Shown in pieces: positions 1 to 64,000 of a stretch of DNA of 64,000 nucleotides. This DNA is from Alphaproteobacteria bacterium (lineage in GTDB: Bacteria > Pseudomonadota > Alphaproteobacteria > UBA7985 > JAUIBT01), in contig JAUIBT010000001.1 of the NCBI GenBank assembly GCA_030428255.1, forward strand, positions 1 to 64,000, in the 5' to 3' direction. Positions within the stretch are counted from its first letter, which is position 1; every line of letters starts with the position of its first letter. Made by a program: the position numbers and the translations under genes. The notes beneath the pieces were generated by a model. That model made no database searches, was not told where the DNA came from, and saw nothing but the letters and a program-made list of their open reading frames with translations.

Positions 1-38
1 ATGCGCTCGCGTAAATCCGCCGATAAGGGTTTGCCCAT
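1..38 (-). mobile_element. 5' end of a probable IS630-family transposase gene (truncated by window edge)
   Basis: An ATG at 38 on the minus strand opens a frame reading MGKPLSADLRER and runs off the left edge. A strong ribosome site (GGAGG, six bases before the ATG) precedes it. IS630-family transposases very commonly begin with a residue pattern like M-G/A-x-x-L/Y-S-x-D-L-R-x-R, which is known family knowledge. Only 12 codons are visible, so the identity is an inference from a short motif. The terminal inverted repeat and TA target duplication expected between here and the helicase gene could not be recognised. Confidence 0.4.
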
Positions 39-119
39 GATCCACCTCCAAGGAGGGAGAATCACAAATCAAACAAAAAGGGAACCCCAAAAACAGATTC
101 AGGCTAATCGCCCGACGCT

Positions 120-2528
120 CTAGGCTTCACTGGCCGGAACGATATAACTGGCGATGATCTTCTTCTCACCACTGACGTCAAAGCGCACCACTAACTTATC
201 CTGGTCAGCCGAGATTACGTCGCCATAGCCGAATTTTTGGTGAAAGACTCGCTCGCCGACCTGATAGGCCCGCGTCACCCGCACCGCTTGGCTGGGCTGC
301 ATGTCGCTGGCGCTGCCGCGAATGATCTTGCCTTGTCGCCGACGTTCTTGGGCGCGCTTCCAGCCGGGGCTCTCGTAGCCAAAGCCGCGATCTGCGCCAG
401 GGGTCTGTCGATCTGCGGCCCCGCCCCAGGAGCCAGTCCAGTTCGCGCCAAAGCCGCTTGATGGCGCTTGGAAGCCCTGATCTTGATGCAGCCAGTTGCT
501 GCCCCAGCTTGAGGCCGTGCTAACCAGCTCCAACTGATCCTGCGGCAGCTCCTCCAAGAACTGCGAGGGCAGCGCATCGGTGTACTGTCCGTGAATGCGC
601 CGTCGCCCGGCATAGCTGATATAGAGCTGTTTGCGCGCACGTGTGATGCCGACGTAGGCCAAGCGGCGTTCTTCTTCCAAACCCTTTTGACCCTCCGCGT
701 CCATGGCGCGCTGGTTGGGGAACTGGCCTTGCTCCCAGCCTGGTAAAAAGACCAAATCGAATTCCAAACCCTTGGCCGCGTGCAGCGTCATGATCGAGAT
801 CATGTCGCTGGTCTGATCCTCAAGACCTTCCATGACCAGCGCCACGTGCTCCAGGAAGCCCGCCAACGAGTCAAAACTGGCCATGGCCGAGATCAGCTCC
901 TTGAGGTTCTCCAAACGGCCTGGCGCTTCAGGCGAGCGGTCCAAGCGCCACATCTCGGTATAACCGCTCTCGTCCAAGATGATCTCAGCCAATTCCGGGT
1001 GCGGGGTTGAGCTGACCATGGAGCGCCAGCGTTCAAAATCGCCTGACAGCACATGTAGCGACTTGCGCGCCTTGCCGCTCAATTCATCGGTGGTTAGCAG
1101 GCGCTCGACGACGCCGGTCAGCGGCAGGTTCAAGTGCCGCTGTGCTAAGTAGAGGTTTTGCACCGTGGTCGGTCCAATTCCGCGCTTTGGGACGTTGACG
1201 ATGCGCTCAAAGGCCAGATCGTCGGCGGGCTGAGCCACCACGCGCAAATAGGCCAGGGCATCGCGGATCTCGCGCCGCTCATAAAAGCGCGGTCCGCCCA
1301 CTACGCGGTAGGGAATGCCGACGGTCACAAAGCGCTCTTCTAAGCCCCTCATCATGGCCGACGAGCGCACCAGCACGGCCATGTTATGCAGGCGCATGCC
1401 CTTGGCTTGCTGGCTCTCGATGGTGTCGCCGATCTGGCGGGCCTCTTCGTCGCCGTCCCAATAGCCGCGCACCTGCAGCTTGTCGCTGCTCTGGTCTTGG
1501 GTCCACAGCGTCTTGCCCAAGCGCCCCTCGTTGTGCGCGATCAAGCCCGAGGCGGCCGCCAAGATGGTCGAGGTCGAGCGATAGTTTTGCTCCAGGCGAA
1601 TGACCTTCGCGCCCGGAAAGTCCTTTTCAAACCTCAGGATGTTGCCGACTTCTGCGCCGCGCCAACCATAGATAGATTGATCGTCGTCGCCCACGCAGCA
1701 GATATTCTTACGTTTTTGCGCCAGCAGCCGCAGCCAAAGGTACTGAGCGACGTTCGTATCCTGATACTCATCGACCAGCATGAATGCAAAGCGGTCTTGG
1801 TAGTCGGCAAGGATATCCGGCTCCTGAGTAAAGAGCGTCAGACAGTGCAACAGCAGGTCGCCGAAATCACAGGCGTTCAACGTTTGCAGCCGGGTTTGGT
1901 AGGTCTGATAAATATCCAGCAAGCGGCCATTGGCAAAGTCGCTGACCTCGCTGGTCGGAACCTTTTCGGGTACCAAGCCCTTGTCCTTCCAACGGCTTAT
2001 CAGACTGTGGGTTGCGCGCGCGTTCCATCGCTTTTCGTCCAGATCCATGGCGCGCATGATCTGCTTGATCAGCCGCAACTGGTCGTCGTCGTCTAGAATC
2101 GAAAAGTTGGATTTCAGCCCCACCGCTGCCGCGTGCCGCCGCAATATCCGCGTACAAAGAGCGTGGAAGGTGCCAACCCACCAGCCGTCGGTCGGCTGGC
2201 CGATCATGGCCTCGATCCGCTCGCGCATCTCTTTGGCGGCCTTGTTGGTGAAGGTCACCGCCAGGATTTGGCCGGGCCGAGCCTGGCCAGTTAGCAACAA
2301 GTGGGCAATGCGCGTGGTCAGCGCGCGCGTCTTGCCGGTCCCCGCACCAGCCAGCATCAAAACGGGGCCCTGGCTGGTCAGCACGGCCTCTCGTTGGGGT
2401 TCGTTCAAGCCCGCAAGCCATGGGAATTGAGCCGTCAGCACCTCGCTGTTCGCCGCCGCAGCGGGTTCCAAAGGGCTGGCCAAGGCGAAGCTTGCCGGGA
2501 CTGAGCAAAGATCAAGGAATCGTTTCAT
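120..2528 (-). CDS. pcrA: ATP-dependent DNA helicase, UvrD/Rep/PcrA family (SF1A)
   Basis: An 802-residue 3'-5' helicase of DNA repair and replication restart. Walker A GAGTGKT lies at about residues 61-67 and Walker B LVDEYQDTN at about 251-259. GDDDQSIYGWRGA, QNYRS, TLHAAKGLEFD and YVGITRARKQLY follow in the usual order. The last 45 residues (GERVFHQKFGYG...) match the Tudor-like C-terminal domain of PcrA/UvrD, known to bind RNA polymerase. The frame is open back to 2744, but that would overlap the divergent xdhA gene; I chose the ATG at 2528, which leaves a normal N-terminus of about 45 residues before the Q-motif region. The protein is somewhat longer than typical PcrA (720-780). It is monocistronic and divergent from the purine operon. 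It is named pcrA rather than uvrD1 or rep by general resemblance only. Confidence 0.93.
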   Translation of the reverse strand: MKRFLDLCSVPASFALASPLEPAAAANSEVLTAQFPWLAGLNEPQREAVLTSQGPVLMLAGAGTGKTRALTTRIAHLLLTGQARPGQILAVTFTNKAAKEMRERIEAMIGQPTDGWWVGTFHALCTRILRRHAAAVGLKSNFSILDDDDQLRLIKQIMRAMDLDEKRWNARATHSLISRWKDKGLVPEKVPTSEVSDFANGRLLDIYQTYQTRLQTLNACDFGDLLLHCLTLFTQEPDILADYQDRFAFMLVDEYQDTNVAQYLWLRLLAQKRKNICCVGDDDQSIYGWRGAEVGNILRFEKDFPGAKVIRLEQNYRSTSTILAAASGLIAHNEGRLGKTLWTQDQSSDKLQVRGYWDGDEEARQIGDTIESQQAKGMRLHNMAVLVRSSAMMRGLEERFVTVGIPYRVVGGPRFYERREIRDALAYLRVVAQPADDLAFERIVNVPKRGIGPTTVQNLYLAQRHLNLPLTGVVERLLTTDELSGKARKSLHVLSGDFERWRSMVSSTPHPELAEIILDESGYTEMWRLDRSPEAPGRLENLKELISAMASFDSLAGFLEHVALVMEGLEDQTSDMISIMTLHAAKGLEFDLVFLPGWEQGQFPNQRAMDAEGQKGLEEERRLAYVGITRARKQLYISYAGRRRIHGQYTDALPSQFLEELPQDQLELVSTASSWGSNWLHQDQGFQAPSSGFGANWTGSWGGAADRQTPGADRGFGYESPGWKRAQERRRQGKIIRGSASDMQPSQAVRVTRAYQVGERVFHQKFGYGDVISADQDKLVVRFDVSGEKKIIASYIVPASEA

Positions 2529-2702
2529 AGGCTCTAGATAGTGGGTCTTGCCGCTCGGGTTAAGCCTGAGTTTCCAGTCTGCGGAATAGAGCCCTGTGCT
2601 TGGGGGTAACTTGCCAAATGCTGCGACAGTTTGGCCTTGCCAAGGCCTGGCAATTGGGACAGGCTCCCGGCCAACTAGAAGAGACATAACCAGGGACATA
2701 CT

Positions 2703-4070
2703 GTGCGAAACAGCATTGAATTTTACTATGGCGGCCGCAGCCACCGACTCGCTGATGTTGCCCCGACCGACATGCTGCTGACGTGGCTACGCGATGGCCA
2801 GCTTGCTCGCGGTACCAAAGAGGGATGCAACGAAGGTGATTGCGGCGCTTGCAGTCTGGTCATCGCGCGTTTGCTGCCAGACGGTGCGATGGATGTGCAG
2901 CCGGTCAATGCTTGCATCATGCCGCTGGCCAATTTGGACGGCGCGGCCCTTTTCACCGTCGAGGACTTTGCGTCGCCCGACGCACTTCACCCAATCCAAG
3001 ACGCCGTGGTGCGCGAGCACGGCAGCCAATGCGGCTTTTGCACCCCTGGCTTTATCGCCGCCATGGTTGCGGGTCAAATCGCCGGCGTTCCTCACAGCGC
3101 CGAGGTACAAATCGCTGGCAATCTTTGCCGCTGTACCGGCTATGGCGGCCTGATCCGGGCCTTTGAGCAGGAGCGCGACACCCCCCAGCCACCCGCCTTT
3201 CAAGCCAAGCTCGAGGCAGCCAAAGCCTGGATGAACAATGCTGAGCGCGGTGGCTTTGTCCTGGAGACCAGCGCCGGAAGCGTCTTCGCGCCTGCCGACC
3301 TGGAGAGTTTTGCTGCTCTGCGCCAACAGCACCCCGACGCATTGATCGTTGCCGGAGCCACAGATGTGGGCCTGTGGATGACCAAAGGGCTCAAACAGCC
3401 ACCCAAGCTACTTCTCACCGGCTATGTCACCGAGTTGCACGCCCTTGAGCAAGACGAGGCTCATTTCACCTTTGGCGCGGCCCTGCCCTACAGCCGGGTT
3501 GGCCAACACCTGTTGCAAGACTACCCTGAAGCGCAGGCCTGGTTTGATCGCTTGGGTTCGGTGCAAGTGCGCGCCTCGGGCACTTTGGGCGGCAATATTG
3601 CCAACGGGTCGCCGATTGGAGATGGCCCGCCCTTGATGATCGCCTTGGGTGCGCGCCTGCGCTTGCGCCGAGGCTCTGACACCCGCGAGCTGGCGCTAGA
3701 GGACTACTTCATCGCCTACGGCAAGCAGGATTTGGCCGCCGATGAATTCGTCGAGGCTGTGATTGTACCGCGCCGTCAGCAGGGCCAACGCCTGATGGTC
3801 GAGAAAGTCTCGCGCCGTGTTGATCAGGACATCACTGCCGTTCTTGGAGCTTTCAGCCAAAGCGCGGACGGCAGCTTGCGACTGGCCTTTGGCGGCATGG
3901 CGGCGACGCCCAAGCTGGCCAAGACCGTTATGGCCTCGCGCAATCCTGCCGACATCGGGCAAGACTTCGAGCCCCTAAGCGACCTGCGCGCCAGCAAAGA
4001 CTATCGGCTTCGGGTTGCCGAAAACCTGTTGCGCCATTTCCTAAACGCTGAACAGGAGGCCGCAGCATGA
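2703..4070 (+). CDS. xdhA: Xanthine dehydrogenase small subunit (2Fe-2S and FAD domains)
   Basis: The electron-transfer subunit of cytoplasmic molybdenum xanthine dehydrogenase (hypoxanthine to xanthine to urate), 455 residues, close to the 462 of Rhodobacter capsulatus XdhA. The plant-type 2Fe-2S ligands are Cys42, Cys47, Cys50 and Cys71 (CNEGDCGAC). The second cluster uses Cys110, Cys113, Cys142 and Cys144 (CGFCTPGF, CRC). The FAD-binding domain begins near residue 190, with VAGATDVGLW at about 217-226. The start is GTG, with AGGGA about seven bases upstream. It overlaps xdhB by four bases (ATGA), so the two are translationally coupled. It is the first gene of the purine operon. Confidence 0.95.
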   Translation: MRNSIEFYYGGRSHRLADVAPTDMLLTWLRDGQLARGTKEGCNEGDCGACSLVIARLLPDGAMDVQPVNACIMPLANLDGAALFTVEDFASPDALHPIQDAVVREHGSQCGFCTPGFIAAMVAGQIAGVPHSAEVQIAGNLCRCTGYGGLIRAFEQERDTPQPPAFQAKLEAAKAWMNNAERGGFVLETSAGSVFAPADLESFAALRQQHPDALIVAGATDVGLWMTKGLKQPPKLLLTGYVTELHALEQDEAHFTFGAALPYSRVGQHLLQDYPEAQAWFDRLGSVQVRASGTLGGNIANGSPIGDGPPLMIALGARLRLRRGSDTRELALEDYFIAYGKQDLAADEFVEAVIVPRRQQGQRLMVEKVSRRVDQDITAVLGAFSQSADGSLRLAFGGMAATPKLAKTVMASRNPADIGQDFEPLSDLRASKDYRLRVAENLLRHFLNAEQEAAA

Positions 4071-6385
4071 ACCAGGCAGACATTCGCCGCGCGCCGCGTG
4101 AAACCGCCAGTCCCCTCGGAAAAGCTCTGACCCACGAGTCCGCTGCCCTGCACGTCACGGGACGCGCGATCTATTGCGACGACATTGGCGAGCCAGCGGG
4201 CTGCTTGCACGCCGCCATGGGCCTCGGCCCCGCCTACCCCGCCCGCATTACCGCCATGGACCTGGACGCTGTTCGCAGCGCACCCGGTGTACGCGGCGTC
4301 TATACCGCTGGCGATATCCCGGGCGAGAACAACGCGGGTTCAGTGATCCATGACGAACCTTTGCTGGCGACCGACGAGACCCGCTATGCCCAGCAACCCT
4401 TGTTCGTCGTGGTGGCTGATCAACGCGACCAAGCTCGCCGCGCCGCACGCCTGGCCAAGATCGAGGCCGAAGAACTGCCAGCGCAGGTCACTTTCGATCA
4501 GATCGCCGAGGCCGCGACCGAAGTCTGCCCGCCGCTGGAGATCGTCACGGGCAGTCCCGCCGACGCACTCAACAAGGCTCCCCACCGGCTTGAAGGGCGC
4601 ATCGACATCGGCGGTCAAGAGCACATGTACCTTGAAGGACAGATTGCTCTGGCCCTACCCTCGCCCGACGGGTTGCGTGTGGTTTCCTCGACCCAGCATC
4701 CAACCGAGGTGCAAGAGATGCTCTGCCATTTGCTGGAGTTGGATTCAGCCGAAGTGACGGTTGAGGTGCGTCGCATGGGCGGAGGCTTTGGCGGCAAAGA
4801 GAGCCAGGCTGCCCACACCGCGATGATGGCGGCTCTGGCGGCGCACCATCTAGATCGCCCGGTCAAGCTACGCCTGGACCGCGACGACGACATGGTTACG
4901 ACCGGCAAGCGTCACGACTTCCGCGTGGACTACGCGCTGGGCTACGACGAGCGGGGCCGCATTTTGGCAGCAACTTTTGACCTTGATGCGCGCTGTGGCC
5001 ATTCGGCCGACCTCTCAGCTGCCGTTTGTGATCGCGCGGCCTTCCACTCGGATAACGCCTATTTCTTGCCGGAGCATCGCATCACCTCTCGGCGCTTGAA
5101 GTCCAACACCGTCTCCAACACCGCCTATCGCGGTTTTGGCGGCCCGCAAGGCATGGTGGCCATCGAGCGCGCCATTGACCAAATCGCTGCCAAGCTGGGC
5201 AAAGACCCCTTGGATTTGCGCTATGAGAACCTCTATGGCCGCCACGGCGATGTGGCACCCTATGGCATGCAGGTGCAAGAGCGGGTGCTGGAGCCCTTGA
5301 TGCGCCAGCTTGAGGCTTCGTCTGACTATCGCGCGCGCCGCGCCGATGTCGACGCGCACAACGCCACGGGCGGTCGCTACCGTCGCGGTATCGCGCTGAC
5401 GCCGGTAAAGTTTGGTATCAGCTTTACCATCTCTGTGCTGAACCAAGCGGGGGCTTTGCTCAATATCTATAAGGATGGCTCGATCCTGTTGAACCACGGC
5501 GGCACGGAAATGGGCCAGGGGCTTTACTTAAAGGTCGCGCAAGTGGTGGCCCACCAATTCGGCCTGCCAATCGATGCCGTAAAGGTCTCGGCGACGCGCA
5601 CCGACAAGGTGCCCAACACCTCGCCAACCGCTGCCTCGTCTGGCACCGATCTGAACGGCATGGCAGCCCTGGCGGCCTGCAAAACGCTCAAAGATCGCAT
5701 AACCAAATTCTTGCAACAGAAGTTCGACACTGACGCCCTGCCCATCTTCAAGGATGGCCGGGTCTACATCGGCTTCAACCAAATGAGCTTTAGCGAGCTG
5801 GCACACGCGGCTTGGTTTGCCCGCATACCTCTGAGCGCGACAGGTCACTACGCAACCCCCGGCATCGGCTGGGACCAAGCCACCGGCAAGGGCCGCCCCT
5901 TCTTCTACTTCGCCCACGGTGCGGCGGTGTCAGAGGTCGAGGTGGACACGCTGACTGGCTCCAACCGGGTGGTGCGGGCCGACCTGCTGCACGATGTCGG
6001 CCAATCAATCAACCCCGCGCTGGACCTGGGTCAAATCGAGGGCGCCTATATCCAAGGCATGGGCTGGCTGACCATGGAGGAGTTGGTTTTCGACGCCAAA
6101 GGACGCCTGCTGACGCACGCACCCAGCACCTACAAGATCCCGACCGCCAGTGACCGGCCCGATGTCATGAACATCGAACTCTTCGCCAACAAGAACCCTG
6201 AGGCCACAGTCTACCGCTCCAAGGCGGTCGGCGAGCCGCCCTTTATGTTGGCCATCTCGGTGCACTCGGCTTTGGCGCACGCCATCTCTGGTCTGGGTGG
6301 CGCGGGCTATTGGCCAGAGCTGAACGCCCCTGCCACAGCCGAAGAGGTGTTGCGATGCCTGGATTTGGCACGCCAAAGCCGATGA
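4067..6385 (+). CDS. xdhB: Xanthine dehydrogenase large subunit (molybdopterin-binding)
   Basis: The catalytic molybdenum subunit, 772 residues (R. capsulatus XdhB is 777). Diagnostic segments are GGQEHMYLE (about 182-190), GGGFGGKE (about 238-245), YRGFGGPQG (about 345) and, near the C-terminus, VGEPPFMLA, whose Glu is the expected catalytic base of xanthine oxidase family enzymes. VGEPP with EHMYLE favours xanthine dehydrogenase over CO or aldehyde dehydrogenases. It overlaps xdhA at its start and xdhC at its end, consistent with a coupled xdhABC operon. Confidence 0.95.
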   Translation: MNQADIRRAPRETASPLGKALTHESAALHVTGRAIYCDDIGEPAGCLHAAMGLGPAYPARITAMDLDAVRSAPGVRGVYTAGDIPGENNAGSVIHDEPLLATDETRYAQQPLFVVVADQRDQARRAARLAKIEAEELPAQVTFDQIAEAATEVCPPLEIVTGSPADALNKAPHRLEGRIDIGGQEHMYLEGQIALALPSPDGLRVVSSTQHPTEVQEMLCHLLELDSAEVTVEVRRMGGGFGGKESQAAHTAMMAALAAHHLDRPVKLRLDRDDDMVTTGKRHDFRVDYALGYDERGRILAATFDLDARCGHSADLSAAVCDRAAFHSDNAYFLPEHRITSRRLKSNTVSNTAYRGFGGPQGMVAIERAIDQIAAKLGKDPLDLRYENLYGRHGDVAPYGMQVQERVLEPLMRQLEASSDYRARRADVDAHNATGGRYRRGIALTPVKFGISFTISVLNQAGALLNIYKDGSILLNHGGTEMGQGLYLKVAQVVAHQFGLPIDAVKVSATRTDKVPNTSPTAASSGTDLNGMAALAACKTLKDRITKFLQQKFDTDALPIFKDGRVYIGFNQMSFSELAHAAWFARIPLSATGHYATPGIGWDQATGKGRPFFYFAHGAAVSEVEVDTLTGSNRVVRADLLHDVGQSINPALDLGQIEGAYIQGMGWLTMEELVFDAKGRLLTHAPSTYKIPTASDRPDVMNIELFANKNPEATVYRSKAVGEPPFMLAISVHSALAHAISGLGGAGYWPELNAPATAEEVLRCLDLARQSR

Positions 6386-7134
6386 TCGACGCGCCCGCCG
6401 AACCCTGGATTGAGATCGAAATCCTAGAGGCTTGGGGCTCGACACCGCGCGCGGCGGGCACCAGCATGTGGGTCAGCGAGGCCACCAGTCGGGGCAGCAT
6501 CGGTGGTGGCCGACTGGAATGGCTAGCCATGCAACACGCCCGCCGTTTGCTGGAGGGCGAGGAGCTGCCCAGCCAGCTCGATTTACCGCTGGGCCCCACG
6601 ACCCAGCAATGCTGTGGCGGCTTTGTTCGCTTGGGCTTTCAGCCGCGCGCAGCCCTTCGCGAGCAACATACGAACGAAAGTCCACTGGTCTATCTGCACG
6701 GCCAGGGCCACGTGGGCCAAGCCGCCGCCCAAGCGCTCGCGCCACTGCCGTTTCGCCTACTGCGCGTCGATCAGCGCCCGGACTTTCCAGCCGACCTGCG
6801 CGCGCATGAGGCCGCCATTGGCGCGGCCCCACTTGAGGCCTGGCACATCATCATGACCCACGATCACGCCCTGGATTTGGCCATCTGCGCCCAACTGCTG
6901 GAGCGCGGCCAGACCGGTCACATGGGCCTCATCGGCTCGCAGACCAAACGCGCGCGCTTCTTCAAGCAATTGCGCTTGCGCGGGCTTGATCCCAGCACCA
7001 TCGTCTGCCCCATCGGCCTGGCCGGTATCCGGGGCAAAGAGCCTGAAATCATCGCCGCTTCCCTGGCCGCAGAGCTGTTGGCTTTGCGCTCAGCCCTCAT
7101 GCTAAGATCGCAGCCCCAGGCCCGCGAGGCATAG
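6355..7134 (+). CDS. xdhC: Xanthine dehydrogenase accessory protein XdhC (MoCo insertion)
   Basis: A 259-residue member of the XdhC/CoxI family, which binds, protects and inserts the sulfurated molybdenum cofactor into XdhB. The N-terminal GSIGGGRLEW segment, the CCGG segment in the middle and the C-terminal Rossmann half (LHGQGHVGQAAAQAL; GLIGSQTKRARF; CPIGLAGIRGKEP) are typical. The start at 6355 has GAAGAGG upstream; an in-frame ATG at 6382 forms an ATGA overlap with the xdhB stop and is a good alternative. The protein is shorter than R. capsulatus XdhC (316). Its position directly after xdhB is the classical order. Confidence 0.92.
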   Translation: MPGFGTPKPMIDAPAEPWIEIEILEAWGSTPRAAGTSMWVSEATSRGSIGGGRLEWLAMQHARRLLEGEELPSQLDLPLGPTTQQCCGGFVRLGFQPRAALREQHTNESPLVYLHGQGHVGQAAAQALAPLPFRLLRVDQRPDFPADLRAHEAAIGAAPLEAWHIIMTHDHALDLAICAQLLERGQTGHMGLIGSQTKRARFFKQLRLRGLDPSTIVCPIGLAGIRGKEPEIIAASLAAELLALRSALMLRSQPQAREA

Positions 7135-7163
7135 ACGAACCCGAACCGCAAGGAGCCAAGACC

Positions 7164-8183
7164 ATGACCACTGACGCCTACATCGCAGGCCTGCCCAAGG
7201 TCGAGCTGCACCTGCATATCGAGGGCAGCTTTGAACCCGCGCTCATGTTCGACATCGCCAAGCGCAACGGCATTGCCCTGCCCTATGACTCGGTTGAAGC
7301 CCTGCAGGCGGCCTATAATTTTCAGGATTTGCAAAGCTTTCTCGATCTCTACTACCAGGGCATGAACGTCCTTCAGACCGAGCAGGACTATTTCGATTTA
7401 ACCTGGGCCTATCTAACCAAAATGGCTGCCGAAAACGTGCAACACGTGGAGATTTTCTGGGACCCCCAAGGCCACACCGATCGCGGCGTCGCCTTTGAAG
7501 TGCCCTTGCACGGGATCAAAGCCGCACTGAAGAAAGCCGAAGCCGAACTTGGCATCAGTCACCAGCTCATCATGAGCTTCTTGCGCCACCTGAGCGAGGA
7601 GCAAGGTTTTGCGACCTTGGAGCAAGCTCTGCCGCATCGTGATGCTTTCATCGGTGTTGGCCTGGACAGCTCGGAAGTCGGCAATCCACCTGAGAAGTTC
7701 GAGCGCCTGTTTGATCGCTGCCGCGCTGAGGGCTTCAAGCTCATGGCCCACGCGGGCGAAGAAGGCCCACCTGCCTATGTGCGCGGCGCGATTGACACGC
7801 TGAAAGTGGACCGTATCGACCATGGCAATCACTGCCTGGACGATCCCGAGTTGGCCCGGCGGGTCGCCGACCTGGGCCTCTGCCTGACCGTCTGTCCCCA
7901 GTCGAATATGCGGCTGAAGAATTGCTTGGATATCCGCCAGCACCCGATCCGGGCCATGCTGGATCTGGGTATAGCGGCCTGCGTGAATTCTGACGATCCG
8001 GCCTATTTCGGCGGCTACATGAACCAGAACTATCAGCTCATACAAGACGGTCTGGGCCTGAGCCGTGCTGAGATCGGCACCCTGGCACGCAACGGCATCA
8101 CCGGCAGTTTCGCCTCGCCCGCTCGCAAAGCCGAGTTGATGGCCAACCTTGAGGCCTACGAAGCAGAAGCGCCCAAGGCATGA
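7164..8183 (+). CDS. Adenine deaminase (adenosine deaminase-like fold)
   Basis: A 339-residue metal-dependent amidohydrolase, predicted to convert adenine to hypoxanthine. Metal and catalytic residues are visible: His16 and His18 (HLHIEG), His196 and Glu200 (HAGEEGP), His220 (DHGNH) and the Asp pair at about 277-278 (NSDDPAYFGGY). The DPAYFGGY segment and VCPQSN are characteristic of the adenine-specific branch (yeast Aah1, Pseudomonas PA0148 type) rather than true adenosine deaminases. It lies 29 bases after xdhC, with AAGGAG before the ATG, and overlaps the next gene by four bases. Feeding hypoxanthine to the co-encoded xanthine dehydrogenase makes functional sense. Confidence 0.85.
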   Translation: MTTDAYIAGLPKVELHLHIEGSFEPALMFDIAKRNGIALPYDSVEALQAAYNFQDLQSFLDLYYQGMNVLQTEQDYFDLTWAYLTKMAAENVQHVEIFWDPQGHTDRGVAFEVPLHGIKAALKKAEAELGISHQLIMSFLRHLSEEQGFATLEQALPHRDAFIGVGLDSSEVGNPPEKFERLFDRCRAEGFKLMAHAGEEGPPAYVRGAIDTLKVDRIDHGNHCLDDPELARRVADLGLCLTVCPQSNMRLKNCLDIRQHPIRAMLDLGIAACVNSDDPAYFGGYMNQNYQLIQDGLGLSRAEIGTLARNGITGSFASPARKAELMANLEAYEAEAPKA

Positions 8184-9532
8184 CCGGCCCGCGCTTATGG
8201 ATCAAGAACCCGATCGCGGTTTTCGCTGATCAGGACGGCAGCGCCGACGCGGGCCTGGTGGTTCAGGGCAGCTGCATTGTCGAGCTGGTCGCCGCTGGCA
8301 AAACGCCTGTGCACGACGCGATCTTTGATGCCAGCGGTCTGGTGGTGCTGCCGGGGCTGATCAACACCCACCACCACATGTACCAGACCTTGACCCGTGC
8401 GCTCCCCGGCGCGGTGGATAAGGAGCTGTTCGCCTGGCTGCAACACCTCTACCCCATCTGGGCGGGTCTGGAGCCCGAAATGGTCAGCGTTTCCAGCGAA
8501 CTGGCCATGGCAGAGCTACTGCTATCCGGCTGCACCACGACGACGGACCACCACTATGTGTTCCCTCATGGCCACGAGGACGCCATCGACCGGCAGGTCG
8601 AGGCCGCACGACGACTGGGCATGCGAGTGGTGTTGACGCGCGGCTCCATGAGCCTGTCGGTTGAGGATGGAGGCCTGCCGCCCAAATCGGTCGTGCAAAG
8701 TGAAGACGCAATCATGGCCGATTCTGAGCGGCTGATCGCGCGCCACCATCAGCGCGAGACCGGAGCTATGGTGCAAATCGCGCTCGCGCCTTGTTCGCCC
8801 TTCTCTGTCACGCGCCAATTGATGAAAGATGCCGCCGAGTTGGCCAAGCGCGACGGCGTCTTGCTGCACACCCACTTGGCCGAGACCGAAGACGAGAATC
8901 GGTTCTGTCAGGAGGTCTTTGGCTGCCGTCCCCTAGATTACGTGGAAGACTGCGGCTGGCTGGAGACCAAGTCTTGGTTTGCGCACGGGGTCCACTTCAA
9001 CCCTGATGAATGGCAACGCATGGCCAAGGCCGATGCGGGCGTGTCGTCCTGCTCTTGTTCCAACATGCACCTAGCCAGCGGCGCTTGCCCTGTGTGCGAG
9101 ATGGAACAAGCGGGCGTGACGGTGGGGCTGGGCGTTGATGGCTCAGCGTCCAACGACGCCTCCAACATGATGCAAGAGCTGCGCCAGGCTTGGTTGTTGC
9201 AACGCCTGAAATACGGCTCGGCAGCGGTGTCTTGGCGCGATGCGATCCGCTGGGGGACGCAGGGATCGGCGGCGCTGCTCGGTCGCTCGGAGCTGGGCAA
9301 GATCGCGGTTGGCATGCAAGCTGACCTGGCGCTATTTGCGCTTGACGAGCCACGCTTTTCGGGCGCAGGCGATCCGCTCGCTGCGCTGGTGGTCTGTGGC
9401 GCACACCGGGCTGAGGCAGTCATGGTGGCGGGGCAATGGCGGGTGCAAAACGGCCAGCTCACAGGCCAAGACCTGCGGCAGATCATGGCACGCCACGCTC
9501 AGGCGGCCAGGCGCTTGCAGGCTCGCGCCTAG
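8180..9532 (+). CDS. 8-oxoguanine deaminase (amidohydrolase family, ATZ/TRZ type)
   Basis: A 450-residue amidohydrolase. The metal site shows NTHHHMYQ (His64-His66), a second His in LLHTHLAETEDE (about residue 232) and the Asp of GLGVDGSASND. The residue pattern around HHHMYQTLTRA and the FAWLQHLYPIW segment matches the Pseudomonas PA0142 type, which deaminates 8-oxoguanine to urate; hydroxyatrazine-type deaminases are the nearest alternative. The ATG overlaps the adenine deaminase stop (ATGA), so it is coupled to the purine operon. Both this enzyme and xanthine dehydrogenase would yield urate, but no uricase or allantoinase gene lies in the window. Confidence 0.8.
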   Translation: MTGPRLWIKNPIAVFADQDGSADAGLVVQGSCIVELVAAGKTPVHDAIFDASGLVVLPGLINTHHHMYQTLTRALPGAVDKELFAWLQHLYPIWAGLEPEMVSVSSELAMAELLLSGCTTTTDHHYVFPHGHEDAIDRQVEAARRLGMRVVLTRGSMSLSVEDGGLPPKSVVQSEDAIMADSERLIARHHQRETGAMVQIALAPCSPFSVTRQLMKDAAELAKRDGVLLHTHLAETEDENRFCQEVFGCRPLDYVEDCGWLETKSWFAHGVHFNPDEWQRMAKADAGVSSCSCSNMHLASGACPVCEMEQAGVTVGLGVDGSASNDASNMMQELRQAWLLQRLKYGSAAVSWRDAIRWGTQGSAALLGRSELGKIAVGMQADLALFALDEPRFSGAGDPLAALVVCGAHRAEAVMVAGQWRVQNGQLTGQDLRQIMARHAQAARRLQARA

Positions 9533-9601
9533 AGCTAAGCGACGGCTCCGCCTCTCACATGCGCCGAAGCATTTTGAAGGTGAGCAGAAAGACGCCCTGG
9601 G

Positions 9602-9907
9602 CTAGTGCGTCCAGCGCAGCAACCGTTTGTTGTCGAAATTGTCCGCATAAGCCTTGGGCTTAATCCGGCGCTGCTGCTCATCTTCCAGGGCATAGATATA
9701 GCCCTTGGATTGCGCATAGGCGATGGCCGCCTCTTTGCTATCGAACTGCAGTCGTGTTTGGCTCAATGTATCGGACGACGAGACCCAGCCCATCAGTGGC
9801 TCGACATGGCGCGGGGCCTGGGGTTCAAATTCAACGACCCACACTCCAGCCTTGCCGCGGCCTGACTGCATGGTGTTCTTAGCGGGACAATAGATGCGAA
9901 CCTGCAT
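9602..9907 (-). CDS. NADH-ubiquinone oxidoreductase accessory subunit, NDUFS4-like (ETC complex I subunit family)
   Basis: A 101-residue protein with the conserved pattern of the alphaproteobacterial homologue of mitochondrial complex I subunit NDUFS4: R-I-Y-x-P near the N-terminus, a central W-V-V-E-F block, GW-x-S-S-D-T-L, F-x-S-K-E-A-A-I-A-Y-A and the C-terminal Y-A-D-N-F. The frame is open to 9931, but AGAGGAA lies five bases before the ATG at 9907, which decides the start. The family is largely restricted to alphaproteobacteria and mitochondria and supports the taxonomic call. It is convergent with the 8-oxoguanine deaminase gene and 69 bases from it. Confidence 0.85.
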   Translation of the reverse strand: MQVRIYCPAKNTMQSGRGKAGVWVVEFEPQAPRHVEPLMGWVSSSDTLSQTRLQFDSKEAAIAYAQSKGYIYALEDEQQRRIKPKAYADNFDNKRLLRWTH

Positions 9908-10118
9908 GGACTTCCTCTGGCGACTACCCAATTGCGGCCCAAGCGGACCAACGCGCCGACGACACGGCGCGGCCTAGGCGATGTATTAGCGGTTCGCCGC
10001 GCGCACTGCAACCGGCTTGGCCGCTTCGGTCTTCGATAATTCGCCGCACGCCAACCTTGTGGCGAAGCAGGAATGCGCGCTAGGCTGCCCGCTCCACCAC
10101 TTGGGTTTCATCTCGGTT

Positions 10119-10835
10119 ATGGCTGCTCGCTACGCGCTCTATTTTGCCCCGCCCCCAACCTCGCCCTTATGGCAGCTTGGCTCGCGCTTGCTTGGGCGCG
10201 ATGCTTACCGCGTGGATGCATCGGCGGTTGGTCTTGAGCCACCTGCCTTGCCAGCGCGCCTTGTGCCGCTATGGCGGCGCGTGTCGGCGTCCCCGGCGCG
10301 TTATGGCTTTCACGCGACCTTGAAGGCGCCTATGCGCCTGCGCGACGGTCAAACGCCAGAGTCGTTCGCGAAGGCCGCCAAGCGGTTCTGTGAGAGCGAG
10401 GCCGCCTTTGCGCTCCCCCGTCTCAAGCTCAGCAAACTGCACGGGTTTTTGGCGCTGGTTCCCAGCCAACCGAGCGCCGAACTCGAGCGCCTGGCAGGGC
10501 GAATCGTGGCCTATTTTGAACCCTTCCGAGCGCGGCTGAATGCCGACGAGTGCGCGCGGCGTAATCCAGAGCGATTGAACCCGCGTATGGCACGCAAGCT
10601 TGCAAGTTGGGGCTATCCCTATGTGTTTACGGATTTTAAATTCCACATAACCTTGACCGCACGCCTGACGCCTGAAGACACAGCCCTGCTTGAGCCGGTT
10701 TACCGCGCACTGCTTGAGCCGATATTGGACACACCCTTGGCCTTCGACCACATCACAGTTTTTCGACAAGCCGCGCCAGATCAGCCATTTCAGGTCTGGC
10801 ATCGCTTTGCCTTGCGCGGTGCTGGGGCCTTTTGA
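10119..10835 (+). CDS. DUF1045 / 2H-phosphodiesterase-fold protein
   Basis: A 238-residue protein starting MAARYALYFAP. Two H-x-T-L-type motifs, HATLKAP (His65) and HITLTA (about 183), are the paired signatures of the 2H phosphoesterase superfamily; the overall pattern matches the DUF1045 family often found beside phosphonate (phn) genes. No phn gene is present here, so the role is unclear; a cyclic phosphodiester substrate is the family-level expectation. An upstream TTG at 10017 would add 34 unconserved residues. The ATG at 10119 fits the usual N-terminus but has no strong ribosome site. Confidence 0.7.
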   Translation: MAARYALYFAPPPTSPLWQLGSRLLGRDAYRVDASAVGLEPPALPARLVPLWRRVSASPARYGFHATLKAPMRLRDGQTPESFAKAAKRFCESEAAFALPRLKLSKLHGFLALVPSQPSAELERLAGRIVAYFEPFRARLNADECARRNPERLNPRMARKLASWGYPYVFTDFKFHITLTARLTPEDTALLEPVYRALLEPILDTPLAFDHITVFRQAAPDQPFQVWHRFALRGAGAF

Positions 10836-10882
10836 GGAATGAGGCCAGTTGCGTTCCACACCTTAGGCGCTAGGGCGAATAA

Positions 10883-10927
10883 GGCCTAACCTGCTTGGGC
10901 CTAACACGCCTGGGCCTAACACGTGGT
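10883..10927. repeat. Three tandem 15-bp units beginning GGCCTAAC
   Basis: Copies start at 10883, 10898 and 10913. All share GGCCTAAC; copies two and three share GGCCTAACACG. The repeat lies between the DUF1045 stop and the tRNA-Pro gene, in non-coding DNA. Function unknown; it looks like local slippage duplication. Confidence 0.75.
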
Positions 10928-11032
10928 CCCCAAACTGGGCCCAAGTGTGAATGCCGGCCCAAAGCGCGTGCACTACGGCGGATTCCAAACAGAGCCAGCG
11001 CCTACCAAGCTAACGAATTGTATGAGAAATTT

Positions 11033-11109
11033 TGGTCGGCGTAGCAGGATTCGAACCTACGACCTCTCGTCCCCCAGACGAACGCGCTACCAGACTGCGC
11101 TATACGCCG
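11033..11109 (-). tRNA. tRNA-Pro (anticodon GGG)
   Basis: Read on the minus strand, a full cloverleaf folds. The acceptor CGGCGTA pairs with TACGCCG, and the D stem is GCGC/GCGC. The anticodon stem TTCGT/ACGAG carries the loop CTGGGGG (anticodon GGG), and the T arm is GTAGG-TTCGAAT-CCTGC. The discriminator is A and the 3' CCA is encoded, giving 77 bases. The C1-G72 pair and A73 are typical of bacterial tRNA-Pro. It would read CCC and CCU codons. Confidence 0.95.
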
Positions 11110-11244
11110 ACACAGCGGCCCCTTGGGGCCGGGCACCCTACTTAATCCGGTCGCAGGGAAATGTAAAGGCCAACATCGCGCAAATAGGCCTACAATGCGT
11201 TGAATTTTTCCGCTGCCTAAATCGGCCCTGTTCAACCGCCCGGG

Positions 11245-12228
11245 CTAGTTGCCTTGCTCGACCTGTCGCCACTTCTTGACGTTGCGATTATGCTGTTCCA
11301 GTGTTTCAGCAAAGGCGTGCCCGCCGCTGCCATCGGCGACAAAATAAAAGTAGTTGCTGTCGGCCGGGTTCAACACGGCCTGCAAAGCCTCCTTGCCCAC
11401 GTGAGCGATTGGTCCGGGCGGCAGTCCGCGAATTTTGTAGGTGTTGTAGGGGTGATCGCGGTCAAGCTCTGAGCGTTTCAGACCGCGCCCCAGCTTACCC
11501 AATCCTTCGCTTTCAAAATAGACCAGAGTCGGGTCAGCCTGCAGGCGCCAACCTTTTTTCAGGCGGTTAATGAAGACCGACGCGACCAAGGGTCGTTCGC
11601 TGGCAATACCCGTCTCGCGCTCCACAATCGACGCAAGGGTGATCGCCTCCTCGGGCGTCGCAAAGGGCAAGCCCTCCTGACGCGCCTCCCACAGCGGCCA
11701 GAAGGTGGCCTTCAAAGCCGCTTGCATCCGCTCGATGAGCGCCTGGCGGCCGTCGCCACGGTGGATAAAGTAAGTGTCCGGCAGCATAGAGCCTTCTGAC
11801 GGCAGCTCAGTGATAGTTCCCGTTAGCTCGGGCACCGCGTTCAGCAGAGCAACGATTTGCTTGCTTGTCAGCCCCTCAGGAATGGTAACGGAGTAGCTGC
11901 GCGACCGCCCATTTGTCAGGATGTCAAACACCTGCTTCATGGAGGCTTGCGCTGGCAGCTCATACTCACCGGCTTTGAACGCGCGCGGTTCGAGACGCAG
12001 CACAAGGCGGGCGAGTAGTTCTGAGCGAATCACCCCAGCGCTCTCCAATCGCGTGAGAACACTTCGCGCAGGCTGACCAGGCTCAACAACAAAGGTCTGT
12101 GCTTGGCTGGTAGGCCCCGGTGCCTGCATCTGACCCTTGAGCCAAGCCGGGGCATAGAAAGCCGCGCCACCGGCCAAAGCCGCCAGCACCAAAACAAAGG
12201 CCAAAAAGCGCACCATGTTCGCACTCAT
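11245..12228 (-). CDS. mltG: Endolytic murein transglycosylase MltG
   Basis: A 327-residue inner-membrane lytic transglycosylase (YceG family) that cleaves nascent glycan strands and sets their length. One N-terminal membrane segment (VRFLAFVLVLAALAGGAAFYA) is followed by a LysM-like part and the YceG domain. Key segments are IPEGLTSKQI, EGSMLPDTYF and ASIVERETG, whose first Glu is the expected catalytic residue, then NRLKKGWRLQADPT. It lies downstream of fabF in the same direction, as in many proteobacteria, but a clear terminator (12293-12328) separates them. The pabC gene often found between them is missing. Confidence 0.92.
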   Translation of the reverse strand: MSANMVRFLAFVLVLAALAGGAAFYAPAWLKGQMQAPGPTSQAQTFVVEPGQPARSVLTRLESAGVIRSELLARLVLRLEPRAFKAGEYELPAQASMKQVFDILTNGRSRSYSVTIPEGLTSKQIVALLNAVPELTGTITELPSEGSMLPDTYFIHRGDGRQALIERMQAALKATFWPLWEARQEGLPFATPEEAITLASIVERETGIASERPLVASVFINRLKKGWRLQADPTLVYFESEGLGKLGRGLKRSELDRDHPYNTYKIRGLPPGPIAHVGKEALQAVLNPADSNYFYFVADGSGGHAFAETLEQHNRNVKKWRQVEQGN

Positions 12229-12292
12229 CCATTTTCGCGAAGATTGAAAATTAAGGCATACAGAAAGGCATACGGAAATGACTTAGAGTGGC

Positions 12293-12328
12293 AAAAAAAG
12301 GCCCGCTGGTCCTATGCCTGCGAGCCTT
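12293..12328 (-). terminator. Rho-independent terminator of the fab operon
   Basis: On the minus strand AAGGCTCGC pairs with GCGGGCCTT (nine base pairs with one G-T), with a loop of about 13 bases, followed by a run of seven T. It lies 29 bases past the fabF stop and before mltG, so most fabF transcripts should end here. Confidence 0.8.
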
Positions 12329-12356
12329 TGGTCTTGCCCCATCTCGGGCCGATTGC

Positions 12357-13631
12357 TTAGTCGCCGCTGTACTCTTTGACAACCAGCGAGGCATTGGTAC
12401 CGCCAAAGCCGAACGAGTTTGACAGAGCCGCGCGCACGCGGCGCTCCTTTGCCACGTGCGGCACCAGGTCCATGCCTTCGGCTTCTGGTGTCGGATCGTT
12501 CAAGTTCAAGGTTGGCGGCACGATCTGATCCCGGATCGCAAGGATCGAGAAGATGGCTTCAACTGATCCCGCGCCGCCCAGCAAGTGGCCAATGGCCGAC
12601 TTGGTCGAAGACATGGAGATGTTCTTGGCATTGTCGCCCAGCAAGCGCTTGACCGCGTTCAATTCGATCTCGTCGCCCAAGGGGGTGGAGGTGCCGTGCG
12701 CGTTAACATAGTCGATGTCTTCTGTGTTCAAGCCCGCGCGCTTCAGCGCCGCTTGCATCGACCGGAAGCCACCGTTGCCATCTGGAGCCGGAGCAGTGAT
12801 GTGGTGTGCATCGCCGGACAAGCCATAGCCGACGACTTCTGCGATGATATTGGCACCGCGCGCCTTGGCGTGATCCAAAGATTCAAGCACCAAAGCACCT
12901 GCGCCAGCGCCCATCACAAAACCATCGCGACCCTGATCCCAGGGGCGCGAAGCCGTTGTCGGCGCGTCATTGTACTTGGTCGAAAGAGCCCGCGCGGCGG
13001 CAAAGCCGGTGATGCCCAAACGAGTGATTGCCATTTCAGCAGAGCCAGCAACCATGACATCGGCGTCGTCCAAGGCAATCAGACGCGCCGCATCGCCTAT
13101 GGCATGCGCCCCGGTTGAACAGGCCGTAACAACCGAGTGGTTCGGTCCCTTCAGCCCGTGGCGCATCGAAACCTGCCCCGAGATCAGGTTGATCAGCACG
13201 GACGGGATCATAAAGGGACTAACGCGGCGCGGTCCCTTTACGTCCAAGACACGGCCATAATGGTCAATGGAGTGCAGCCCGCCAATGCCTGAGCCCATCA
13301 GGACACCGGAGCGGTACCGCTGCTCTTCGTCCTCAGGCACCCAGCCTGAGTTCGCCAGAGCCTCATCTGCAGCGGCGACGCCGAACAGGATGAACTCGTC
13401 GATTTTACGACGTTCTTTTTCCTGCATGATGGCTTCTGGGTTCAGTTGACCCGGCGCGTCACCCGTCGGCACATAGCCAGCGATTTTACAGGGCAGGTCA
13501 TCGCAATTGAAACTGTCGATGTCCTTGATGCCCGAATCGCCTTTCAGCAAACGCGCCCAAACGTGATCAATGCCGACCCCCAGCGGGGAGACAATCCCCA
13601 TGCCGGTGACGACGACTCTGCGTAATTCCAT
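12357..13631 (-). CDS. fabF: 3-oxoacyl-[acyl-carrier-protein] synthase II
   Basis: A 424-residue elongating condensing enzyme of fatty acid synthesis. The active-site Cys lies in ACSTGAHAIGDA. The two His are in NAHGTSTPLGD and in the KSAIGHLLGGAGSVE segment, with the typical C-terminal NSFGFGGTNAS. The ATG has TAGGA five bases upstream. It follows acpP by 22 bases. The length and the intact Cys-His-His triad indicate FabF rather than FabB or a chain-length-factor relative. Confidence 0.95.
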   Translation of the reverse strand: MELRRVVVTGMGIVSPLGVGIDHVWARLLKGDSGIKDIDSFNCDDLPCKIAGYVPTGDAPGQLNPEAIMQEKERRKIDEFILFGVAAADEALANSGWVPEDEEQRYRSGVLMGSGIGGLHSIDHYGRVLDVKGPRRVSPFMIPSVLINLISGQVSMRHGLKGPNHSVVTACSTGAHAIGDAARLIALDDADVMVAGSAEMAITRLGITGFAAARALSTKYNDAPTTASRPWDQGRDGFVMGAGAGALVLESLDHAKARGANIIAEVVGYGLSGDAHHITAPAPDGNGGFRSMQAALKRAGLNTEDIDYVNAHGTSTPLGDEIELNAVKRLLGDNAKNISMSSTKSAIGHLLGGAGSVEAIFSILAIRDQIVPPTLNLNDPTPEAEGMDLVPHVAKERRVRAALSNSFGFGGTNASLVVKEYSGD

Positions 13632-13653
13632 GATGTCCTAGCCGTTCTTCGCC

Positions 13654-13887
13654 TTAAGCTGCTTCGTCTACGAACTTGACTGCATCGCCAACGGTAGAAA
13701 TGCCTTCAGCAGCATCGTCGGGGATTTCGATACCGAATTCCTCTTCGAAGGCCATAACCAGCTCAACGGTGTCCAGGGAATCAGCGCCCAGGTCATCGAT
13801 AAAGCTAGACTCCAGGGAGATTTCGCCCGCGTCCTTGTTCAGGTGCTCGGCAACGATTTTTTTGATGCGCTCAGCAGTATCGCTCAT
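13654..13887 (-). CDS. acpP: Acyl carrier protein
   Basis: A 77-residue acidic four-helix protein. The phosphopantetheine attachment Ser lies in [22 protein letters not shown], the canonical motif. AAGGAAAG precedes the ATG. It sits between fabG and fabF as in most proteobacteria, but with a 282-base gap to fabG, so it may have its own promoter, as is common for this abundant protein. Confidence 0.97.
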
Positions 13888-14169
13888 GATCTTTCCTTAG
13901 TGATATAAATCGAACTTCTATTCATCCCAGCGGCCAGGCCAGTCGGCCAGGATATGGGGTCGTTTCTCAAGACTTTGCGAGATTCAACGCGACTTGACCA
14001 GCAGGTTGGCGGCAAACAAGACCATCATCGTGCGGAATGCAAGCGGAAAAATCCTGGACCAGACCATCATTGCTTGCATAGCTCGGTTTGCCAAGCCTCA
14101 AGTGCATCCAATTTCGCAAATCTTAACTCTTGTTTCATCGTTGCTTGCGATGCGGCGCTGCATTTCGAC
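13888..14169. other. Intergenic region between fabG and acpP, no gene seen
   Basis: 282 bases without a credible gene. It is AT-richer than the flanks and could hold a separate acpP promoter on the minus strand; I see no clear -35/-10 pair or strong terminator. A plus-strand open frame crossing it (13954-14940) is the shadow of fabG. Confidence 0.5.
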
Positions 14170-14907
14170 CTACAGCATGGCCATACCGCCGTTGACGTGC
14201 AAGGTAGCACCGGTCATGTAGCCACCTTCCTCGGACGCCAGATAGACCGCAGCGCTGGCGATATCATCGGGCGAGCCCAGGCGTCCCGCCGGAATCGAAG
14301 TCAGCAGCTTGCTCTTTTGATCGTCGTTCAGCGCGTCGGTCATCTCGGTCCCGATAAAGCCCGGTGCGATGCAGTTCACGGTGATACCGCGCGAGGCCAC
14401 TTCAGCTGCGATAGCCTTGCTCATCGCAACCAAGCCGCCTTTCGAGGCTGCATAGTTGGCCTGGCCGGGGTTGCCTGTCGCGCCAACAATCGACGACATG
14501 TTGATGATTCGCCCCCAACGCTGTTTCATCATGCCTTTGATCGCCGCCCGGCTGAGCACGAAATTGGCGGTCAAATTGACGTCGATGACCGCATCCCAGT
14601 CCTCGTCCTTCAGGCGCATGGTCAGGTTATCGCGGGTCAAACCGGCGTTATTGACCAGAATATCCAGTCCGCCCATAGCCGCGATCGTCTGCGGCACCAA
14701 CTCGGCAACCGACGCGCGGTCGGACAAGTTACAGGTGATGATCTCAACCCGCTCGCCCAGCGCGTTCGCCAGCCCCTCAAGGCGCTCGCGCCGTGTCCCA
14801 GAGATGACCAATTGGGCGCCCTGAGCATGAAATTGGCGTGCGATTGCGCCGCCGATTCCCCCGCTGGCCCCGGTAATAAGCGCGCGCTTTCCGCTGAGAT
14901 CGAACAT
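14170..14907 (-). CDS. fabG: 3-oxoacyl-[acyl-carrier-protein] reductase
   Basis: A 245-residue NADPH-dependent short-chain dehydrogenase of fatty acid elongation. It shows the cofactor motif TGASGGIGGAIA near residue 13, NNAG at about 85, the catalytic Ser in NMSSIVG, YAASKGG (Tyr and Lys) and the C-terminal GGYMTGATLHVNGGM. AAAGGAAAG precedes the ATG. It lies between fabD and acpP, 62 bases after fabD, which fixes the assignment within the very large SDR family. Confidence 0.95.
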   Translation of the reverse strand: MFDLSGKRALITGASGGIGGAIARQFHAQGAQLVISGTRRERLEGLANALGERVEIITCNLSDRASVAELVPQTIAAMGGLDILVNNAGLTRDNLTMRLKDEDWDAVIDVNLTANFVLSRAAIKGMMKQRWGRIINMSSIVGATGNPGQANYAASKGGLVAMSKAIAAEVASRGITVNCIAPGFIGTEMTDALNDDQKSKLLTSIPAGRLGSPDDIASAAVYLASEEGGYMTGATLHVNGGMAML

Positions 14908-14969
14908 AGTGCTTTCCTTTTATACTTCACTGCGGCCTAAGGGCCTGGCTGTCGGCCGCGACAGGCGCG

Positions 14970-15932
14970 CTAGCCGTTAAGAGCGTCTAGAACCTTATCC
15001 AAATCCTCTGGACCATCCAAGTTCAGCGAGACCAAGTCCTTGGCAATTCGGCGATTGAGACCGGACAAGACCTTTCCTGAGCCCATTTCAATGGCGTGGG
15101 TCACGCCCTGACCCGCCATCCAGGCCACAGATTCCGCCCAGCGCACGCGGCCAGTCACTTGGCGCACTAAAAGATCAGCCGTCTTGGATTCGTCCTGATA
15201 GGCTTCTGCCAAAACATTCGCCACGACCGGCGCGCGCAGCGGTGCGATGCTGGCTTTGCCCAAAGCCTCAGCCATCTCGTCCGCCGCTGGGCCCATGAGG
15301 GAACAATGGAAGGGCGCAGAGACCGGCAGCTTGAGGCCGCGCTTTGCACCCGCTTCTTTAGCCAGTGCAATTGCACGATCAATGGCATCGCTGTGACCTG
15401 AGACGACAATCTGGCCGGGCGCGTTATCGTTGGCAACATCGCACGCCTGGCGGCTGCCATCGTCGGCAAGCGCGGCCTTCTCGCACACTTCTTGGACGGT
15501 GGGCATTTCGAGCCCCAGCAGAGCCGCCATGGCTCCCTGCCCTTCGGGCACGGCGCGTTGCATGGCCTCTCCGCGCAAACGCAACAGACGGGCGGCATCG
15601 GTCAGGCTGAGAGCGCCAATAGCTGTCAGCGCCGAATATTCGCCCAGCGAGTGCCCAGCGACAAAATCGGCCTTATTCGCCAGCTCGAAACCGCCCTGCT
15701 TTTCAAGCACCCGCACCGCAACCATCGAAGCCGCCATAAGGGCGGGCTGCGTGTTGGCCGTCAAAGTCAGCTCTTCAATCGGGCCTTCGGCCATCAACTT
15801 TGAAAGGTTTTGCGACAGGGCCTCGTCGACTTCCTCGAGCACCAAGCGGGCTTCTTCAAAGCTATCGGCCATCTTTTGGGTCATGCCAACGGCTTGGCTG
15901 CCTTGGCCCGGAAAGGTGAAAGCGATGCGCAT
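14970..15932 (-). CDS. fabD: Malonyl-CoA:ACP transacylase
   Basis: A 320-residue acyltransferase that loads malonate onto ACP. TFPGQGSQAVGM stands at the N-terminus, the nucleophile Ser lies in GHSLGEYSAL, and PFHCSLM carries the catalytic His. It is the first gene of the leftward fab operon, divergent from rpsF. Confidence 0.95.
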   Translation of the reverse strand: MRIAFTFPGQGSQAVGMTQKMADSFEEARLVLEEVDEALSQNLSKLMAEGPIEELTLTANTQPALMAASMVAVRVLEKQGGFELANKADFVAGHSLGEYSALTAIGALSLTDAARLLRLRGEAMQRAVPEGQGAMAALLGLEMPTVQEVCEKAALADDGSRQACDVANDNAPGQIVVSGHSDAIDRAIALAKEAGAKRGLKLPVSAPFHCSLMGPAADEMAEALGKASIAPLRAPVVANVLAEAYQDESKTADLLVRQVTGRVRWAESVAWMAGQGVTHAIEMGSGKVLSGLNRRIAKDLVSLNLDGPEDLDKVLDALNG

Positions 15933-16234
15933 GCTGCCTGCCTCATCTATCTTGAGTTCATGGGTATACTAGCTTCGGGGCCTCTCACCTTAGGGTTTAA
16001 ATGTCAAGCCGCACGCACCACCAAGAGCCGGTTTTCCCCGCTGCAAGCGATTCTGGGCTTGCATTTGCTGCTAAACCCGGTAGAAAACGCGCTCCGCAAA
16101 ACTCCTTGCCAGTTTGAGCGGACCCAAGCGCGTGCGCAAGTCGCACACCCGGGGCGGCGACGCTTCGTGGGTTTCGAACTGGCTGAGAACACCCGCCTTC
16201 GGGCAGGTGTTTAATAGGCCATAGGGAGTACAAC
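15933..16234. other. Divergent control region fabD / rpsF
   Basis: 302 bases without a gene between fabD (leftward) and rpsF (rightward). It should hold promoters for both. The part next to rpsF carries a stable UUCG-capped hairpin, annotated separately. No other site is clear. Confidence 0.6.
16188..16211 (+). promoter_or_regulatory. Candidate S6:S18 autoregulatory hairpin in the rpsF leader
   Basis: AACACC (16188-16193) pairs with GGTGTT (16206-16211). An upper stem CC/GG closed by a TTCG tetraloop (16198-16201) sits above an internal loop holding CCG (16193-16195). The hairpin ends 23 bases before the rpsF ATG. A hairpin with a bulged CCG, resembling helix 22 of 16S rRNA, is the published recognition element by which the S6:S18 complex represses its own mRNA in many bacteria. 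The match here is inferred from position, the CCG and the stem. Confidence 0.5.
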
Positions 16235-16708
16235 ATGGCTCTATATGAATGCGTGTTTCTGACACGCCCAGACCTGAGCCAGGCTCAGGTCGAAGCTTTG
16301 GCAGAGCAATACGCCGAAGTTATCCGTGAAAATGATGGTGAAGTGACAAAGACCGAGTTTTGGGGTCTGCGTAACCTAGCCTATCGCGTGAACAAGAACC
16401 GCAAAGCACACTACATCATGATGAACATCGCTGGCAGCTCTGCTGGCGTTGATGAAGTTGAGCGTCGCATGCGCCTGTCTGAAGACGTAATGCGTTTCTT
16501 GACCGTCCGCGTTGAAGCCCTTGAAGAGGGCCCTTCGGCCGTCATGCGCGCCCGCGCTGCTGGCGAACGCGATGATCGCCGTGGCGGTCGTGGTGAGCGT
16601 GGCGACCGCGGAGATCGTGGTGATCGCGGAGATCGTGGCGACCGACGTGGTTCCGGCCACTTCGATTCGGGCCGCCGAGCGCCCGCTAAAGCTGACGCGG
16701 AAGCATAA
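16235..16708 (+). CDS. rpsF: 30S ribosomal protein S6 with Arg/Gly/Asp-rich tail
   Basis: 157 residues. The first 100 or so form the ferredoxin-like S6 core ([12 protein letters not shown]..., [21 protein letters not shown]..., [18 protein letters not shown]). The remaining roughly 55 residues are a low-complexity, strongly charged tail with repeated GDR units, almost certainly disordered. C-terminal extensions of S6 are common in alphaproteobacteria, but this one is built of DNA-level repeats. GGGAG precedes the ATG. It is the first gene of rpsF-rpsR-rplI. Confidence 0.95.
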
Positions 16709-16718
16709 GGAGTAACAT

Positions 16719-16952
16719 ATGTCTGTAGCACGCCGTCCTTTCTTCCGTCGTAAGAAGTCTTGCCCCTTCTCTGGCCCCAACGCTCCAAAGATTGACTACA
16801 AAGATGTCAAGCTTTTGGGCCGTTACCTGTCAGAGCGCGGCAAAATCGTACCCAGCCGTATCACCGCGGCCTCAGCCAAGAAGCAGCGTGAGCTCGCTCG
16901 TGCCATCAAGCGCGCGCGCCAACTCGCTCTCTTGCCCTACGTGAATAAGTAA
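16719..16952 (+). CDS. rpsR: 30S ribosomal protein S18
   Basis: A 77-residue small-subunit protein that binds next to S6 on 16S rRNA. The conserved run [19 protein letters not shown] and the C-terminal [18 protein letters not shown] are typical. AAGGAG is placed well before the ATG, 10 bases after rpsF. Confidence 0.97.
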
Positions 16953-16963
16953 GGAGAACATCA

Positions 16964-17545
16964 ATGGCAGTCACAATGGATGTGATCCTCCTTCAGCGGA
17001 TCGACAAACTGGGTCAAATGGGTGACGTGGTTAGCGTCAAGCCGGGCTATGCACGCAACTTTCTGTTGCCGCAAAAAAAGGCCCTGCGCGCCACCGAAGC
17101 CAACAAGACTTTCTTTGAGACCCAAAAGGCTCAATTGGAAGCCGACAACCTGAAACGCCGCGAAGAAGCGGAAGCTGTTGCAGCAAAGATGGATGGTCTG
17201 ACCATCACTTTGATCCGCGCGGCCTCCGAGACCGGCGCTCTGTATGGTTCAGTATCAACCCGCGACGTGGCCGATCAGGTCAGCGAAGCTGGCTTTACCT
17301 TGAGCCGCAGCCAGGTTGTTATGGACAAGCCGATCAAAGAGCTGGGCGTTCACGAAATTGGCGTTCAATTGCACCCAGAAGTCTTGGTCGCAGTCCGCGC
17401 TAACGTCGCGAAATCTCAAGACGAAGCTGATACGCAGTTGGCTTTGGCTGACGGTAAGCCCGTTGCCTCTGAAGAGGAAGAGGAAGCCGAAGCTCTGTTC
17501 GACAGCGTTGAAGACGAGCAAGACGAGGACGAAGCCGAGGCTTAA
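16964..17545 (+). CDS. rplI: 50S ribosomal protein L9
   Basis: 193 residues, two RNA-binding globular domains joined by a long helix. The N-terminal signature is [20 protein letters not shown] followed by [13 protein letters not shown]; the C-domain includes [13 protein letters not shown] and the [15 protein letters not shown] strand. The C-terminus has an extra acidic tail ([24 protein letters not shown] region) of about 30 residues, as is common in alphaproteobacterial L9. It is followed by a strong terminator. Confidence 0.96.
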
Positions 17546-17577
17546 TCGAGCCGCGCGTCTTCATACAACGATAGAAA

Positions 17578-17611
17578 AGCCGCTGGCCCTAAAGGACCGG
17601 CGGCTTTTTTT
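17578..17611 (+). terminator. Rho-independent terminator of the rpsF-rpsR-rplI operon
   Basis: AGCCGCTGG pairs with CCGGCGGCT (one T-G pair), with an extended loop region around CTAAAG, followed by seven T. It lies 33 bases after the rplI stop. Confidence 0.88.
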
Positions 17612-17688
17612 GTGCTCAAAGCGCTCCGAAAAACCAAAAAATGCGACGCAAAGACGCCGCATCTTCTGGCTGTAAGCCGTCGTGGCGG

Positions 17689-18798
17689 TCAGTAAACCAC
17701 AACCGAGCGGATGCTCTCGCCCGCATGCATGAGATCAAAGCCCTTGTTGATCTCGTCCAGGCTCAGCGTATGGGTAATCATGGGGTCGATGTCGATCTTG
17801 CCCTCCATGTACCAATCAACGATCTTGGGCACGTCCGTGCGCCCGCGCGCGCCACCAAACGCGGTACCACGCCACGAGCGGCCCGTCACCAACTGGAAGG
17901 GACGCGTTGAAATTTCCTGCCCCGCACCTGCAACGCCGATAATGATGCTCTCACCCCAGCCCTTGTGGCAGCACTCCAGGGCAGTACGCATGACGTTGGT
18001 GTTGCCAATGCACTCAAAAGAATAATCCGCGCCGCCTTTTGTCAGCTCGACCAGGTAGGGTACCAAGTCGCCTTCAACCTCGTTAGGATTGACAAAGTGG
18101 GTCATGCCGAAACGCTCGCCCCAGACCTTCTTGCTATCGTTGAGATCAACGCCAACGATCATGTTCGCGCCTGCCAAACGCAGGCCCTGAATGACATTCA
18201 GGCCAATTCCGCCCAAGCCAAAGACCACGCAATTCGAGCCCGGCTCGACCTTCGCAGTGTTGATCACCGCACCGACGCCGGTGGTCACGCCGCAGCCGAT
18301 ATAGCAGATTTTGTCAAACGGCGCGTCCTCACGCACCTTAGCCACCGCGATTTCAGGCATCACGCTGTAGTTGGCGAAGGTTGAGGTTCCCATGTAGTGG
18401 AAGATGGGCTTGCCATCGATGCTAAAACGGCTGGTGCCGTCGGGCATAAGGCCTTGGCCTTGCGTCGTGCGGATCGCCTGGCACAGATTGGTCTTAGGGT
18501 TCAGGCAATATTCGCACTGGCGGCACTCAGGCGTGTAGAGCGGGATTACGTGATCGCCCTTCTTGACCGAAGTAACTCCGGGCCCAACGTCGACGACGAC
18601 GCCCGCGCCCTCGTGGCCCAGAATCGCTGGAAAAATGCCCTCTGGGTCGGCGCCTGACAAGGTAAATTCATCGGTGTGGCAGATGCCTGTTGCCTTCATT
18701 TCCACCAAAACTTCGCCGGCTTTGGGGCCTTCAAGCTGTACGGTGGTGATTTCTAGCGGTTTGCCGGCTTCAAAGGCAACGGCGGCTTTGACGTCCAT
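17689..18798 (-). CDS. S-(hydroxymethyl)glutathione dehydrogenase / class III alcohol dehydrogenase
   Basis: A 369-residue zinc alcohol dehydrogenase that oxidises the glutathione adduct of formaldehyde with NAD. Visible elements are [12 protein letters not shown] (catalytic zinc His and Glu), the structural zinc cysteines in [17 protein letters not shown], the [11 protein letters not shown] segment and the nucleotide motif [26 protein letters not shown] is typical of class III enzymes. The start at 18798 follows AGGAGGAG; the longer open frame to 18867 is unlikely to be translated. In this window it could also serve formaldehyde detoxification from methyl-group catabolism (creatine to sarcosine, betaine), an inference only. 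Confidence 0.93.
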
Positions 18799-18958
18799 GA
18801 TGAGCGCTCCTCCTGCTTGGGTTCTGGGCGCTGATTGCGCCTCTGTTTGTCTGTCAGATCCGCTCAAAGCTCATGGCGAGGCCGCAGCCTCGGGGATTAA
18901 ACGGAAAAATCAGCTTCGTTCTCTATGCCAGCCTCACAACCGCTCTGGCAAGGCAAAT

Positions 18959-18990
18959 GAGGGCGGAGCGACCCATGCCACTCCGCCCTC
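18959..18990 (-). terminator. Perfect 10-bp hairpin downstream of typA
   Basis: GAGGGCGGAG (18959-18968) and CTCCGCCCTC (18981-18990) form a perfect stem with a 12-base loop, 37 bases past the typA stop. The tract that follows on the minus strand has only three T in a row, so termination is likely but not textbook. Confidence 0.55.
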
Positions 18991-19026
18991 AACTGTGCTT
19001 TGATCTTGTCGTACCAGTGGTTCGCC

Positions 19027-20871
19027 TTAGGCGACTTGAGCGACCTTTTTCGACATGCGCTTGCGCTCATGCGGGTCCAGATAGCGCTTACGCAGGCGAA
19101 TCACCGAAGGCGTAACCTCGACCAACTCATCGTCCGCGACGTAGGACAAAGCTTTTTCCAACGGCATGGGCATGGGTGTGGTCAGGCGGATCGCCTCATC
19201 GGTGCCCGACGCGCGCACGTTGGTGAGCTGCTTGGACTTAAGCGGGTTGACCTCCAGGTCCGTGCCTTTGGAGTGCTCGCCGATTATCATGCCCTCATAG
19301 ACTTCATCGCCGGGCTTGATCATCAAGGGGCCGCGATCTTCCAAGTTGAACAAAGCGTAGCCAACGGCCTTGCCGCTCTCCATCGAGATCAACGTGCCCT
19401 TGATGCGGCCTGGCAGTGGGCCTTTGTAGGGCTGGTAGTCCAAGAATGAGCGGTTCAGCGTACCCGTTCCGCGCGTGTCGGTCAGGAACTCGTTGAGGTA
19501 GCCGATCATCGCGCGCGCAGGGCCGTGGAAGACCAAGCGGTTCTTGCCGCCACCAGATGGTTTCATTTCTTTCAGTTCACAGCGACGCTGGCCAAGCTTT
19601 TCCACCACGACGCCTGAATATTCCTCATCCACATCGACAATGATTTCTTCGATCGGCTCCAGGGTGGCGCCCAATGAGTCTTGGCGATAGACCACGCGCG
19701 GGCGCGAGATCGACAGCTCGAAGCCTTCGCGGCGCATGTTTTCGATCAAGACGGCCAACTGTAGTTCGCCACGACCGGCAACCTCAAACGCATCTTTGTT
19801 TTCGGTCTCGCGGACTTCGATAGAAATGTTGCCCTCTGCTTCTTTTTGCAGGCGATCCCAGATCAGGCGCGAGGTCACTTTAGAGCCGTCGCGGCCCGCC
19901 AAGGGGCTGTCATTGACGCCAAAGGTCATGGCCAAGGTCGGCGGATCAATCGGCTGGGCGTCGATGCACTGGGTGACTTCCGGGACGCAAATGGTGTCAG
20001 CCACGGTTGCTTCAGCCAAGCCAGCGATTGAAACGATATCACCGGCTTGCACCTCTTGGACCGGAACGCGCTCGAGCCCACGAAAAGCCAGCAACTTTGA
20101 CAAGCGGCCGACTTCAACCCGGCCCTCGTCTTGACGCAAAACGTGCACGGGAGCATTGACCTTGGCCGTACCGCCATAGACCTTGCCAGTCAGAATGCGA
20201 CCCAGGTAGGGATCGGCGGTCAGCGTGGTGGCCAGCATCTTAAACGGACCAGAGGCGTCAACCTTTGGCGCATCGACGTGGCGCACCATCAGGTCAAACA
20301 AAGGCTTCATGTCGCCGCTGCCTGCCTCGGGGTCTTCGCTGGACCAGCCTTGCTTGGCCGACGCGTAGAGCACGGGAAAATCGAGCTGCTCTTCGTTGGC
20401 ACCCAGCGCTGCGAACAGGTCAAATGTCTCATCCAGCACCCAGTCCACGCGGGCATCGGGCTTGTCCACCTTGTTGATCACCAGCATGGGGCGCAAACCG
20501 CGCGCCAGAGCCTTTGACAGAACGAACTTGGTCTGCGGCATGGGACCTTCGGCGGCATCAACCAGCAGGGCGACGCCATCAACCATCGACATAATGCGCT
20601 CGACCTCGCCACCGAAGTCGGCGTGGCCTGGCGTGTCAACGATGTTCAGGCGCATGCCTTCCCACTCGACCGAAGTCACTTTGGCCAAAATGGTGATGCC
20701 GCGCTCGCGCTCCAGGTCGTTGCTGTCCATGGCGCGTTCGTCAACCTGTTGGTTTTCGCGGAAGGTGCCAGATTGCTTGAGCAAACAGTCAACCAGGGTG
20801 GTTTTGCCGTGGTCTACGTGCGCAATAATAGCAAGGTTGCGCAAGCGCTCTTGCGGGCTAAGTTGGGTCAT
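19027..20871 (-). CDS. typA: Ribosome-binding translational GTPase TypA/BipA
   Basis: 614 residues (E. coli BipA is 607). G1 AHVDHGKTTLVD lies near residue 19, G3 DTPGHADFGGE near 78 and G4 NKVDKPDA near 130. EF-G-like domains III and V and the BipA-specific C-terminal domain (GYALFNLEDRGPLMIKPGDEVYEGMIIGEH) follow. It acts in 50S assembly and adaptation to cold or stress. It is transcribed alone. Confidence 0.95.
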   Translation of the reverse strand: MTQLSPQERLRNLAIIAHVDHGKTTLVDCLLKQSGTFRENQQVDERAMDSNDLERERGITILAKVTSVEWEGMRLNIVDTPGHADFGGEVERIMSMVDGVALLVDAAEGPMPQTKFVLSKALARGLRPMLVINKVDKPDARVDWVLDETFDLFAALGANEEQLDFPVLYASAKQGWSSEDPEAGSGDMKPLFDLMVRHVDAPKVDASGPFKMLATTLTADPYLGRILTGKVYGGTAKVNAPVHVLRQDEGRVEVGRLSKLLAFRGLERVPVQEVQAGDIVSIAGLAEATVADTICVPEVTQCIDAQPIDPPTLAMTFGVNDSPLAGRDGSKVTSRLIWDRLQKEAEGNISIEVRETENKDAFEVAGRGELQLAVLIENMRREGFELSISRPRVVYRQDSLGATLEPIEEIIVDVDEEYSGVVVEKLGQRRCELKEMKPSGGGKNRLVFHGPARAMIGYLNEFLTDTRGTGTLNRSFLDYQPYKGPLPGRIKGTLISMESGKAVGYALFNLEDRGPLMIKPGDEVYEGMIIGEHSKGTDLEVNPLKSKQLTNVRASGTDEAIRLTTPMPMPLEKALSYVADDELVEVTPSVIRLRKRYLDPHERKRMSKKVAQVA

Positions 20872-20904
20872 TTTTGAAGTCCAGAAGAAAGGAGGTCTCG
20901 GCGC

Positions 20905-21750
20905 TCATTCGAGCTGCTCGATCTGTTCAGGAAAGGCCAGCGTCAGGCTGGGACCGTTGCGGTGGTCCAGGAAGCCGCGAAGACGCAGGTCTTTGCCCGC
21001 CAATTTGTCCAGCTCAATACCGGCAGAACGGAAACGCTTCAAGTGCTTTCGTTCAATCACGGCGCTTGTGTCGCTGCCATAGTCATCGCCAAAGTTCAAA
21101 TATGTGCGTGAAGAGGTCTTTCCAACGCTCTTGACGCGACCTTCCAGCAGTACAAATTGCCCGCGCGCGAGCGTGCCGAGCTGCTTGGGGGCCGTCACTG
21201 ACCGGGGCCAGTCGCGCCAAACGCCGCGTTTGGCGGCACGCGCAACAGACTCCAGGGCGCGCAAGGCACCAAAGCACGCGGTTTGCCCCTCGCGCGGCCA
21301 GGCTACCGCCACCCCGGCCTCGATCAGCAAGGCTTGCAGCCAGGTGTCACCTAACCAAAGCTGCGCCCACAGGGTTTCATAGCGGTCCAGCAGGCGCTGG
21401 TCGCCGAAGGCCGACAGCTCGCGGCCACCCAGCGCCTGGATCAGGGCCGCAGTGCCCGCCTCATCGACAATTTGTACCCCAGCCAGCCGCCACCTTTGGC
21501 CGTCGCGCCCGACAAGGGTTGTAAGCGGCTCGATCCTCAACCAATGCAGGCGGCCCACGGCTTGCAGGCTGTCTTGCGAGCAAGCCGCCGCGACCGGGCT
21601 CGTCCACAAAAGCGCCAGCAGGACCAATGGCAGGCCTTTGAGGCCTTGGACTTTGACGCGCAAGCCCCTAGTCTGGCGCTCCGGTGCGCGGTGCCCCTGA
21701 GGGCGAGGCCGCGCCAAACGCAGCGTGTCGAGGGGTGGGCGAAGAGCCAT
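20905..21750 (-). CDS. Predicted exported SNase-like (thermonuclease-fold) protein
   Basis: 281 residues. Positions about 36-56 form a hydrophobic stretch ending in VAAAC (GLPLVLLALLWTSPVAAAC), read as a signal peptide or lipoprotein-like leader. The mature part has an OB-fold SNase-like region (VGRDGQRWRLAGVQI; WLQALLIEAGVAVAWP; AAKRGVWRDWP) and a second OB segment (GQFVLLEGRVKSVGKT...YLNFGDDYGSD). The classical catalytic Arg and Asp pattern of staphylococcal nuclease is not obvious, so activity is uncertain. The only ATG (21750) shares its bases with the divergent polA start and leaves an unusually long N-region before the leader, so the true start may be an internal non-ATG codon. Confidence 0.6.
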   Translation of the reverse strand: MALRPPLDTLRLARPRPQGHRAPERQTRGLRVKVQGLKGLPLVLLALLWTSPVAAACSQDSLQAVGRLHWLRIEPLTTLVGRDGQRWRLAGVQIVDEAGTAALIQALGGRELSAFGDQRLLDRYETLWAQLWLGDTWLQALLIEAGVAVAWPREGQTACFGALRALESVARAAKRGVWRDWPRSVTAPKQLGTLARGQFVLLEGRVKSVGKTSSRTYLNFGDDYGSDTSAVIERKHLKRFRSAGIELDKLAGKDLRLRGFLDHRNGPSLTLAFPEQIEQLE

Positions 21751-24502
21751 GGCGCAAAAAAAGCGAGCAATACTTGTTGACGGGTCGGGATATATCTTCC
21801 GCGCCTACCATAGTCTGCCGCCCATGACGAGGCCAGACGGCACTGCGGTCAATGCAGTGTTCGGCTTCACAAAAATGCTGTGGCGCTTCACCGAGGACCA
21901 CAATGCAGACTTGCTGGCGGTGATTTTTGACGCTGGCCGCTTTACATTTCGCAACGACATTTACCCCGAATACAAGGCCCACCGCCCAGAGCCGCCCGAA
22001 GATTTGCGCCCGCAATTCTCGATCATTCGCGAGGCGGTGCGCGCCTTCGATCTTCCTTGCATCGAAATGCCGGGCTTTGAAGCCGACGATCTGATCGCCA
22101 CCTATGCCCGCCACGCCGTTGAGCAAGACTACGAGGTCTTGATTGTCAGCTCAGACAAAGACCTGATGCAGCTCATAGAGCCAGGCGTGAGCATGCTGGA
22201 TCCCATGAAGTCCAAGCGCATCGGCCCTGACGAGTGCTTTGAGAAGTTCGGAGTCCAGCCCGAAAAAGTGGTGGATGTTCAATCATTGGCAGGCGATAGC
22301 AGCGATAACGTGCCCGGCGTGCCTGGGATCGGCATCAAGATCGCCGCTCAATTGATCAACGAGTATGGCGATTTGGACAGCCTGCTGGCCCAGGCCGATG
22401 GCATCAAGCAAACCAAGCGTCGCGAAAACCTGATCGCCTTTGCCGACCAAGCCCGCATCAGCCGCGATTTGGTCCGCTTGCGCCGCGATGTTGAGGTCGA
22501 GACCCCGCTGGAGGAGTTGATCTTTAACGATCACCACCCGGACAATCTGCGCCCATTCTTAGAGGAGAACGGCTTTAAGTCGCTGCTGGCCAAGCTGAAC
22601 GAGGGCAGCCACGCCAGCTATGACGACGGCGAGGCTGGCGACGATGACGCACCGCCGCCCATGGGGTCGGGCTACAGCCTAATTGACGATGAAACCGCGC
22701 TGGATGATTGGATTGCCAAGGCCTATGCTGCGCGGGTCATTGCGGTGGATACCGAAACCGACAACTTGGACGCCATGCGTGCCCAACTGGTGGGGATCTC
22801 GATGGCCACCGCACCGGGCGAGGCCTGTTATATTCCCTTGCGGCACAAAGGTTCCGACGATCTCATGGGGCCCAGCGCGCCCAAGCAAGTCGAGCCGGAT
22901 GTCGCGCTGGCGAAACTCAAGCCCTTGCTGGAAGATCCGCGGATATTGAAGATCGGTCACAACATGAAATACGACCGGCTGATTTTCTTGCACGAGGGCA
23001 TTGATATCGCCCCCATCGACGACACCATGCTCATGTCCTACGTTTTGGACGCTGGGAAAGGCGGCGGCCACGGTATGGACGACCTGGCGGTCAAGATGTT
23101 CGAGCACAACACCATCAAGTTCAAAGATGTCTGCGGCACCGGCAAGTCCGCCATCACCTTTGATTATGCGCCACTTGATAAGGCGGTGGACTACGCCGCC
23201 GAGGATGCAGACATAACTTTGCGCATGTGGCGCAGGCTGGCCCCCCGGATCGCCAAAGAGCGCGCTACCACCATCTACCAGACCATCGAGCGGCCCTTGG
23301 TGCCGGTGCTCTGCGATATGGAGCGCGCGGGCATCAAGGTGGATCGTGGTTTGCTGCAACAGCTCTCGGGCGAGTTCGCCGAAGGAGCCAAGGCGCTGGA
23401 GCAGCAGGTCTATGATTTGGCGGGCGAAGAATTCAATTTGGGCTCTCCCAAGCAGCTTGGCCACATCTTGTTCGATAAAATGGGGCTCGCAGGCGGCAAG
23501 AAAACCAAGACCGGAGCCTATGCCACCAGCGTTGACGTGCTGGACGAGCTGGCTGCCCAAGGCCACGACCTGCCGCGCAAGATCGTCGAGTGGCGCCAGC
23601 TCACCAAGCTGAAGTCCACGTACACCGATGCGCTGCAAGAGCAGATCGATCCCAAGACCGGCCGCGTGCATACCTCTTATGACATGGCCATCGCCTCGAC
23701 CGGACGCCTGTCATCGACCGACCCGAACCTGCAAAACATCCCGGTGCGCACCGAAGAAGGCCGCAAGATCCGCGCCGCCTTTATCGCCGAGCCAGGCCAC
23801 AAGCTGGTGTCAATCGACTATTCGCAGATCGAGCTGCGCATCGTTGCGCATATGGCGGGCGAGGAAGCCTTGATTGCTGCCTTCCAAAACGGCGAGGACA
23901 TTCACGCCGCAACGGCCTCACAGATGTTCGGCGTGCCCATTGAGGGCATGGATCCCATGGTGCGCCGCCAAGCCAAAGCCATCAACTTCGGTGTTATCTA
24001 TGGCATTTCCGCCTATGGTCTGGCCAACAACCTCAGCATCGCGCAAGGCGACGCCAAGGCTTTCATCACCTCCTATTTTGAGCGCTTCCCTGGCATCAAA
24101 GCATATATGGAAGACATGAAGAAGCTGGGCGGCGAGCAAGGCTATGTCTCGACTTTGTTCGGGCGCAAAATGGCCCTGCCCTATATCAAGGATAAGAACT
24201 TCGCGCGCCGCGGTTTTGCCGAGCGACAGGCCATCAACGCGCCGATCCAAGGCACGGCTGCCGACATTATTAAGCGCGCAATGTTGCATCTGCCTGGTGC
24301 CTTGGCGACGGCCAAGCTCAAGTCGCGCATGCTGTTACAGGTCCACGATGAATTGGTGTTCGAGGTGCCCGACGATGAAGTTGACGCGTTGATCGCACTG
24401 GGCCGCGATGTGATGGAGCGCGCCTGCGAGCCCCTGCTCGAGCTGCGGGTGCCCTTGGTCGCCGATGCTGGCGTCGGAATGACTTGGAAGGAGGCGCACT
24501 AA
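21749..24502 (+). CDS. polA: DNA polymerase I
   Basis: 917 residues with all three domains. The 5' nuclease has ILVDGSGYIFRAYHSLP, GFEADDLIATYA, VSSDKDLMQLI and GVPGIGIKIAAQLI. The 3'-5' exonuclease keeps its acidic residues (AVDTETDNL; GHNMKYDRLIF; YAAEDADIT), so proofreading should be active. The family A polymerase has STGRLSSTDPNLQNIP, SIDYSQIELRI, RRQAKAINFGVIYG and VHDELVFEVP. The start at 21749 follows AGGGG and GAAGAG; eight further codons upstream are open but less likely. It is followed by a drug exporter gene. Confidence 0.97.
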   Translation: MAQKKRAILVDGSGYIFRAYHSLPPMTRPDGTAVNAVFGFTKMLWRFTEDHNADLLAVIFDAGRFTFRNDIYPEYKAHRPEPPEDLRPQFSIIREAVRAFDLPCIEMPGFEADDLIATYARHAVEQDYEVLIVSSDKDLMQLIEPGVSMLDPMKSKRIGPDECFEKFGVQPEKVVDVQSLAGDSSDNVPGVPGIGIKIAAQLINEYGDLDSLLAQADGIKQTKRRENLIAFADQARISRDLVRLRRDVEVETPLEELIFNDHHPDNLRPFLEENGFKSLLAKLNEGSHASYDDGEAGDDDAPPPMGSGYSLIDDETALDDWIAKAYAARVIAVDTETDNLDAMRAQLVGISMATAPGEACYIPLRHKGSDDLMGPSAPKQVEPDVALAKLKPLLEDPRILKIGHNMKYDRLIFLHEGIDIAPIDDTMLMSYVLDAGKGGGHGMDDLAVKMFEHNTIKFKDVCGTGKSAITFDYAPLDKAVDYAAEDADITLRMWRRLAPRIAKERATTIYQTIERPLVPVLCDMERAGIKVDRGLLQQLSGEFAEGAKALEQQVYDLAGEEFNLGSPKQLGHILFDKMGLAGGKKTKTGAYATSVDVLDELAAQGHDLPRKIVEWRQLTKLKSTYTDALQEQIDPKTGRVHTSYDMAIASTGRLSSTDPNLQNIPVRTEEGRKIRAAFIAEPGHKLVSIDYSQIELRIVAHMAGEEALIAAFQNGEDIHAATASQMFGVPIEGMDPMVRRQAKAINFGVIYGISAYGLANNLSIAQGDAKAFITSYFERFPGIKAYMEDMKKLGGEQGYVSTLFGRKMALPYIKDKNFARRGFAERQAINAPIQGTAADIIKRAMLHLPGALATAKLKSRMLLQVHDELVFEVPDDEVDALIALGRDVMERACEPLLELRVPLVADAGVGMTWKEAH

Positions 24503-24633
24503 CCCCTCAGCGCTGCTTTTTGTTTGGCACCTTCGAGCGTCTGGGCCTAACCTTTACCGCTCTTGGTCGGTTTCGCGCGTGGGACCGACCGCTCGCTGCG
24601 CGCGCTTGCCCACCTGCCGAACTAGGATTTTCC

Positions 24634-26175
24634 ATGCCCCAAGCCGAAAGCCACGACGCCGAACCGGTGTCCGGTGGCGCTAAGTCTGTCCCATTGGTGA
24701 TTATGTCAATCGCCTTCCTGTTGTTGTTGGCCTCACTTGATCAGACCATCGTCTCCACCGCGCTGCCAACCATCGTCGCTGATCTGGGCGGCCTTGATCA
24801 TTTGTCCTGGGTGGTGACGGCCTACATTCTGTCGTCGACCATATCCGCGCCGATCTATGGCAAGCTGGGCGATCTTTATGGCCGCCGAAACACCGTAGTG
24901 GCATCGGTCACAATCTTCCTAGTCGGCTCAGCCCTGTGCGGCTTGGCCAATTCAATGAGCTTTTTGATCGCCGCTCGTGCCCTGCAAGGACTAGGTGGCG
25001 GCGGCCTGTTCGTGCTGGCCTTGTCGGTGATCGGCGACGTGATTCCACCGCGAGAACGCGGCAAGCTGCAGGCCATGTTCGCGGTGGTGTTTTCGCTGTC
25101 CAGCATCATGGGGCCCTTGATTGGCGGCTGGTTTGTGGACGCGTTTTCCTGGCACTGGATCTTCTACATCAACATTCCCGTTGGCCTGGCCTCGGTCATC
25201 ACCTTTACCCTAAGCTTTCATCCCACCGGACGCCGCAAACAGCGCAAGATTGATGTTTGGGGTGCCCTGACCTTAATCATTGGACTGGGCAGCCTAACCC
25301 TTGTCACCAGTTTGGGAGGGCGCAGCTTGGCCTGGGACTCCAGCGCCGCCATCATCCTGGTCGCCCTCACCGTCCTCGGTATTGGCGCTTTCTTGTGGTG
25401 CGAGACCTGGGCAGCCGAACCCATCTTGCCCCTCAGCCTCTTTCGGATGAACATCTTCGTCGTCACCAGCATTTTGGGCTTTGTCACAGGCGCGGCCATG
25501 TTCGGGGCGGTGACCTTCTTACCGATGTATTTGCAGATCTCAAAAGCCATCAGCCCAACCCTGTCTGGCTTGGCGTTGGTGCCGTTGACGGCCGGAATCC
25601 TCATCTCCTCAACCGCAAGCGGGCGTTATATGGGCCTGACCGGGCGCTACAAGATTTTACCCATCTTCGGCATGGCGGCCATGGCCTTGGGTTTGCTGTG
25701 GCTGACCCGCCTGCAAGCCGATACGCCAATCTGGGTCTTGTCGATTGATTTGGCCTGCGTTGGCCTTGGTATGGGCTGCATTTTCCCTGTGGTTACTACC
25801 GCGGTGCAAAGCGCCGTGCCCTTAGCGCAAATGGGGACCGCCACTGCTTCAGGAGTCTTGTTCCGCCAGGTCGGCGGCTCGTTGGGTGTAGCGGTTTTTG
25901 GAGCGATCTTCGCCGCCAAAGTCGCCAACGATTTTTCTGATCTGGGTCTTGATGTGGGCGGTCACGGCGAGGGCGTTTCCATCAGCCCAGCCATGGTCGC
26001 CCGCCTACCCGCTGAACTGCACGATCCCTTAGCACGCCTGATAGCCGAGGCCACGCATCCCATCTATTTGATTGCTGGCCTCTTGGCTGCCCTGGGCTTT
26101 CTGGTGGCTTGGTTCTTGCGCGAACAGCCCCTGACGGATCGCACACCAGGGGCCGCTCACAAGGATCAAACCTAG
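24634..26175 (+). CDS. DHA2-family (14-TM) major facilitator drug exporter
   Basis: 513 residues with about 14 hydrophobic segments, the EmrB/QacA layout. LDQTIVSTALPTIVADLGG in TM1 is the DHA2 motif D signature, GKLGDLYGRRNTV is motif A, and GPLIGGWFVD is motif C of antiporters. The start at 24634 (MPQAES) follows AGGA; the open frame upstream overlaps the polA end and looks non-coding. There is no accessory EmrA-like protein or local regulator, so the substrate is unknown. Its stop overlaps the stop of the convergent creatinase gene by three bases. Confidence 0.88.
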   Translation: MPQAESHDAEPVSGGAKSVPLVIMSIAFLLLLASLDQTIVSTALPTIVADLGGLDHLSWVVTAYILSSTISAPIYGKLGDLYGRRNTVVASVTIFLVGSALCGLANSMSFLIAARALQGLGGGGLFVLALSVIGDVIPPRERGKLQAMFAVVFSLSSIMGPLIGGWFVDAFSWHWIFYINIPVGLASVITFTLSFHPTGRRKQRKIDVWGALTLIIGLGSLTLVTSLGGRSLAWDSSAAIILVALTVLGIGAFLWCETWAAEPILPLSLFRMNIFVVTSILGFVTGAAMFGAVTFLPMYLQISKAISPTLSGLALVPLTAGILISSTASGRYMGLTGRYKILPIFGMAAMALGLLWLTRLQADTPIWVLSIDLACVGLGMGCIFPVVTTAVQSAVPLAQMGTATASGVLFRQVGGSLGVAVFGAIFAAKVANDFSDLGLDVGGHGEGVSISPAMVARLPAELHDPLARLIAEATHPIYLIAGLLAALGFLVAWFLREQPLTDRTPGAAHKDQT

Positions 26176-27389
26176 CCAACGACGTTCTTTGCGGGGCCGT
26201 AGGGGAAGCCGGTAATGTTTTCCGCTCCGTCTTCGGTGACCACCAGAATATCGTGCTCGCGATAGCCGCCAGCACCGGGCAACCCTTCGGGCAGCATGAT
26301 CATCGGCTCCATGGAGACCACCATGTTCGGCTCGATAATGGTGTCGATATCCTCACGCAGCTCCAAGCCCGCCTCACGGCCATAGTAGTGCGACAGCACG
26401 CCGAAGGAGTGGCCGTAGCCGAACGAGCGATACTGCAACAGGTCGTGCTGGGCATAGATCTCGTTCAGCTCTTTGGCGATATCGCTGCACTTGGCTCCTG
26501 GCTTGATCAACTTGAGGCCCGCCTCGTGAACCGCGACGTTGATCTCCCACAAACGCAAGCTGGCGTCGTCAACCGAGCGGCAAAATAGCGTGCGTTCCAG
26601 CGCGGTGTAGTAGCCAAAAATCATCGGGAAGCAGTTCAGCGAGAGAATGTCGCCTTCTTGAACCTTGCGATTGGTGACCGGGTTGTGGGCTCCATCGGTG
26701 TTGATACCCGACTGGAACCAGGTCCAGGTGTCCATCAGCTCGGTGTTGGGATAAAGGCTGGCGATGTGGCGCACCATGGCCTGGGTCGAGTGCAGGGCCA
26801 CTTCGTGCTCGGGAACACCAGGAGCCACGGCCTCAGCAACCGCCGCGCCGCCGATATCAGCGGTGGCAGCGCCCTGTTTGATCAGCGCGATTTCTTCGTC
26901 CGATTTGATGGTGCGCATCCACATAGTCGCGGTGCCGACATCCACTAGCTCTACGCCCGGCAGCGCCGCTTCCAATTGAGCCTTCAGGTCCAGATTGACG
27001 AAATCGAACTCAATGCCGACTCGCTTGGCACCCTTGGGCATCAGCGTTTGGACAGCGTGGAAATAGTTGTCCTTGCGCCAGTCGGTATAGATGAGGTTAT
27101 CGCCGTGGCTGCGACGCCAGGGCTGACCGCCATCGATACCGGCAGAAATGGTGGTGGCTGCATCTTGGGTAACAACCAGGCCGTACTTGCGACCGAAGTA
27201 GCAATAGATGAAGCCGGAGAAATAGCCAATGTTGTGCATGGAGCCGAACAAGCAAGCGTCCAAATCGTTCTCAGCCATATAGGTACGCAGCTTGGCTTGA
27301 CGGCTGTCCATCTCTGCGTCTGAGAAAGGTGGCGTGCCCCAGCGTTCGCCGTTTTGCCAGCGCACCAAGCGATCTTGTTTCAAGCTCAT
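26172..27389 (-). CDS. Creatinase (creatine amidinohydrolase)
   Basis: 405 residues of the M24 'pita-bread' fold (Pseudomonas putida creatinase is 403). It hydrolyses creatine to sarcosine and urea. It agrees with the known creatinase almost throughout: SANIDGGQPWRR-like, NLIYTDW, LMDTWTWFQSGINTDGAHNPVT, CFPMIFGYYTALERTL, YGHSFGVLSHYYGREAGLELREDIDT and EPMIMLPEGLPGAGGYREHDI. Active-site His (GYGHSFG) and Glu (SMEPM, YREHD) are present, and metal ligands of the related aminopeptidases are replaced as expected. GGGAG precedes the ATG. Creatininase and sarcosine oxidase genes are not in the window. Confidence 0.92.
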   Translation of the reverse strand: MSLKQDRLVRWQNGERWGTPPFSDAEMDSRQAKLRTYMAENDLDACLFGSMHNIGYFSGFIYCYFGRKYGLVVTQDAATTISAGIDGGQPWRRSHGDNLIYTDWRKDNYFHAVQTLMPKGAKRVGIEFDFVNLDLKAQLEAALPGVELVDVGTATMWMRTIKSDEEIALIKQGAATADIGGAAVAEAVAPGVPEHEVALHSTQAMVRHIASLYPNTELMDTWTWFQSGINTDGAHNPVTNRKVQEGDILSLNCFPMIFGYYTALERTLFCRSVDDASLRLWEINVAVHEAGLKLIKPGAKCSDIAKELNEIYAQHDLLQYRSFGYGHSFGVLSHYYGREAGLELREDIDTIIEPNMVVSMEPMIMLPEGLPGAGGYREHDILVVTEDGAENITGFPYGPAKNVVG

Positions 27390-27621
27390 ATTGATCTCCC
27401 AAATGGTAGGGCGGCGGGTTGTTCACCGGCGGCCAATTGCGTTCGAGCGCAGATAACCATGGGTCATGAAAAAAATATGCGACTCTCCGCGCCATGGTGT
27501 GACGGTTTTAGAGGGATTGAGTGCGAATTCTGTACGCTCTTGGCAGCGGCAACAGGCATTGCCAAACCGTGCAGATGTTTCTACATCAAGGAGCGATTCC
27601 CCAGTCAAAGGACACACCCCC

Positions 27622-27852
27622 ATGCCCATGAACGTCGAAGAGATCGAAACCTACATCAAAGAGGCGTTGCCCGATGCCGTGGTGGAAATCCAAGACCTGG
27701 CGGGCGACGGTGACCACTACGCAGCGACGGTGACCTCCAGCGCATTTACCGGCAAGTCTCGCGTGCAGCAGCACCAAATGGTCTATGCGGCCTTCAAAGG
27801 CCAGATGGGCAACGAGCTACACGCCCTTGCCCTAACCACCAAGACGCCCTGA
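27622..27852 (+). CDS. BolA/YrbA family protein
   Basis: 76 residues (MPMNVEEIETYIKEALPDA...). The BolA-like fold pattern is visible: an amphipathic N-helix, the G-D-G-D-H-Y-A-A-x-V segment, F-x-G-K-S-R-V-Q-Q-H-Q-M-V-Y and the L-H-A-L-A-L-x-T end. Members of this subgroup work with monothiol glutaredoxins in iron-sulfur handling; no grx gene is adjacent here. AAAGGA precedes the ATG; the longer open frame to 27466 is not family-like. The last codons lie inside the first of three short tandem repeats that continue past the stop. Confidence 0.82.
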   Translation: MPMNVEEIETYIKEALPDAVVEIQDLAGDGDHYAATVTSSAFTGKSRVQQHQMVYAAFKGQMGNELHALALTTKTP

Positions 27853-27885
27853 CAGCCAAGACGCCCTGGCCACCAAGACGCCCTG
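27839..27885. repeat. Three copies of CCAAGACGCCCTG at 17-bp spacing
   Basis: Copies begin at 27839, 27856 and 27873. The first copy contains the last codons of the BolA gene (KTP-stop); the other two follow the stop and run up to the convergent aminotransferase stop. They look like a local tandem duplication of the gene end. Confidence 0.8.
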
Positions 27886-27890
27886 CCCCC

Positions 27891-29081
27891 TCAGAGCGCG
27901 TCCGCCGCCTCGGCGATCAACTTGCCAATTAAACGGCAGTCTTCCAGGCTAAAGGTCAGCGGCAGGCGCATATCAAACAACAAAGCCAAGATGGCGTCGC
28001 TGTTCGGCAGCTCTTGCGCCTGCATATAGCGCCAAGAGCGATGGTTTGAGGTAAAGCCATGGGGCTCAGCATGGCCGAACCACTTGAGCTCAACACCGCG
28101 ATCAGCACAGAGCGCCACCAGCCGCTGGCAGCGCTGCGCATCGCCGGCCCGCAGGCTAAATTGGATCGACGAGCCGACGAAAAACTCCTGATTTGGCCGC
28201 AGCGGCAAGCGCAGGTTGGGCGCCTTTGCCACCTCATCCGCGACAGCCTTATAGCGCTCATTCCAGCGGGCGATATTACCCTCAAGAAGCGACAACTGCG
28301 GGCGCAAGATCGCGGCACGCAAGGCATCCAGGCGCGCCGAGCAGTTCGGCTGCTCATAGCGTGGATCGGCGAAGTGTTCCAGCGAAGGTCCGGCCCCGTG
28401 GCGCTCGAACAGCATATAGCTGCCGGACATGATGGTGGCCCGCGCCATAAAGTCGGGATCGCTTGAGGTCAAGAAGCCGCCCTCTCCCGAATTCATATGT
28501 TTATAGGTCTGGGTTGAAAAGCAGCCCGCCAGACCAAAATTGCCGGACAAGCCGCCGTCCCAACGCGCGCCCATGGTATGCGCGCAGTCCTCAATCAGCT
28601 CCAAGCCATACGCCGCGCAGATATCGACCAAACGCTGCATATCGCACAGATGCCCGCGCATGTGAGACACCAGCATGACCTTGGCCCCTGCCTTGGCGGC
28701 CTTGCACTCAAGATCGTCCAGATCCAAGCAGAGCTCTTGATCGATTTCGACCAACACCGGCTTACCGCCGACCGCGTGAATTGCGCCAGGAACTGGGGCC
28801 AGCGTAAAGGCGTTGGTCAACACAGGGTCACCTGGCTGTACGCCTGCCGCTCTCAGTGCGATTTGAATCGCTTGCCCGCCAGAGGTCAATGCCAGGCAAT
28901 AGGGAGCGCCCTGCCAAGCTGCGTATTCCGCCTCAAGCTCAGCCACCTCACCCATTTCGCCCGCCGCCAGATTATAGCGATGCAGGCGCCCTGTTTTCAG
29001 AACGCGGGTCGCCGCTGCTATGGCTTCATCTGGGATCGGCTCTTGTTGCGTAAAATTTCCTGTAAAGCGTGGCAGGGGCAT
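27891..29081 (-). CDS. DegT/DnrJ/EryC1/StrS-family PLP aminotransferase
   Basis: 396 residues, fold-type I. The conserved elements are LTSGGQAIQIALRA (phosphate site), NAFTLAPVPGAI, EDCAHTMGA (Asp that binds the pyridine) and STQTYKHMNSGEGG, where the Lys should bind PLP. The start at 29081 (MPLPRF) was chosen because the 28 codons upstream are not family-like. The family usually transaminates keto-sugars but also includes other substrates. It is divergent from carboxynorspermidine dehydrogenase, with 162 bases between starts, hinting at a shared pathway; there are no sugar-nucleotide genes nearby. The substrate is unknown. Confidence 0.75.
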   Translation of the reverse strand: MPLPRFTGNFTQQEPIPDEAIAAATRVLKTGRLHRYNLAAGEMGEVAELEAEYAAWQGAPYCLALTSGGQAIQIALRAAGVQPGDPVLTNAFTLAPVPGAIHAVGGKPVLVEIDQELCLDLDDLECKAAKAGAKVMLVSHMRGHLCDMQRLVDICAAYGLELIEDCAHTMGARWDGGLSGNFGLAGCFSTQTYKHMNSGEGGFLTSSDPDFMARATIMSGSYMLFERHGAGPSLEHFADPRYEQPNCSARLDALRAAILRPQLSLLEGNIARWNERYKAVADEVAKAPNLRLPLRPNQEFFVGSSIQFSLRAGDAQRCQRLVALCADRGVELKWFGHAEPHGFTSNHRSWRYMQAQELPNSDAILALLFDMRLPLTFSLEDCRLIGKLIAEAADAL

Positions 29082-29243
29082 CGTTTGCTCCAGTTCGGCG
29101 TGATGTGGTTGCTTCAACCCAAGTCTCGATATTCTGGGCAGTCTTTGCTGTCTCAGCAACGCCAAAAATTGCTGCCTTGGGGGCTGGCCAGCGGCGGATC
29201 GGGCTGGTATTCACTGCGCTCCAACGACAAGGAGCCCGCAAGT

Positions 29244-30563
29244 ATGACTTCTGCCGTTTCTGGCCCTGTATCCTCACAAGCCCCCGGCATCATCGTTTTA
29301 GGCGCTGGCGGCGTCGGCAACGTTGCAGCACATAAAGCAGCAATGAACAACGCTCGACTTGGCAAGCTTACGATTGCATCGCGCAGCACAGGCAAGGCGG
29401 AGGCGATCCGAGCTGATATTCTGGCACGTGGCAATCTGCAAGACCCAAGGCAAGCGATTGAAGTGCGCCAGGTCGATGCCATGCAGACCGGCGATGTGAT
29501 CAAGCTAATTCGGGACAGCGGCGCGAGGATTCTTGTAAATGTCGCCTCAAACCACACCAATCTTGCAGTGCTTGAGGCCTGCTTGGCAACCGGTTGCGCC
29601 TATCTGGATACCTCGGTCTATGAAAAGCCTGGCGAGGAATTTGCAGCCGCGCCTTGGTATGCCAACTATGAGTGGAAAATGGCGGACGCCTTTGCCCAGC
29701 GCGGCGTTACGGCCCTGCTGTCCATCGGCTTTGATCCGGGCGTGACCAACGCTTTTGCCGCCAAGGCCCAGAAGTCCTACTTCGACGAGATCGACAGCAT
29801 AGATATCTTGGATGTCAACGCGGGCGACCATGGCCGCTATTTCGCGACCAATTTTAACCCCGTCATCAACTTGCGTGAGATCATGGAGGATGTCATCTAT
29901 TGGGACGAAGGAGCGTTTCGCACGATCCCGCCGCACTCGCGCTCGCTGACCTACGATTTCCCCAAGCTGGGTCAGTACAAGCTGTTCTCGGTCGGCCATG
30001 ACGAGATGCACTCGCTGTATAAGAATATTCCCGCCAAGCGGATCGAGTTCTGGATGGGCTTTGGCGAGCGCTATTTGCAGGTCTTCGAGACGCTCTATAA
30101 CCTCGGAATGCTGTCCTCGCAGCCCGTAGACGTTGGCGGGCAGCAGGTGGTTCCTTTAGAATTGCTCGCAGCCCTGCTGCCCGACCCGGCAAGCTTGGCC
30201 CAAGGCTACAGCGGTGAATGTTGCATCGGCAATTTGATTCGCGGGACCAAGGCCGGCAAGCCACGCCAGGTCTTCTTGCACTCCTTCTGTGATCATGCCG
30301 CCTGCTATCAAGAGGTGGGCAGCCAAGCCATCTCCTACACCACTGGCGTTCCGGCGGTCGCCGCTGCGCTGTGCATCGCCGAGGGATGCTGGGACGCCGG
30401 GCGCATGGTTAATGTCGAAGAGTTGGACCCCGATCCCTTCCTAGTCGAGCTATCGCGCCAAGGGATAGACTGGCACCTGCAAGACTTCGGCGACGCGATC
30501 AGCCCCCACAAACCTATCGACCAGCAAACCATTTATAAGCTGCCTGCCTTTGCGCGCAACTAG
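29244..30563 (+). CDS. Carboxynorspermidine/carboxyspermidine dehydrogenase (saccharopine dehydrogenase fold)
   Basis: 439 residues. The enzyme joins aspartate semialdehyde with diaminopropane or putrescine, giving carboxynorspermidine or carboxyspermidine. The Rossmann motif is VLGAGGVGNVAAHKAA near residue 20. Family-diagnostic blocks are GFDPGVTNAF, DVNAGDHGRYFATNFNPVIN, WMGFGERYL, CDHAACYQEVGSQAISYTTG and NVEELDPDPF, which match carboxynorspermidine synthases rather than lysine-pathway saccharopine dehydrogenases. AAGGAG sits nine bases before the ATG; the open frame back to 28578 is antisense to the aminotransferase. The partner decarboxylase (nspC) is not in the window. Confidence 0.85.
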   Translation: MTSAVSGPVSSQAPGIIVLGAGGVGNVAAHKAAMNNARLGKLTIASRSTGKAEAIRADILARGNLQDPRQAIEVRQVDAMQTGDVIKLIRDSGARILVNVASNHTNLAVLEACLATGCAYLDTSVYEKPGEEFAAAPWYANYEWKMADAFAQRGVTALLSIGFDPGVTNAFAAKAQKSYFDEIDSIDILDVNAGDHGRYFATNFNPVINLREIMEDVIYWDEGAFRTIPPHSRSLTYDFPKLGQYKLFSVGHDEMHSLYKNIPAKRIEFWMGFGERYLQVFETLYNLGMLSSQPVDVGGQQVVPLELLAALLPDPASLAQGYSGECCIGNLIRGTKAGKPRQVFLHSFCDHAACYQEVGSQAISYTTGVPAVAAALCIAEGCWDAGRMVNVEELDPDPFLVELSRQGIDWHLQDFGDAISPHKPIDQQTIYKLPAFARN

Positions 30564-30779
30564 AGCCGGGTATATGCATGTTGTATGCGTCCTGCAGCGG
30601 TGAAATCTTCGGACCTGGGCAAATATTGAGCGCTTCCGGGCCACACATGTCGCCTGCGGGGCAGTGCGGGGCGGCCAGCGGCCTAGGCTAGATGATCTGG
30701 TTGCCTTGTCGTCTGGCGTCACCGCTACGGCAGCGCTTGACAGCCTGCCCCCTGTTTTATGCTCGCAAGGCACCTACCT

Positions 30780-31973
30780 ATGGCTGTCATAGTCCGCTCT
30801 CCGCTCAACCTATCTGGCCTTAGAGACAATCGACGCGTGTCGCTAGCGGCCTTGTTTGGCTTGGAATCGCTGTCGCGCGCCATCCTTTTGACGATTGTCC
30901 CCATTCAAGGAATGGCGGTCTTTGGCACGGCCAAAACCCTTTCCGATATGCTGTTCGTCGCCTCCTTGTTCGGACTGATCTCGACGCTGAACCTGGCCGC
31001 ACTTATCCAGCTTATCGCGCGACGCTACGTCTATACTCTAGGCATCAGTATGATTGCCGCAGCATCGCTGCTGCTGATGATTGAAGCGCCGAAGGCCTAT
31101 GTCATCGCCGTTGCATTGCGCGCCAGCGGTACGGGCATGATTACAGCGATTGTCTCGCTCTATGTCATGGACCTTATCTCCAAGCAGGACTACACGCGCT
31201 ACGAACCCAACCGATTGTTGTTTTCTTCTGCCTCCTGGATTGCGGGCCCGACGCTGGGGATCTGGCTTGGGAGCAACGTAGGCGAATGGGCCCCTTATCT
31301 CGTGAGCGTCGCCAGCTCCATGGCAGCGCTGGGGTATTTTTGGTGGCTGAGGCTTGGGCCCGGCAAGGTCATCCAGGCCGCCAAGCGCAACCCCGAACAC
31401 CCCCTGCTTGCGGTGGTACACTTCTTCCAGCGTCGCCACCTGCGCATGTCCTATATTATCGTTTGGGTGCGCGCGAGTTTCTGGGTCTCCTTGTTCATTT
31501 ACTCACCGCTTTACATCACCCAGGCAGGCCTAAATCCCATCTACGCGGGTTTGTTTCTATCGGGCGTCAACAGTATCATTTTTCTGGCCCCTGTTATCGG
31601 AATCGGCGCCCGTATGATCGGTGTCCGCAAGACGCTGGTCATAGGATTTGCCATGTTGACTATCTCCCTGTCCGCCTTGGGACTGGTCGGCAGCCCCAAA
31701 CCAATTGGCCTGGTCTTTTGGGTGATGGCCGCCATTTTCGCCTTTTGCCTCGACGTGGTGGCCAACGTGCCCTTTATGCGCCTGGTTAAGGAAAGCGAAC
31801 GCGCCGATATGACCATGGTCTTCACCACGTGGCGGGACCTTGCCGAAGTCACAGCCCCAGGTCTTGCGGGCTTCGTATTGGCAGTCGCGCCGATCCAAGG
31901 CTTGTTCTTTGCTCTGTCGGGAATGATGGCAGGCGCCACTTATCTCGCAACGTGGTTGCCCCGGCGCTTGTAA
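30780..31973 (+). CDS. Major facilitator superfamily transporter
   Basis: About 397 residues and roughly 11-12 hydrophobic segments. The sequence is divergent from the main drug-efflux motifs: motif A is poorly kept, while AGPTLGIWLG resembles motif C. Loops are short and basic. The start is uncertain: the ATG at 30780 has AAGG upstream, the ATG at 30759 lacks a site. It is followed 60 bases later by a TauE/SafE exporter in the same direction. The substrate cannot be assigned. Confidence 0.7.
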   Translation: MAVIVRSPLNLSGLRDNRRVSLAALFGLESLSRAILLTIVPIQGMAVFGTAKTLSDMLFVASLFGLISTLNLAALIQLIARRYVYTLGISMIAAASLLLMIEAPKAYVIAVALRASGTGMITAIVSLYVMDLISKQDYTRYEPNRLLFSSASWIAGPTLGIWLGSNVGEWAPYLVSVASSMAALGYFWWLRLGPGKVIQAAKRNPEHPLLAVVHFFQRRHLRMSYIIVWVRASFWVSLFIYSPLYITQAGLNPIYAGLFLSGVNSIIFLAPVIGIGARMIGVRKTLVIGFAMLTISLSALGLVGSPKPIGLVFWVMAAIFAFCLDVVANVPFMRLVKESERADMTMVFTTWRDLAEVTAPGLAGFVLAVAPIQGLFFALSGMMAGATYLATWLPRRL

Positions 31974-32033
31974 GCAGCCACAGGACCAGGCACAAGCATA
32001 GCCGACAAACGTGCTGCGCAAAGGAATGAAGGC

Positions 32034-32861
32034 ATGGATACGGCTGCTTTGGTAAATTTGGGGTTGGCACTCGCCTTTGGCGGTTGCTTCGGCGGGCTCA
32101 TGGCGGGCCTCTTGGGGGTCGGAGGCGGCATTGTCTTTGTGCCGATCTTATTCGCCATCCTCAATTACATGGGCTATGACCTTGCGATCACCATGCATTT
32201 GTCGGTCGCTTCTTCCCTATGCATCATCATTTTGACCTCGATATCTTCGGTCCGCGCGCACCATCGCAAAGGCGCGGTTGATCTGGCAATCGTGCGCGCC
32301 TGGGCTCCCTGGGTCATCGCTGGAGCCGTGATCGGCGGCTTGCTGGCGCGCGTGCTAGACGCATCGGTCCTGACAGGCGTTTTTGGAGTTGTAGCGCTAC
32401 TGGCTGCGGCCAATCTCATGCTGCCAAAGACTTATGACCTCAAGCGACCCGCGCCGACCACGGGAATTTTGGGCGCAATTATCCCGACCAGCATCTCCTT
32501 CGTATCGACCCTGATGGGCATCGGTGGCGGGTCGATTTCCGTTCCGACCTTGACGGCGTTTGGCGTGCCGGTCCACCGTGCAGTAGGCACCTCGGCTGCG
32601 ATTGGCTTTTTCATCGCCTTGCCAGGCGCTTTGGCCTTCATGATCTCGGGCCTTGGACTTGAGGGACGGCCACCCATTTCCCTCGGCTATGTTAATTTTG
32701 TCGCCGTCGTTCTGGTGGCTCCGCTGTCGGTGCTGTTCGCTCCGCTGGGCGCGCGCCTAGCCCATGCCCTCGATCCGCTGTGGCTCAAGCGCGCCTTCGG
32801 CGTGTTCTTGGCCTTCAACGGCGTGCGCATGCTCTGGACCACGTTTTCAGCGGTCTTGTAG
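32034..32861 (+). CDS. TauE/SafE family sulfite/organosulfur exporter-like membrane protein
   Basis: 275 residues, about eight hydrophobic segments, with the two internal repeat signatures of the family: GLLGVGGGIVFVPIL near residue 30 and GIGGGSISVPTLTAFGVP in the second half, followed by AVGTSAAIGFFIALPGA. Members export sulfite, sulfoacetate or related anions, but specificity cannot be read from sequence. It lies downstream of the MFS gene and converges with the inositol operon. Confidence 0.85.
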   Translation: MDTAALVNLGLALAFGGCFGGLMAGLLGVGGGIVFVPILFAILNYMGYDLAITMHLSVASSLCIIILTSISSVRAHHRKGAVDLAIVRAWAPWVIAGAVIGGLLARVLDASVLTGVFGVVALLAAANLMLPKTYDLKRPAPTTGILGAIIPTSISFVSTLMGIGGGSISVPTLTAFGVPVHRAVGTSAAIGFFIALPGALAFMISGLGLEGRPPISLGYVNFVAVVLVAPLSVLFAPLGARLAHALDPLWLKRAFGVFLAFNGVRMLWTTFSAVL

Positions 32862-32908
32862 GGCGAACTCCAGCGCAGGGAGCCTTGCAACTGCCTAGTT
32901 TAGGGCTG

Positions 32909-33733
32909 TCAGCGCATGCCGCGCAGGACACGCCGCGCGGCCTCCTCCACCGGCTCCAGCGTCTCTTTTAAGATCGTCACCCTATCGAAGCGGTCGGGAT
33001 CGGCATTGACCGCCGTGCGCAGAGCCGAACCAAAGGCCATGCGCAGCTCGGTGCCGATGTTGAATTTACAGATGGCGGTCGAACGCGCCAGCTTGCGGCG
33101 CTGTTCCACCGGTACGCCTGACCCGCCATGGATCACCAAGGGCAGCTGCGTTAGCGCCTGGATGGCAGCGATGCGCGCCTCGTCTAGGCCGCCTTCTTTG
33201 TCTTGCTGCAGATGGACGTTGCCCACCGATATGGCCATGGCATCGACCCCGCTTTCGCGCGCAAACACCGCCGCCTCTTGCGGATCGGTGCCGTTCGAGC
33301 CTTCACCGCCCGAATAGCCGACAAAACCAATTTCGCCCTCGCAGGAGATCCCAGCCGCGTGCGCCATTTGGGCAATCGCAGCGGTCTCGTCGATATTCTG
33401 GCGCAGCTCCTTGCGCGAACCATCGTACATCAGCGAGGTAAAGCCGCTGTCGAGCGCGATCTTACACTCCTCGAAGGTGTAGCCATGATCCAGGTGCGCC
33501 ACCACCGGCACCGAGGCTTGTTCAGCCAAATGGCGGAACATCTTGCCCAAAATCGGCAAGGGTGTGTGCGCGCGACAGCTTGGCCCGGCCTGCAATATTA
33601 CTGGCTGACCCTCAGCCTCGGCGGCGGCTACATAGGCGCGCATGTCCTCCCAGCCCAGCGTCACCAGCCCAGCCACTGCATAGCCGCCCGCCAAGGCTGG
33701 CTGCAAAACTTCTGAAAGCGTCGCCAGCGTCAT
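32909..33733 (-). CDS. Class II aldolase, probably 6-phospho-5-dehydro-2-deoxy-D-gluconate aldolase (IolJ-like)
   Basis: A 274-residue zinc aldolase of the FBA/Gat family. Zinc and catalytic residues are visible in VAHLDHGYTFEE, TSLMYDGS, CEGEIGFVG, AISVGNVH and VIHGGSGVP, with KFNIGTEL near the C-terminus. It is the last gene of the iolD-iolC-iolB operon and overlaps iolB by four bases. That position points to cleavage of 2-deoxy-5-keto-gluconate-6-phosphate into DHAP and malonate semialdehyde; a fructose- or tagatose-bisphosphate aldolase is the alternative on sequence alone. Confidence 0.75.
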   Translation of the reverse strand: MTLATLSEVLQPALAGGYAVAGLVTLGWEDMRAYVAAAEAEGQPVILQAGPSCRAHTPLPILGKMFRHLAEQASVPVVAHLDHGYTFEECKIALDSGFTSLMYDGSRKELRQNIDETAAIAQMAHAAGISCEGEIGFVGYSGGEGSNGTDPQEAAVFARESGVDAMAISVGNVHLQQDKEGGLDEARIAAIQALTQLPLVIHGGSGVPVEQRRKLARSTAICKFNIGTELRMAFGSALRTAVNADPDRFDRVTILKETLEPVEEAARRVLRGMR

Positions 33734-34566
33734 TTGAACTTAGCGATCATGTCTTTGATGCCCGGGATCGTTTCGATCTGATAGGCATGGGTGGGCTGGA
33801 AGTACTGCACCAAAGAGCGCTGGGTCAGGCCGCCCAAAATGGTGAAGTAATACATCTCGTAGCCCGGCAACACGCAGCAGGGATGGTATCCGTTGTCGAT
33901 GCAAATCGTTGAGCCATCGACGATGTGATAGGCATCGCCCGGCTCGTTGTCTTCGCGCTGAAGCATTTGCAGCCCTGAGCCCCAGTTGGGCTTGAAGCGG
34001 AAGTTATAGGTCTCGTCGTGGCGGGTTTCATCTGGCAGGCGGTTGGTATCGTGCTTGTGACTGGGGAAACCGGACCAGCCGCCAGCGCCTACTGTAAACA
34101 GCTCGCTGACCAGTAAGCGCCCCACCTTGTCGTGCTGCTTTTGGCCCAAGATGTGCTTGATCTTTCGATGGGTCTTGGTGTCATCACTGCCGTACTGGAC
34201 CAAATCGTGCTCGCGGACATCAAACGGCTCCAGCACCTTGTCGTACTTGGCGCCAGCAATAAAAGTCTCGGTCTCATCCGACACACAGACCAGAGTCACC
34301 TTGGCGCCCACTGGCACATACACGCCCTGGGGCTCGCCGTCCCACACGTCTTCGCCGCGGTTGCCCAGCCGCTCAAAGCTGACGCCTTCAACCACCACAT
34401 CCACCGTGCCCGTGGCAGGTACGATACAGGTCTCGTAGCCAGGCACCTGATACTCGAAGGCTTGGCCCTTCTTCAGCTTGACGATGTTGAAGTAGTTCAA
34501 AGGAACCGTGGCGTCATCAACGTCCACAATCGGCTTGTTCTGATTATCAAACGGAGCGATGTGCAT
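33730..34566 (-). CDS. iolB: 5-deoxy-glucuronate isomerase
   Basis: A 278-residue cupin-type isomerase of inositol catabolism. The start at 34566 (MHIAPFDNQN) has AAGGA upstream; the track continues open to 34686 without family resemblance. Characteristic parts are VGAGGWSGFPSHKHDTN, ETYNFRFKP and the C-terminal GYHPCCVLPGYEMYYF, whose His residues should bind the metal. It lies between iolC and the aldolase, 11 bases after iolC. Confidence 0.92.
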   Translation of the reverse strand: MHIAPFDNQNKPIVDVDDATVPLNYFNIVKLKKGQAFEYQVPGYETCIVPATGTVDVVVEGVSFERLGNRGEDVWDGEPQGVYVPVGAKVTLVCVSDETETFIAGAKYDKVLEPFDVREHDLVQYGSDDTKTHRKIKHILGQKQHDKVGRLLVSELFTVGAGGWSGFPSHKHDTNRLPDETRHDETYNFRFKPNWGSGLQMLQREDNEPGDAYHIVDGSTICIDNGYHPCCVLPGYEMYYFTILGGLTQRSLVQYFQPTHAYQIETIPGIKDMIAKFK

Positions 34567-34577
34567 AGCAGGAATCC

Positions 34578-35558
34578 TTAGGTGATGGTGCTGGGGCCGG
34601 GGTGATTGGCTAAGAAAGCATCCAGCTCGGGGCCATAGGCCATAGCGGGCGCGCACCCTGGCTTTGATACAGTGATGGACGCGCAAGCCGAGCCGCGCAG
34701 CACGGCCTGGTGCATGTCCCGGCCATCGGCCAAAGAGGCCATGAACCCGGCCATAAAGCTGTCGCCTGCCCCTGTAGGTTTCAGCGCCTCGACCCGATAG
34801 ATACCGGTGCGCAGCTCTTGGCCATCGGCAAAGGTCACAGCGCCCTCGGGTCCCATTTTATAGACTACGATGCTTGCGCTGGACTTGGCCAACTCGCGGG
34901 CCTTATCCAGGCCCTTGTCGATTGAACCCGCCATAAAGCCGAACTCTTCGTCGTTGCCAACGATAACATCCGACAGACTGCCCGCGCGCGACAGAACCTC
35001 TTCTGCGACCTGCGGGGACGGCCAACTGTAGGGACGGTAGTCCACGTCGAAGATGATCGGCAAGCCCGCCGCGCGAGCCAGCTCAAATGCTCGGAAGGTG
35101 GCTGAGCGTGAGGGCTCGGCGGCAAAGACCGTGCCCGCAGTGATCAGCGCGCCAAACTGGCTGTAGTCGATTGCCTCCACGTCATCTATGGTCATCTGAA
35201 AGTCAGCGGCTGCATTGCGATAGATCACGCTTTGGTGGTCCTGCACACGGGTCTCATAGACCGCCAGCGAGGTGCGCTCTTCGCCGTTAATCTTCTTAAC
35301 GTAGCGGCGGTCGATGCCGTAGTGATCGAGCTGGTTGAGGCAGTACCAGCCAATGGCATCGTCCGACACGCTGGTGACCAGCGCAGCCTGGCAGCCAAGC
35401 TTGACCAAACCCGCTGCGATATTGGCGCTGGAGCCGCCCATCGCCACCATCATCGAGGTGGCGTCAGCGGTCGCGGTGCCCGGTGGTTCGGGGGTCAGGT
35501 CCATGCCAACGCGGCCAATGACCAGGAACTTCTTTGTGGCGATACCTTGCAGAACCAT
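34578..35558 (-). CDS. iolC: 5-dehydro-2-deoxygluconokinase
   Basis: A 326-residue PfkB/ribokinase-family kinase that phosphorylates 2-deoxy-5-keto-D-gluconate. It shows VIGRVGMDL at the N-terminus, the GGSSANIAAGLVKLG substrate motif, and KPTGAGDSFMAGFMA with the catalytic Asp of GAGD. The ATG at 35558 overlaps the iolD stop (TGATG); a GTG one codon earlier is also possible. B. subtilis IolC is 325 residues. Confidence 0.92.
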   Translation of the reverse strand: MVLQGIATKKFLVIGRVGMDLTPEPPGTATADATSMMVAMGGSSANIAAGLVKLGCQAALVTSVSDDAIGWYCLNQLDHYGIDRRYVKKINGEERTSLAVYETRVQDHQSVIYRNAAADFQMTIDDVEAIDYSQFGALITAGTVFAAEPSRSATFRAFELARAAGLPIIFDVDYRPYSWPSPQVAEEVLSRAGSLSDVIVGNDEEFGFMAGSIDKGLDKARELAKSSASIVVYKMGPEGAVTFADGQELRTGIYRVEALKPTGAGDSFMAGFMASLADGRDMHQAVLRGSACASITVSKPGCAPAMAYGPELDAFLANHPGPSTIT

Positions 35559-37426
35559 CACACACCACGTCGCTGTTTGGTGCGGCTGGATTCCCAGTCC
35601 ACATGAGCCTGACGGACCCGATCACTGTCGGTGATGTGGGGCGTGCCCACCTCCCACCATGCATGCCCGCCATCGGTCCAACCGATGTAGGGATCCACCT
35701 TCATGACGATCACATAGGTCTGGCTGCTGGCCTTGGCACGCTTGAAGGCGTCTGCCAACTCCGCAGGATTTGCAACCGTTTCTGCCTCGGCCCCCATCGC
35801 GCGAGCATGGGCTTCGAAATCAACTGCAAAGGGTTGCGGCACCGTTGGACAGTCTGCGATCAGGTTATTGAAACTCTCATTGCCGGTATTGTTTTGCAGC
35901 TTGTTGATCACCGCAAAGCCGCCATTGTCCAATACCAGGGCGATGATCTTCTTTTGGCTCAAGGCCGCCGAGTAGATGTCCGAGTTCAGCATCATATAAG
36001 AGCCATCGCCGCAGAAGGTGATAGTGTCTTGCTCCGGCTCGCGCTGGCTTTGCGCGATGCGCGCCCCCCAGGCGCCCGCGATCTCATAGCCCATGCAGGA
36101 AAAGCCGAACTCCACGTCCACCGTGCCGATGTCCAGCGTGCGCCAGTTGGCCGTGACTTCGGCTGGCAGGCCGCCCGCAGCAGCCACCACCCGGTCACGC
36201 TTGTCACACAGAGCGTTGACCACGCCAATCGCCTGAGCGTAGGAATTGGGGCGGTTGTCGCCATAGGATACGTTCTTGGCCACATAGGCGTCCCAGGCTT
36301 GGCGCTCTTGCTTGGCCTGCGCCACCCAAGTGCTGGGCGCGGTGTAGCCACCTGCGGCTTGATCCAGCGCCAACAAAGACACTTTAGCATCGCCGACCAC
36401 CGGCAAAGACATGTGCTTACCCGCGTCGTGGCGCGCGGCGTTGATCGAAATGAAGCGTGCATCCTTGGCAAAAACCGTCCAAGAGCCCGTCGTAAAGTCC
36501 TGCAAGCGCGTACCGACTGCCAAAATCACATCAGCCTGTTCTGCAATGGCGTTGGCACTGTCCGAACCAGTGACACCAATAGGACCGATGTTCAAAGGAT
36601 GGTCCGCGACCAGGTTCGCGCGCCCTGCAATGGTCTCCACCACCGGGATCTGGCGAGCCTCTGCGAAGCTCGTCAATTCGGCGACGGCGCGGCTGTACTG
36701 AACGCCGCCTCCGGCAATAATCATCGGCCGCAGAGCGCCTTGCAACAAAGCAGCCGCGTCGGCGATTTCTTCGCTATCGGGCGTTTGGCGACGGATCCGG
36801 TGGACCTTCTTGGCAAAGAAGACCTCGGGGTAGTCGTAGGTCCAGCCCTGCACGTCTTGCGGCAAGCCCAAGAACACCGGCCCGCAATCGCCGGGATCCA
36901 GCATGGTCGCAATCGCTGCGGGCAAGGACTGGATCACCTGCGCCGGATGGCTGATGCGGTCCCAATAGCGCGTGACCGGCTTAAAGGCATCGTTGACCCC
37001 AAAGGTCGGATCGTTGAAATTTTCCATTTGCTGCAGCACTGGGTCGGGCAGACGGGTCAAGAATGTATCGCCACACAGCATGAGCATGGGCAGGCGGTTG
37101 GCATGCGCCAGACCGGAAGCGGTCAGCAAATTGGCCGTGCCTGGGCCTGCTGAGGCGGTGCAGAACATAAAGCGTTGGCGCAACCACTGCTTGGAATAAG
37201 CCGCAGCAGCAAAGCCCATGCTCTGCTCGTTCTGGCCACGATACAAAGGCAGCTCTTGTTGATGGCTGTGTAGCGCTTCACCCAAGCAGGTCACGTTACC
37301 ATGGCCGAAAATGCCAAAGCCGCCACCGCAGAGCCGCAGCTCCTCACCGTCAATTTCGATAAACTGATTTGCCAGCCAGCGCACAATGGCCTGAGCGGTG
37401 GTAAGCTGAACCGTTTTCTCGCTCAT
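35558..37426 (-). CDS. iolD: 3D-(3,5/4)-trihydroxycyclohexane-1,2-dione acylhydrolase
   Basis: A 622-residue thiamine-diphosphate enzyme that opens the inositol ring. N-terminal pyrimidine domain: GHGNVTCLGEAL and the GQNEQSMGFAAAAY segment with the cofactor-activating Glu. C-terminal ThDP motif: GDGSYMMLNSDIYSAALSQKK. The start at 37426 has AAGGA seven bases upstream; the longer open frame reaches into the operator region and is rejected. It is the first gene of the leftward iol operon, under an operator-covered promoter (37496-37523). Confidence 0.94.
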   Translation of the reverse strand: MSEKTVQLTTAQAIVRWLANQFIEIDGEELRLCGGGFGIFGHGNVTCLGEALHSHQQELPLYRGQNEQSMGFAAAAYSKQWLRQRFMFCTASAGPGTANLLTASGLAHANRLPMLMLCGDTFLTRLPDPVLQQMENFNDPTFGVNDAFKPVTRYWDRISHPAQVIQSLPAAIATMLDPGDCGPVFLGLPQDVQGWTYDYPEVFFAKKVHRIRRQTPDSEEIADAAALLQGALRPMIIAGGGVQYSRAVAELTSFAEARQIPVVETIAGRANLVADHPLNIGPIGVTGSDSANAIAEQADVILAVGTRLQDFTTGSWTVFAKDARFISINAARHDAGKHMSLPVVGDAKVSLLALDQAAGGYTAPSTWVAQAKQERQAWDAYVAKNVSYGDNRPNSYAQAIGVVNALCDKRDRVVAAAGGLPAEVTANWRTLDIGTVDVEFGFSCMGYEIAGAWGARIAQSQREPEQDTITFCGDGSYMMLNSDIYSAALSQKKIIALVLDNGGFAVINKLQNNTGNESFNNLIADCPTVPQPFAVDFEAHARAMGAEAETVANPAELADAFKRAKASSQTYVIVMKVDPYIGWTDGGHAWWEVGTPHITDSDRVRQAHVDWESSRTKQRRGV

Positions 37427-37495
37427 CTGCTTGTCCTTCGCAGTGAAGTGATTCCGTTTCGGCGCGCGAATATGACTTGCGCGAACTCGATTCAA

Positions 37496-37523
37496 TAGAT
37501 ACTGCTTTTGCAATCGGTTGCAA
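37496..37523 (-). promoter_or_regulatory. Predicted iolD promoter with -35 box inside the operator
   Basis: On the minus strand, -35 TTGCAA (37523-37518) is followed after 16 bases by -10 TATCTA (37501-37496). The -35 box is one arm of the LacI-type palindrome, so repressor binding would block polymerase. The transcript would start near 37489, about 60 bases before the iolD ATG. Confidence 0.5.
37508..37523. promoter_or_regulatory. LacI-family operator between iolD and the iolG-like gene
   Basis: TTGCAATCGGTTGCAA: a 16-base near-perfect palindrome with central CG, the usual layout of LacI/GalR operators. One pair of symmetry positions differs (T/G). It lies in the 121-base divergent region and closely matches the perfect palindrome at 42075, next to the LacI gene. 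Confidence 0.75.
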
Positions 37524-37547
37524 ACAATATTTTCGGGGGAATCACAG

Positions 37548-38651
37548 GTGACAGAAATCGGCATTGGAATTTTGGGCGGCGGCTATATGGGCAAGGCCCA
37601 CGCGGTTGCCATGGCCTCTGTCGGCGCAGTGTTCAACACCAAGCTGCGCCCCCGTCTTGAGATGGTCTGCGCAAGCTCGATTGAGAGTGCTGAGCGCTAT
37701 CGGCAGGCCTACGGCTATGCACGTGCGACCGCCGACTGGCGCGCTCTGGTTGAAGACTCTAAGGTCGAAGCGCTGGTCATTGCAACCCCACAAGTGACCC
37801 ATCGCCCCGCTGCTGAAGCCGCATTTGCGCTCGGAAAGCCGGTATTTTGCGAAAAACCACTTGGCGCGTCCATAGACGACAGCCGCGCTATGGTTGCAGC
37901 CGCTGAGGCGTCAGGCTGCGCGAACATGGTCGGGTTTAACTATATTCGCACCCCTGCAAGCCAATTTGTGCGCAAGCTGATTGCCGACGGCGAAATCGGC
38001 GATATCACCTGGTTTCGCGGGGAACACACCGAAGATTTCTATGCCGATCCCGCGGCCCCAGCAAGCTGGCGGACCAATGGAGCTGCCAACGGCACCATGG
38101 GAGATTTGGCCCCACATATGATCAATGCAGCCCTGGCTTTGCTGGGCCCAATCGAGTCATTGGTGGCAGAAATTGAAACCGTTCACACCAATCGCCCCGG
38201 CGGCAAAGTCACCAACGACGATCAAGGCCAGATGATGGTTCGCTTCACAAATGGGGCCATGGGGCAGATGCATTTCAGCCGAATCGCGATGGGCCGCAAA
38301 ATGGGCTATGCCTATGAAGTGACCGGAACCAAAGGTGCGATTCGCTTTGACCAAGAAGACCAGAATGCCCTATGGCTCTATCGCGCGGAGGGCAAAGAGT
38401 CAGAGCTTGGGTTTCGCAAGATCCTGACCGGTCCGGCGCATCCCGACTACCTGCCCTTCTGCCAAGGCCCTGGGCACGGCACAGGATACCAAGATCAAAT
38501 CATTATCGAGGCACGCGACTTCTTGCATGCCATCGAGAGCGGCGAACCCGTATGGCCGACCTTCCGCGATGGTATGGAGGTCAACCAGGTCGTCGCAGCC
38601 GCCATGGCCTCAAGCCGCACAAAGGCTTGGGTCAATGTTACCGACTTTTGA
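37548..38651 (+). CDS. Gfo/Idh/MocA oxidoreductase, probable inositol 2-dehydrogenase
   Basis: A 367-residue NAD(P)-dependent sugar/inositol dehydrogenase. The Rossmann motif is GILGGGYMGKAHA, the catalytic Lys lies in CEKPLGAS, and DLAPHMIN carries the expected His. The start is GTG at 37548, with GGGGGA seven bases upstream. It is the first gene of the rightward operon under the operator at 37508. Oxidation of myo- or scyllo-inositol to inosose is inferred from context; I withhold iolG because two paralogues are present. Confidence 0.8.
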   Translation: MTEIGIGILGGGYMGKAHAVAMASVGAVFNTKLRPRLEMVCASSIESAERYRQAYGYARATADWRALVEDSKVEALVIATPQVTHRPAAEAAFALGKPVFCEKPLGASIDDSRAMVAAAEASGCANMVGFNYIRTPASQFVRKLIADGEIGDITWFRGEHTEDFYADPAAPASWRTNGAANGTMGDLAPHMINAALALLGPIESLVAEIETVHTNRPGGKVTNDDQGQMMVRFTNGAMGQMHFSRIAMGRKMGYAYEVTGTKGAIRFDQEDQNALWLYRAEGKESELGFRKILTGPAHPDYLPFCQGPGHGTGYQDQIIIEARDFLHAIESGEPVWPTFRDGMEVNQVVAAAMASSRTKAWVNVTDF

Positions 38652-38671
38652 GCATCGAGAAAGCAAGACAG

Positions 38672-39565
38672 ATGACAATTCGCATTGGTAATGCCCCGTG
38701 TAGCTGGGGCGTCGAATTTGCAAACGATCCACGCAATCCAGCCTGGACCACCGTGCTCAAGGAGTGCGCAGAAGCAGGCTATAAAGGCATTGAGCTTGGC
38801 CCGGTTGGCTTCATGCCCGAAGACCCCGCCGTTTTGGGTGATGGCTTGGCGCAGCATGGCTTGGAGCTGATTGGCGGCGTTGTCTTCCGCCCCTTCCACG
38901 ATCCCAAGGCCTGGGATGACGTGATGGATGGCTCTGTGCGCACCTGCAAAGCCTTGAAGGCTCACGGAGCGCAGCACCTGGTATTGATCGATTCGATCTC
39001 AGAGCGCCGCGCGCCCACCGCAGGCCGCGCCAGCGAAGCCGAGATCATGGACAGCGCCGAGTGGAACGCCTACCGCGAGCGTATCGCCACCATTGCCAAA
39101 ATGGGGGCTGAAGACTACGGCCTGACCGTTGGTATTCACGCCCACGCCGCTGGCTTCATGGACTTTGAACCCGAGCTTGAGCGCTTGTTGGACGAAGTCG
39201 ACGACAGCATTTTGAAGATCTGTTTTGACACCGGTCATCACTCCTATGCGGGCTTTGACCCTGTGGCGTTCATGAAGCGCCACATGGACCGCATTTCCTA
39301 CATGCACTTCAAGGACATCGACCCCAAGGTTAAGGCCGACGTCATTGCCAAGCGGACCGGCTTCTATGACGCCTGCGGCCAGGGCATTTTCTGCAACCTA
39401 GGCCAGGGCGACGTGGACTTTCCCGCCGTGCGTCAAGTGCTGGTGGATGCTGGCTTTGAGGGCTGGTGCACCGTCGAGCAAGACTGCGACCCTCTGTTGG
39501 ACCCAGATCCGATCGGTGACGCCGGCAAGAACCGCGAATACCTTGAGTCCATTGGCTTTAATTGA
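38672..39565 (+). CDS. iolE: Myo-inosose-2 dehydratase
   Basis: A 297-residue TIM-barrel of the xylose-isomerase-like superfamily, the same length as B. subtilis IolE. It starts with IRIGNAPCSWGVE, typical of IolE. Metal-site residues appear in GVHAHAAG-like GIHAHAAG, CFDTGHHSYAG, MHFKDID and CTVEQDCD. It dehydrates 2-keto-myo-inositol to the trihydroxycyclohexanedione used by IolD. The start at 38672 lies 20 bases after the preceding gene. Open frame upstream to 38372 overlaps that gene and is rejected. Confidence 0.88.
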   Translation: MTIRIGNAPCSWGVEFANDPRNPAWTTVLKECAEAGYKGIELGPVGFMPEDPAVLGDGLAQHGLELIGGVVFRPFHDPKAWDDVMDGSVRTCKALKAHGAQHLVLIDSISERRAPTAGRASEAEIMDSAEWNAYRERIATIAKMGAEDYGLTVGIHAHAAGFMDFEPELERLLDEVDDSILKICFDTGHHSYAGFDPVAFMKRHMDRISYMHFKDIDPKVKADVIAKRTGFYDACGQGIFCNLGQGDVDFPAVRQVLVDAGFEGWCTVEQDCDPLLDPDPIGDAGKNREYLESIGFN

Positions 39566-39577
39566 GGACATCACAGC

Positions 39578-40714
39578 ATGGCAAAATTGAAATGGGGCAT
39601 GATCGGAGGCGGCGAAGGCAGCCAGATTGGGCCAGCGCACCGCTTGGGGGCGCAAGCTGACGGCCTGTTCGAGCTGGCTGCGGGCGCCCTGGACCACAGG
39701 CCGGAGATTGGGCGCGAGTACGCTCAGCGCTTGGGCATTGCTGCCGACCGCGCCTATGGCAGCTGGCAAGACATGTTGGAGGGCGAGAAAGATCGCGCGG
39801 ACCGCGTTGACCTGGTGACAGTTGCGACCCCCAACTCGACCCACTTTGAGATCACCAAGGCTTTCTTGGAAGCAGGCTTTAACGTCTTGTGCGAAAAGCC
39901 CATGACCATGACCGTCGAAGAGGGCGAAGAAATCGTGCGCGTGGCAGCAGCAACCGGCAAAATTTGCGCGGTGAACTATTGCTATTCCGCCTTCCCCATG
40001 GTGCGTCAAGCGCGCGCCATGGTGCGCGCGGGTGAGATCGGCAAGGTGCGCTTGGTCGTGACCAACTTCAGCCACGGCCACCACGGCGACGCGACGGACG
40101 CCGACAACCCGCGTGTGCGTTGGCGCTATGACCCCAAGATGGCCGGCGTCTCGGGCCAATTCGCGGACTGCGGCATTCACGCTCTGCATATGGCGAGCTT
40201 CATTTGCGACGACGAGGTCGAGCGCTTGTCTGCGGACTTCGCTTCGACCGTTGCCAGCCGCGAGCTGGAAGACGACGCGATGGTCAACTTCCGTATGAGC
40301 GCAGGAACGGTTGGACGGCTTTGGACTTCGTCGGTGGCCATCGGACGCCAGCACGGCTTTGATGTTCAGGTGTTCGGCGAGACTGGCGGTCTGCGCTGGG
40401 CCTCAGAGCAGCCCAACCAGCTCATCTATACCCCTGTTGGCGGACGCACCCAAATCATCGAGAAGGGTGAAGGCGGTCTGCACGCCGAAGCACAGCGCCT
40501 ATCGCGCGTTGCCATTGCCCACCCCGAGGGTTTCCCTTTGGCCGTGGCCAATATCTATTGCGAACTGGCCGATGCTATCCGCGGCGAGCCCCGCGACGGA
40601 CTTCCCAACGCCGCCGATGGTGTTCGCTCGATGGCCGCCGTGTACACCGCAGTTGCCTCAGCAAAGGACGGCGGCCGCTGGATGGACGCCCGCCCACCTA
40701 TGTTCCGCGACTAA
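39578..40714 (+). CDS. Second Gfo/Idh/MocA oxidoreductase of the inositol operon
   Basis: A 378-residue dehydrogenase, with GMIGGGEGSQIGPAHR at the N-terminus and CEKPMTMTVEEGEE carrying the Lys. FADCGIHALHMA supplies the His, and RLWTSSVAIGRQHG and VFGETGGLRW lie in the C-domain. It lies 12 bases after iolE, with GAGGA upstream of the ATG. It is clearly different from the first dehydrogenase of the operon, so the pair may handle different inositol stereoisomers or another sugar. Exact substrate unknown. Confidence 0.82.
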   Translation: MAKLKWGMIGGGEGSQIGPAHRLGAQADGLFELAAGALDHRPEIGREYAQRLGIAADRAYGSWQDMLEGEKDRADRVDLVTVATPNSTHFEITKAFLEAGFNVLCEKPMTMTVEEGEEIVRVAAATGKICAVNYCYSAFPMVRQARAMVRAGEIGKVRLVVTNFSHGHHGDATDADNPRVRWRYDPKMAGVSGQFADCGIHALHMASFICDDEVERLSADFASTVASRELEDDAMVNFRMSAGTVGRLWTSSVAIGRQHGFDVQVFGETGGLRWASEQPNQLIYTPVGGRTQIIEKGEGGLHAEAQRLSRVAIAHPEGFPLAVANIYCELADAIRGEPRDGLPNAADGVRSMAAVYTAVASAKDGGRWMDARPPMFRD

Positions 40715-40768
40715 CGCACACAAAGCTGAGCGGCTCGCAGTCTTTCCGACCGGCAAGGATGCGGGCTC

Positions 40769-41785
40769 TCAGCCCATCTCTGCGGTCGGCTTGATTGGCC
40801 GCAACGTCCCGCGCTCAATGATCGAACACGGAAAGATGCGGGCTTCTGGGAAACGGTCATGTTCGCCCAGCATGGTAATCATCAGTTCAATCGACGAATT
40901 AACGATGTGGCGAATCGGCTGGTGGATGGTCGTGAGATTGATATTTTCCCAGCCCGCCATCTCCATGTCGTTCAGACCAATCAGGCCAATGTCGCCAGGC
41001 ACTGACAAACCGCTGTCAGCTATTGCTGACAGCACGCCGATAGACAGAACATCGTCACCGCAGAAATAGGCCTCGGCGGTCTCACCTTGTAAGAGGCGCA
41101 ACATCTCCCGTCGTCCCGCTTGGAACGAATAGGCGTCGGCAAATGAGCAACTGGTCGCAATGTCGGGGTACTCTGACAGCTCAGCCAAAAAGCCTTTCAC
41201 CCGGTCCTGGGTCGATGTCGCGCTCTCCGGTCCGCCCAAGAATGCCACCTTTTCATAGCCGCGCTGCACCAGCGTTCGCGCCGCCATGCGCCCGCACTCG
41301 ACATTGTCGATGCCGACAACATGCACTTCTGGCGTCGATGAATAACGACCAAATGAATGAACAACCGGCACTCCAGCATCACGAAAAGCCTTGGAAAACC
41401 CTGGCGGCAAAGTCGAGGAGGCTACCACCACGCCATCAACCGAATACTGACGCAGCATGCGCACCGAGTTCTCCGGCTCAACTTCATCGGTCAGGTTGAC
41501 CAGCAAAGGCCGCAAACCACGGTCCTGCAGCCCTCGGGTGAAGAGATCAAAAACCTCCAAGAAGATCGGGTTGTGGAAGTTGTTTGACACCAGCCCAATC
41601 AGCTTGGTGCGCCCGGTGGTCAAGGAACTGGCCAGTGCATTGGGATGATAGGACAACTCGCGCGCCGCCTTTTCTACCTTGCGCCGTGTCGCGTCCGACA
41701 CCGAGGCCCCAGGCGTAAAGGCCCGCGATACTGCCGAGCGTGACACTCCTGCGCGTTCGGCAACATCTTTCAGAGTAACACTCAT
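40769..41785 (-). CDS. LacI-family transcriptional regulator, predicted repressor of the inositol regulon
   Basis: 338 residues. The N-terminal helix-turn-helix VTLKDVAERAGVSRSAVSRAF (about 3-23) and hinge LSYHPNALASSLTTGRT are followed by a periplasmic-binding-protein-like sensor domain. The start at 41785 is set by the HTH position; 35 extra open codons upstream are rejected. It sits between the inositol enzymes and the divergent importer. The palindrome 290 bases upstream of its start, repeated before iolD, is the likely binding site; an inositol-derived inducer is inferred. Confidence 0.88.
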   Translation of the reverse strand: MSVTLKDVAERAGVSRSAVSRAFTPGASVSDATRRKVEKAARELSYHPNALASSLTTGRTKLIGLVSNNFHNPIFLEVFDLFTRGLQDRGLRPLLVNLTDEVEPENSVRMLRQYSVDGVVVASSTLPPGFSKAFRDAGVPVVHSFGRYSSTPEVHVVGIDNVECGRMAARTLVQRGYEKVAFLGGPESATSTQDRVKGFLAELSEYPDIATSCSFADAYSFQAGRREMLRLLQGETAEAYFCGDDVLSIGVLSAIADSGLSVPGDIGLIGLNDMEMAGWENINLTTIHQPIRHIVNSSIELMITMLGEHDRFPEARIFPCSIIERGTLRPIKPTAEMG

Positions 41786-42074
41786 ATCTAACGCCTTTTT
41801 GCGAGGGCCCGTTTTACCGGCCCCGTTTGCTAGGTCCCCTTTGCTGGGCCCCGTCCCGTTTGCTGGAGCACCAAAGTTGCGCCCAGCCATATTTCACGCA
41901 GCAACAAAACACAATGCGATTGGCCGCTGCGCCCCTGGTTCTAAGCTGCAACCCGCGCGGCCAAGCCACCGCAGCGAGTCGCGCTTTGCCGGACTGACTT
42001 TGCGCTGTTGCCCTCAAAAAAAGAGCGATTTTTCCACCCCTTTGCTCGTGCTGTTGTCTTGCTATATCACTAAA

Positions 42075-42088
42075 TGCAACCGGTTGCA
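42075..42088. promoter_or_regulatory. LacI-family operator (perfect palindrome)
   Basis: TGCAACCGGTTGCA is a perfect 14-base palindrome with central CG, typical of LacI/GalR repressors. It lies in the divergent region of the LacI gene and the importer, so both autoregulation and importer control are plausible. Confidence 0.8.
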
Positions 42089-42216
42089 CGAAAATGCTTG
42101 ACCGATCTGCCGATGAACTGCATTGATCTTGTTAATCACGACGTTCCAGCCCGAGTTTCGGCAACGAATGAAGGCAATTATTGCATTTATGGGAATGAGA
42201 ATGTTTGTGATCCTTG

Positions 42217-42230
42217 GGCACCGGTTGCAC
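42217..42230. promoter_or_regulatory. Degenerate second LacI operator before the importer
   Basis: GGGCACCGGTTGCA matches the perfect operator at 11 of 14 positions, with the right half intact. It is 142 bases from operator one and 74 bases before the binding-protein ATG. Paired sites could allow looping; inference only. Confidence 0.45.
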
Positions 42231-42303
42231 AACACAGGGCAATTGGGCGTCGCAAGGACGGATCGGCTGGGCCGCCGCCCTGTTCGAAAACTAGGAGGAA
42301 AGC

Positions 42304-43248
42304 ATGAAAAAAACACTTCTTACCGTTGTTGGCCTCACGGCCCTTATGTCAAGCGCTGCTGTGGCGCAAACTATTGGCGCGTCGATCGCACGCTTCGATG
42401 ACAACTTCTTGACCGTTATGCGCAACGGCATGGTTGAGCACGCTGCGAGCATCGGCGTAACTTTGCAAGTTGAAGACGCGACTGATGACGTTGCCAAGCA
42501 GCTCGATCAGATCAACAACTTCGTTGCTTCTGGCGTTGATGCGATCATCGTGAACGCGGTTGATACTTCAGCGACTGAGGCTATGACCGCTGCAGCCGCC
42601 GCCGCTGGCGTTCCGCTGGTTTACGTTAACCGCGAGCCGATCAACGTTAACTCACTGCCCGACAACCAGGCTTTCGTTGCATCCAACGAAATCGAGTCAG
42701 GCACCCTGGAAGCCTTCCAGGTATGCCGCAACCTGCGTGCAGCTGGCAAAGCTGGTGGCGCGCGTGGCTACGTCATGATGGGCCAACTGTCTAACCAGGC
42801 TGCGGTTCAGCGTACCAAGGACGTGCACGACGTAATCGGCATGGACATGTGTAACTTCATGACCCTGATCGACGAGCAGACCGCTGAGTGGTCTCGCGAC
42901 AAAGCACAAGACCTGATGACCAACTGGCTGTCTGCTGGCGAAGACTTCGACTTCGTACTGGCGAACAACGACGAAATGGCGATCGGCGCAATCCAAGCGA
43001 TGAAGGCTGCTGGCATTGACATGGCTGACGTACAAGTCGGTGGTGTTGACGCAACCCAAGACGCTCTGCTGGCCATGCAGGCCGGTGACTTGGACGTTAC
43101 CGTCTTCCAGGATGCTTTCGGTCAGGGCTCTGGCTCTGTAAACGCAGCGGTTGCTTTGGCAAACGGCGAAGCGGTTGACCAGAAAGTTTACATTCCCTTC
43201 AAGTTGGTTGTTCCTGAGAACATCGACGACTTCCTGGGCATGAACTAA
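42304..43248 (+). CDS. Periplasmic sugar/inositol-binding protein of ABC importer
   Basis: 314 residues. Signal peptide MKKTLLTVVGLTALMSSAAVAQ, with likely cleavage after AVA or VAQ. The mature protein is a type 1 (ribose-binding-like) periplasmic binding protein: ARFDDNFLTVMRNGM, VDAIIVNAVDTSA, ANNDEMAIGAIQAMK and VGGVDATQDAL. It resembles the inositol-binding IbpA group, and the position beside the iol genes supports inositol. AGGAGGAAAG precedes the ATG. Third-codon positions use more T than neighbouring genes, as in highly expressed genes. A terminator follows directly. Confidence 0.85.
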   Translation: MKKTLLTVVGLTALMSSAAVAQTIGASIARFDDNFLTVMRNGMVEHAASIGVTLQVEDATDDVAKQLDQINNFVASGVDAIIVNAVDTSATEAMTAAAAAAGVPLVYVNREPINVNSLPDNQAFVASNEIESGTLEAFQVCRNLRAAGKAGGARGYVMMGQLSNQAAVQRTKDVHDVIGMDMCNFMTLIDEQTAEWSRDKAQDLMTNWLSAGEDFDFVLANNDEMAIGAIQAMKAAGIDMADVQVGGVDATQDALLAMQAGDLDVTVFQDAFGQGSGSVNAAVALANGEAVDQKVYIPFKLVVPENIDDFLGMN

Positions 43249-43267
43249 GCCTTTGAGCTCACAAGAG

Positions 43268-43302
43268 CGGGACGCGGCACTTGCCTCGTCCCGTTTTTTT
43301 TC
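43268..43302 (+). terminator. Terminator/attenuator between binding protein and permease genes
   Basis: CGGGACG (43268-43274) pairs with CGTCCCG (43287-43293) across a 12-base loop, followed by eight T. Located between the first and second genes of the importer operon, it should make binding-protein mRNA more abundant than permease mRNA, a common arrangement in importers. Confidence 0.82.
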
Positions 43303-43352
43303 TTTTCATTCTTGCAGACGGCTTACTCACAAATCCTTGGAGGGGACACAGC

Positions 43353-44435
43353 ATGGCTGGTGGAGCGCACGGCACCGGGGGACTGACTTTTGATAAATCA
43401 AAGCGGGCCTGGCCAAACGAACTCAACATCTTATTTGCCTTGATCCTGATCGTAGCGATTTTTGAAGGACTCGGGCAGGTTCTGCCCTACATGCGACAGC
43501 AAAGCTTTCTGTTCGACAGCAATGGGCGGTTCGATTCAATCTTCAACGAAGCACGCCTTCGCATCATTATTCTTCAGGTCTCGATCATCGGCATTATCGC
43601 GCTGGGCGTGACCCAGGTGATTATCACCGCAGGCATCGACCTCTCTTCTGGTTCGGTCGTCGGCGCTACTGCCATGATCGCCATGAGCTTTGCCCAGACC
43701 AGTTTGGTTAACGGCCACCCTAACCCCAAAGCCATCTTCGGCGAGTGGGCCATGGATCTGCCCGTCCTCATACCCGTCTTGGTCGGTCTAGGCTGCGGCT
43801 TGATAGCCGGATTTATTAACGGCGCGCTGATCGCCTACACCCGCATCCCGCCCTTTATCGCGACCCTGGGCATGATGGTCTCGGCTCGAGGCGTCGCCAA
43901 GTGGTGGTCGCGCGGCAACCCTATTTCTTTCCCGACCGAAGATTTCGCCTGGATCGGCTCCGGCATGATGCCTGTTATCTGGTTTATGATGCTCGCGGTG
44001 CTGTTCCACTTCATCATGCGCTATACGGTCTATGGCAAGCACACCTACGCCATTGGCTCAAACCAAGACGCTGCGCGCATGTCCGGCATCAACGTCGATC
44101 GCCACCGCATACTGGTCTATTCAATCGCAGGCATCCTGGCCTCATTCGCCGCGATCATCCTGTCGTCAAAGAACCTGACCGCTCAAAGCGGCATGGGCAT
44201 CATGTACGAATTGGACGCGATTGCCATGGCGGTGATCGGCGGCGTCTCACTGACCGGCGGGCGCGGTTCGATCATCGGCACTGTTTTGGGCGCGCTGATC
44301 TTTGGCGTGATCATTTCCGGCTTCACCTACTTACGCCTTGATGCTTTTTACCAAGAAATGGTTAAGGGCGGGATCATTGTGGCGGCAGTTGTGCTCGACC
44401 AATGGCGCCAGCGACGCGCTGGATCAAAAGGTTAA
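43353..44435 (+). CDS. Sugar/inositol ABC importer permease (RbsC-like)
   Basis: 360 residues, about nine to ten membrane segments. It carries the BPD_transp_2 signatures [58 protein letters not shown] (the EAA-like loop) and [17 protein letters not shown]. The start at 43353 follows GGAGGGG; frames open from 43281 overlap the terminator and are rejected. It is followed 10 bases later by the ATPase. Confidence 0.9.
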
Positions 44436-44445
44436 GGAGGATCAC

Positions 44446-45225
44446 ATGAGCGACGACATCATTCTGGAAACCCGCGATCTGACCAAGCACTATGGCGGTG
44501 TTCATGCGCTGGAGGGAGCCAACTTCACGCTGCGCAAGGGCGAGCACGTGGCCATCATGGGCGACAACGGTGCGGGCAAATCCACCTTCGTGCGGCAGAT
44601 CACCGGCGTTGAACAACGCACCCGCGGCGAGATCTTCTTTGAAGGCAAGCCAGTGCATTTCGCGGGCCCCTTGGACGCGCGCGAAGCGGGCATTGAGACC
44701 GTGTTCCAAACCTTGGCATTGGCAGATGACTTGGATGTGCCGGACAACATCTTTCTTGGGCGGGAAATGACCCGTTGGGATTGGCTCGGCCCCTTCCGTT
44801 TGCTGAACTACAAGGGCATGCGCGATGCAACCTTGGCTGGCCTGGAGAAAACCGCCGTTAAGATCCCGAACATCAACAATGCTATTCGCAACATGTCAGG
44901 CGGTCAGCGCCAGTGTGTCGCCATCGCACGAACGGCTTCATTCCACTCGCGCCTGACCATCATGGACGAACCAACAGCAGCGCTGGGCGTCCAGGAGACC
45001 GCGCAGGTCGAGAACATCGTCCGCACGCTTAAAGAAGTGGGCGAACCTTTGATCCTCATCAGCCACAATATGCGCCAGGTTTTTGACCTTGTGGATCGCA
45101 TCGTTGTCTTCCGCAGAGGCCGCATTTGCGCAAATCTGAAAAAGGAAGAGACCGACGGCCAGGATGTCGTGGCCTACATCACCGGTGCAAAGACGCAGCC
45201 GGAGTACGCGGAAACAGCCGCCTAG
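44446..45225 (+). CDS. Sugar/inositol ABC importer ATPase, single domain
   Basis: 259 residues, one nucleotide-binding domain: Walker A GDNGAGKST (about 39-47), signature MSGGQRQCVAIAR, Walker B LTIMDEPTAALG and the H-loop LISHNM. Ribose-type importers usually have a tandem 500-residue ATPase; this is the shorter FrcA-like type that works as a homodimer. AAGGAGG precedes the ATG. It is the last gene of the importer operon. Confidence 0.9.
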   Translation: MSDDIILETRDLTKHYGGVHALEGANFTLRKGEHVAIMGDNGAGKSTFVRQITGVEQRTRGEIFFEGKPVHFAGPLDAREAGIETVFQTLALADDLDVPDNIFLGREMTRWDWLGPFRLLNYKGMRDATLAGLEKTAVKIPNINNAIRNMSGGQRQCVAIARTASFHSRLTIMDEPTAALGVQETAQVENIVRTLKEVGEPLILISHNMRQVFDLVDRIVVFRRGRICANLKKEETDGQDVVAYITGAKTQPEYAETAA

Positions 45226-45652
45226 CGCCAGCCGCGAGATCGGAACGTCCAGGCTTGGCGATGCGGGTGGCCAAGTCTGATCCCGGCAATCTCACACAAC
45301 AATCTACCCGTGGCTTCCCTGGGGAAGCCTCTTGTCAGCCTGTGGGGGCCTCAGATGGAACGGCAAGGGTTCACCCAGGCTGGTTCACCTTAGGCCTCCC
45401 TTTTTTTATCGCTCAGCCGCAAAGGCACAAGTGTCAGCAGGCCAGTGGCCAAACGTCCCGGCGCCGACCCAGAATGTCGGCACAAACCCGCGCCTACCCT
45501 CAAAGCATAATGTTCAATTTTGCTGAAGTCGATATAAGTGATTTGCCATTGAATGAAGTTACAAGCTAGCATAGGCTTATCACTGGTCTAGCCGTCTGGG
45601 CCCTCTGGTAGGGCGCAAACGGCGTCGTGAGACCACCATTTGGGAGGAAAAT
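45226..45652. other. Intergenic region between the two ABC importers
   Basis: 427 bases with no credible gene. It contains a tight hairpin GGCTTCC/GGAAGCC (45312-45329) and a GGGGGCCT/AGGCCTCCC pair ending in seven T (45344-45407), a likely terminator for the inositol importer. The 3' part, AT-rich around 45500-45580, should carry the promoter of the betaine-type importer; no clear boxes chosen. Confidence 0.6.
45312..45407 (+). terminator. Probable termination region of the inositol importer operon
   Basis: Two elements: a seven-pair hairpin GGCTTCC-CCTG-type-GGAAGCC at 45312-45329, and GGGGGCC...GGCCTCC around 45344-45400 directly followed by TTTTTTT (45401-45407). The second has a long loop, so efficiency is uncertain. 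Confidence 0.5.
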
Positions 45653-46627
45653 ATGTCAAAAATTACTAAACTTGTCGCCGGTCTGGCGACTGCAGCAGCT
45701 GTGACTGCTGGAACCTCTGCCTACGCTGAATGCGGCGAGGTGTCGATCACCGAGATGAACTGGGCATCGTCGCAGATCATCACCGAAGTCTCTAAGTTCC
45801 TGATGGAGCAAGGCTACGGCTGTAGCGTCGAGAAAGTTCCTTCGGCGACCACCACCTCTGTGGCATCGCTGGCTGAAAACGGCGAGCCGGACATCGTGAC
45901 CGAGCTTTGGCTCAACTCGACCGGCGCGGTCTATGCCAAGCTGGAAGAGGAAGGCAAAGTGAAGCGTCTGGCCGATGTCTTCGATCCAGGTGGCGTTGAA
46001 GGTTGGTGGATTCCAAACTACTTGGCTGAAGCGCATCCCGAGCTGACCACTATCGAAGGCGTTCTAGCGAATCCTGACCTGGTTGGCGGTCGTTTCAACA
46101 ACTGTCCTGACGGCTGGGGCTGTCGCATCGTGAATGACAACCTGGCAAACGCCCTGGGCATGCGTGACAAGTTGGAGGTCTTTGACCACGGCTCTGGCGA
46201 GACCCTGGCGACTTCAATCGCTGCGGCGTATGAGAACAAAGAGCCTTGGTTCGGATATTACTGGGGCCCGACTGCGGTTCTGGGCAAGTATGGCATGACC
46301 AAAGTGACCATCGGTGACGTTGATGCCGACATTCACACCGCCAACCAGAACGCAGACAACGCCAACCCCGGTGTGTCCGACTTCCCTGCGGCTCCGGTTC
46401 TCACGGTTGCTACCGCGGACCTGACCGAGCGTAACCCAGACGTTGCCGAACTGATGAGCAACGTCAGCTTTGACATCCACCTGCTGAGCTCTGTCTTGGC
46501 TTGGAAAGATGCCAACAACGCGTCGGCCGAAGAAGCTGCCGTTTACTTCCTGACCAACAACTCTGATGTTTGGTCTGGTTGGGTGAACGACGCTGCTCGC
46601 GAAAAGCTGTCAGCTTTGATCAACTAA
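45653..46627 (+). CDS. Glycine betaine/proline-type ABC importer substrate-binding protein (OpuAC family)
   Basis: 324 residues with a signal peptide (SKITKLVAGLATAAAVTAGTSAYA, likely cleavage after AYA). The mature domain is a type 2 binding protein of the quaternary-amine family: ITEMNWASSQIITEVSKFLME, DIVTELWLNSTG, EGWWIPNYLAE, GYYWGPTAVLGKYG and a C-terminal WVNDAAREKLS. Tryptophans suited to a betaine cage are present (W38-, W-rich GGVEGWW). GGGAGGA precedes the ATG. It begins a three-gene importer. Substrate could be betaine, proline betaine, choline or carnitine. Confidence 0.85.
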   Translation: MSKITKLVAGLATAAAVTAGTSAYAECGEVSITEMNWASSQIITEVSKFLMEQGYGCSVEKVPSATTTSVASLAENGEPDIVTELWLNSTGAVYAKLEEEGKVKRLADVFDPGGVEGWWIPNYLAEAHPELTTIEGVLANPDLVGGRFNNCPDGWGCRIVNDNLANALGMRDKLEVFDHGSGETLATSIAAAYENKEPWFGYYWGPTAVLGKYGMTKVTIGDVDADIHTANQNADNANPGVSDFPAAPVLTVATADLTERNPDVAELMSNVSFDIHLLSSVLAWKDANNASAEEAAVYFLTNNSDVWSGWVNDAAREKLSALIN

Positions 46628-46979
46628 GTCCAAGGGACGGGCGGCCTGCACTTTGGTCGCCCAAACTTAACAGCGGCTCTTCTTTCGTGAGGAGCCGCAG
46701 TTTTGCCCGCACGGTATCGCCGAGCGCACATCAAGCGTGAGGCCCCTGGGTCAAACAGGTCAGGTGGGGCCCATTGAGAAACCCACGGCCATGCTTAGCC
46801 TGCTATTCGTGGACTCGCGAAATTTGCTCTAGGGGCCCGCCGATGCCAAGGTTTTGGCGCGCGTCGCCGCGTTTTGACCCGCAGCCTTTGTCTGTTGACT
46901 ACAAATTGCTTTGAGCGGTCTTGGGCCGCTGGCTCTGCGCAAGGCGCGAGCCCTGCTTGCCACTAAAGGAATATCCCCT
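46628..46979. other. Intergenic region between binding protein and permease
   Basis: 352 bases, no gene. It contains a hairpin GCGGCTC/GAGCCGC followed by TTTT at 46673-46704, annotated separately. The rest shows nothing I can name; an open frame starting at 46911 is the extended permease frame. Confidence 0.6.
46672..46704 (+). terminator. Hairpin between betaine-type binding protein and permease genes
   Basis: GCGGCTC (46673-46679) pairs with GAGCCGC (46692-46698) over a 12-base loop, followed by A-G-TTTT. It probably acts as a partial terminator, the same design as in the inositol importer upstream. Confidence 0.65.
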
Positions 46980-48011
46980 ATGGCGACTTATGACTTCCTG
47001 TTTGATGCTCTTGGATTGCGCGCTTGGTGTGACAGCGGCAAATCCGCCGATGGTCCCGTATCTATGGCCGACCTGCTGGCCAAGACCGGAAAAACCACAG
47101 AGACCACGATCTGGGATCTGCCTTTTCCCTCGCTAGACTCCCTGAATGACGCCTGTGGCGCCATTGCTCAGTCGCGCGACCTAACCAAGGGTGTTGGCGA
47201 TGGGTTCTTGGCCATCAAAGGTGTGCTGCGGTTTGTGCTGGATCCGCTTACCCAACCATTGAGCTGGATTCTGGACGGCACCTTGTCTGCATTTGAAGCC
47301 GCGCCTTGGTGGATCATGTTCCCCGTATTGATGGTTGTTGTTTTTGTCGCCTCAAAATCGCTGCGCCTGGTTGGTTTCGTGACAGCCTGTTTAGCGCTTC
47401 TGGCCTTCATCGACCACTACGATCACGCCATGCAAACCTTGGCGATTATCTTTGTTTGTGCCTTCTTATGCGTCCTGCTTGGGGTTCCGATCGGCATTGC
47501 CATGTCCCGCAACGATCGCCTACAGCGCGTAACGATCCCTATTCTAGACATGCTGCAGACGCTGCCGCCTTTCGTGTATCTGATCCCGCTGATCTTCTTG
47601 TTCTCGGTCACTGAGCCCAAACTCTACGGCATCGCGATTATCCTCTACGCCATCGTGCCAGTTGTGCGCCTGACCGATCTTGGCATCCGACTTGTTGATA
47701 AGGACGTGATCGAGGCCGCCGATTCCTTTGGCATGACCGATAGTCAAAAGCTGTTCGGTGTCCAGATCCCCTTGGCGCTGCCGAACATCATGGCCGGCGT
47801 CAACCAAACCATCATGATGAGCCTGGCAATGGTGGTGATCGCCTCGCTGGTTTCTGCACCTGGCCTAGGCGTCTTGGTCTTGCGCGGAATTCGCAACCTT
47901 GAGCTTGGCGTCGGTCTGGTTTCAGGCCTTGGCATCGTATTGCTGGCGATCATTCTTGACCGTGTAACAAAGGCTGCGCTTGACCGCGTTAACGCAGCTC
48001 AAAAGCAATAA
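46980..48011 (+). CDS. Glycine betaine/proline-type ABC importer permease (ProW-like)
   Basis: 343 residues. A hydrophilic N-terminal part of about 110 residues precedes six to seven membrane segments in the ProW/OpuAB layout. The EAA-like loop is DKDVIEAADSFGMTDSQKLFGVQIPLALPNIMAG. TLPPFVYLIPLIFLFSV and VVIASLVSAPGLG are family-typical. The start ATG at 46980 follows AAAGGA by ten bases. The ATPase gene begins 16 bases after the stop. Confidence 0.88.
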   Translation: MATYDFLFDALGLRAWCDSGKSADGPVSMADLLAKTGKTTETTIWDLPFPSLDSLNDACGAIAQSRDLTKGVGDGFLAIKGVLRFVLDPLTQPLSWILDGTLSAFEAAPWWIMFPVLMVVVFVASKSLRLVGFVTACLALLAFIDHYDHAMQTLAIIFVCAFLCVLLGVPIGIAMSRNDRLQRVTIPILDMLQTLPPFVYLIPLIFLFSVTEPKLYGIAIILYAIVPVVRLTDLGIRLVDKDVIEAADSFGMTDSQKLFGVQIPLALPNIMAGVNQTIMMSLAMVVIASLVSAPGLGVLVLRGIRNLELGVGLVSGLGIVLLAIILDRVTKAALDRVNAAQKQ

Positions 48012-48026
48012 TGTGAGGGCAGACAG

Positions 48027-49088
48027 GTGAGCAAGAAGATCAAAATCTCCATCAGCAAGCTCTACAAGATCTTTGGCCAAGACCCAAAGGCTGCCCTTGA
48101 GCACGTTTTGGCAGGAACCGGGAAGTCGGAGCTCTTGGCCAAGCACGAGCATGTCTTGGGGCTTCAAGACATCAATGTCGACATGCAAGAGGGCGAGATT
48201 ACCGTCATCATGGGCCTGTCTGGCTCTGGTAAATCGACGCTCATTCGCCACCTCAATCGCTTGATCGAGCCCACCTCGGGCAAGGTTGAAGTCGATGGGC
48301 GCGACGTGCTGGGCTACAACGAAGAAGAGCTTCGAAATCTGCGTCGTGAAACCATGTCGATGGTGTTCCAGAAGTTTGCCCTGTTGCCTCACCGTACCGT
48401 GGCTGAGAACGCTGGCACAACGCTAAAAGTCCGCGGTGTTCCCCGCGCCACCTATCTGGCAGAAGCAGCCAAGTGGCTGGAGCGTGTGGGCCTGAAGGGC
48501 TTTGGCAACCACTACCCGCATCAGCTTTCGGGCGGTATGCAACAACGCGTCGGCATTGCGCGCGCGCTGACTTCGAATGCGCCGATCATGCTGATGGACG
48601 AGGCCTTTTCGGCGCTCGATCCGCTGATCCGCACCGATATGCAAGACCTGCTGCTTGAGCTGCAGGCCGAGTTGCACAAGACCATCGTTTTCATCACGCA
48701 CGACCTAGATGAAGCGCTGAAGCTGGCTGACCATTTGGTGATCTTGAAGGATGGCTACGTTGTTCAGCAAGGCGAGCCGCAAGACATCTTGCTGAACCCC
48801 AATGATCCTTACATCGAAGATTTCGTGAGCGACATCAACCGCGCGCGCGTCTTGCGGGTACGCTCGATCATGACGCCCTTGCAAGATGGACAGGTCCCGG
48901 CCGACGCGCATGGCGAAGTCGATTTCGACGACACGCTAGAGAGCATGATCGCCAAGTCCGGCGGCGACACGTCGCACTCTTATGTCGTAACCCGCGATGG
49001 GCAAGCCGTGGGCACGCTGGAGATGACCCACTTGGTCAAGGCTTTGGTGCCGCGCGCAGCGTCAGAGGCTGGCGCGCGCAAGTACTAG
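48027..49088 (+). CDS. Glycine betaine/proline-type ABC importer ATPase (ProV-like)
   Basis: 353 residues. Walker [10 protein letters not shown] (63-71), signature [15 protein letters not shown], Walker [14 protein letters not shown] and H-loop FITHDLDEA. The N-terminal extension [10 protein letters not shown] is typical of ProV/OpuAA. The C-terminal 70-80 residues resemble a shortened CBS region, the osmosensing part in OpuA. The start is GTG, with GAGG upstream. It is the last gene of the importer. Confidence 0.9.
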
Positions 49089-49160
49089 CGCAAAGCCTGG
49101 GCAATCGCCCTCGATTGTGCCGAAGATCGCTAAGGTGCATTTGCTTTAACATCCAATAGT

Positions 49161-49203
49161 TAGAGCGCGTCGTGTGATTGCAATTCGACGAAGCACGCTC
49201 TTA
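49161..49203. other. Imperfect inverted repeat (stem-loop) between convergent operons
   Basis: AGAGCG and CGTCG on the left pair with CGACG and CGCTCT on the right, with a five-base bulge on the right arm. There is no T run on either side. Similar 'AGCGCGTCG...CGACG...CGCTCT' intergenic elements are widespread in alphaproteobacterial genomes. The rest of the 292-base gap (49089-49380) holds nothing I can name. Confidence 0.55.
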
Positions 49204-49380
49204 GGCGGCGGGTCGAGGCCCAGGATTCGGATTTTGAAGCTATAGGCTCAGGGCCACCCTGGGCTCCCGTAGCTCTGGGGCGTTGCCACCGCGCCCGGCG
49301 CTCGCGCGTTAGTTTCGGCTGCATGACTTTACACGCATGCAGTGCTTTTTCTAGCGGTTTGTGCGCGCGCGTGTTAGGGG

Positions 49381-49779
49381 CTAGCGATCCAGCACCGCTG
49401 TCGCCTCGATCTCGACCAGGGCTTCATCTTCAACCAAAGCGCTGACCACCACCATGGTCATAGCCGGAAAATGGCGGCCCAGGACGCGACGGTAGGCTTG
49501 GCCGACCTCGCTTTGGCGCGCGAGATAGTCAACCTTATCGGTCACGTACCAGGTCAATCGCACCAGGTCGCTGGCCTGGCCACCGGCCGCCTCAACAATC
49601 GCCAATATGTTCTTAAGCGCCTGTTCCATCTGACCCACAAAATCTTGGGCGCGAAACGTCTGGGTCTCGTCCCAGCCGATTTGCCCGCCAACGTACAAAG
49701 TCCCGTCCTTGGCCAGCACGCCGTTGGCATAGCCCTTAGCTGGCGTCCAGCCCTCGGGCTGAATGATCTGGTTCAACAC
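49381..49779 (-). CDS. RidA family protein (enamine/imine deaminase-like)
   Basis: 132 residues with GTG start at 49779, three bases after the thioesterase stop, preceded by AAAGGA. RidA/YjgF hallmarks: LYVGGQIGWDETQ, the QMEQALKNILAIVEAAGG helix, VRLTWYVTD and FPAMTMVVVSALVEDEALVEIEATAV, with the family Glu near the C-terminus. The Arg that binds carboxylate in canonical RidA (R105) is not obvious, so this may belong to one of the Rid1-7 subgroups. It is the last gene of the anthranilate operon, where hydrolysis of an enamine or imine CoA intermediate is an attractive role. Confidence 0.85.
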   Translation of the reverse strand: MLNQIIQPEGWTPAKGYANGVLAKDGTLYVGGQIGWDETQTFRAQDFVGQMEQALKNILAIVEAAGGQASDLVRLTWYVTDKVDYLARQSEVGQAYRRVLGRHFPAMTMVVVSALVEDEALVEIEATAVLDR

Positions 49780-49781
49780 CT

Positions 49782-50186
49782 TTACGATCCTTTCGATTGG
49801 TCGGCCAATAAGCTTCGCACAGCCTCTGGCCATGCGGTTGGGCGACCGTTTGCGTCCACAAAGACAAGAGTTGATTGTGAGGCAAAGCGGGTTTCATCAC
49901 CACAGCGCGCCTCAACACTGATCTGCAAACTACTGCGCCCCACCCTTTGGCAGTTCAGTTCTAAGATGAGCAAATCACCGATCCGGCTCGGCCGTCGAAA
50001 CTGGGTTTGAATTTCTGCCGTCGGCACGCCGCCTTGAGTGTGAAGTTTCGCAAAAGGCAGCCCCAGCACCTGATCAAAGAAAGCCTCCACGCAATCGTTA
50101 ATCATCTCAAAATAGCGCGGGTAGAAGACAATCCCAGCGGGGTCGCAATGGCGAAACAAAACGGCTTGTTCAAACAGAAACGCCAT
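49782..50186 (-). CDS. Hotdog-fold acyl-CoA thioesterase (4-hydroxybenzoyl-CoA thioesterase family)
   Basis: 134 residues, one 4HBT domain. The catalytic Asp lies in RHCDPAGIVFYPRYFEMIND, the HxxCDPxGIxFYxxY pattern of 4-hydroxybenzoyl-CoA thioesterases. It lies two bases after livF and just before the RidA gene in the aromatic operon. It may release CoA from stalled aromatic or ring-reduced CoA esters. Confidence 0.85.
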   Translation of the reverse strand: MAFLFEQAVLFRHCDPAGIVFYPRYFEMINDCVEAFFDQVLGLPFAKLHTQGGVPTAEIQTQFRRPSRIGDLLILELNCQRVGRSSLQISVEARCGDETRFASQSTLVFVDANGRPTAWPEAVRSLLADQSKGS

Positions 50187-50188
50187 CG

Positions 50189-50878
50189 TTAGACCCCCAG
50201 ATACCGGTCGGTAATGTCGGCGTTTAGGTCCGCGAAGTCGCCAGACCAGACCGAGCGCCCTTTGTCCAAAATCACCGCCGTATCTGCGACCGCGGACAGC
50301 TCGCGAATGGACTTGTCGATCACCAGAATCGCCATGCCGGTTTCAGCCTTCAGGCGCGCAATGGCTGCCCAGATTTCTTGCCTTACAACCGGTGCCAGCC
50401 CCTCCGTTGCCTCGTCCAAAATCAGCACGCGTGGGTTGGTCATTAACGCTCGCGCAATCGCCAGCATCTGCTGCTCGCCGCCGGACAAAGAGGCCGCCCG
50501 CTGGTCCTTGCGCTCGTCCAGTCGCGGGAACAACGCGGCCACCGAGGCCAAATTCCAGTCACCCGGCCGCGCCGCTGCGATCAAGTTCTCACGCACGCTT
50601 AGGCTGGAAAAGCAGCGCCGCCCTTCAGGCACAAGGCCGATGCCGAGCCGTGCCGCTTGATAGGCCGGCCGCCGGCCTAGGTCCTGGCCATCAAACATCA
50701 GCGTACCGCCGCGATGCTTCAGCAACCGGCAAATGACCTTCACTGTTGTCGACTTTCCCATGCCATTACGCCCCATGAGCGCCAGCACTTGCCCGTCGGC
50801 AAGGCTCAGATGCACGTCAAACAGCGCTTGGCTGGCCCCATAGAAGGCTGAGATATGAGAGAGCTTGAGCAGGCTCAT
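50189..50878 (-). CDS. Branched-chain-type ABC importer ATPase LivF-like
   Basis: 229 residues: Walker A GRNGMGKST (36-44), signature LSGGEQQMLAIARAL, Walker B VLILDEATEGLAP. The short LivF form with LVPEGRRCFSSLSVRENL is typical. It overlaps livG-like by four bases. Substrate is expected to be an aromatic acid, from operon context. Confidence 0.9.
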   Translation of the reverse strand: MSLLKLSHISAFYGASQALFDVHLSLADGQVLALMGRNGMGKSTTVKVICRLLKHRGGTLMFDGQDLGRRPAYQAARLGIGLVPEGRRCFSSLSVRENLIAAARPGDWNLASVAALFPRLDERKDQRAASLSGGEQQMLAIARALMTNPRVLILDEATEGLAPVVRQEIWAAIARLKAETGMAILVIDKSIRELSAVADTAVILDKGRSVWSGDFADLNADITDRYLGV

Positions 50879-51633
50879 GACCTGGCCTCCTCTTCGCCCA
50901 GATAGGCCGCGCGTACCTGCGGATTGGCTCGAATTTCTTCGACCGTTCCAGTTGCAATGATGCTGCCATAGACCAAGACGCTTATGCGATCAGCAAGCTG
51001 GAACACTGCGTCCATATCGTGCTCCACCAGCAAAATGGGCGCGCGTTGGCGCAAGGTATCCAAGAAGCCCATCAAGCGGCGCGAGCCCTCCATGCCCAGG
51101 CCCGCCATGGGCTCGTCCATCAAGAATATCTTGGGCGCAAGGGTCAGGGCAACCGCGACCTCAAGCTGGCGACGCTGGCCGTGCGACAGCTCAGAGGTGC
51201 GCATGTTCTGCATTTCCTCCAACCCCACCTCAACCAGCGCGGCGCGCGCCTGCGCCAGCAGTTCGCGGTCGCGCATAACAGGCCGGAAAAAGCGAAACAC
51301 CGTACCGCGACGCCCTAGCGCGCCTAGCACCACGTTTTGAAGCACGCTGTAGTCCATCGCCAGCGAAGAGATTTGGAAGGTCCGCCCCATGCCCAAACGC
51401 GCCCGGGCCGCCGTCGTCAAGGCGGTCACATCTTGGCCGTCAAACACGACGCTGCCGCTGTCTGGCTGCAAACCGCCTGCGATCTGCTTGATCAGGGTGG
51501 ACTTGCCCGCCCCATTGGGCCCGATCAGTGCATGGATCTCGCCAGGCCTGACATCAAGATTTATGCCCTCACTGGCCACAAGCGCACCGAAGCTTTTGGA
51601 AACATTGCGGATGTCCAAAACGGGCTCAGTCAT
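50875..51633 (-). CDS. Branched-chain-type ABC importer ATPase LivG-like
   Basis: 252 residues: Walker A GPNGAGKST (38-46), signature LSHGQRRQLEVAVAL (His replaces the usual Gly, as often in LivG), Walker B IFLMDEPMAGLG, and LVEHDMDAVF with the switch His. It overlaps the permease gene by eight bases. Confidence 0.92.
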   Translation of the reverse strand: MTEPVLDIRNVSKSFGALVASEGINLDVRPGEIHALIGPNGAGKSTLIKQIAGGLQPDSGSVVFDGQDVTALTTAARARLGMGRTFQISSLAMDYSVLQNVVLGALGRRGTVFRFFRPVMRDRELLAQARAALVEVGLEEMQNMRTSELSHGQRRQLEVAVALTLAPKIFLMDEPMAGLGMEGSRRLMGFLDTLRQRAPILLVEHDMDAVFQLADRISVLVYGSIIATGTVEEIRANPQVRAAYLGEEEARS

Positions 51634-52681
51634 GGGCCGCCTCCCGCCCTGTCAGCATGCCGTAGAGCCCACCGCGCGCAAACAGAACCACGCCCAAGAG
51701 GATTGCCCCCAAGTAGACGTGCCAATAGTCGCTGAGACCGCCCAAGCTATGCTCGAGCAAGATGAACAGCGCCGCCCCGGCGACCGGTCCAAACACGCGG
51801 CCCACGCCGCCCAGAATGACGAACACCATAATCTCACCCGAGGTCTGCCAAGAGAACATGGTCGGGCTGACAAACCGATTGAGGTCAGCAAACAGGGCCC
51901 CAGCCAACCCAGTGATGGAGCCTGAAATCATAAAAGCGATTAGATAGAGCCGATAGGGCATCTGGCCCACAGCTTGCACCCGCTCCTCATTTTGCCGCGC
52001 TGCTCCCAGCGCGAGCCCGAACGCCGAGCGCGCTAAGAACTTGACCAGCAGCAGCACCAAGATCAGCAGCACAAAACAGATGGCGAAGAACTGGATCGGT
52101 GCCATGGTGTTTAGCCCGGGGAAGCTGTTACGCACATAGATCGACAAGCCGTCCTCACCACCATAGGCGGGCCAGGAGATGGCGAAATAATAGAGCATCT
52201 GGGCAAAGGCCAGGGTGATCATAATGAAATAGACGCCCGATGTGCGCAGGCTGAGCGCGCCGATGCCCAGCGCCAACAGGGCCGATAGCAAGATAGCAAC
52301 CAGCCAAATCACCAGCATGGACCGGCTGCCTTCGATGACAAAAGGCCAGTCGAGCAAGGCTGTGTAGGTCTGCGCGTGGTAAGCCAAGACGCCCATAACA
52401 TAGCCGCCAAGGCCAAAGAACGCGGCGTGGCCCAAGCTGACCAGCCCGCCGAAGCCCAAGGCAAAGTTCAGCCCGACCCCTGCAATGGCAAAGATGACCG
52501 CGCGGGTGGTCAGCGTGATCAAGAATGGCTCGTCGGCGAACCAGGCCCAAAGTGGAACCGCCAGCAAAGCCAGCATCAGGGCTGCATTCAATAGCACCTC
52601 GGGTTTGGCCGCTTTGAAGCCTGCCAGAACGACGGTCTTAAAAGCCAAAGGGAACTGAGCGGCGTCGGGCTGGATTTTCAT
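51626..52681 (-). CDS. Branched-chain-type ABC importer permease LivM-like
   Basis: 351 residues, about nine to ten membrane segments. GFGGLVSLGHAAFFGLGGYVMG and ALGAARQNEERVQAVG (cytoplasmic coupling loop) are LivM signatures, as is GGVGRVFGPVAGAAL. The ATG at 52681 has GGGAG eight bases upstream; a TTG five codons earlier is possible. It follows the LivH gene by one base. Confidence 0.9.
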   Translation of the reverse strand: MKIQPDAAQFPLAFKTVVLAGFKAAKPEVLLNAALMLALLAVPLWAWFADEPFLITLTTRAVIFAIAGVGLNFALGFGGLVSLGHAAFFGLGGYVMGVLAYHAQTYTALLDWPFVIEGSRSMLVIWLVAILLSALLALGIGALSLRTSGVYFIMITLAFAQMLYYFAISWPAYGGEDGLSIYVRNSFPGLNTMAPIQFFAICFVLLILVLLLVKFLARSAFGLALGAARQNEERVQAVGQMPYRLYLIAFMISGSITGLAGALFADLNRFVSPTMFSWQTSGEIMVFVILGGVGRVFGPVAGAALFILLEHSLGGLSDYWHVYLGAILLGVVLFARGGLYGMLTGREAAHD

Positions 52682-52682
52682 A

Positions 52683-53600
52683 TCATGCGCTCCCAAACAG
52701 GCCTCTGGGGCGGAACAACAGCACGGCCGCCATCAGTAAGTAGATCGACATGGAGGCCAATGAGGCGCCGACTGAGATGGCTGCAGAAGGTTCCATCAAA
52801 AGCTTGAAAAATTCGGGCAACAAGAAGCGGCCTAGCGTTTCGGTTAATCCCACCAACAGCGCGCCGACAAAGGCCCCCTTGATCGAGCCAATGCCGCCAA
52901 TCACGATGACGACGAAGGCGAGAATCAGAACGGGCTCCCCCATACCCACTTGCACCGACTGGATCGCGCCAATCATCGCACCGGCAAAGCCGGCCAGGGC
53001 CGCGCCCAGCGCAAAAACGAAAGTGTAGAGCAGGGAAATATTGACGCCTAAGGCCGCGATCATCTCGCGGTCATTCTCTCCAGCACGGATGCGAATTCCG
53101 ATGCGGGTGCGCGCTATCATCCAGAACAACCCAAGCGCCACAGCCAGACCGACCAAGATGATGGCTAAGCGATACACCGGATAGACGATGCCAAAAGGCA
53201 AGGTCACCGTACCGCCCAACCAGGCGGGCGTATCAAGAAACAGCGGAAATGAGCCGAAGACCCAGCGCGTACCCTCGGAAAAAATCAGGATCAGTGCGAA
53301 GGTGGCGAGCACTTGTTCCAGGTGGTCGCGCTCATAGAGTCGTCGGATCACCAGCACCTCGATCAGTACGCCAGCAAAGGCGGCGCAGACCAAGCTTGCC
53401 ACCAAACCCAACAAAAAGGAACCGGTCGCACCCGCGACCGCTGCGGCCGCAAAAGCGCCCACCATATAGAGCGAACCATGCGCCAGGTTGATCAGCCCCA
53501 TGACCCCAAACACCAAGGTCAAACCGGCTGCCATCAAGAACAGCATGACACCGAACTGGAGCCCATTGAGGGTCTGCTCAGCCAGGAGAGTAAACGACAT
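52683..53600 (-). CDS. Branched-chain-type ABC importer permease LivH-like
   Basis: 305 residues, about eight membrane segments. It starts LLAEQTLNGLQFGVMLFLMAAGLTLVFGVMGLINLAHGSLYMVGA, a LivH hallmark pattern, and carries RIGIRIRAGENDREMIAALGVN (coupling loop) and GGIGSIKGAFVGALLVG. It lies 56 bases after the binding-protein gene. Confidence 0.92.
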   Translation of the reverse strand: MSFTLLAEQTLNGLQFGVMLFLMAAGLTLVFGVMGLINLAHGSLYMVGAFAAAAVAGATGSFLLGLVASLVCAAFAGVLIEVLVIRRLYERDHLEQVLATFALILIFSEGTRWVFGSFPLFLDTPAWLGGTVTLPFGIVYPVYRLAIILVGLAVALGLFWMIARTRIGIRIRAGENDREMIAALGVNISLLYTFVFALGAALAGFAGAMIGAIQSVQVGMGEPVLILAFVVIVIGGIGSIKGAFVGALLVGLTETLGRFLLPEFFKLLMEPSAAISVGASLASMSIYLLMAAVLLFRPRGLFGSA

Positions 53601-53656
53601 TCAAAGGCCCCGTTGTCGTCTCCGACCCTCAAACTAGAGGGCCGGAGAGTTTTGAC

Positions 53657-54793
53657 TTACATCTTGCAGTCGGCTGCGTAGACGTCTGCATGATTCTCAA
53701 GCGCAAGGCCGATAATCTTGTTGGTGAAGACGTCACCTTCCTTGATGACCTCACGCACGTAGATGTTTTGGATCGGGTGGTGGTTGCTCGCGAAAGCGAA
53801 ATCACCGCGCGTGCTAGCGAAGTCTGCCGCCTCAAGCGCAGCGCGGAAAGCGTCGGCGTCCGCCACGTCAGCCTTGCCCATGGCGCTGATCAACAGGTTT
53901 GCAGTGTCAAAGCCCTGGCTGGCGTAGAGCGACGGCAGACGCCCATACTCAGCCTGGAAGCTTGCAACAAAGGCCGCGTTGGTGGCGTTGTCGATGTCCT
54001 TGTTCCACTGCGAGGTGTTCTTAACGCCCAAAGCTGCTTCACCGACAGCCTGCAAAATGCCTTGGTCAAAACTGAAGGCAGGTCCAACAACCGGCAGACC
54101 CAGGCCAGAGCCTGCGTACTGCTTTAAGAAGGAGATGCCCATGCCGCCCGGCAGGAAGAAGAAGACACTATCCGCGCCGCTGGCACGAATTTGTGCGATC
54201 TCACCCGCGTAGTCGGTCTGGCCCAACTTAGTGTAGATTTCGCCCGCCAAGTCGCCCTTATAGAAGCGCTTGAAACCGGTCAGAGCGTCGGTGCCAGCCG
54301 GGTAGTTAGGTGCCAAGATGAAGGTCTTGCCGTGGCCAGCGCCATTGGCGTAGGCACCGGCAGCCTCGTGCAGGTTGTCGTTCTGCCAAGCCACGTTGAA
54401 GTAGTTTTTGTTACACCCCTTGCCAGCAAGCTGAGACGGGCCAGCATTGGGTGACAGGTAGAACTTGCCCTGCGCCACGACGCCAGGAACGACGGCCATG
54501 GCCAGGTTGGACCAAATAATGCCCGTCAACACATCAACCTTTTCAGATTGGATCATCTTGTCGGCCAACTGGACGGCGACATCGGGCTTGCGCTGATCGT
54601 CCTCGATCACGACCTCAATATCGCTGCGCCCTGACTGAGCGACCGCCAACATGAAGCCGTCGCGCACGTCAATGCCCAGGCCCGCGCCGCCGCCGGACAA
54701 GGTGGTAATCATGCCCACCTTGACGCCTTCGGCCTGCGCACCAGCAGCCACAGCAACAAAGCCTGCTGCCAAAAGAAGAGATCTCATTTTCAT
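53657..54793 (-). CDS. Branched-chain-type ABC importer substrate-binding protein (aromatic acid-type)
   Basis: 378 residues with signal peptide (MRSLLLAAGFVAVAAGAQAEG, cleavage likely after AQA). It is a type 1 periplasmic binding protein of the LivJ/K group: VGMITTLSGGGAGLGIDVRDGF, LTGIIWSNLAMAVVPGV, FNVAWQNDNLHEA and SVFFFLPGGMGISFLKQY. GGGAGGA precedes the ATG. Encoded directly after the 2-aminobenzoate-CoA ligase, so anthranilate or a related aromatic carboxylate is the likely ligand. Confidence 0.85.
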   Translation of the reverse strand: MKMRSLLLAAGFVAVAAGAQAEGVKVGMITTLSGGGAGLGIDVRDGFMLAVAQSGRSDIEVVIEDDQRKPDVAVQLADKMIQSEKVDVLTGIIWSNLAMAVVPGVVAQGKFYLSPNAGPSQLAGKGCNKNYFNVAWQNDNLHEAAGAYANGAGHGKTFILAPNYPAGTDALTGFKRFYKGDLAGEIYTKLGQTDYAGEIAQIRASGADSVFFFLPGGMGISFLKQYAGSGLGLPVVGPAFSFDQGILQAVGEAALGVKNTSQWNKDIDNATNAAFVASFQAEYGRLPSLYASQGFDTANLLISAMGKADVADADAFRAALEAADFASTRGDFAFASNHHPIQNIYVREVIKEGDVFTNKIIGLALENHADVYAADCKM

Positions 54794-54853
54794 AGTGTCC
54801 TCCCTAGGATCGTCATGAGTTTTTTGGTCCAGGAGCGCTGCCCCCGTCCCACA

Positions 54854-56476
54854 TTAGTCGTGCCGCTCGCGCAGGGCGAAGCGTTGGATTTTGCCGGTTG
54901 CCGTTTTGGGCAAACTCGGCTGGAACCGCACAGAGCGTGGGTACTTGTACGGCGCGATGGTTGCCTTGACGTGGTCTTGCAGCTTTTTCTTCAGCGCGTC
55001 AGAGGCCTCAAAACCCTCCGCCAAGACGACGTGAGCCTCGACAATTTGACCACGCTCGGGGCTGGGCGCGGCCACGACGGCGCACTCAGACACCGCCGAG
55101 TGCGAAAGAAGAGCTGCCTCCACCTCGGGACCAGCAATGTTGTAGCCCGACGATATGATCATGTCATCATTTCGTGCTGCGAAATGAAAGTAGCCCTGCG
55201 CGTCCTGCCAGAAGCTGTCGCCGGTGATGTTCCAGCCATCCTTGACATACTTGGCTTGGCGAGCGTCGTTCAGATAGCGGCAGCCCGTCGGCCCGCGCAC
55301 TGCCAGGCGCCCCACCTCGCCGCGCGCCACATCCTGCATGTCGGCGTCGACCACCCGCGCCTCATAGCCAGAGACAGGCCGACCAGTGCAGGCGGGCCGT
55401 GCATCCTCAAAGCGATTGGTGACGAAGATATGCAGCATTTCGGTCGCCCCGATGCCATCCAGCATGGGCTTGCCGGTCTGCGCTTGCCAGGCCTCATAGA
55501 TGGGCGACGGCAAGGTCTCGCCAGCGGAGACCGCAGCGCGCAAACTGGAGAGGTCCGCGCCTTCGTCCATGGCGGTTAGCATGACCTTATAAGCCGTCGG
55601 AGCCGTGAAGCAGACCGTCGCCTTATAGGTCTCGATGATCTCGATCATGTTTTGAGGGGTGGCGGCTTCCAGCAAGGTCGCCGCCGCTCCGAAGCGCAGC
55701 GGGAAGACTGCCAGCCCGCCAAGGCCAAAGGTGAAAGCCAAGGGCGGCGAGCCGACAAACACGTCCTGGGGCGTGACCTTCAAGACCTCGCGGGCATAGC
55801 CGTCAGCGATGATCAACAGGTCGCGATGAAAGTGCATGGTGGCCTTAGGCGCGCCCGTGGTGCCAGAGGTAAAGCCCAGCAAGGCCACGTCGTCTCGCCC
55901 GGTCTTAACTGCCTCGAACTTGACTGATTTTTGCAGCGCGATACGGTCGAGCTCCGCGTCGTGGTTTGAGGTGCCGTCGAAGCCCACCACCGTTTTAAGG
56001 AAGGCACTGGCCTTAGCGCAGCGCGCCATCTCGTCCATCAGCCGGGTATCGCACAGCGCGTGGCTGATCTCGGCCTTATCAACGATCTTGCTCAGCTCAC
56101 CGGCGCGCAGCATGGGCATGGTGTTGACCACTACAGCGCCAGCCTTGGTCGCGGCCAGCCAACAGGCCACCATAGCTGGATTGTTGGCAGAGCGGATCAG
56201 CACGCGATTGCCAGGCTGAATCCCAAAGTCTTCGACCAAAGCGTGGGCCAAACGGTTGGTCCAGTCGCTCAACTCCTTGTAGGTTCGCTGGCGGCCGTTG
56301 CCAATCAAGGCGGTATTGTCGCCAAAGCCCTTGTCCACCATAGCATCGGTCAGCTCGACCGCTGCGTTCAGGTATTCGGGATAGTCAAAGCCATCCAGCA
56401 GGAAATCTGGCCACTGGTCTGCTGGTGGCAAGCCATCTCTAGCAAAGGTGTCGATGTGAGCCGTTGGTCCCAGCAT
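54854..56476 (-). CDS. 2-aminobenzoate-CoA ligase (benzoate-CoA ligase family)
   Basis: 540 residues of the ANL superfamily. It shows the P-loop LLGFTSGTTGAPKATMHFHRD near residue 195, YKVMLT, IGATEMLHIF (A5), ITGDSFWQDAQGYF (A7) and the C-terminal acylating Lys in PKTATGKIQRF. The TMHFHRD extension of the P-loop and GATEMLHIF are typical of benzoate/2-aminobenzoate-CoA ligases. It activates anthranilate to 2-aminobenzoyl-CoA, the substrate of the monooxygenase/reductase at the operon head. It starts three bases after the acyl-CoA dehydrogenase stop. Confidence 0.85.
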   Translation of the reverse strand: MLGPTAHIDTFARDGLPPADQWPDFLLDGFDYPEYLNAAVELTDAMVDKGFGDNTALIGNGRQRTYKELSDWTNRLAHALVEDFGIQPGNRVLIRSANNPAMVACWLAATKAGAVVVNTMPMLRAGELSKIVDKAEISHALCDTRLMDEMARCAKASAFLKTVVGFDGTSNHDAELDRIALQKSVKFEAVKTGRDDVALLGFTSGTTGAPKATMHFHRDLLIIADGYAREVLKVTPQDVFVGSPPLAFTFGLGGLAVFPLRFGAAATLLEAATPQNMIEIIETYKATVCFTAPTAYKVMLTAMDEGADLSSLRAAVSAGETLPSPIYEAWQAQTGKPMLDGIGATEMLHIFVTNRFEDARPACTGRPVSGYEARVVDADMQDVARGEVGRLAVRGPTGCRYLNDARQAKYVKDGWNITGDSFWQDAQGYFHFAARNDDMIISSGYNIAGPEVEAALLSHSAVSECAVVAAPSPERGQIVEAHVVLAEGFEASDALKKKLQDHVKATIAPYKYPRSVRFQPSLPKTATGKIQRFALRERHD

Positions 56477-56479
56477 AGG

Positions 56480-57634
56480 TTAGTCTCCCCCAAACGCTGA
56501 CAAAGCCTGACGTGCGATCACGACGCGCTGCACGTCCGAGGCCCCTTCGTAGATACGCAAAGCACGAATATCGCGGTAGAGCCGCTCGACAGTCTGGCCC
56601 GACTTCACCCCGTCACCGCCATGAAGTTGCACCGCTTTGTCGATCACCTGCTGCGCCTGTTCAGTGGCGAACAGCTTGGCCATGGCGGCCTCGCGAGTGA
56701 CTCGCGCTGCGCCGCTGTCCTTGGTCCAAGCCGCGCGATAGACCAGGAGCGCGCTGGCATCCACATCCAGCGCCATATCGGCGATGTGGCCCTGCACCAT
56801 CTGCAAATCAGCCAGAGGCGCGCCTTGCACATGGCGCTGGATGACCCGCGCTAGGGCTTCATCCAACGCCCGACGCGCGAAGCCCAGAGCTGCCGCCGCC
56901 ACGGTCGAGCGGAACACATCCAGCACCGACATGGCGATCTTAAAGCCCTCGCCCGGTTGGCCAATCAGCGCCGAAGCCGGGATGCGGCAGTCCTCGAACT
57001 GCAGGCGGGCGAGCGGGTGTGGCGCGATGGTCTCCAGCCGCTCGACGATGCTGAAGCCTGGCAGGCCAGCGGGCACAACAAAGGCTGACAGCCCCCGCGC
57101 ACCGGGTGCCTCGCCCGTGCGGGCGAAGAGGGTATAGACATCGGCGATGCCACCGTTGGAAATCCAGGTCTTTTCGCCGTTCAACACATAGTCCGCCCCG
57201 TCTCGCGTTGCGGTCATGGTCGAACTGGCGACATCCGAGCCCGACTGTGGCTCGGTCAGGGCAAAGGCCGATATGGCCTTGCCCGCGCGGGTCAACGGCA
57301 ACCAAGCCTGCTTTTGCTCCAAGCTGCCGAACTGACTGATTGCGCCGGTGCCCAGACCCTGCATGGCAAAGGCGAAATCGGCCAGGCCGTCGTGACGCGC
57401 CAGGGTCTCACGGATGAGGCAGAGGCTGCGCACGTCCAAACCGCCGTCCGGCGCGCCTGAGTGCTGCAAAAAGCCCGCCGAGCCCAGGGCTGACACCAAC
57501 CGGCGGCAGGCCGCATCGGTGTCGCTGTGATCGACCGCGGCCAATGCCGGTCCGGCCCAAGCCTCAAGCTCTTGCGCCAAATCCCGGTGGCGGTCGTCAA
57601 AAAAAGGCCAGCTTAGAAAGGACTGATCGGCCAT
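56480..57634 (-). CDS. Acyl-CoA dehydrogenase family protein
   Basis: 384 residues in the standard fold: [23 protein letters not shown] (FAD-binding loop), [36 protein letters not shown], and [38 protein letters not shown] at the C-terminus with the catalytic-position Glu of YEGASD. The ATG at 57634 overlaps the hydratase stop (TGATG). Probable role: oxidation of a ring-reduced or ring-opened CoA ester in anthranilate degradation. Confidence 0.88.
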
Positions 57635-58446
57635 CACTTGCCCTCAAACACGGGTTTTTGCTTGGCGACAAACGCGTGATAGGCGCGCTCGAAGTCGCCT
57701 GTCTGCATGCAGATCGCCTGTGCCTGAGCCTCAGCTTCGATGGCCTGTTCAAGGCCCATGTTCCACTCTTGGTTCAACTGGGTCTTGGTGATGCCGTGGG
57801 CAAAGGTCGGTCCGGCCGCAAGGCGCTCTGCCAAGTTGCGCGCTGCCTCCTCCAGGGCGTCGCTGACGTGCAAGCTGTTCCAAAAACCCCAGCGTTCGCC
57901 CTCGTCTGCGCTCATCGAGCGCCCGGTATAGAGCAGCTCAGCCGCGCGGCCTTGGCCGATAATGCGGGGCAGCATGGCGCAAGCCCCCATATCACAGCCC
58001 GCCAGCCCAACACGAGTGAACAGGAAGGCGCACTTGGCCTCTGGCGTGGCCAGGCGTAGGTCTGAGGCCATGGCGATGATGGCGCCTGCACCGACGCAGA
58101 TGCCGTCCACCGCTGCAATAATGGGTTTGCCGCAACCGATCATGGCCTTAACCAGATCACCGGTCATGCGCGTAAAGTCCAGCAGCCCCTTCATGTCCAT
58201 GGCCACAAGCGGGCCGATAATCTCGTGGACATCGCCGCCCGAACAGAAATTTCCACCATTCGAGGCGAAGACGACCACATCCACATCCTCGGCATAGACC
58301 AGTGCGCGGAAGGTATCGCGCAGCTCGGCGTAGCTGTCGAAGGTCAGCGGGTTCTTGCGGTCAGGCCGATCGAGGCGGATCGTGGCGATGCGATCCTTGC
58401 AGTCCCAGACAAAATGCTGGGGCTTGAGGTCAGACAGACGGGTCAT
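57634..58446 (-). CDS. Enoyl-CoA hydratase/isomerase family protein
   Basis: A 270-residue crotonase-fold protein. Oxyanion-hole segments are [16 protein letters not shown] and [27 protein letters not shown], followed by [22 protein letters not shown]. The start at 58446 has AAGGAG upstream; the open frame to 58524 is antisense-like and overlaps MarR. The MarR gene overlaps it by 17 bases. It may hydrate or hydrolytically open the alicyclic CoA intermediate. Confidence 0.87.
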
Positions 58447-58936
58447 CGGATGCTCCTTCCATGTGGCGCAGCAAATCGCGCAGGCTATCCAGCTCTTCAT
58501 GGCCAAAGCCCGCCAGCAAGGCATTGACTTCGGCCTCGTGGGCCTCGGCCACCTCGGCGAACCAGGCCCGGCCCGCCTCAGTCAGGCTGACCAGCACGCC
58601 GCGCCGGTCTGCTGGATCAAGCCGCCGTTCGGCCAGTCCATCCTTTTCCAAACGGCTGACCACTGTGGTGGTGTTGCCGTTGGACACCAGCAGCATAAGG
58701 CTCAGCTCGCTCATGTTCATCGGGCGCTCGCTGCGGTAGAGCGCGGCGGCCACGTCAAAGCGCGGCAGCGTGGTATCATAGCGCAAACGCAAGAATTCGC
58801 GTAATTGCTGCTCGGTTCTGTGCGTCGCCCGCAACAAGCGAATCCAGGTGCGCAGGCGGCGGCGCGACAAGGAGGTGTCGCGGCTAGCGCGCACGACTGG
58901 CTCGGCGCCCACAGGGTTTCGCATTGCCTGGCTCAT
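58430..58936 (-). CDS. MarR-family transcriptional regulator
   Basis: 168 residues. It has a winged helix: [41 protein letters not shown] (recognition helix around [13 protein letters not shown]) and the [16 protein letters not shown] wing. It is encoded inside the operon it probably controls, overlapping the SDR stop by four bases and the hydratase start by 17. MarR relatives of aromatic pathways usually respond to the aryl-CoA; a likely site lies at 62044-62063. Confidence 0.9.
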
Positions 58937-59688
58937 ATTTCACCGCCTGAGATGGGGATCGCTTGGCCGTTGATGCCTTCGCTGCCAGGCTGGCAGAGCC
59001 ACAGGGCCGCCGCCGTGACCTCCGCCGGTTGGATCAGGCGACCTTGCGGATTGTTGGCTGCCAAGGTCTTGCGCACCGCCTCGCTATCCATGCCGGTCTT
59101 CTCGACGATGGTCGCCACAGAACGGTCGGTCATCTCGGTATCCAAAAAGCCCGGACACAGCGCATTTACGGTTATATCTTTGCGCGCCACTTCAAGTGCA
59201 AGCGCGCGAGTCAGCCCCACCACGCCGTGCTTGCCCGCCACATAGGGTGCCACGTAGGGATAACCCTTGAGCCCTGCGGTTGAGGCGATCGAGATCAGCC
59301 GTCCCCAGCTGCTCATTTGCGTCAAACCTTGCCGCAGGGTCAAAAAGACGCCGGTCAGGTTGACCGCCAACATAGCGTTCCAGTCCTGCAGCGAGGTGCG
59401 TGTCAGCGGCGCGCTTGAGGCCGCGCCTGCGTTAGCGATGACGATATCGACCGGACCCGCTGCCTGGAACAGAGCTTGGACGTCGGCTTCTTGGGTAACG
59501 TCGGCTTGCAGAGCGCGGATGTTTTGCGCCTCCTGGGCAACCGCTTCTAAGGGCTCGGCGCGACGCCCGGCGATCACCACCGCTGCGCCCTGCCCTGCGA
59601 AGCCGCGCGCCAGATCAGCGCCAACGCCTGTGCCGCCGCCGGTAATCAAAACGCTCCGTCCTGTCAGTGTCCCCACGATCTGGCTCAT
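58933..59688 (-). CDS. Short-chain dehydrogenase/reductase of the anthranilate operon
   Basis: 251 residues: cofactor motif [23 protein letters not shown] (instead of NNAG), catalytic Ser in [11 protein letters not shown], and [10 protein letters not shown] with Tyr and Lys; C-terminal [16 protein letters not shown]. It overlaps the monooxygenase/reductase stop by four bases (ATGA). It probably oxidises or reduces a hydroxyl/keto group of a cyclohexene-carboxyl-CoA intermediate. Confidence 0.88.
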
Positions 59689-61979
59689 ACGCGCAGTGTC
59701 TCCTGGGCGCGCTCCTGCAAGCGCCGCGCCTGGTCCCGGCCGGCCAAGTAAGGATCAGGCCAGCGCGTCTGAACGTCGCCCAGGGCCACCGCTGCATGCA
59801 AAGTCCAATAGGGATCGGCCAAGTGCGGCCGTGCCAAGCAGACCAAATCTGCGCGTCCGGCCATCAGGATTGAGTTGGCGTGATCGGGCTCGTAGATATT
59901 GCCAACCGCCATGGTCGGCATGTTCAGCTCGTTGCGAATGCGGTTGGAAAACGGGGTTTGGAACATCCGGCCATAAACGGGCTGCGCTTCAATGCTGGTC
60001 TGCCCTGCCGACACGTCGATAATGTCGGCGCCCGCTTCGCGGAACATAGCCGCGATCTTGACCGCCTCCTCTGGTGTGACGCCCGCCTCACCGACCCAAT
60101 CGTTCGCTGAGATCCGCACTGACATGGGCTTGCCCGTGGGCCAAGCCGCGCGCATAGCCCGCATGACCTCCAGCGGATAGCGCATGCGGTTGTCCAGGCT
60201 GCCGCCGTAGGCGTCCTGGCGCGTGTTGGATACCGGTGAAATGAACGACGATATCAGATAGCCGTGCGCGGCGTGCAGCTCGACCATATCAAAGCCCGCA
60301 CGGGCCGCCATCTTGGTTGAGGCCACGAACTGATCGCGCACCTCATCCATGTCCGCACGGCTCATCTCGCGCGGCACGGCATTGTTAGGCGACCAGGCAA
60401 TGGCCGAAGGCGCGATGATGTCCCAGTTGCCCTCTTTCAGCTGAGCCTCGGAATCCTCCCACCCCAACTGGGTCGAAGCTTTGCGGCCCGCGTGCCCGAT
60501 CTGGCAGCAGATCTTAGCGTCGGTTTCCTGGTGCACAAAATCGGTGAGCCGCCTCCAGGCCGCCTCGTGCTCAGGCGCATAGAGGCCCGGGCAGCCTGGC
60601 GTAATGCGTCCAATTGGCGAAACACAGGTCATCTCAACATAGACCAGCCCGGCCCCGCCCTTGGCGCGCTCGGCATAGTGGACGAAGTGCCAGTCAGTCG
60701 GGCAGCCATCCACCGCCTTATATTGCGCCATGGGCGAGACCACGATGCGGTTCTTAAGCTGCATATCGCCAAGCTGATAGGGCGCGAACATAGGCGCGCG
60801 CACGGGGGCGTCTTCCGGCACCCCGGCTTGGGTTTGGAACCAGCGCTCGGCCGTCTGCAGCCAGGCCGGATCGCGCAGCCGCAAGTTCTCGTGGCTGATG
60901 CGTTGCGAGCGGGTCAACAGGTTATAGTTGAACTGCACCGGGTGTTGATCCAGGTAGCGCTCGACCTCTTCGAACCACTCCAGCGAGTTGCGCGCCGCAG
61001 ACTGCAAGCGCAAGACCTCCAGGCGGCGCTCGTCCTGATAGCGCTCAAAAGCTTGTTCAAGGCTAGGCTCAGTGTGCAGGAAATTGGCCAGCGCGATTGC
61101 GCTGTCAAAGGCCAAGCGCGAGCCCGAACCAATCGAAAAGTGGCCTGTGGCCGCAGCGTCGCCCATCAACACCACGTTCTCGTGGTACCACTTGCCGCAA
61201 ATCACCCGCGGGAAATTCATCCATACCGCCGAACCGCGCAGGTGGGCTGCGTTGGACATCAAAGGGTGGCCGCCTAGGTGACGCTCAAAAACTTTGCGGC
61301 AGGTCTCAACGATCTCCTCCTTGCTCATGTCCGCAAAGCCAAAGGCGTCCCAAGTGGGCTGCAGACACTCGACGATGAAAGTCGCGGTCTTGTCGTCAAA
61401 TTGATAGACGTGGGCCCACATCCAGCCCTGGGGCGTCTTTTCAAAAATAAAAGTGAAGGCGTCGTCGAACTTCTGGTGGGTGCCGAGCCACACGAACTTG
61501 CACAGTCGCGTATCAATGTCGGGCTGAAACTCGGCCTCGTATTCGCGGCGAACCAGCGAGTTGATGCCGTCAGCGGCAACCACCAAGTCGTAGTCCTTGC
61601 GATAATCTTCAGCCGACTTGAATTCAGTTTCGAAGGCCAGCGTCACACCCAACTCGCGCGCACGCTCTTGCAGCAGAACCAGCATTTGTTTGCGCCCGAT
61701 GCCCGCAAAGCCATGACCGCCGGAAACCGTGCGCACTCCGTTGTGCTCGACCGCGATGTCATCCCAATAGGCAAAGTGGTCGCGAATGGCCTGGGTGGAC
61801 TTGGGATCGTTCTCTTGCATCTGGCCCAGGGCGTCGTCTGACAGCACAACGCCCCAGCCGAATGTATCGTTGGCCTTGTTGCGTTCCAGAACCGTCACAT
61901 CGTGGCTTGCGTCGCGCAGCTTCATAGAGATGGCGAAGTAGAGACCAGCCGGACCGCCCCCCAGACAGATGATCTTCAT
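59685..61979 (-). CDS. 2-aminobenzoyl-CoA monooxygenase/reductase (bifunctional; salicylyl-CoA 5-hydroxylase-like)
   Basis: A 764-residue fusion. Residues 1 to about 380 form a class A flavoprotein monooxygenase ([13 protein letters not shown] at 7-19; [19 protein letters not shown]). From about 400 an Old-Yellow-Enzyme domain follows ([56 protein letters not shown]). This exact domain pair is known from the 2-aminobenzoyl-CoA monooxygenase/reductase of Azoarcus evansii, which hydroxylates and then reduces the ring, and from annotations as salicylyl-CoA 5-hydroxylase. The ATG at 61979 follows AAGGAGGAGG. It heads a 13-gene operon whose ligase supports 2-aminobenzoate over salicylate. Confidence 0.88.
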
Positions 61980-62020
61980 AAACGCCTCCTCCTTGTTCGC
62001 GACCGTGTTGCCACAAAGCA

Positions 62021-62048
62021 AGGATACCGGGTCGTCGCTTTAATTCAA
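62021..62048 (-). promoter_or_regulatory. Predicted promoter of the anthranilate operon
   Basis: On the minus strand, -35 TTGAAT (62048-62043), a 16-base spacer and -10 TATCCT (62026-62021). The transcript should start near 62013, about 34 bases before the ATG at 61979. Confidence 0.55.
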
Positions 62049-62063
62049 GCTTAAAATTTTGAA
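62044..62063. promoter_or_regulatory. Candidate MarR operator over the -35 box
   Basis: TTCAA (62044-62048) and TTGAA (62059-62063) form an inverted repeat within an AT-rich stretch, overlapping the -35 box of the predicted promoter. The size (20 bases) suits a MarR dimer. The operon contains its own MarR gene. Confidence 0.45.
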
Positions 62064-62197
62064 CTTAAAGCACCTCAATTGCATGCGCTCGCTACGGCAG
62101 ACATTTGGATGCATGGCCCAATGCCGCGATCGAACGAAGCGCGCGGAGCAAAACCCGCGCCTGTCGATCGGCACAAACTTGCGCAGGCTTGATTATT

Positions 62198-62225
62198 ACT
62201 TTCGTTAATTGCTATAAACGAAAGT
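62198..62225. promoter_or_regulatory. Perfect 9-bp inverted repeat before the DeoR gene
   Basis: ACTTTCGTT (62198-62206) and AACGAAAGT (62217-62225), with a 10-base spacer. It ends 20 bases before the DeoR-family ATG at 62246. TTCG/CGAA-containing repeats are typical operators of DeoR/GlpR-type repressors, so autoregulation is likely. The AACGAAA half recurs at 63087-63093 before the TRAP genes. Confidence 0.65.
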
Positions 62226-62245
62226 TGCTAGCTCAGGAGACATCA

Positions 62246-63016
62246 ATGAAACCCAGCCGCACCGCCTCTGTGCGTCAGACCGCCATTCTCAAGCACCTGC
62301 AAAAGCAAGGGCGCGCCTTGGTTGACGAGCTTGCGTTGATGTTTGACACCACACCGCAAACCATCCGCAAAGACTTGACCACACTCGAGGACGAGAATCA
62401 AATCGCGCGCTTCCATGGCGGCGCAACACTAATTAGCGGCATCGAATACACCAGCTTTGGGACTCGCCAAGAGATCGCCCGCGAAGAAAAGGAGCGTATC
62501 GCCCAGGCGACAGCAGCCCAGATCCCCAACAACGCTTCGATCATCATCAATGCAGGAACGACCACGACGGCGGTGGCGCTCAAGCTTGAACACCATGTCG
62601 GACTGAAAATCGTTACAGATTCGGTCGATTTGGCCACCAAAATTCGCGATTTTGCGGGTGTAGAGGTCATGGTGCCCGCCGGGGTCGTGCGGCGCAGCGA
62701 CGGCGCTATTCTTGGCACCTCTGCCGTCGATTTCATCCGCCAGTTTCGCGTCGACATTGCGGTCATTGGGGTTGCCGCCATCGCTGAGGACGGTGCCTTG
62801 CTGGACTACGATTTGCGGCAAGCCTCGGTCGCCCGCGCCATCATCGAAAACGCCCGCGCGGTTATATTGGCCGCAGACAGCACAAAGTTCGCGCGCCTAG
62901 CGCCCGTGCGCATCGGCCACCTGTCACAACTGGATACGCTGATAACCGACACCGCCTGCCCGCAAGCCTTGCGTGAGCTTTGCAAGCAGCAAGGGTTGCG
63001 CCTACTCACAGCTTAG
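62246..63016 (+). CDS. DeoR-family transcriptional regulator
   Basis: 256 residues (GlpR is 252). N-terminal HTH: RQTAILKHLQKQGRALVDELALMFDTTPQTIRKDLTTLEDE, the DeoR signature with recognition helix TPQTIRKDL. The C-terminal DeoRC sensor domain has INAGTTTTAVALKL and DLRQASVARAIIENARAVILAADSTKF, which binds phosphorylated sugars in this family. AGGAG precedes the ATG at 62246; the earlier open frame starts at 62105 and spans the operator, so it is rejected. It is upstream of a TRAP transporter and divergent from the anthranilate operon. Confidence 0.9.
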   Translation: MKPSRTASVRQTAILKHLQKQGRALVDELALMFDTTPQTIRKDLTTLEDENQIARFHGGATLISGIEYTSFGTRQEIAREEKERIAQATAAQIPNNASIIINAGTTTTAVALKLEHHVGLKIVTDSVDLATKIRDFAGVEVMVPAGVVRRSDGAILGTSAVDFIRQFRVDIAVIGVAAIAEDGALLDYDLRQASVARAIIENARAVILAADSTKFARLAPVRIGHLSQLDTLITDTACPQALRELCKQQGLRLLTA

Positions 63017-63037
63017 TGCAGAGATCGTTCAGAAGCC

Positions 63038-63065
63038 TTGACGAATGCATTCGATAATGTAGACT
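63038..63065 (+). promoter_or_regulatory. Predicted promoter of the TRAP transporter operon
   Basis: -35 TTGACG (63038-63043), 16-base spacer, -10 TAGACT (63060-63065). A perfect palindrome CGAATGCATTCG (63042-63053) overlaps the -35 and spacer, and an AACGAAA half-site like the DeoR repeat follows at 63087. This gives two candidate control sites. Confidence 0.45.
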
Positions 63066-63186
63066 AACGCAAATCAAGTTGTCCAAAACGAAATCCGAAG
63101 ACAAGAAGGCCGGACAGCGCGTCAGATCCACCTTACCACGGTTGCCTTAAACGACCGACCGGTTGATCTGCTTAGGAGGAAAGCTG

Positions 63187-63786
63187 ATGGTGTCGCTCAT
63201 TGTGACCCTTCTCTTACGCCCGCTCGCCGGGGCCAACTCGCTGTTGCTCGCAATCGGGCGACAGGTCGCGTGGCTTGCTTTGGCGCTGATGGTGCTTGTC
63301 ATCCTCGCGCAAGTTTTTTTCCGTTACGTCCTGAACAACGCCCTGGCCTGGCCTGACGAAGCGGCCCGCTTTCTGATGCTTTGGATGACAGCGCTCATGG
63401 CGCCTTCGGCCATGCGCTGGGGCGGCTTTGTCTCCATTGATATGCTGCCGAGCGCGCTTGGGCGCGTTGCCTCGCGGGTCTTAACCTTGGTTCTGCTGTT
63501 TATGGCCCTGGCTGTCCTGCTGATCGCCATCCAACACGGCTACAAGCACACCTTTGGGTTTGGCGGTCGCTTCAACAGCTCGTCCTTGCGCATTCCGTTC
63601 GATTGGTTCGGTGGAGAGGTGGTGCGGGTCAAGCTGCGATACATGTATGCCTCCCTACTGGTGTGCGTAATCTTGCTGATCTCCGTTACCATAGAGCTGA
63701 TTTTGCGCTCTTTGGTCCTGCTGTTCAAACCGGAAGCAGAACTTCCCGCAACGGGCGCGCCTGCCCGCCAACTGGAGACCGACTGA
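63187..63786 (+). CDS. TRAP transporter small permease (DctQ-like)
   Basis: 199 residues, four membrane segments. VFFRYVLNNALAWPDEAARFLMLWMTALMAPSAMRWGGFVSIDML is the DctQ signature pattern (xxRYVxNxxxxWxxExxR). The ATG at 63187 follows AGGAGG; eight extra codons upstream contain the ribosome site. It overlaps dctM by one base (TGATG). The solute-binding subunit must lie outside the window. Regulation by the upstream DeoR protein suggests a sugar or sugar-acid substrate. Confidence 0.88.
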   Translation: MVSLIVTLLLRPLAGANSLLLAIGRQVAWLALALMVLVILAQVFFRYVLNNALAWPDEAARFLMLWMTALMAPSAMRWGGFVSIDMLPSALGRVASRVLTLVLLFMALAVLLIAIQHGYKHTFGFGGRFNSSSLRIPFDWFGGEVVRVKLRYMYASLLVCVILLISVTIELILRSLVLLFKPEAELPATGAPARQLETD

Positions 63787-64000
63787 TGCTGGCCTTGTTT
63801 CTGCCCGTCTTTTTGGTCTTCTTGCTGCTGGGCCTGCCGGTCTTTTTTGCGCTGGTCCTAGCCCCTGGCTTGCTGTTGACCCTCAACGGCCAAGAGCGCG
63901 ACGTGGCCTTGCTGTATCGCAACGTTTACAATGGCATGGACAGTTTTCCGCTGATGGCCTTGCCCTTCTTCGTGCTGGCTGGCGAGCTGATGAACCGCGG
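63786..64000 (+). CDS. TRAP transporter large permease (DctM-like), truncated by window edge
   Basis: 71 codons are visible before the sequence ends. The translation MLALFLPVFLVFLLLGLPVFF followed by MDSFPLMALPFFVLAGELMNR is the classic N-terminus of DctM (first two membrane segments; PLMAxPFFxLAGxLMxxG motif). It overlaps the dctQ stop (TGATG), so the two are coupled. Confidence 0.9.
   Translation, partial: MLALFLPVFLVFLLLGLPVFFALVLAPGLLLTLNGQERDVALLYRNVYNGMDSFPLMALPFFVLAGELMNR

Follow-up and report, generated by a model that had tools for sequence, protein, structure and literature searches.

A Rid-family protein with methionine at the catalytic arginine site as the probable deaminase of the aerobic anthraniloyl-CoA pathway

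Which enzyme removes the nitrogen of anthranilate once the ring has been activated as a CoA ester and dearomatised? In the literature searched, no enzyme was assigned to the deamination step of the anthraniloyl-CoA pathway. The question is raised by the window, a stretch of 64,000 nucleotides from an alphaproteobacterial contig that contains an operon for this pathway. A preliminary description of the window had placed a Rid gene and a 4HBT-type hotdog thioesterase gene at 49381-50186 and had proposed both products as missing steps of the pathway. Both genes were confirmed there on the minus strand with Pfam scores over the cut-offs.

The operon consists of 13 genes on the minus strand, starting from 61979. 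It is headed by a fusion flavoenzyme, hereafter the fusion enzyme, and its last two genes encode the thioesterase and the Rid protein. The genes are listed below in their order from the head of the operon.

59685..61979, minus strand: 2-aminobenzoyl-CoA monooxygenase/reductase, a flavin monooxygenase fused to an Old Yellow Enzyme domain (NF006101, 1258 bits, over the cut-off of 1078; PF00724 and PF01494)
58933..59688, minus strand: short-chain dehydrogenase (PF00106)
58430..58936, minus strand: MarR-type regulator (PF12802)
57634..58446, minus strand: crotonase-fold protein of the PRK08258 family (NF006107, 491 bits, over the cut-off of 330)
56480..57637, minus strand: acyl-CoA dehydrogenase (PF00441)
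54854..56476, minus strand: aryl-CoA ligase, a 2-aminobenzoate-CoA ligase candidate (benzoate-CoA ligase family TIGR02262, 367 bits, slightly below the cut-off of 375)
53657..54793, minus strand: ABC transporter substrate-binding protein (PF13458, 251 bits)
52683..53600, minus strand: ABC transporter permease 1 (open reading frame; cluster relatives)
51626..52681, minus strand: ABC transporter permease 2 (open reading frame; cluster relatives)
50875..51633, minus strand: branched-chain-type ABC transporter ATPase 1 (open reading frame; cluster relatives)
50189..50878, minus strand: branched-chain-type ABC transporter ATPase 2 (open reading frame; same order in cluster relatives)
49782..50186, minus strand: 4HBT-type hotdog thioesterase, 134 aa (PF03061, PF13279)
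49381..49779, minus strand: Rid-family protein of the Arg105-to-Met class, 132 aa, GTG start, proposed CoA-thioester enamine deaminase (PF01042)

The thioesterase reading frame stops with TAA at 49784-49782, and the most likely start of the Rid gene is the GTG at 49779, 2 bases past this stop and immediately preceded by AAAGGA. An alternative in-frame ATG of the Rid reading frame at 49833 would overlap the thioesterase gene. The next downstream gene (48027-49088) lies on the opposite strand, so the Rid gene closes the operon directly after the thioesterase gene, as had been described. Promoter and terminator scans around the thioesterase and Rid pair gave nothing above chance. A tryptophan dioxygenase gene is present in the window's genome. 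From their translations, one flank of the operon (37518-49088) carries a sugar-type ABC transporter/oxidoreductase cluster and a glycine-betaine-type ABC transporter, and the other (62105-64000) carries a DeoR-type regulator and a TRAP-type transporter gene.

The product of the last gene matched PF01042 at 79.5 bits (cut-off 27.3) and stayed below the NCBIfam cut-offs of TIGR00004 (59.5 versus 106 bits), RutC (41 versus 169) and PRK11401 (35 versus 222). Its AF2 monomer model had a mean pLDDT of 95.1 and the Rid alpha+beta fold; the model gave 178 PDB matches at E<=0.001, the best of which was RutC (3v4d, TM 0.82). Met107 of the window protein occupies the Arg105 site of RidA, and Met was found at this site in 127 of 130 distinct class members. 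E. coli RidA, TdcF, RutC and YoaB have Arg at site 105 in the same alignment. Glu123, the equivalent of RidA Glu120, was kept in 129 of the 130, and Tyr17, Trp36 and Trp77 in 128 each. The near-invariance of Tyr, Glu and the new putative pocket residues suggests a specific small-molecule site. The class formed one clade apart from the E. coli Rid proteins (tree support 97/96), in a tree where many inner forks are weakly settled and where the clade takes in some paralogs without linkage to the fusion enzyme.

In published work, Arg105 binds the carboxylate of the substrate, and RidA, Rid1-3 and RutC need it to hydrolyse imines (PMC4433059, PMC5619798, PMC8113886). All Rid proteins without Arg105 assayed to date were inactive, and an Arg-to-Ala exchange abolished the activity of RidA and RutC (PMC4433059, PMC8113886). 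For the subfamilies Rid4-Rid7, site 105 has been described as lacking Arg, with Trp in Rid4 and Rid7 and a variable residue in Rid5 and Rid6 (PMC4433059); the residue of the window protein at this site is Met. Judged by its sequence, the window protein is not a canonical RidA, and the published Arg105 rule predicts no imine-hydrolase activity for it. For this reason, the general argument of the preliminary description from enamine and imine hydrolysis by RidA proteins cannot simply be transferred to it. Met at site 105 as a marker of anthranilate clusters was also dropped, since paralogs unlinked to the fusion enzyme share it. A related Rid group (L222, L224-L229) mostly has Met at the Arg105 site, lacks Trp36 and is found apart from the fusion enzyme in several Alphaproteobacteria.

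The association of the Rid class with the fusion enzyme was surveyed at two scales. Among 80 loci of fusion-enzyme relatives, read to at most 10 kb per side, 56 contained a Rid gene. For all but two of the 24 Rid-less loci, the locus or contig runs out within the operon or near where it ends. One of the two uncut loci (L030) is rearranged, and the other (L017) has Rid elsewhere in its genome. A profile of the Rid class was then made from 25 Rid proteins of such clusters, and both proteins were sought in 385 genomes of the window's class and in 398 near-complete Pseudomonadota genomes. In the Pseudomonadota sample, 69 genomes had both, 2 the fusion enzyme only, none the Rid class only and 327 neither (Fisher p 9e-76), the genomes being not independent and the 71 fusion-bearing ones spanning 46 genera. 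In the class sample, whose genomes are likewise not independent, the respective numbers were 63, 7, 6 and 309 (p 7e-57). Some of the six class-sample genomes with a Rid match and no full fusion enzyme were split contigs or fringe paralogs. Five of the seven fusion-only genomes (G074, G232, G234, G358 and G035) had a locus that ends at a contig edge or were incomplete, and in G285 the Rid gene is truncated at the contig end. G239 has the fusion enzyme without the Rid class, and neither a contig end nor incompleteness accounts for it.

The two genes also occurred together when they were far apart, at distances of 1.81 Mb (G163), 0.98 Mb (G338), 0.86 Mb (G212), 0.54 Mb (G206) and 0.22 Mb (G386). 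In G163, Rid lies in an anthranilate operon beside kynureninase and tryptophan dioxygenase genes, and the fusion gene is located elsewhere. Since the coupling persists up to 1.8 Mb, linkage alone is no explanation for it. Genes for kynureninase and/or tryptophan dioxygenase adjoin many of the clusters, which speaks for anthranilate as the substrate. The laboratory strains Paracoccus denitrificans PD1222 and Ruegeria pomeroyi DSS-3 have both the fusion enzyme and this Rid. An IorA/IorB-like indolepyruvate ferredoxin oxidoreductase pair also recurs beside the fusion enzyme in clusters of both types (L040, L046, L049, L075, L246, L362-L364, L368, L380 and L382), the second type being the gentisate-type clusters described below.

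The two fusion-bearing Pseudomonadota genomes without the Rid class (G658 and G705) provided a natural control. In both, the fusion gene lies inside a gentisate cluster with a double-cupin dioxygenase and a fumarylacetoacetate-type hydrolase, and their families were sampled further. All 8 fusion loci that adjoin a gentisate dioxygenase gene were in genomes without the Rid class, and of 20 loci that do not adjoin one, 18 were in genomes with it (p 1.4e-5); the tree placed the two leftovers (G899 and G996) within a gentisate-type branch. The Rid class was absent from all 10 gentisate-branch genomes examined, and most of these keep the thioesterase. Contrasts within one genus were concordant (G705 versus G889 and G973; G977 versus G893). 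Besides Rid, the genes for the short-chain dehydrogenase, the crotonase and the dehydrogenase are missing from gentisate-type loci. Because these fusion enzymes lie in gentisate clusters, their substrate is probably the nitrogen-free salicylyl-CoA. In the fusion-enzyme tree, gentisate-type sequences fell into two distinct branches, each with full support and lying among enzymes of the anthranilate type; Rid was therefore probably lost twice, alongside an apparent switch to a nitrogen-free substrate.

A gentisate-linked fusion gene in a genome with Rid (L017, genome G751) was considered as a counter-example and rejected. A second fusion gene is present in this genome, whose Rid gene lies 24 kb from L017 in an operon for anthranilate that also holds kynureninase and tryptophan dioxygenase genes. 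L017 was counted neither way, as its fusion gene groups with that of the window on the tree. Of the two fusion genes of G751 (L017, L291 and L292), one is beside a gentisate dioxygenase gene and the other is alone on another contig. The NCBI name 'bifunctional salicylyl-CoA 5-hydroxylase/oxidoreductase' spans both kinds of cluster (L246, L247, L362-L364 and L380-L382). Gene content splits these loci into those with the Rid class and beta-oxidation genes and those with gentisate dioxygenase and fumarylacetoacetate-type hydrolase.

The survey clearly favours the Rid protein as the enzyme that probably removes the nitrogen, and a mechanism can be proposed. The ligase would convert anthranilate to 2-aminobenzoyl-CoA, which the fusion flavoenzyme would hydroxylate and reduce to the beta-enamino thioester 2-amino-5-oxocyclohex-1-ene-1-carbonyl-CoA, as published for the family. 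The Rid protein would hydrolyse the enamine C-N bond of this compound, giving 2,5-dioxocyclohexane-1-carbonyl-CoA and ammonia. A carbon-carbon hydrolase would then open this beta-keto thioester; its likely identity is the crotonase-fold protein in the window and a fumarylacetoacetate-hydrolase-type enzyme in Actinomycetota. Met may stand in place of the carboxylate-binding Arg because the substrate would be a thioester without a free carboxylate, and the two new Trp residues probably shape the pocket. With the pathway as proposed, we put at roughly two in three the probability that the gene at 49381-49779 specifies a Rid variant serving as deaminase in the aerobic anthraniloyl-CoA pathway. The earlier suggestion that Rid may release ammonia is thus kept in part: near-absolute co-occurrence, coupling of unlinked genes and loss with an apparently nitrogen-free substrate speak for it, and the identity with canonical RidA had to be given up. 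We lean, with less confidence, to the wider view that the Arg105-less class is an obligate enamine deaminase specific for CoA thioesters, with a pocket lined by Met and Trp, which would remove the nitrogen of anthraniloyl-CoA in several phyla and would have been lost whenever the flavoenzyme turned to salicylyl-CoA.

Published metabolite data are compatible with the proposed product. A CoA ester of C7H8O4 was found only in anthranilate-grown Arthrobacter Rue61a (PMC3534580); it fits the predicted deaminated dione, and a plasmid of this strain carries the Rid class. The sample was quenched with formic acid and handled at pH 3.5 (PMC3534580), so the C7H8O4-CoA ester could be an acid artefact. 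A further point against the proposed role is that RutC, a Rid enzyme encoded in a catabolic operon, can be dispensable in vivo (PMC8113886).

The strongest competitor, to which we give a minor share of the probability, is that the enamine hydrolyses spontaneously or in another active site and that Rid only quenches side products, e.g., a quinone imine from oxidised, released 5-hydroxyanthraniloyl-CoA. Known Rid proteins accelerate reactions that also run spontaneously (PMC8113886), and 5-hydroxyanthraniloyl-CoA is released under NADH limitation, according to work cited in PMC3534580. The absence of Rid from gentisate-type clusters would fit such a role too, because without nitrogen no imine arises. 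However, retention in 69 of 71 genomes exceeds the expectation for an accessory protein, and the product of the fusion enzyme is reportedly unstable only below pH 5 (PMC3534580), so that spontaneous hydrolysis at cell pH is probably slow. Rather improbable is a Rid protein that is catalytically dead without Arg105 and acts as a ligand-binding regulator or as a scaffold for the flavoenzyme or a CoA intermediate. It would agree with the lack of detected deaminase activity in the Arg-less Rid4-7 subfamilies (PMC4433059, PMC5619798), but the active-site Glu and Tyr are kept and the new putative pocket residues are near invariant. A simple scaffold is further opposed by the fact that Rid presence tracks the substrate nitrogen, the same flavoenzyme family occurring without Rid in gentisate-type clusters.

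Two further readings have very little weight. The hotdog protein, which adjoins the Rid gene, might itself act as a beta-aminoacyl-CoA ammonia lyase and so take off the nitrogen; the hotdog fold is that of beta-alanyl-CoA ammonia lyase, and both fold type and CoA-ester substrate are compatible. Against this, the protein has the Asp that acts as nucleophile in 4HBT enzymes, as do 86 of 86 relatives. Its distribution also speaks against such a role: many anthranilate clusters lack it, and most gentisate-type clusters, with no nitrogen to remove, have kept it. Least probable of all, the Rid gene could be a passenger of a mobile catabolic cluster. Such clusters are plasmid-borne in many Rhodobacterales, but Rid is kept even at distances of up to 1.8 Mb from the fusion gene and in phyla whose downstream genes differ, and it is specifically absent from two independent gentisate-type branches. 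Co-inheritance is disfavoured by these unlinked cases and paired losses.

The pairing of Rid and fusion enzyme is also seen beyond Pseudomonadota. Plasmids of Arthrobacter (pAL1 of Rue61a; ERGS1:01), Rhodococcus, Tsukamurella, Deinococcus psychrotolerans and Gemmatirosa carry the fusion enzyme and the ligase together with a Rid of this class or a close relative that has Met at the site. On a haloarchaeal plasmid (Natronosalvus), Rid is accompanied by a related fusion-like enzyme. The pairing thus occurs in Actinomycetota, Deinococcota, Gemmatimonadota and on a haloarchaeal plasmid. Actinomycetota clusters retain the ligase, fusion and Rid genes, with a fumarylacetoacetate-hydrolase-type gene and others in place of those for the dehydrogenase, the crotonase and the short-chain dehydrogenase. 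The predicted deamination product, a beta-keto thioester, would suit either type of carbon-carbon hydrolase. The Natronosalvus halobius plasmid (L213:5105-20049) encodes Rid, a 720-aa fusion-like flavin monooxygenase, a crotonase, acyl-CoA dehydrogenases and a thiolase, and a ligase was not detected within the 20 kb read. It also has the F420-related genes cofH, npdG and an LLM oxidoreductase, so this cluster is perhaps an F420-linked version of the pathway.

Characterized Rid enzymes offer partial precedents. RutC, the 3-aminoacrylate deaminase of the Rut uracil pathway (PMC8113886), is the best fold match, is encoded in an operon and shares the active-site Glu. Like the proposed substrate here, 3-aminoacrylate is a beta-enamino carbonyl compound from a flavin-dependent pathway that attacks the ring. 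Unlike the window protein, which has Met and a proposed CoA-thioester substrate, RutC depends on Arg104 and has a substrate with a free carboxylate. AmnE, the 2-aminomuconate deaminase (PMC6742747), is a Rid-family enzyme of aromatic catabolism that releases ammonia from an enamine, as proposed here, but its substrate is a free acid that arises once the ring has been cleaved, and it retains the conserved Arg as Arg117 (PMC6742747). RidA (YjgF) of Salmonella and E. coli, the 2-aminoacrylate deaminase, shares the fold and the Tyr17 and Glu120 equivalents; the window protein differs in Met for Arg105, in the new Trp36 and Trp77 and in its separate clade. In the section consulted, the published Rid context survey does not mention this cluster (PMC4433059).

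The 2-aminobenzoate clusters of Azoarcus evansii have the same pathway and fusion enzyme as the window. The abstract of Schuhle et al. (2001) on these clusters reportedly lists a 'putative translation inhibitor protein' with no function given; 'translation inhibitor' is an old name of Rid proteins. The Arg-to-Met class, the coupling and the gentisate contrast are reportedly not described there.

The hotdog protein scored over the cut-offs of PF03061 (43.4 versus 20.6 bits) and PF13279 (41.7 versus 25.5), and its nearest solved relative is 3ck1 (E 6.5e-26). Its catalytic Asp15 lies within HCDPAGIVF, which corresponds to the D-x-x-G-I-V motif of the gentisyl-CoA thioesterase, 4HBT class I and YbgC hotdog thioesterases, whose nucleophile Asp mechanism has been described (PMC516016). 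Unlike the YbgC enzymes, the window protein falls below the NCBIfam YbgC cut-offs (TIGR02799, 36.9 versus 141 bits; TIGR00051, 36.4 versus 68.7). For 81 of 131 Rid sequences, the gene was immediately preceded by a 4HBT reading frame (an approximate count, as some loci overlap), so the two are not chance neighbours. Apparent 4HBT-Rid gene fusions at L050, L071 and L038 were rejected as out-of-frame read-through in GC-rich DNA. Given its absence from many anthranilate clusters and its retention in most gentisate-type ones, the thioesterase is unlikely to be a step specific to the anthranilate nitrogen, and its earlier presentation as a missing step is withdrawn. It is best read, plausibly, as a dispensable enzyme that would free CoA from stalled or shunt esters such as 5-hydroxyanthraniloyl-CoA. 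In the benzoate box pathway, a thioesterase has likewise been suggested to rescue CoA (PMC6449761).

The survey yields one candidate for the nitrogen-removing step, with a strong genomic case and the gentisate-type contrast built in. If the proposed deaminase function is true, it would break the working rule by which Rid deaminases need Arg105, and Arg-less Rid proteins would gain their first testable function. It would also make this protein the first known Rid enzyme with an acyl-CoA substrate, within the literature searched. Furthermore, the Rid class on one side and gentisate dioxygenase on the other would serve as a gene marker that separates anthraniloyl-CoA from salicylyl-CoA pathways, whose fusion enzymes now share a single NCBI name.
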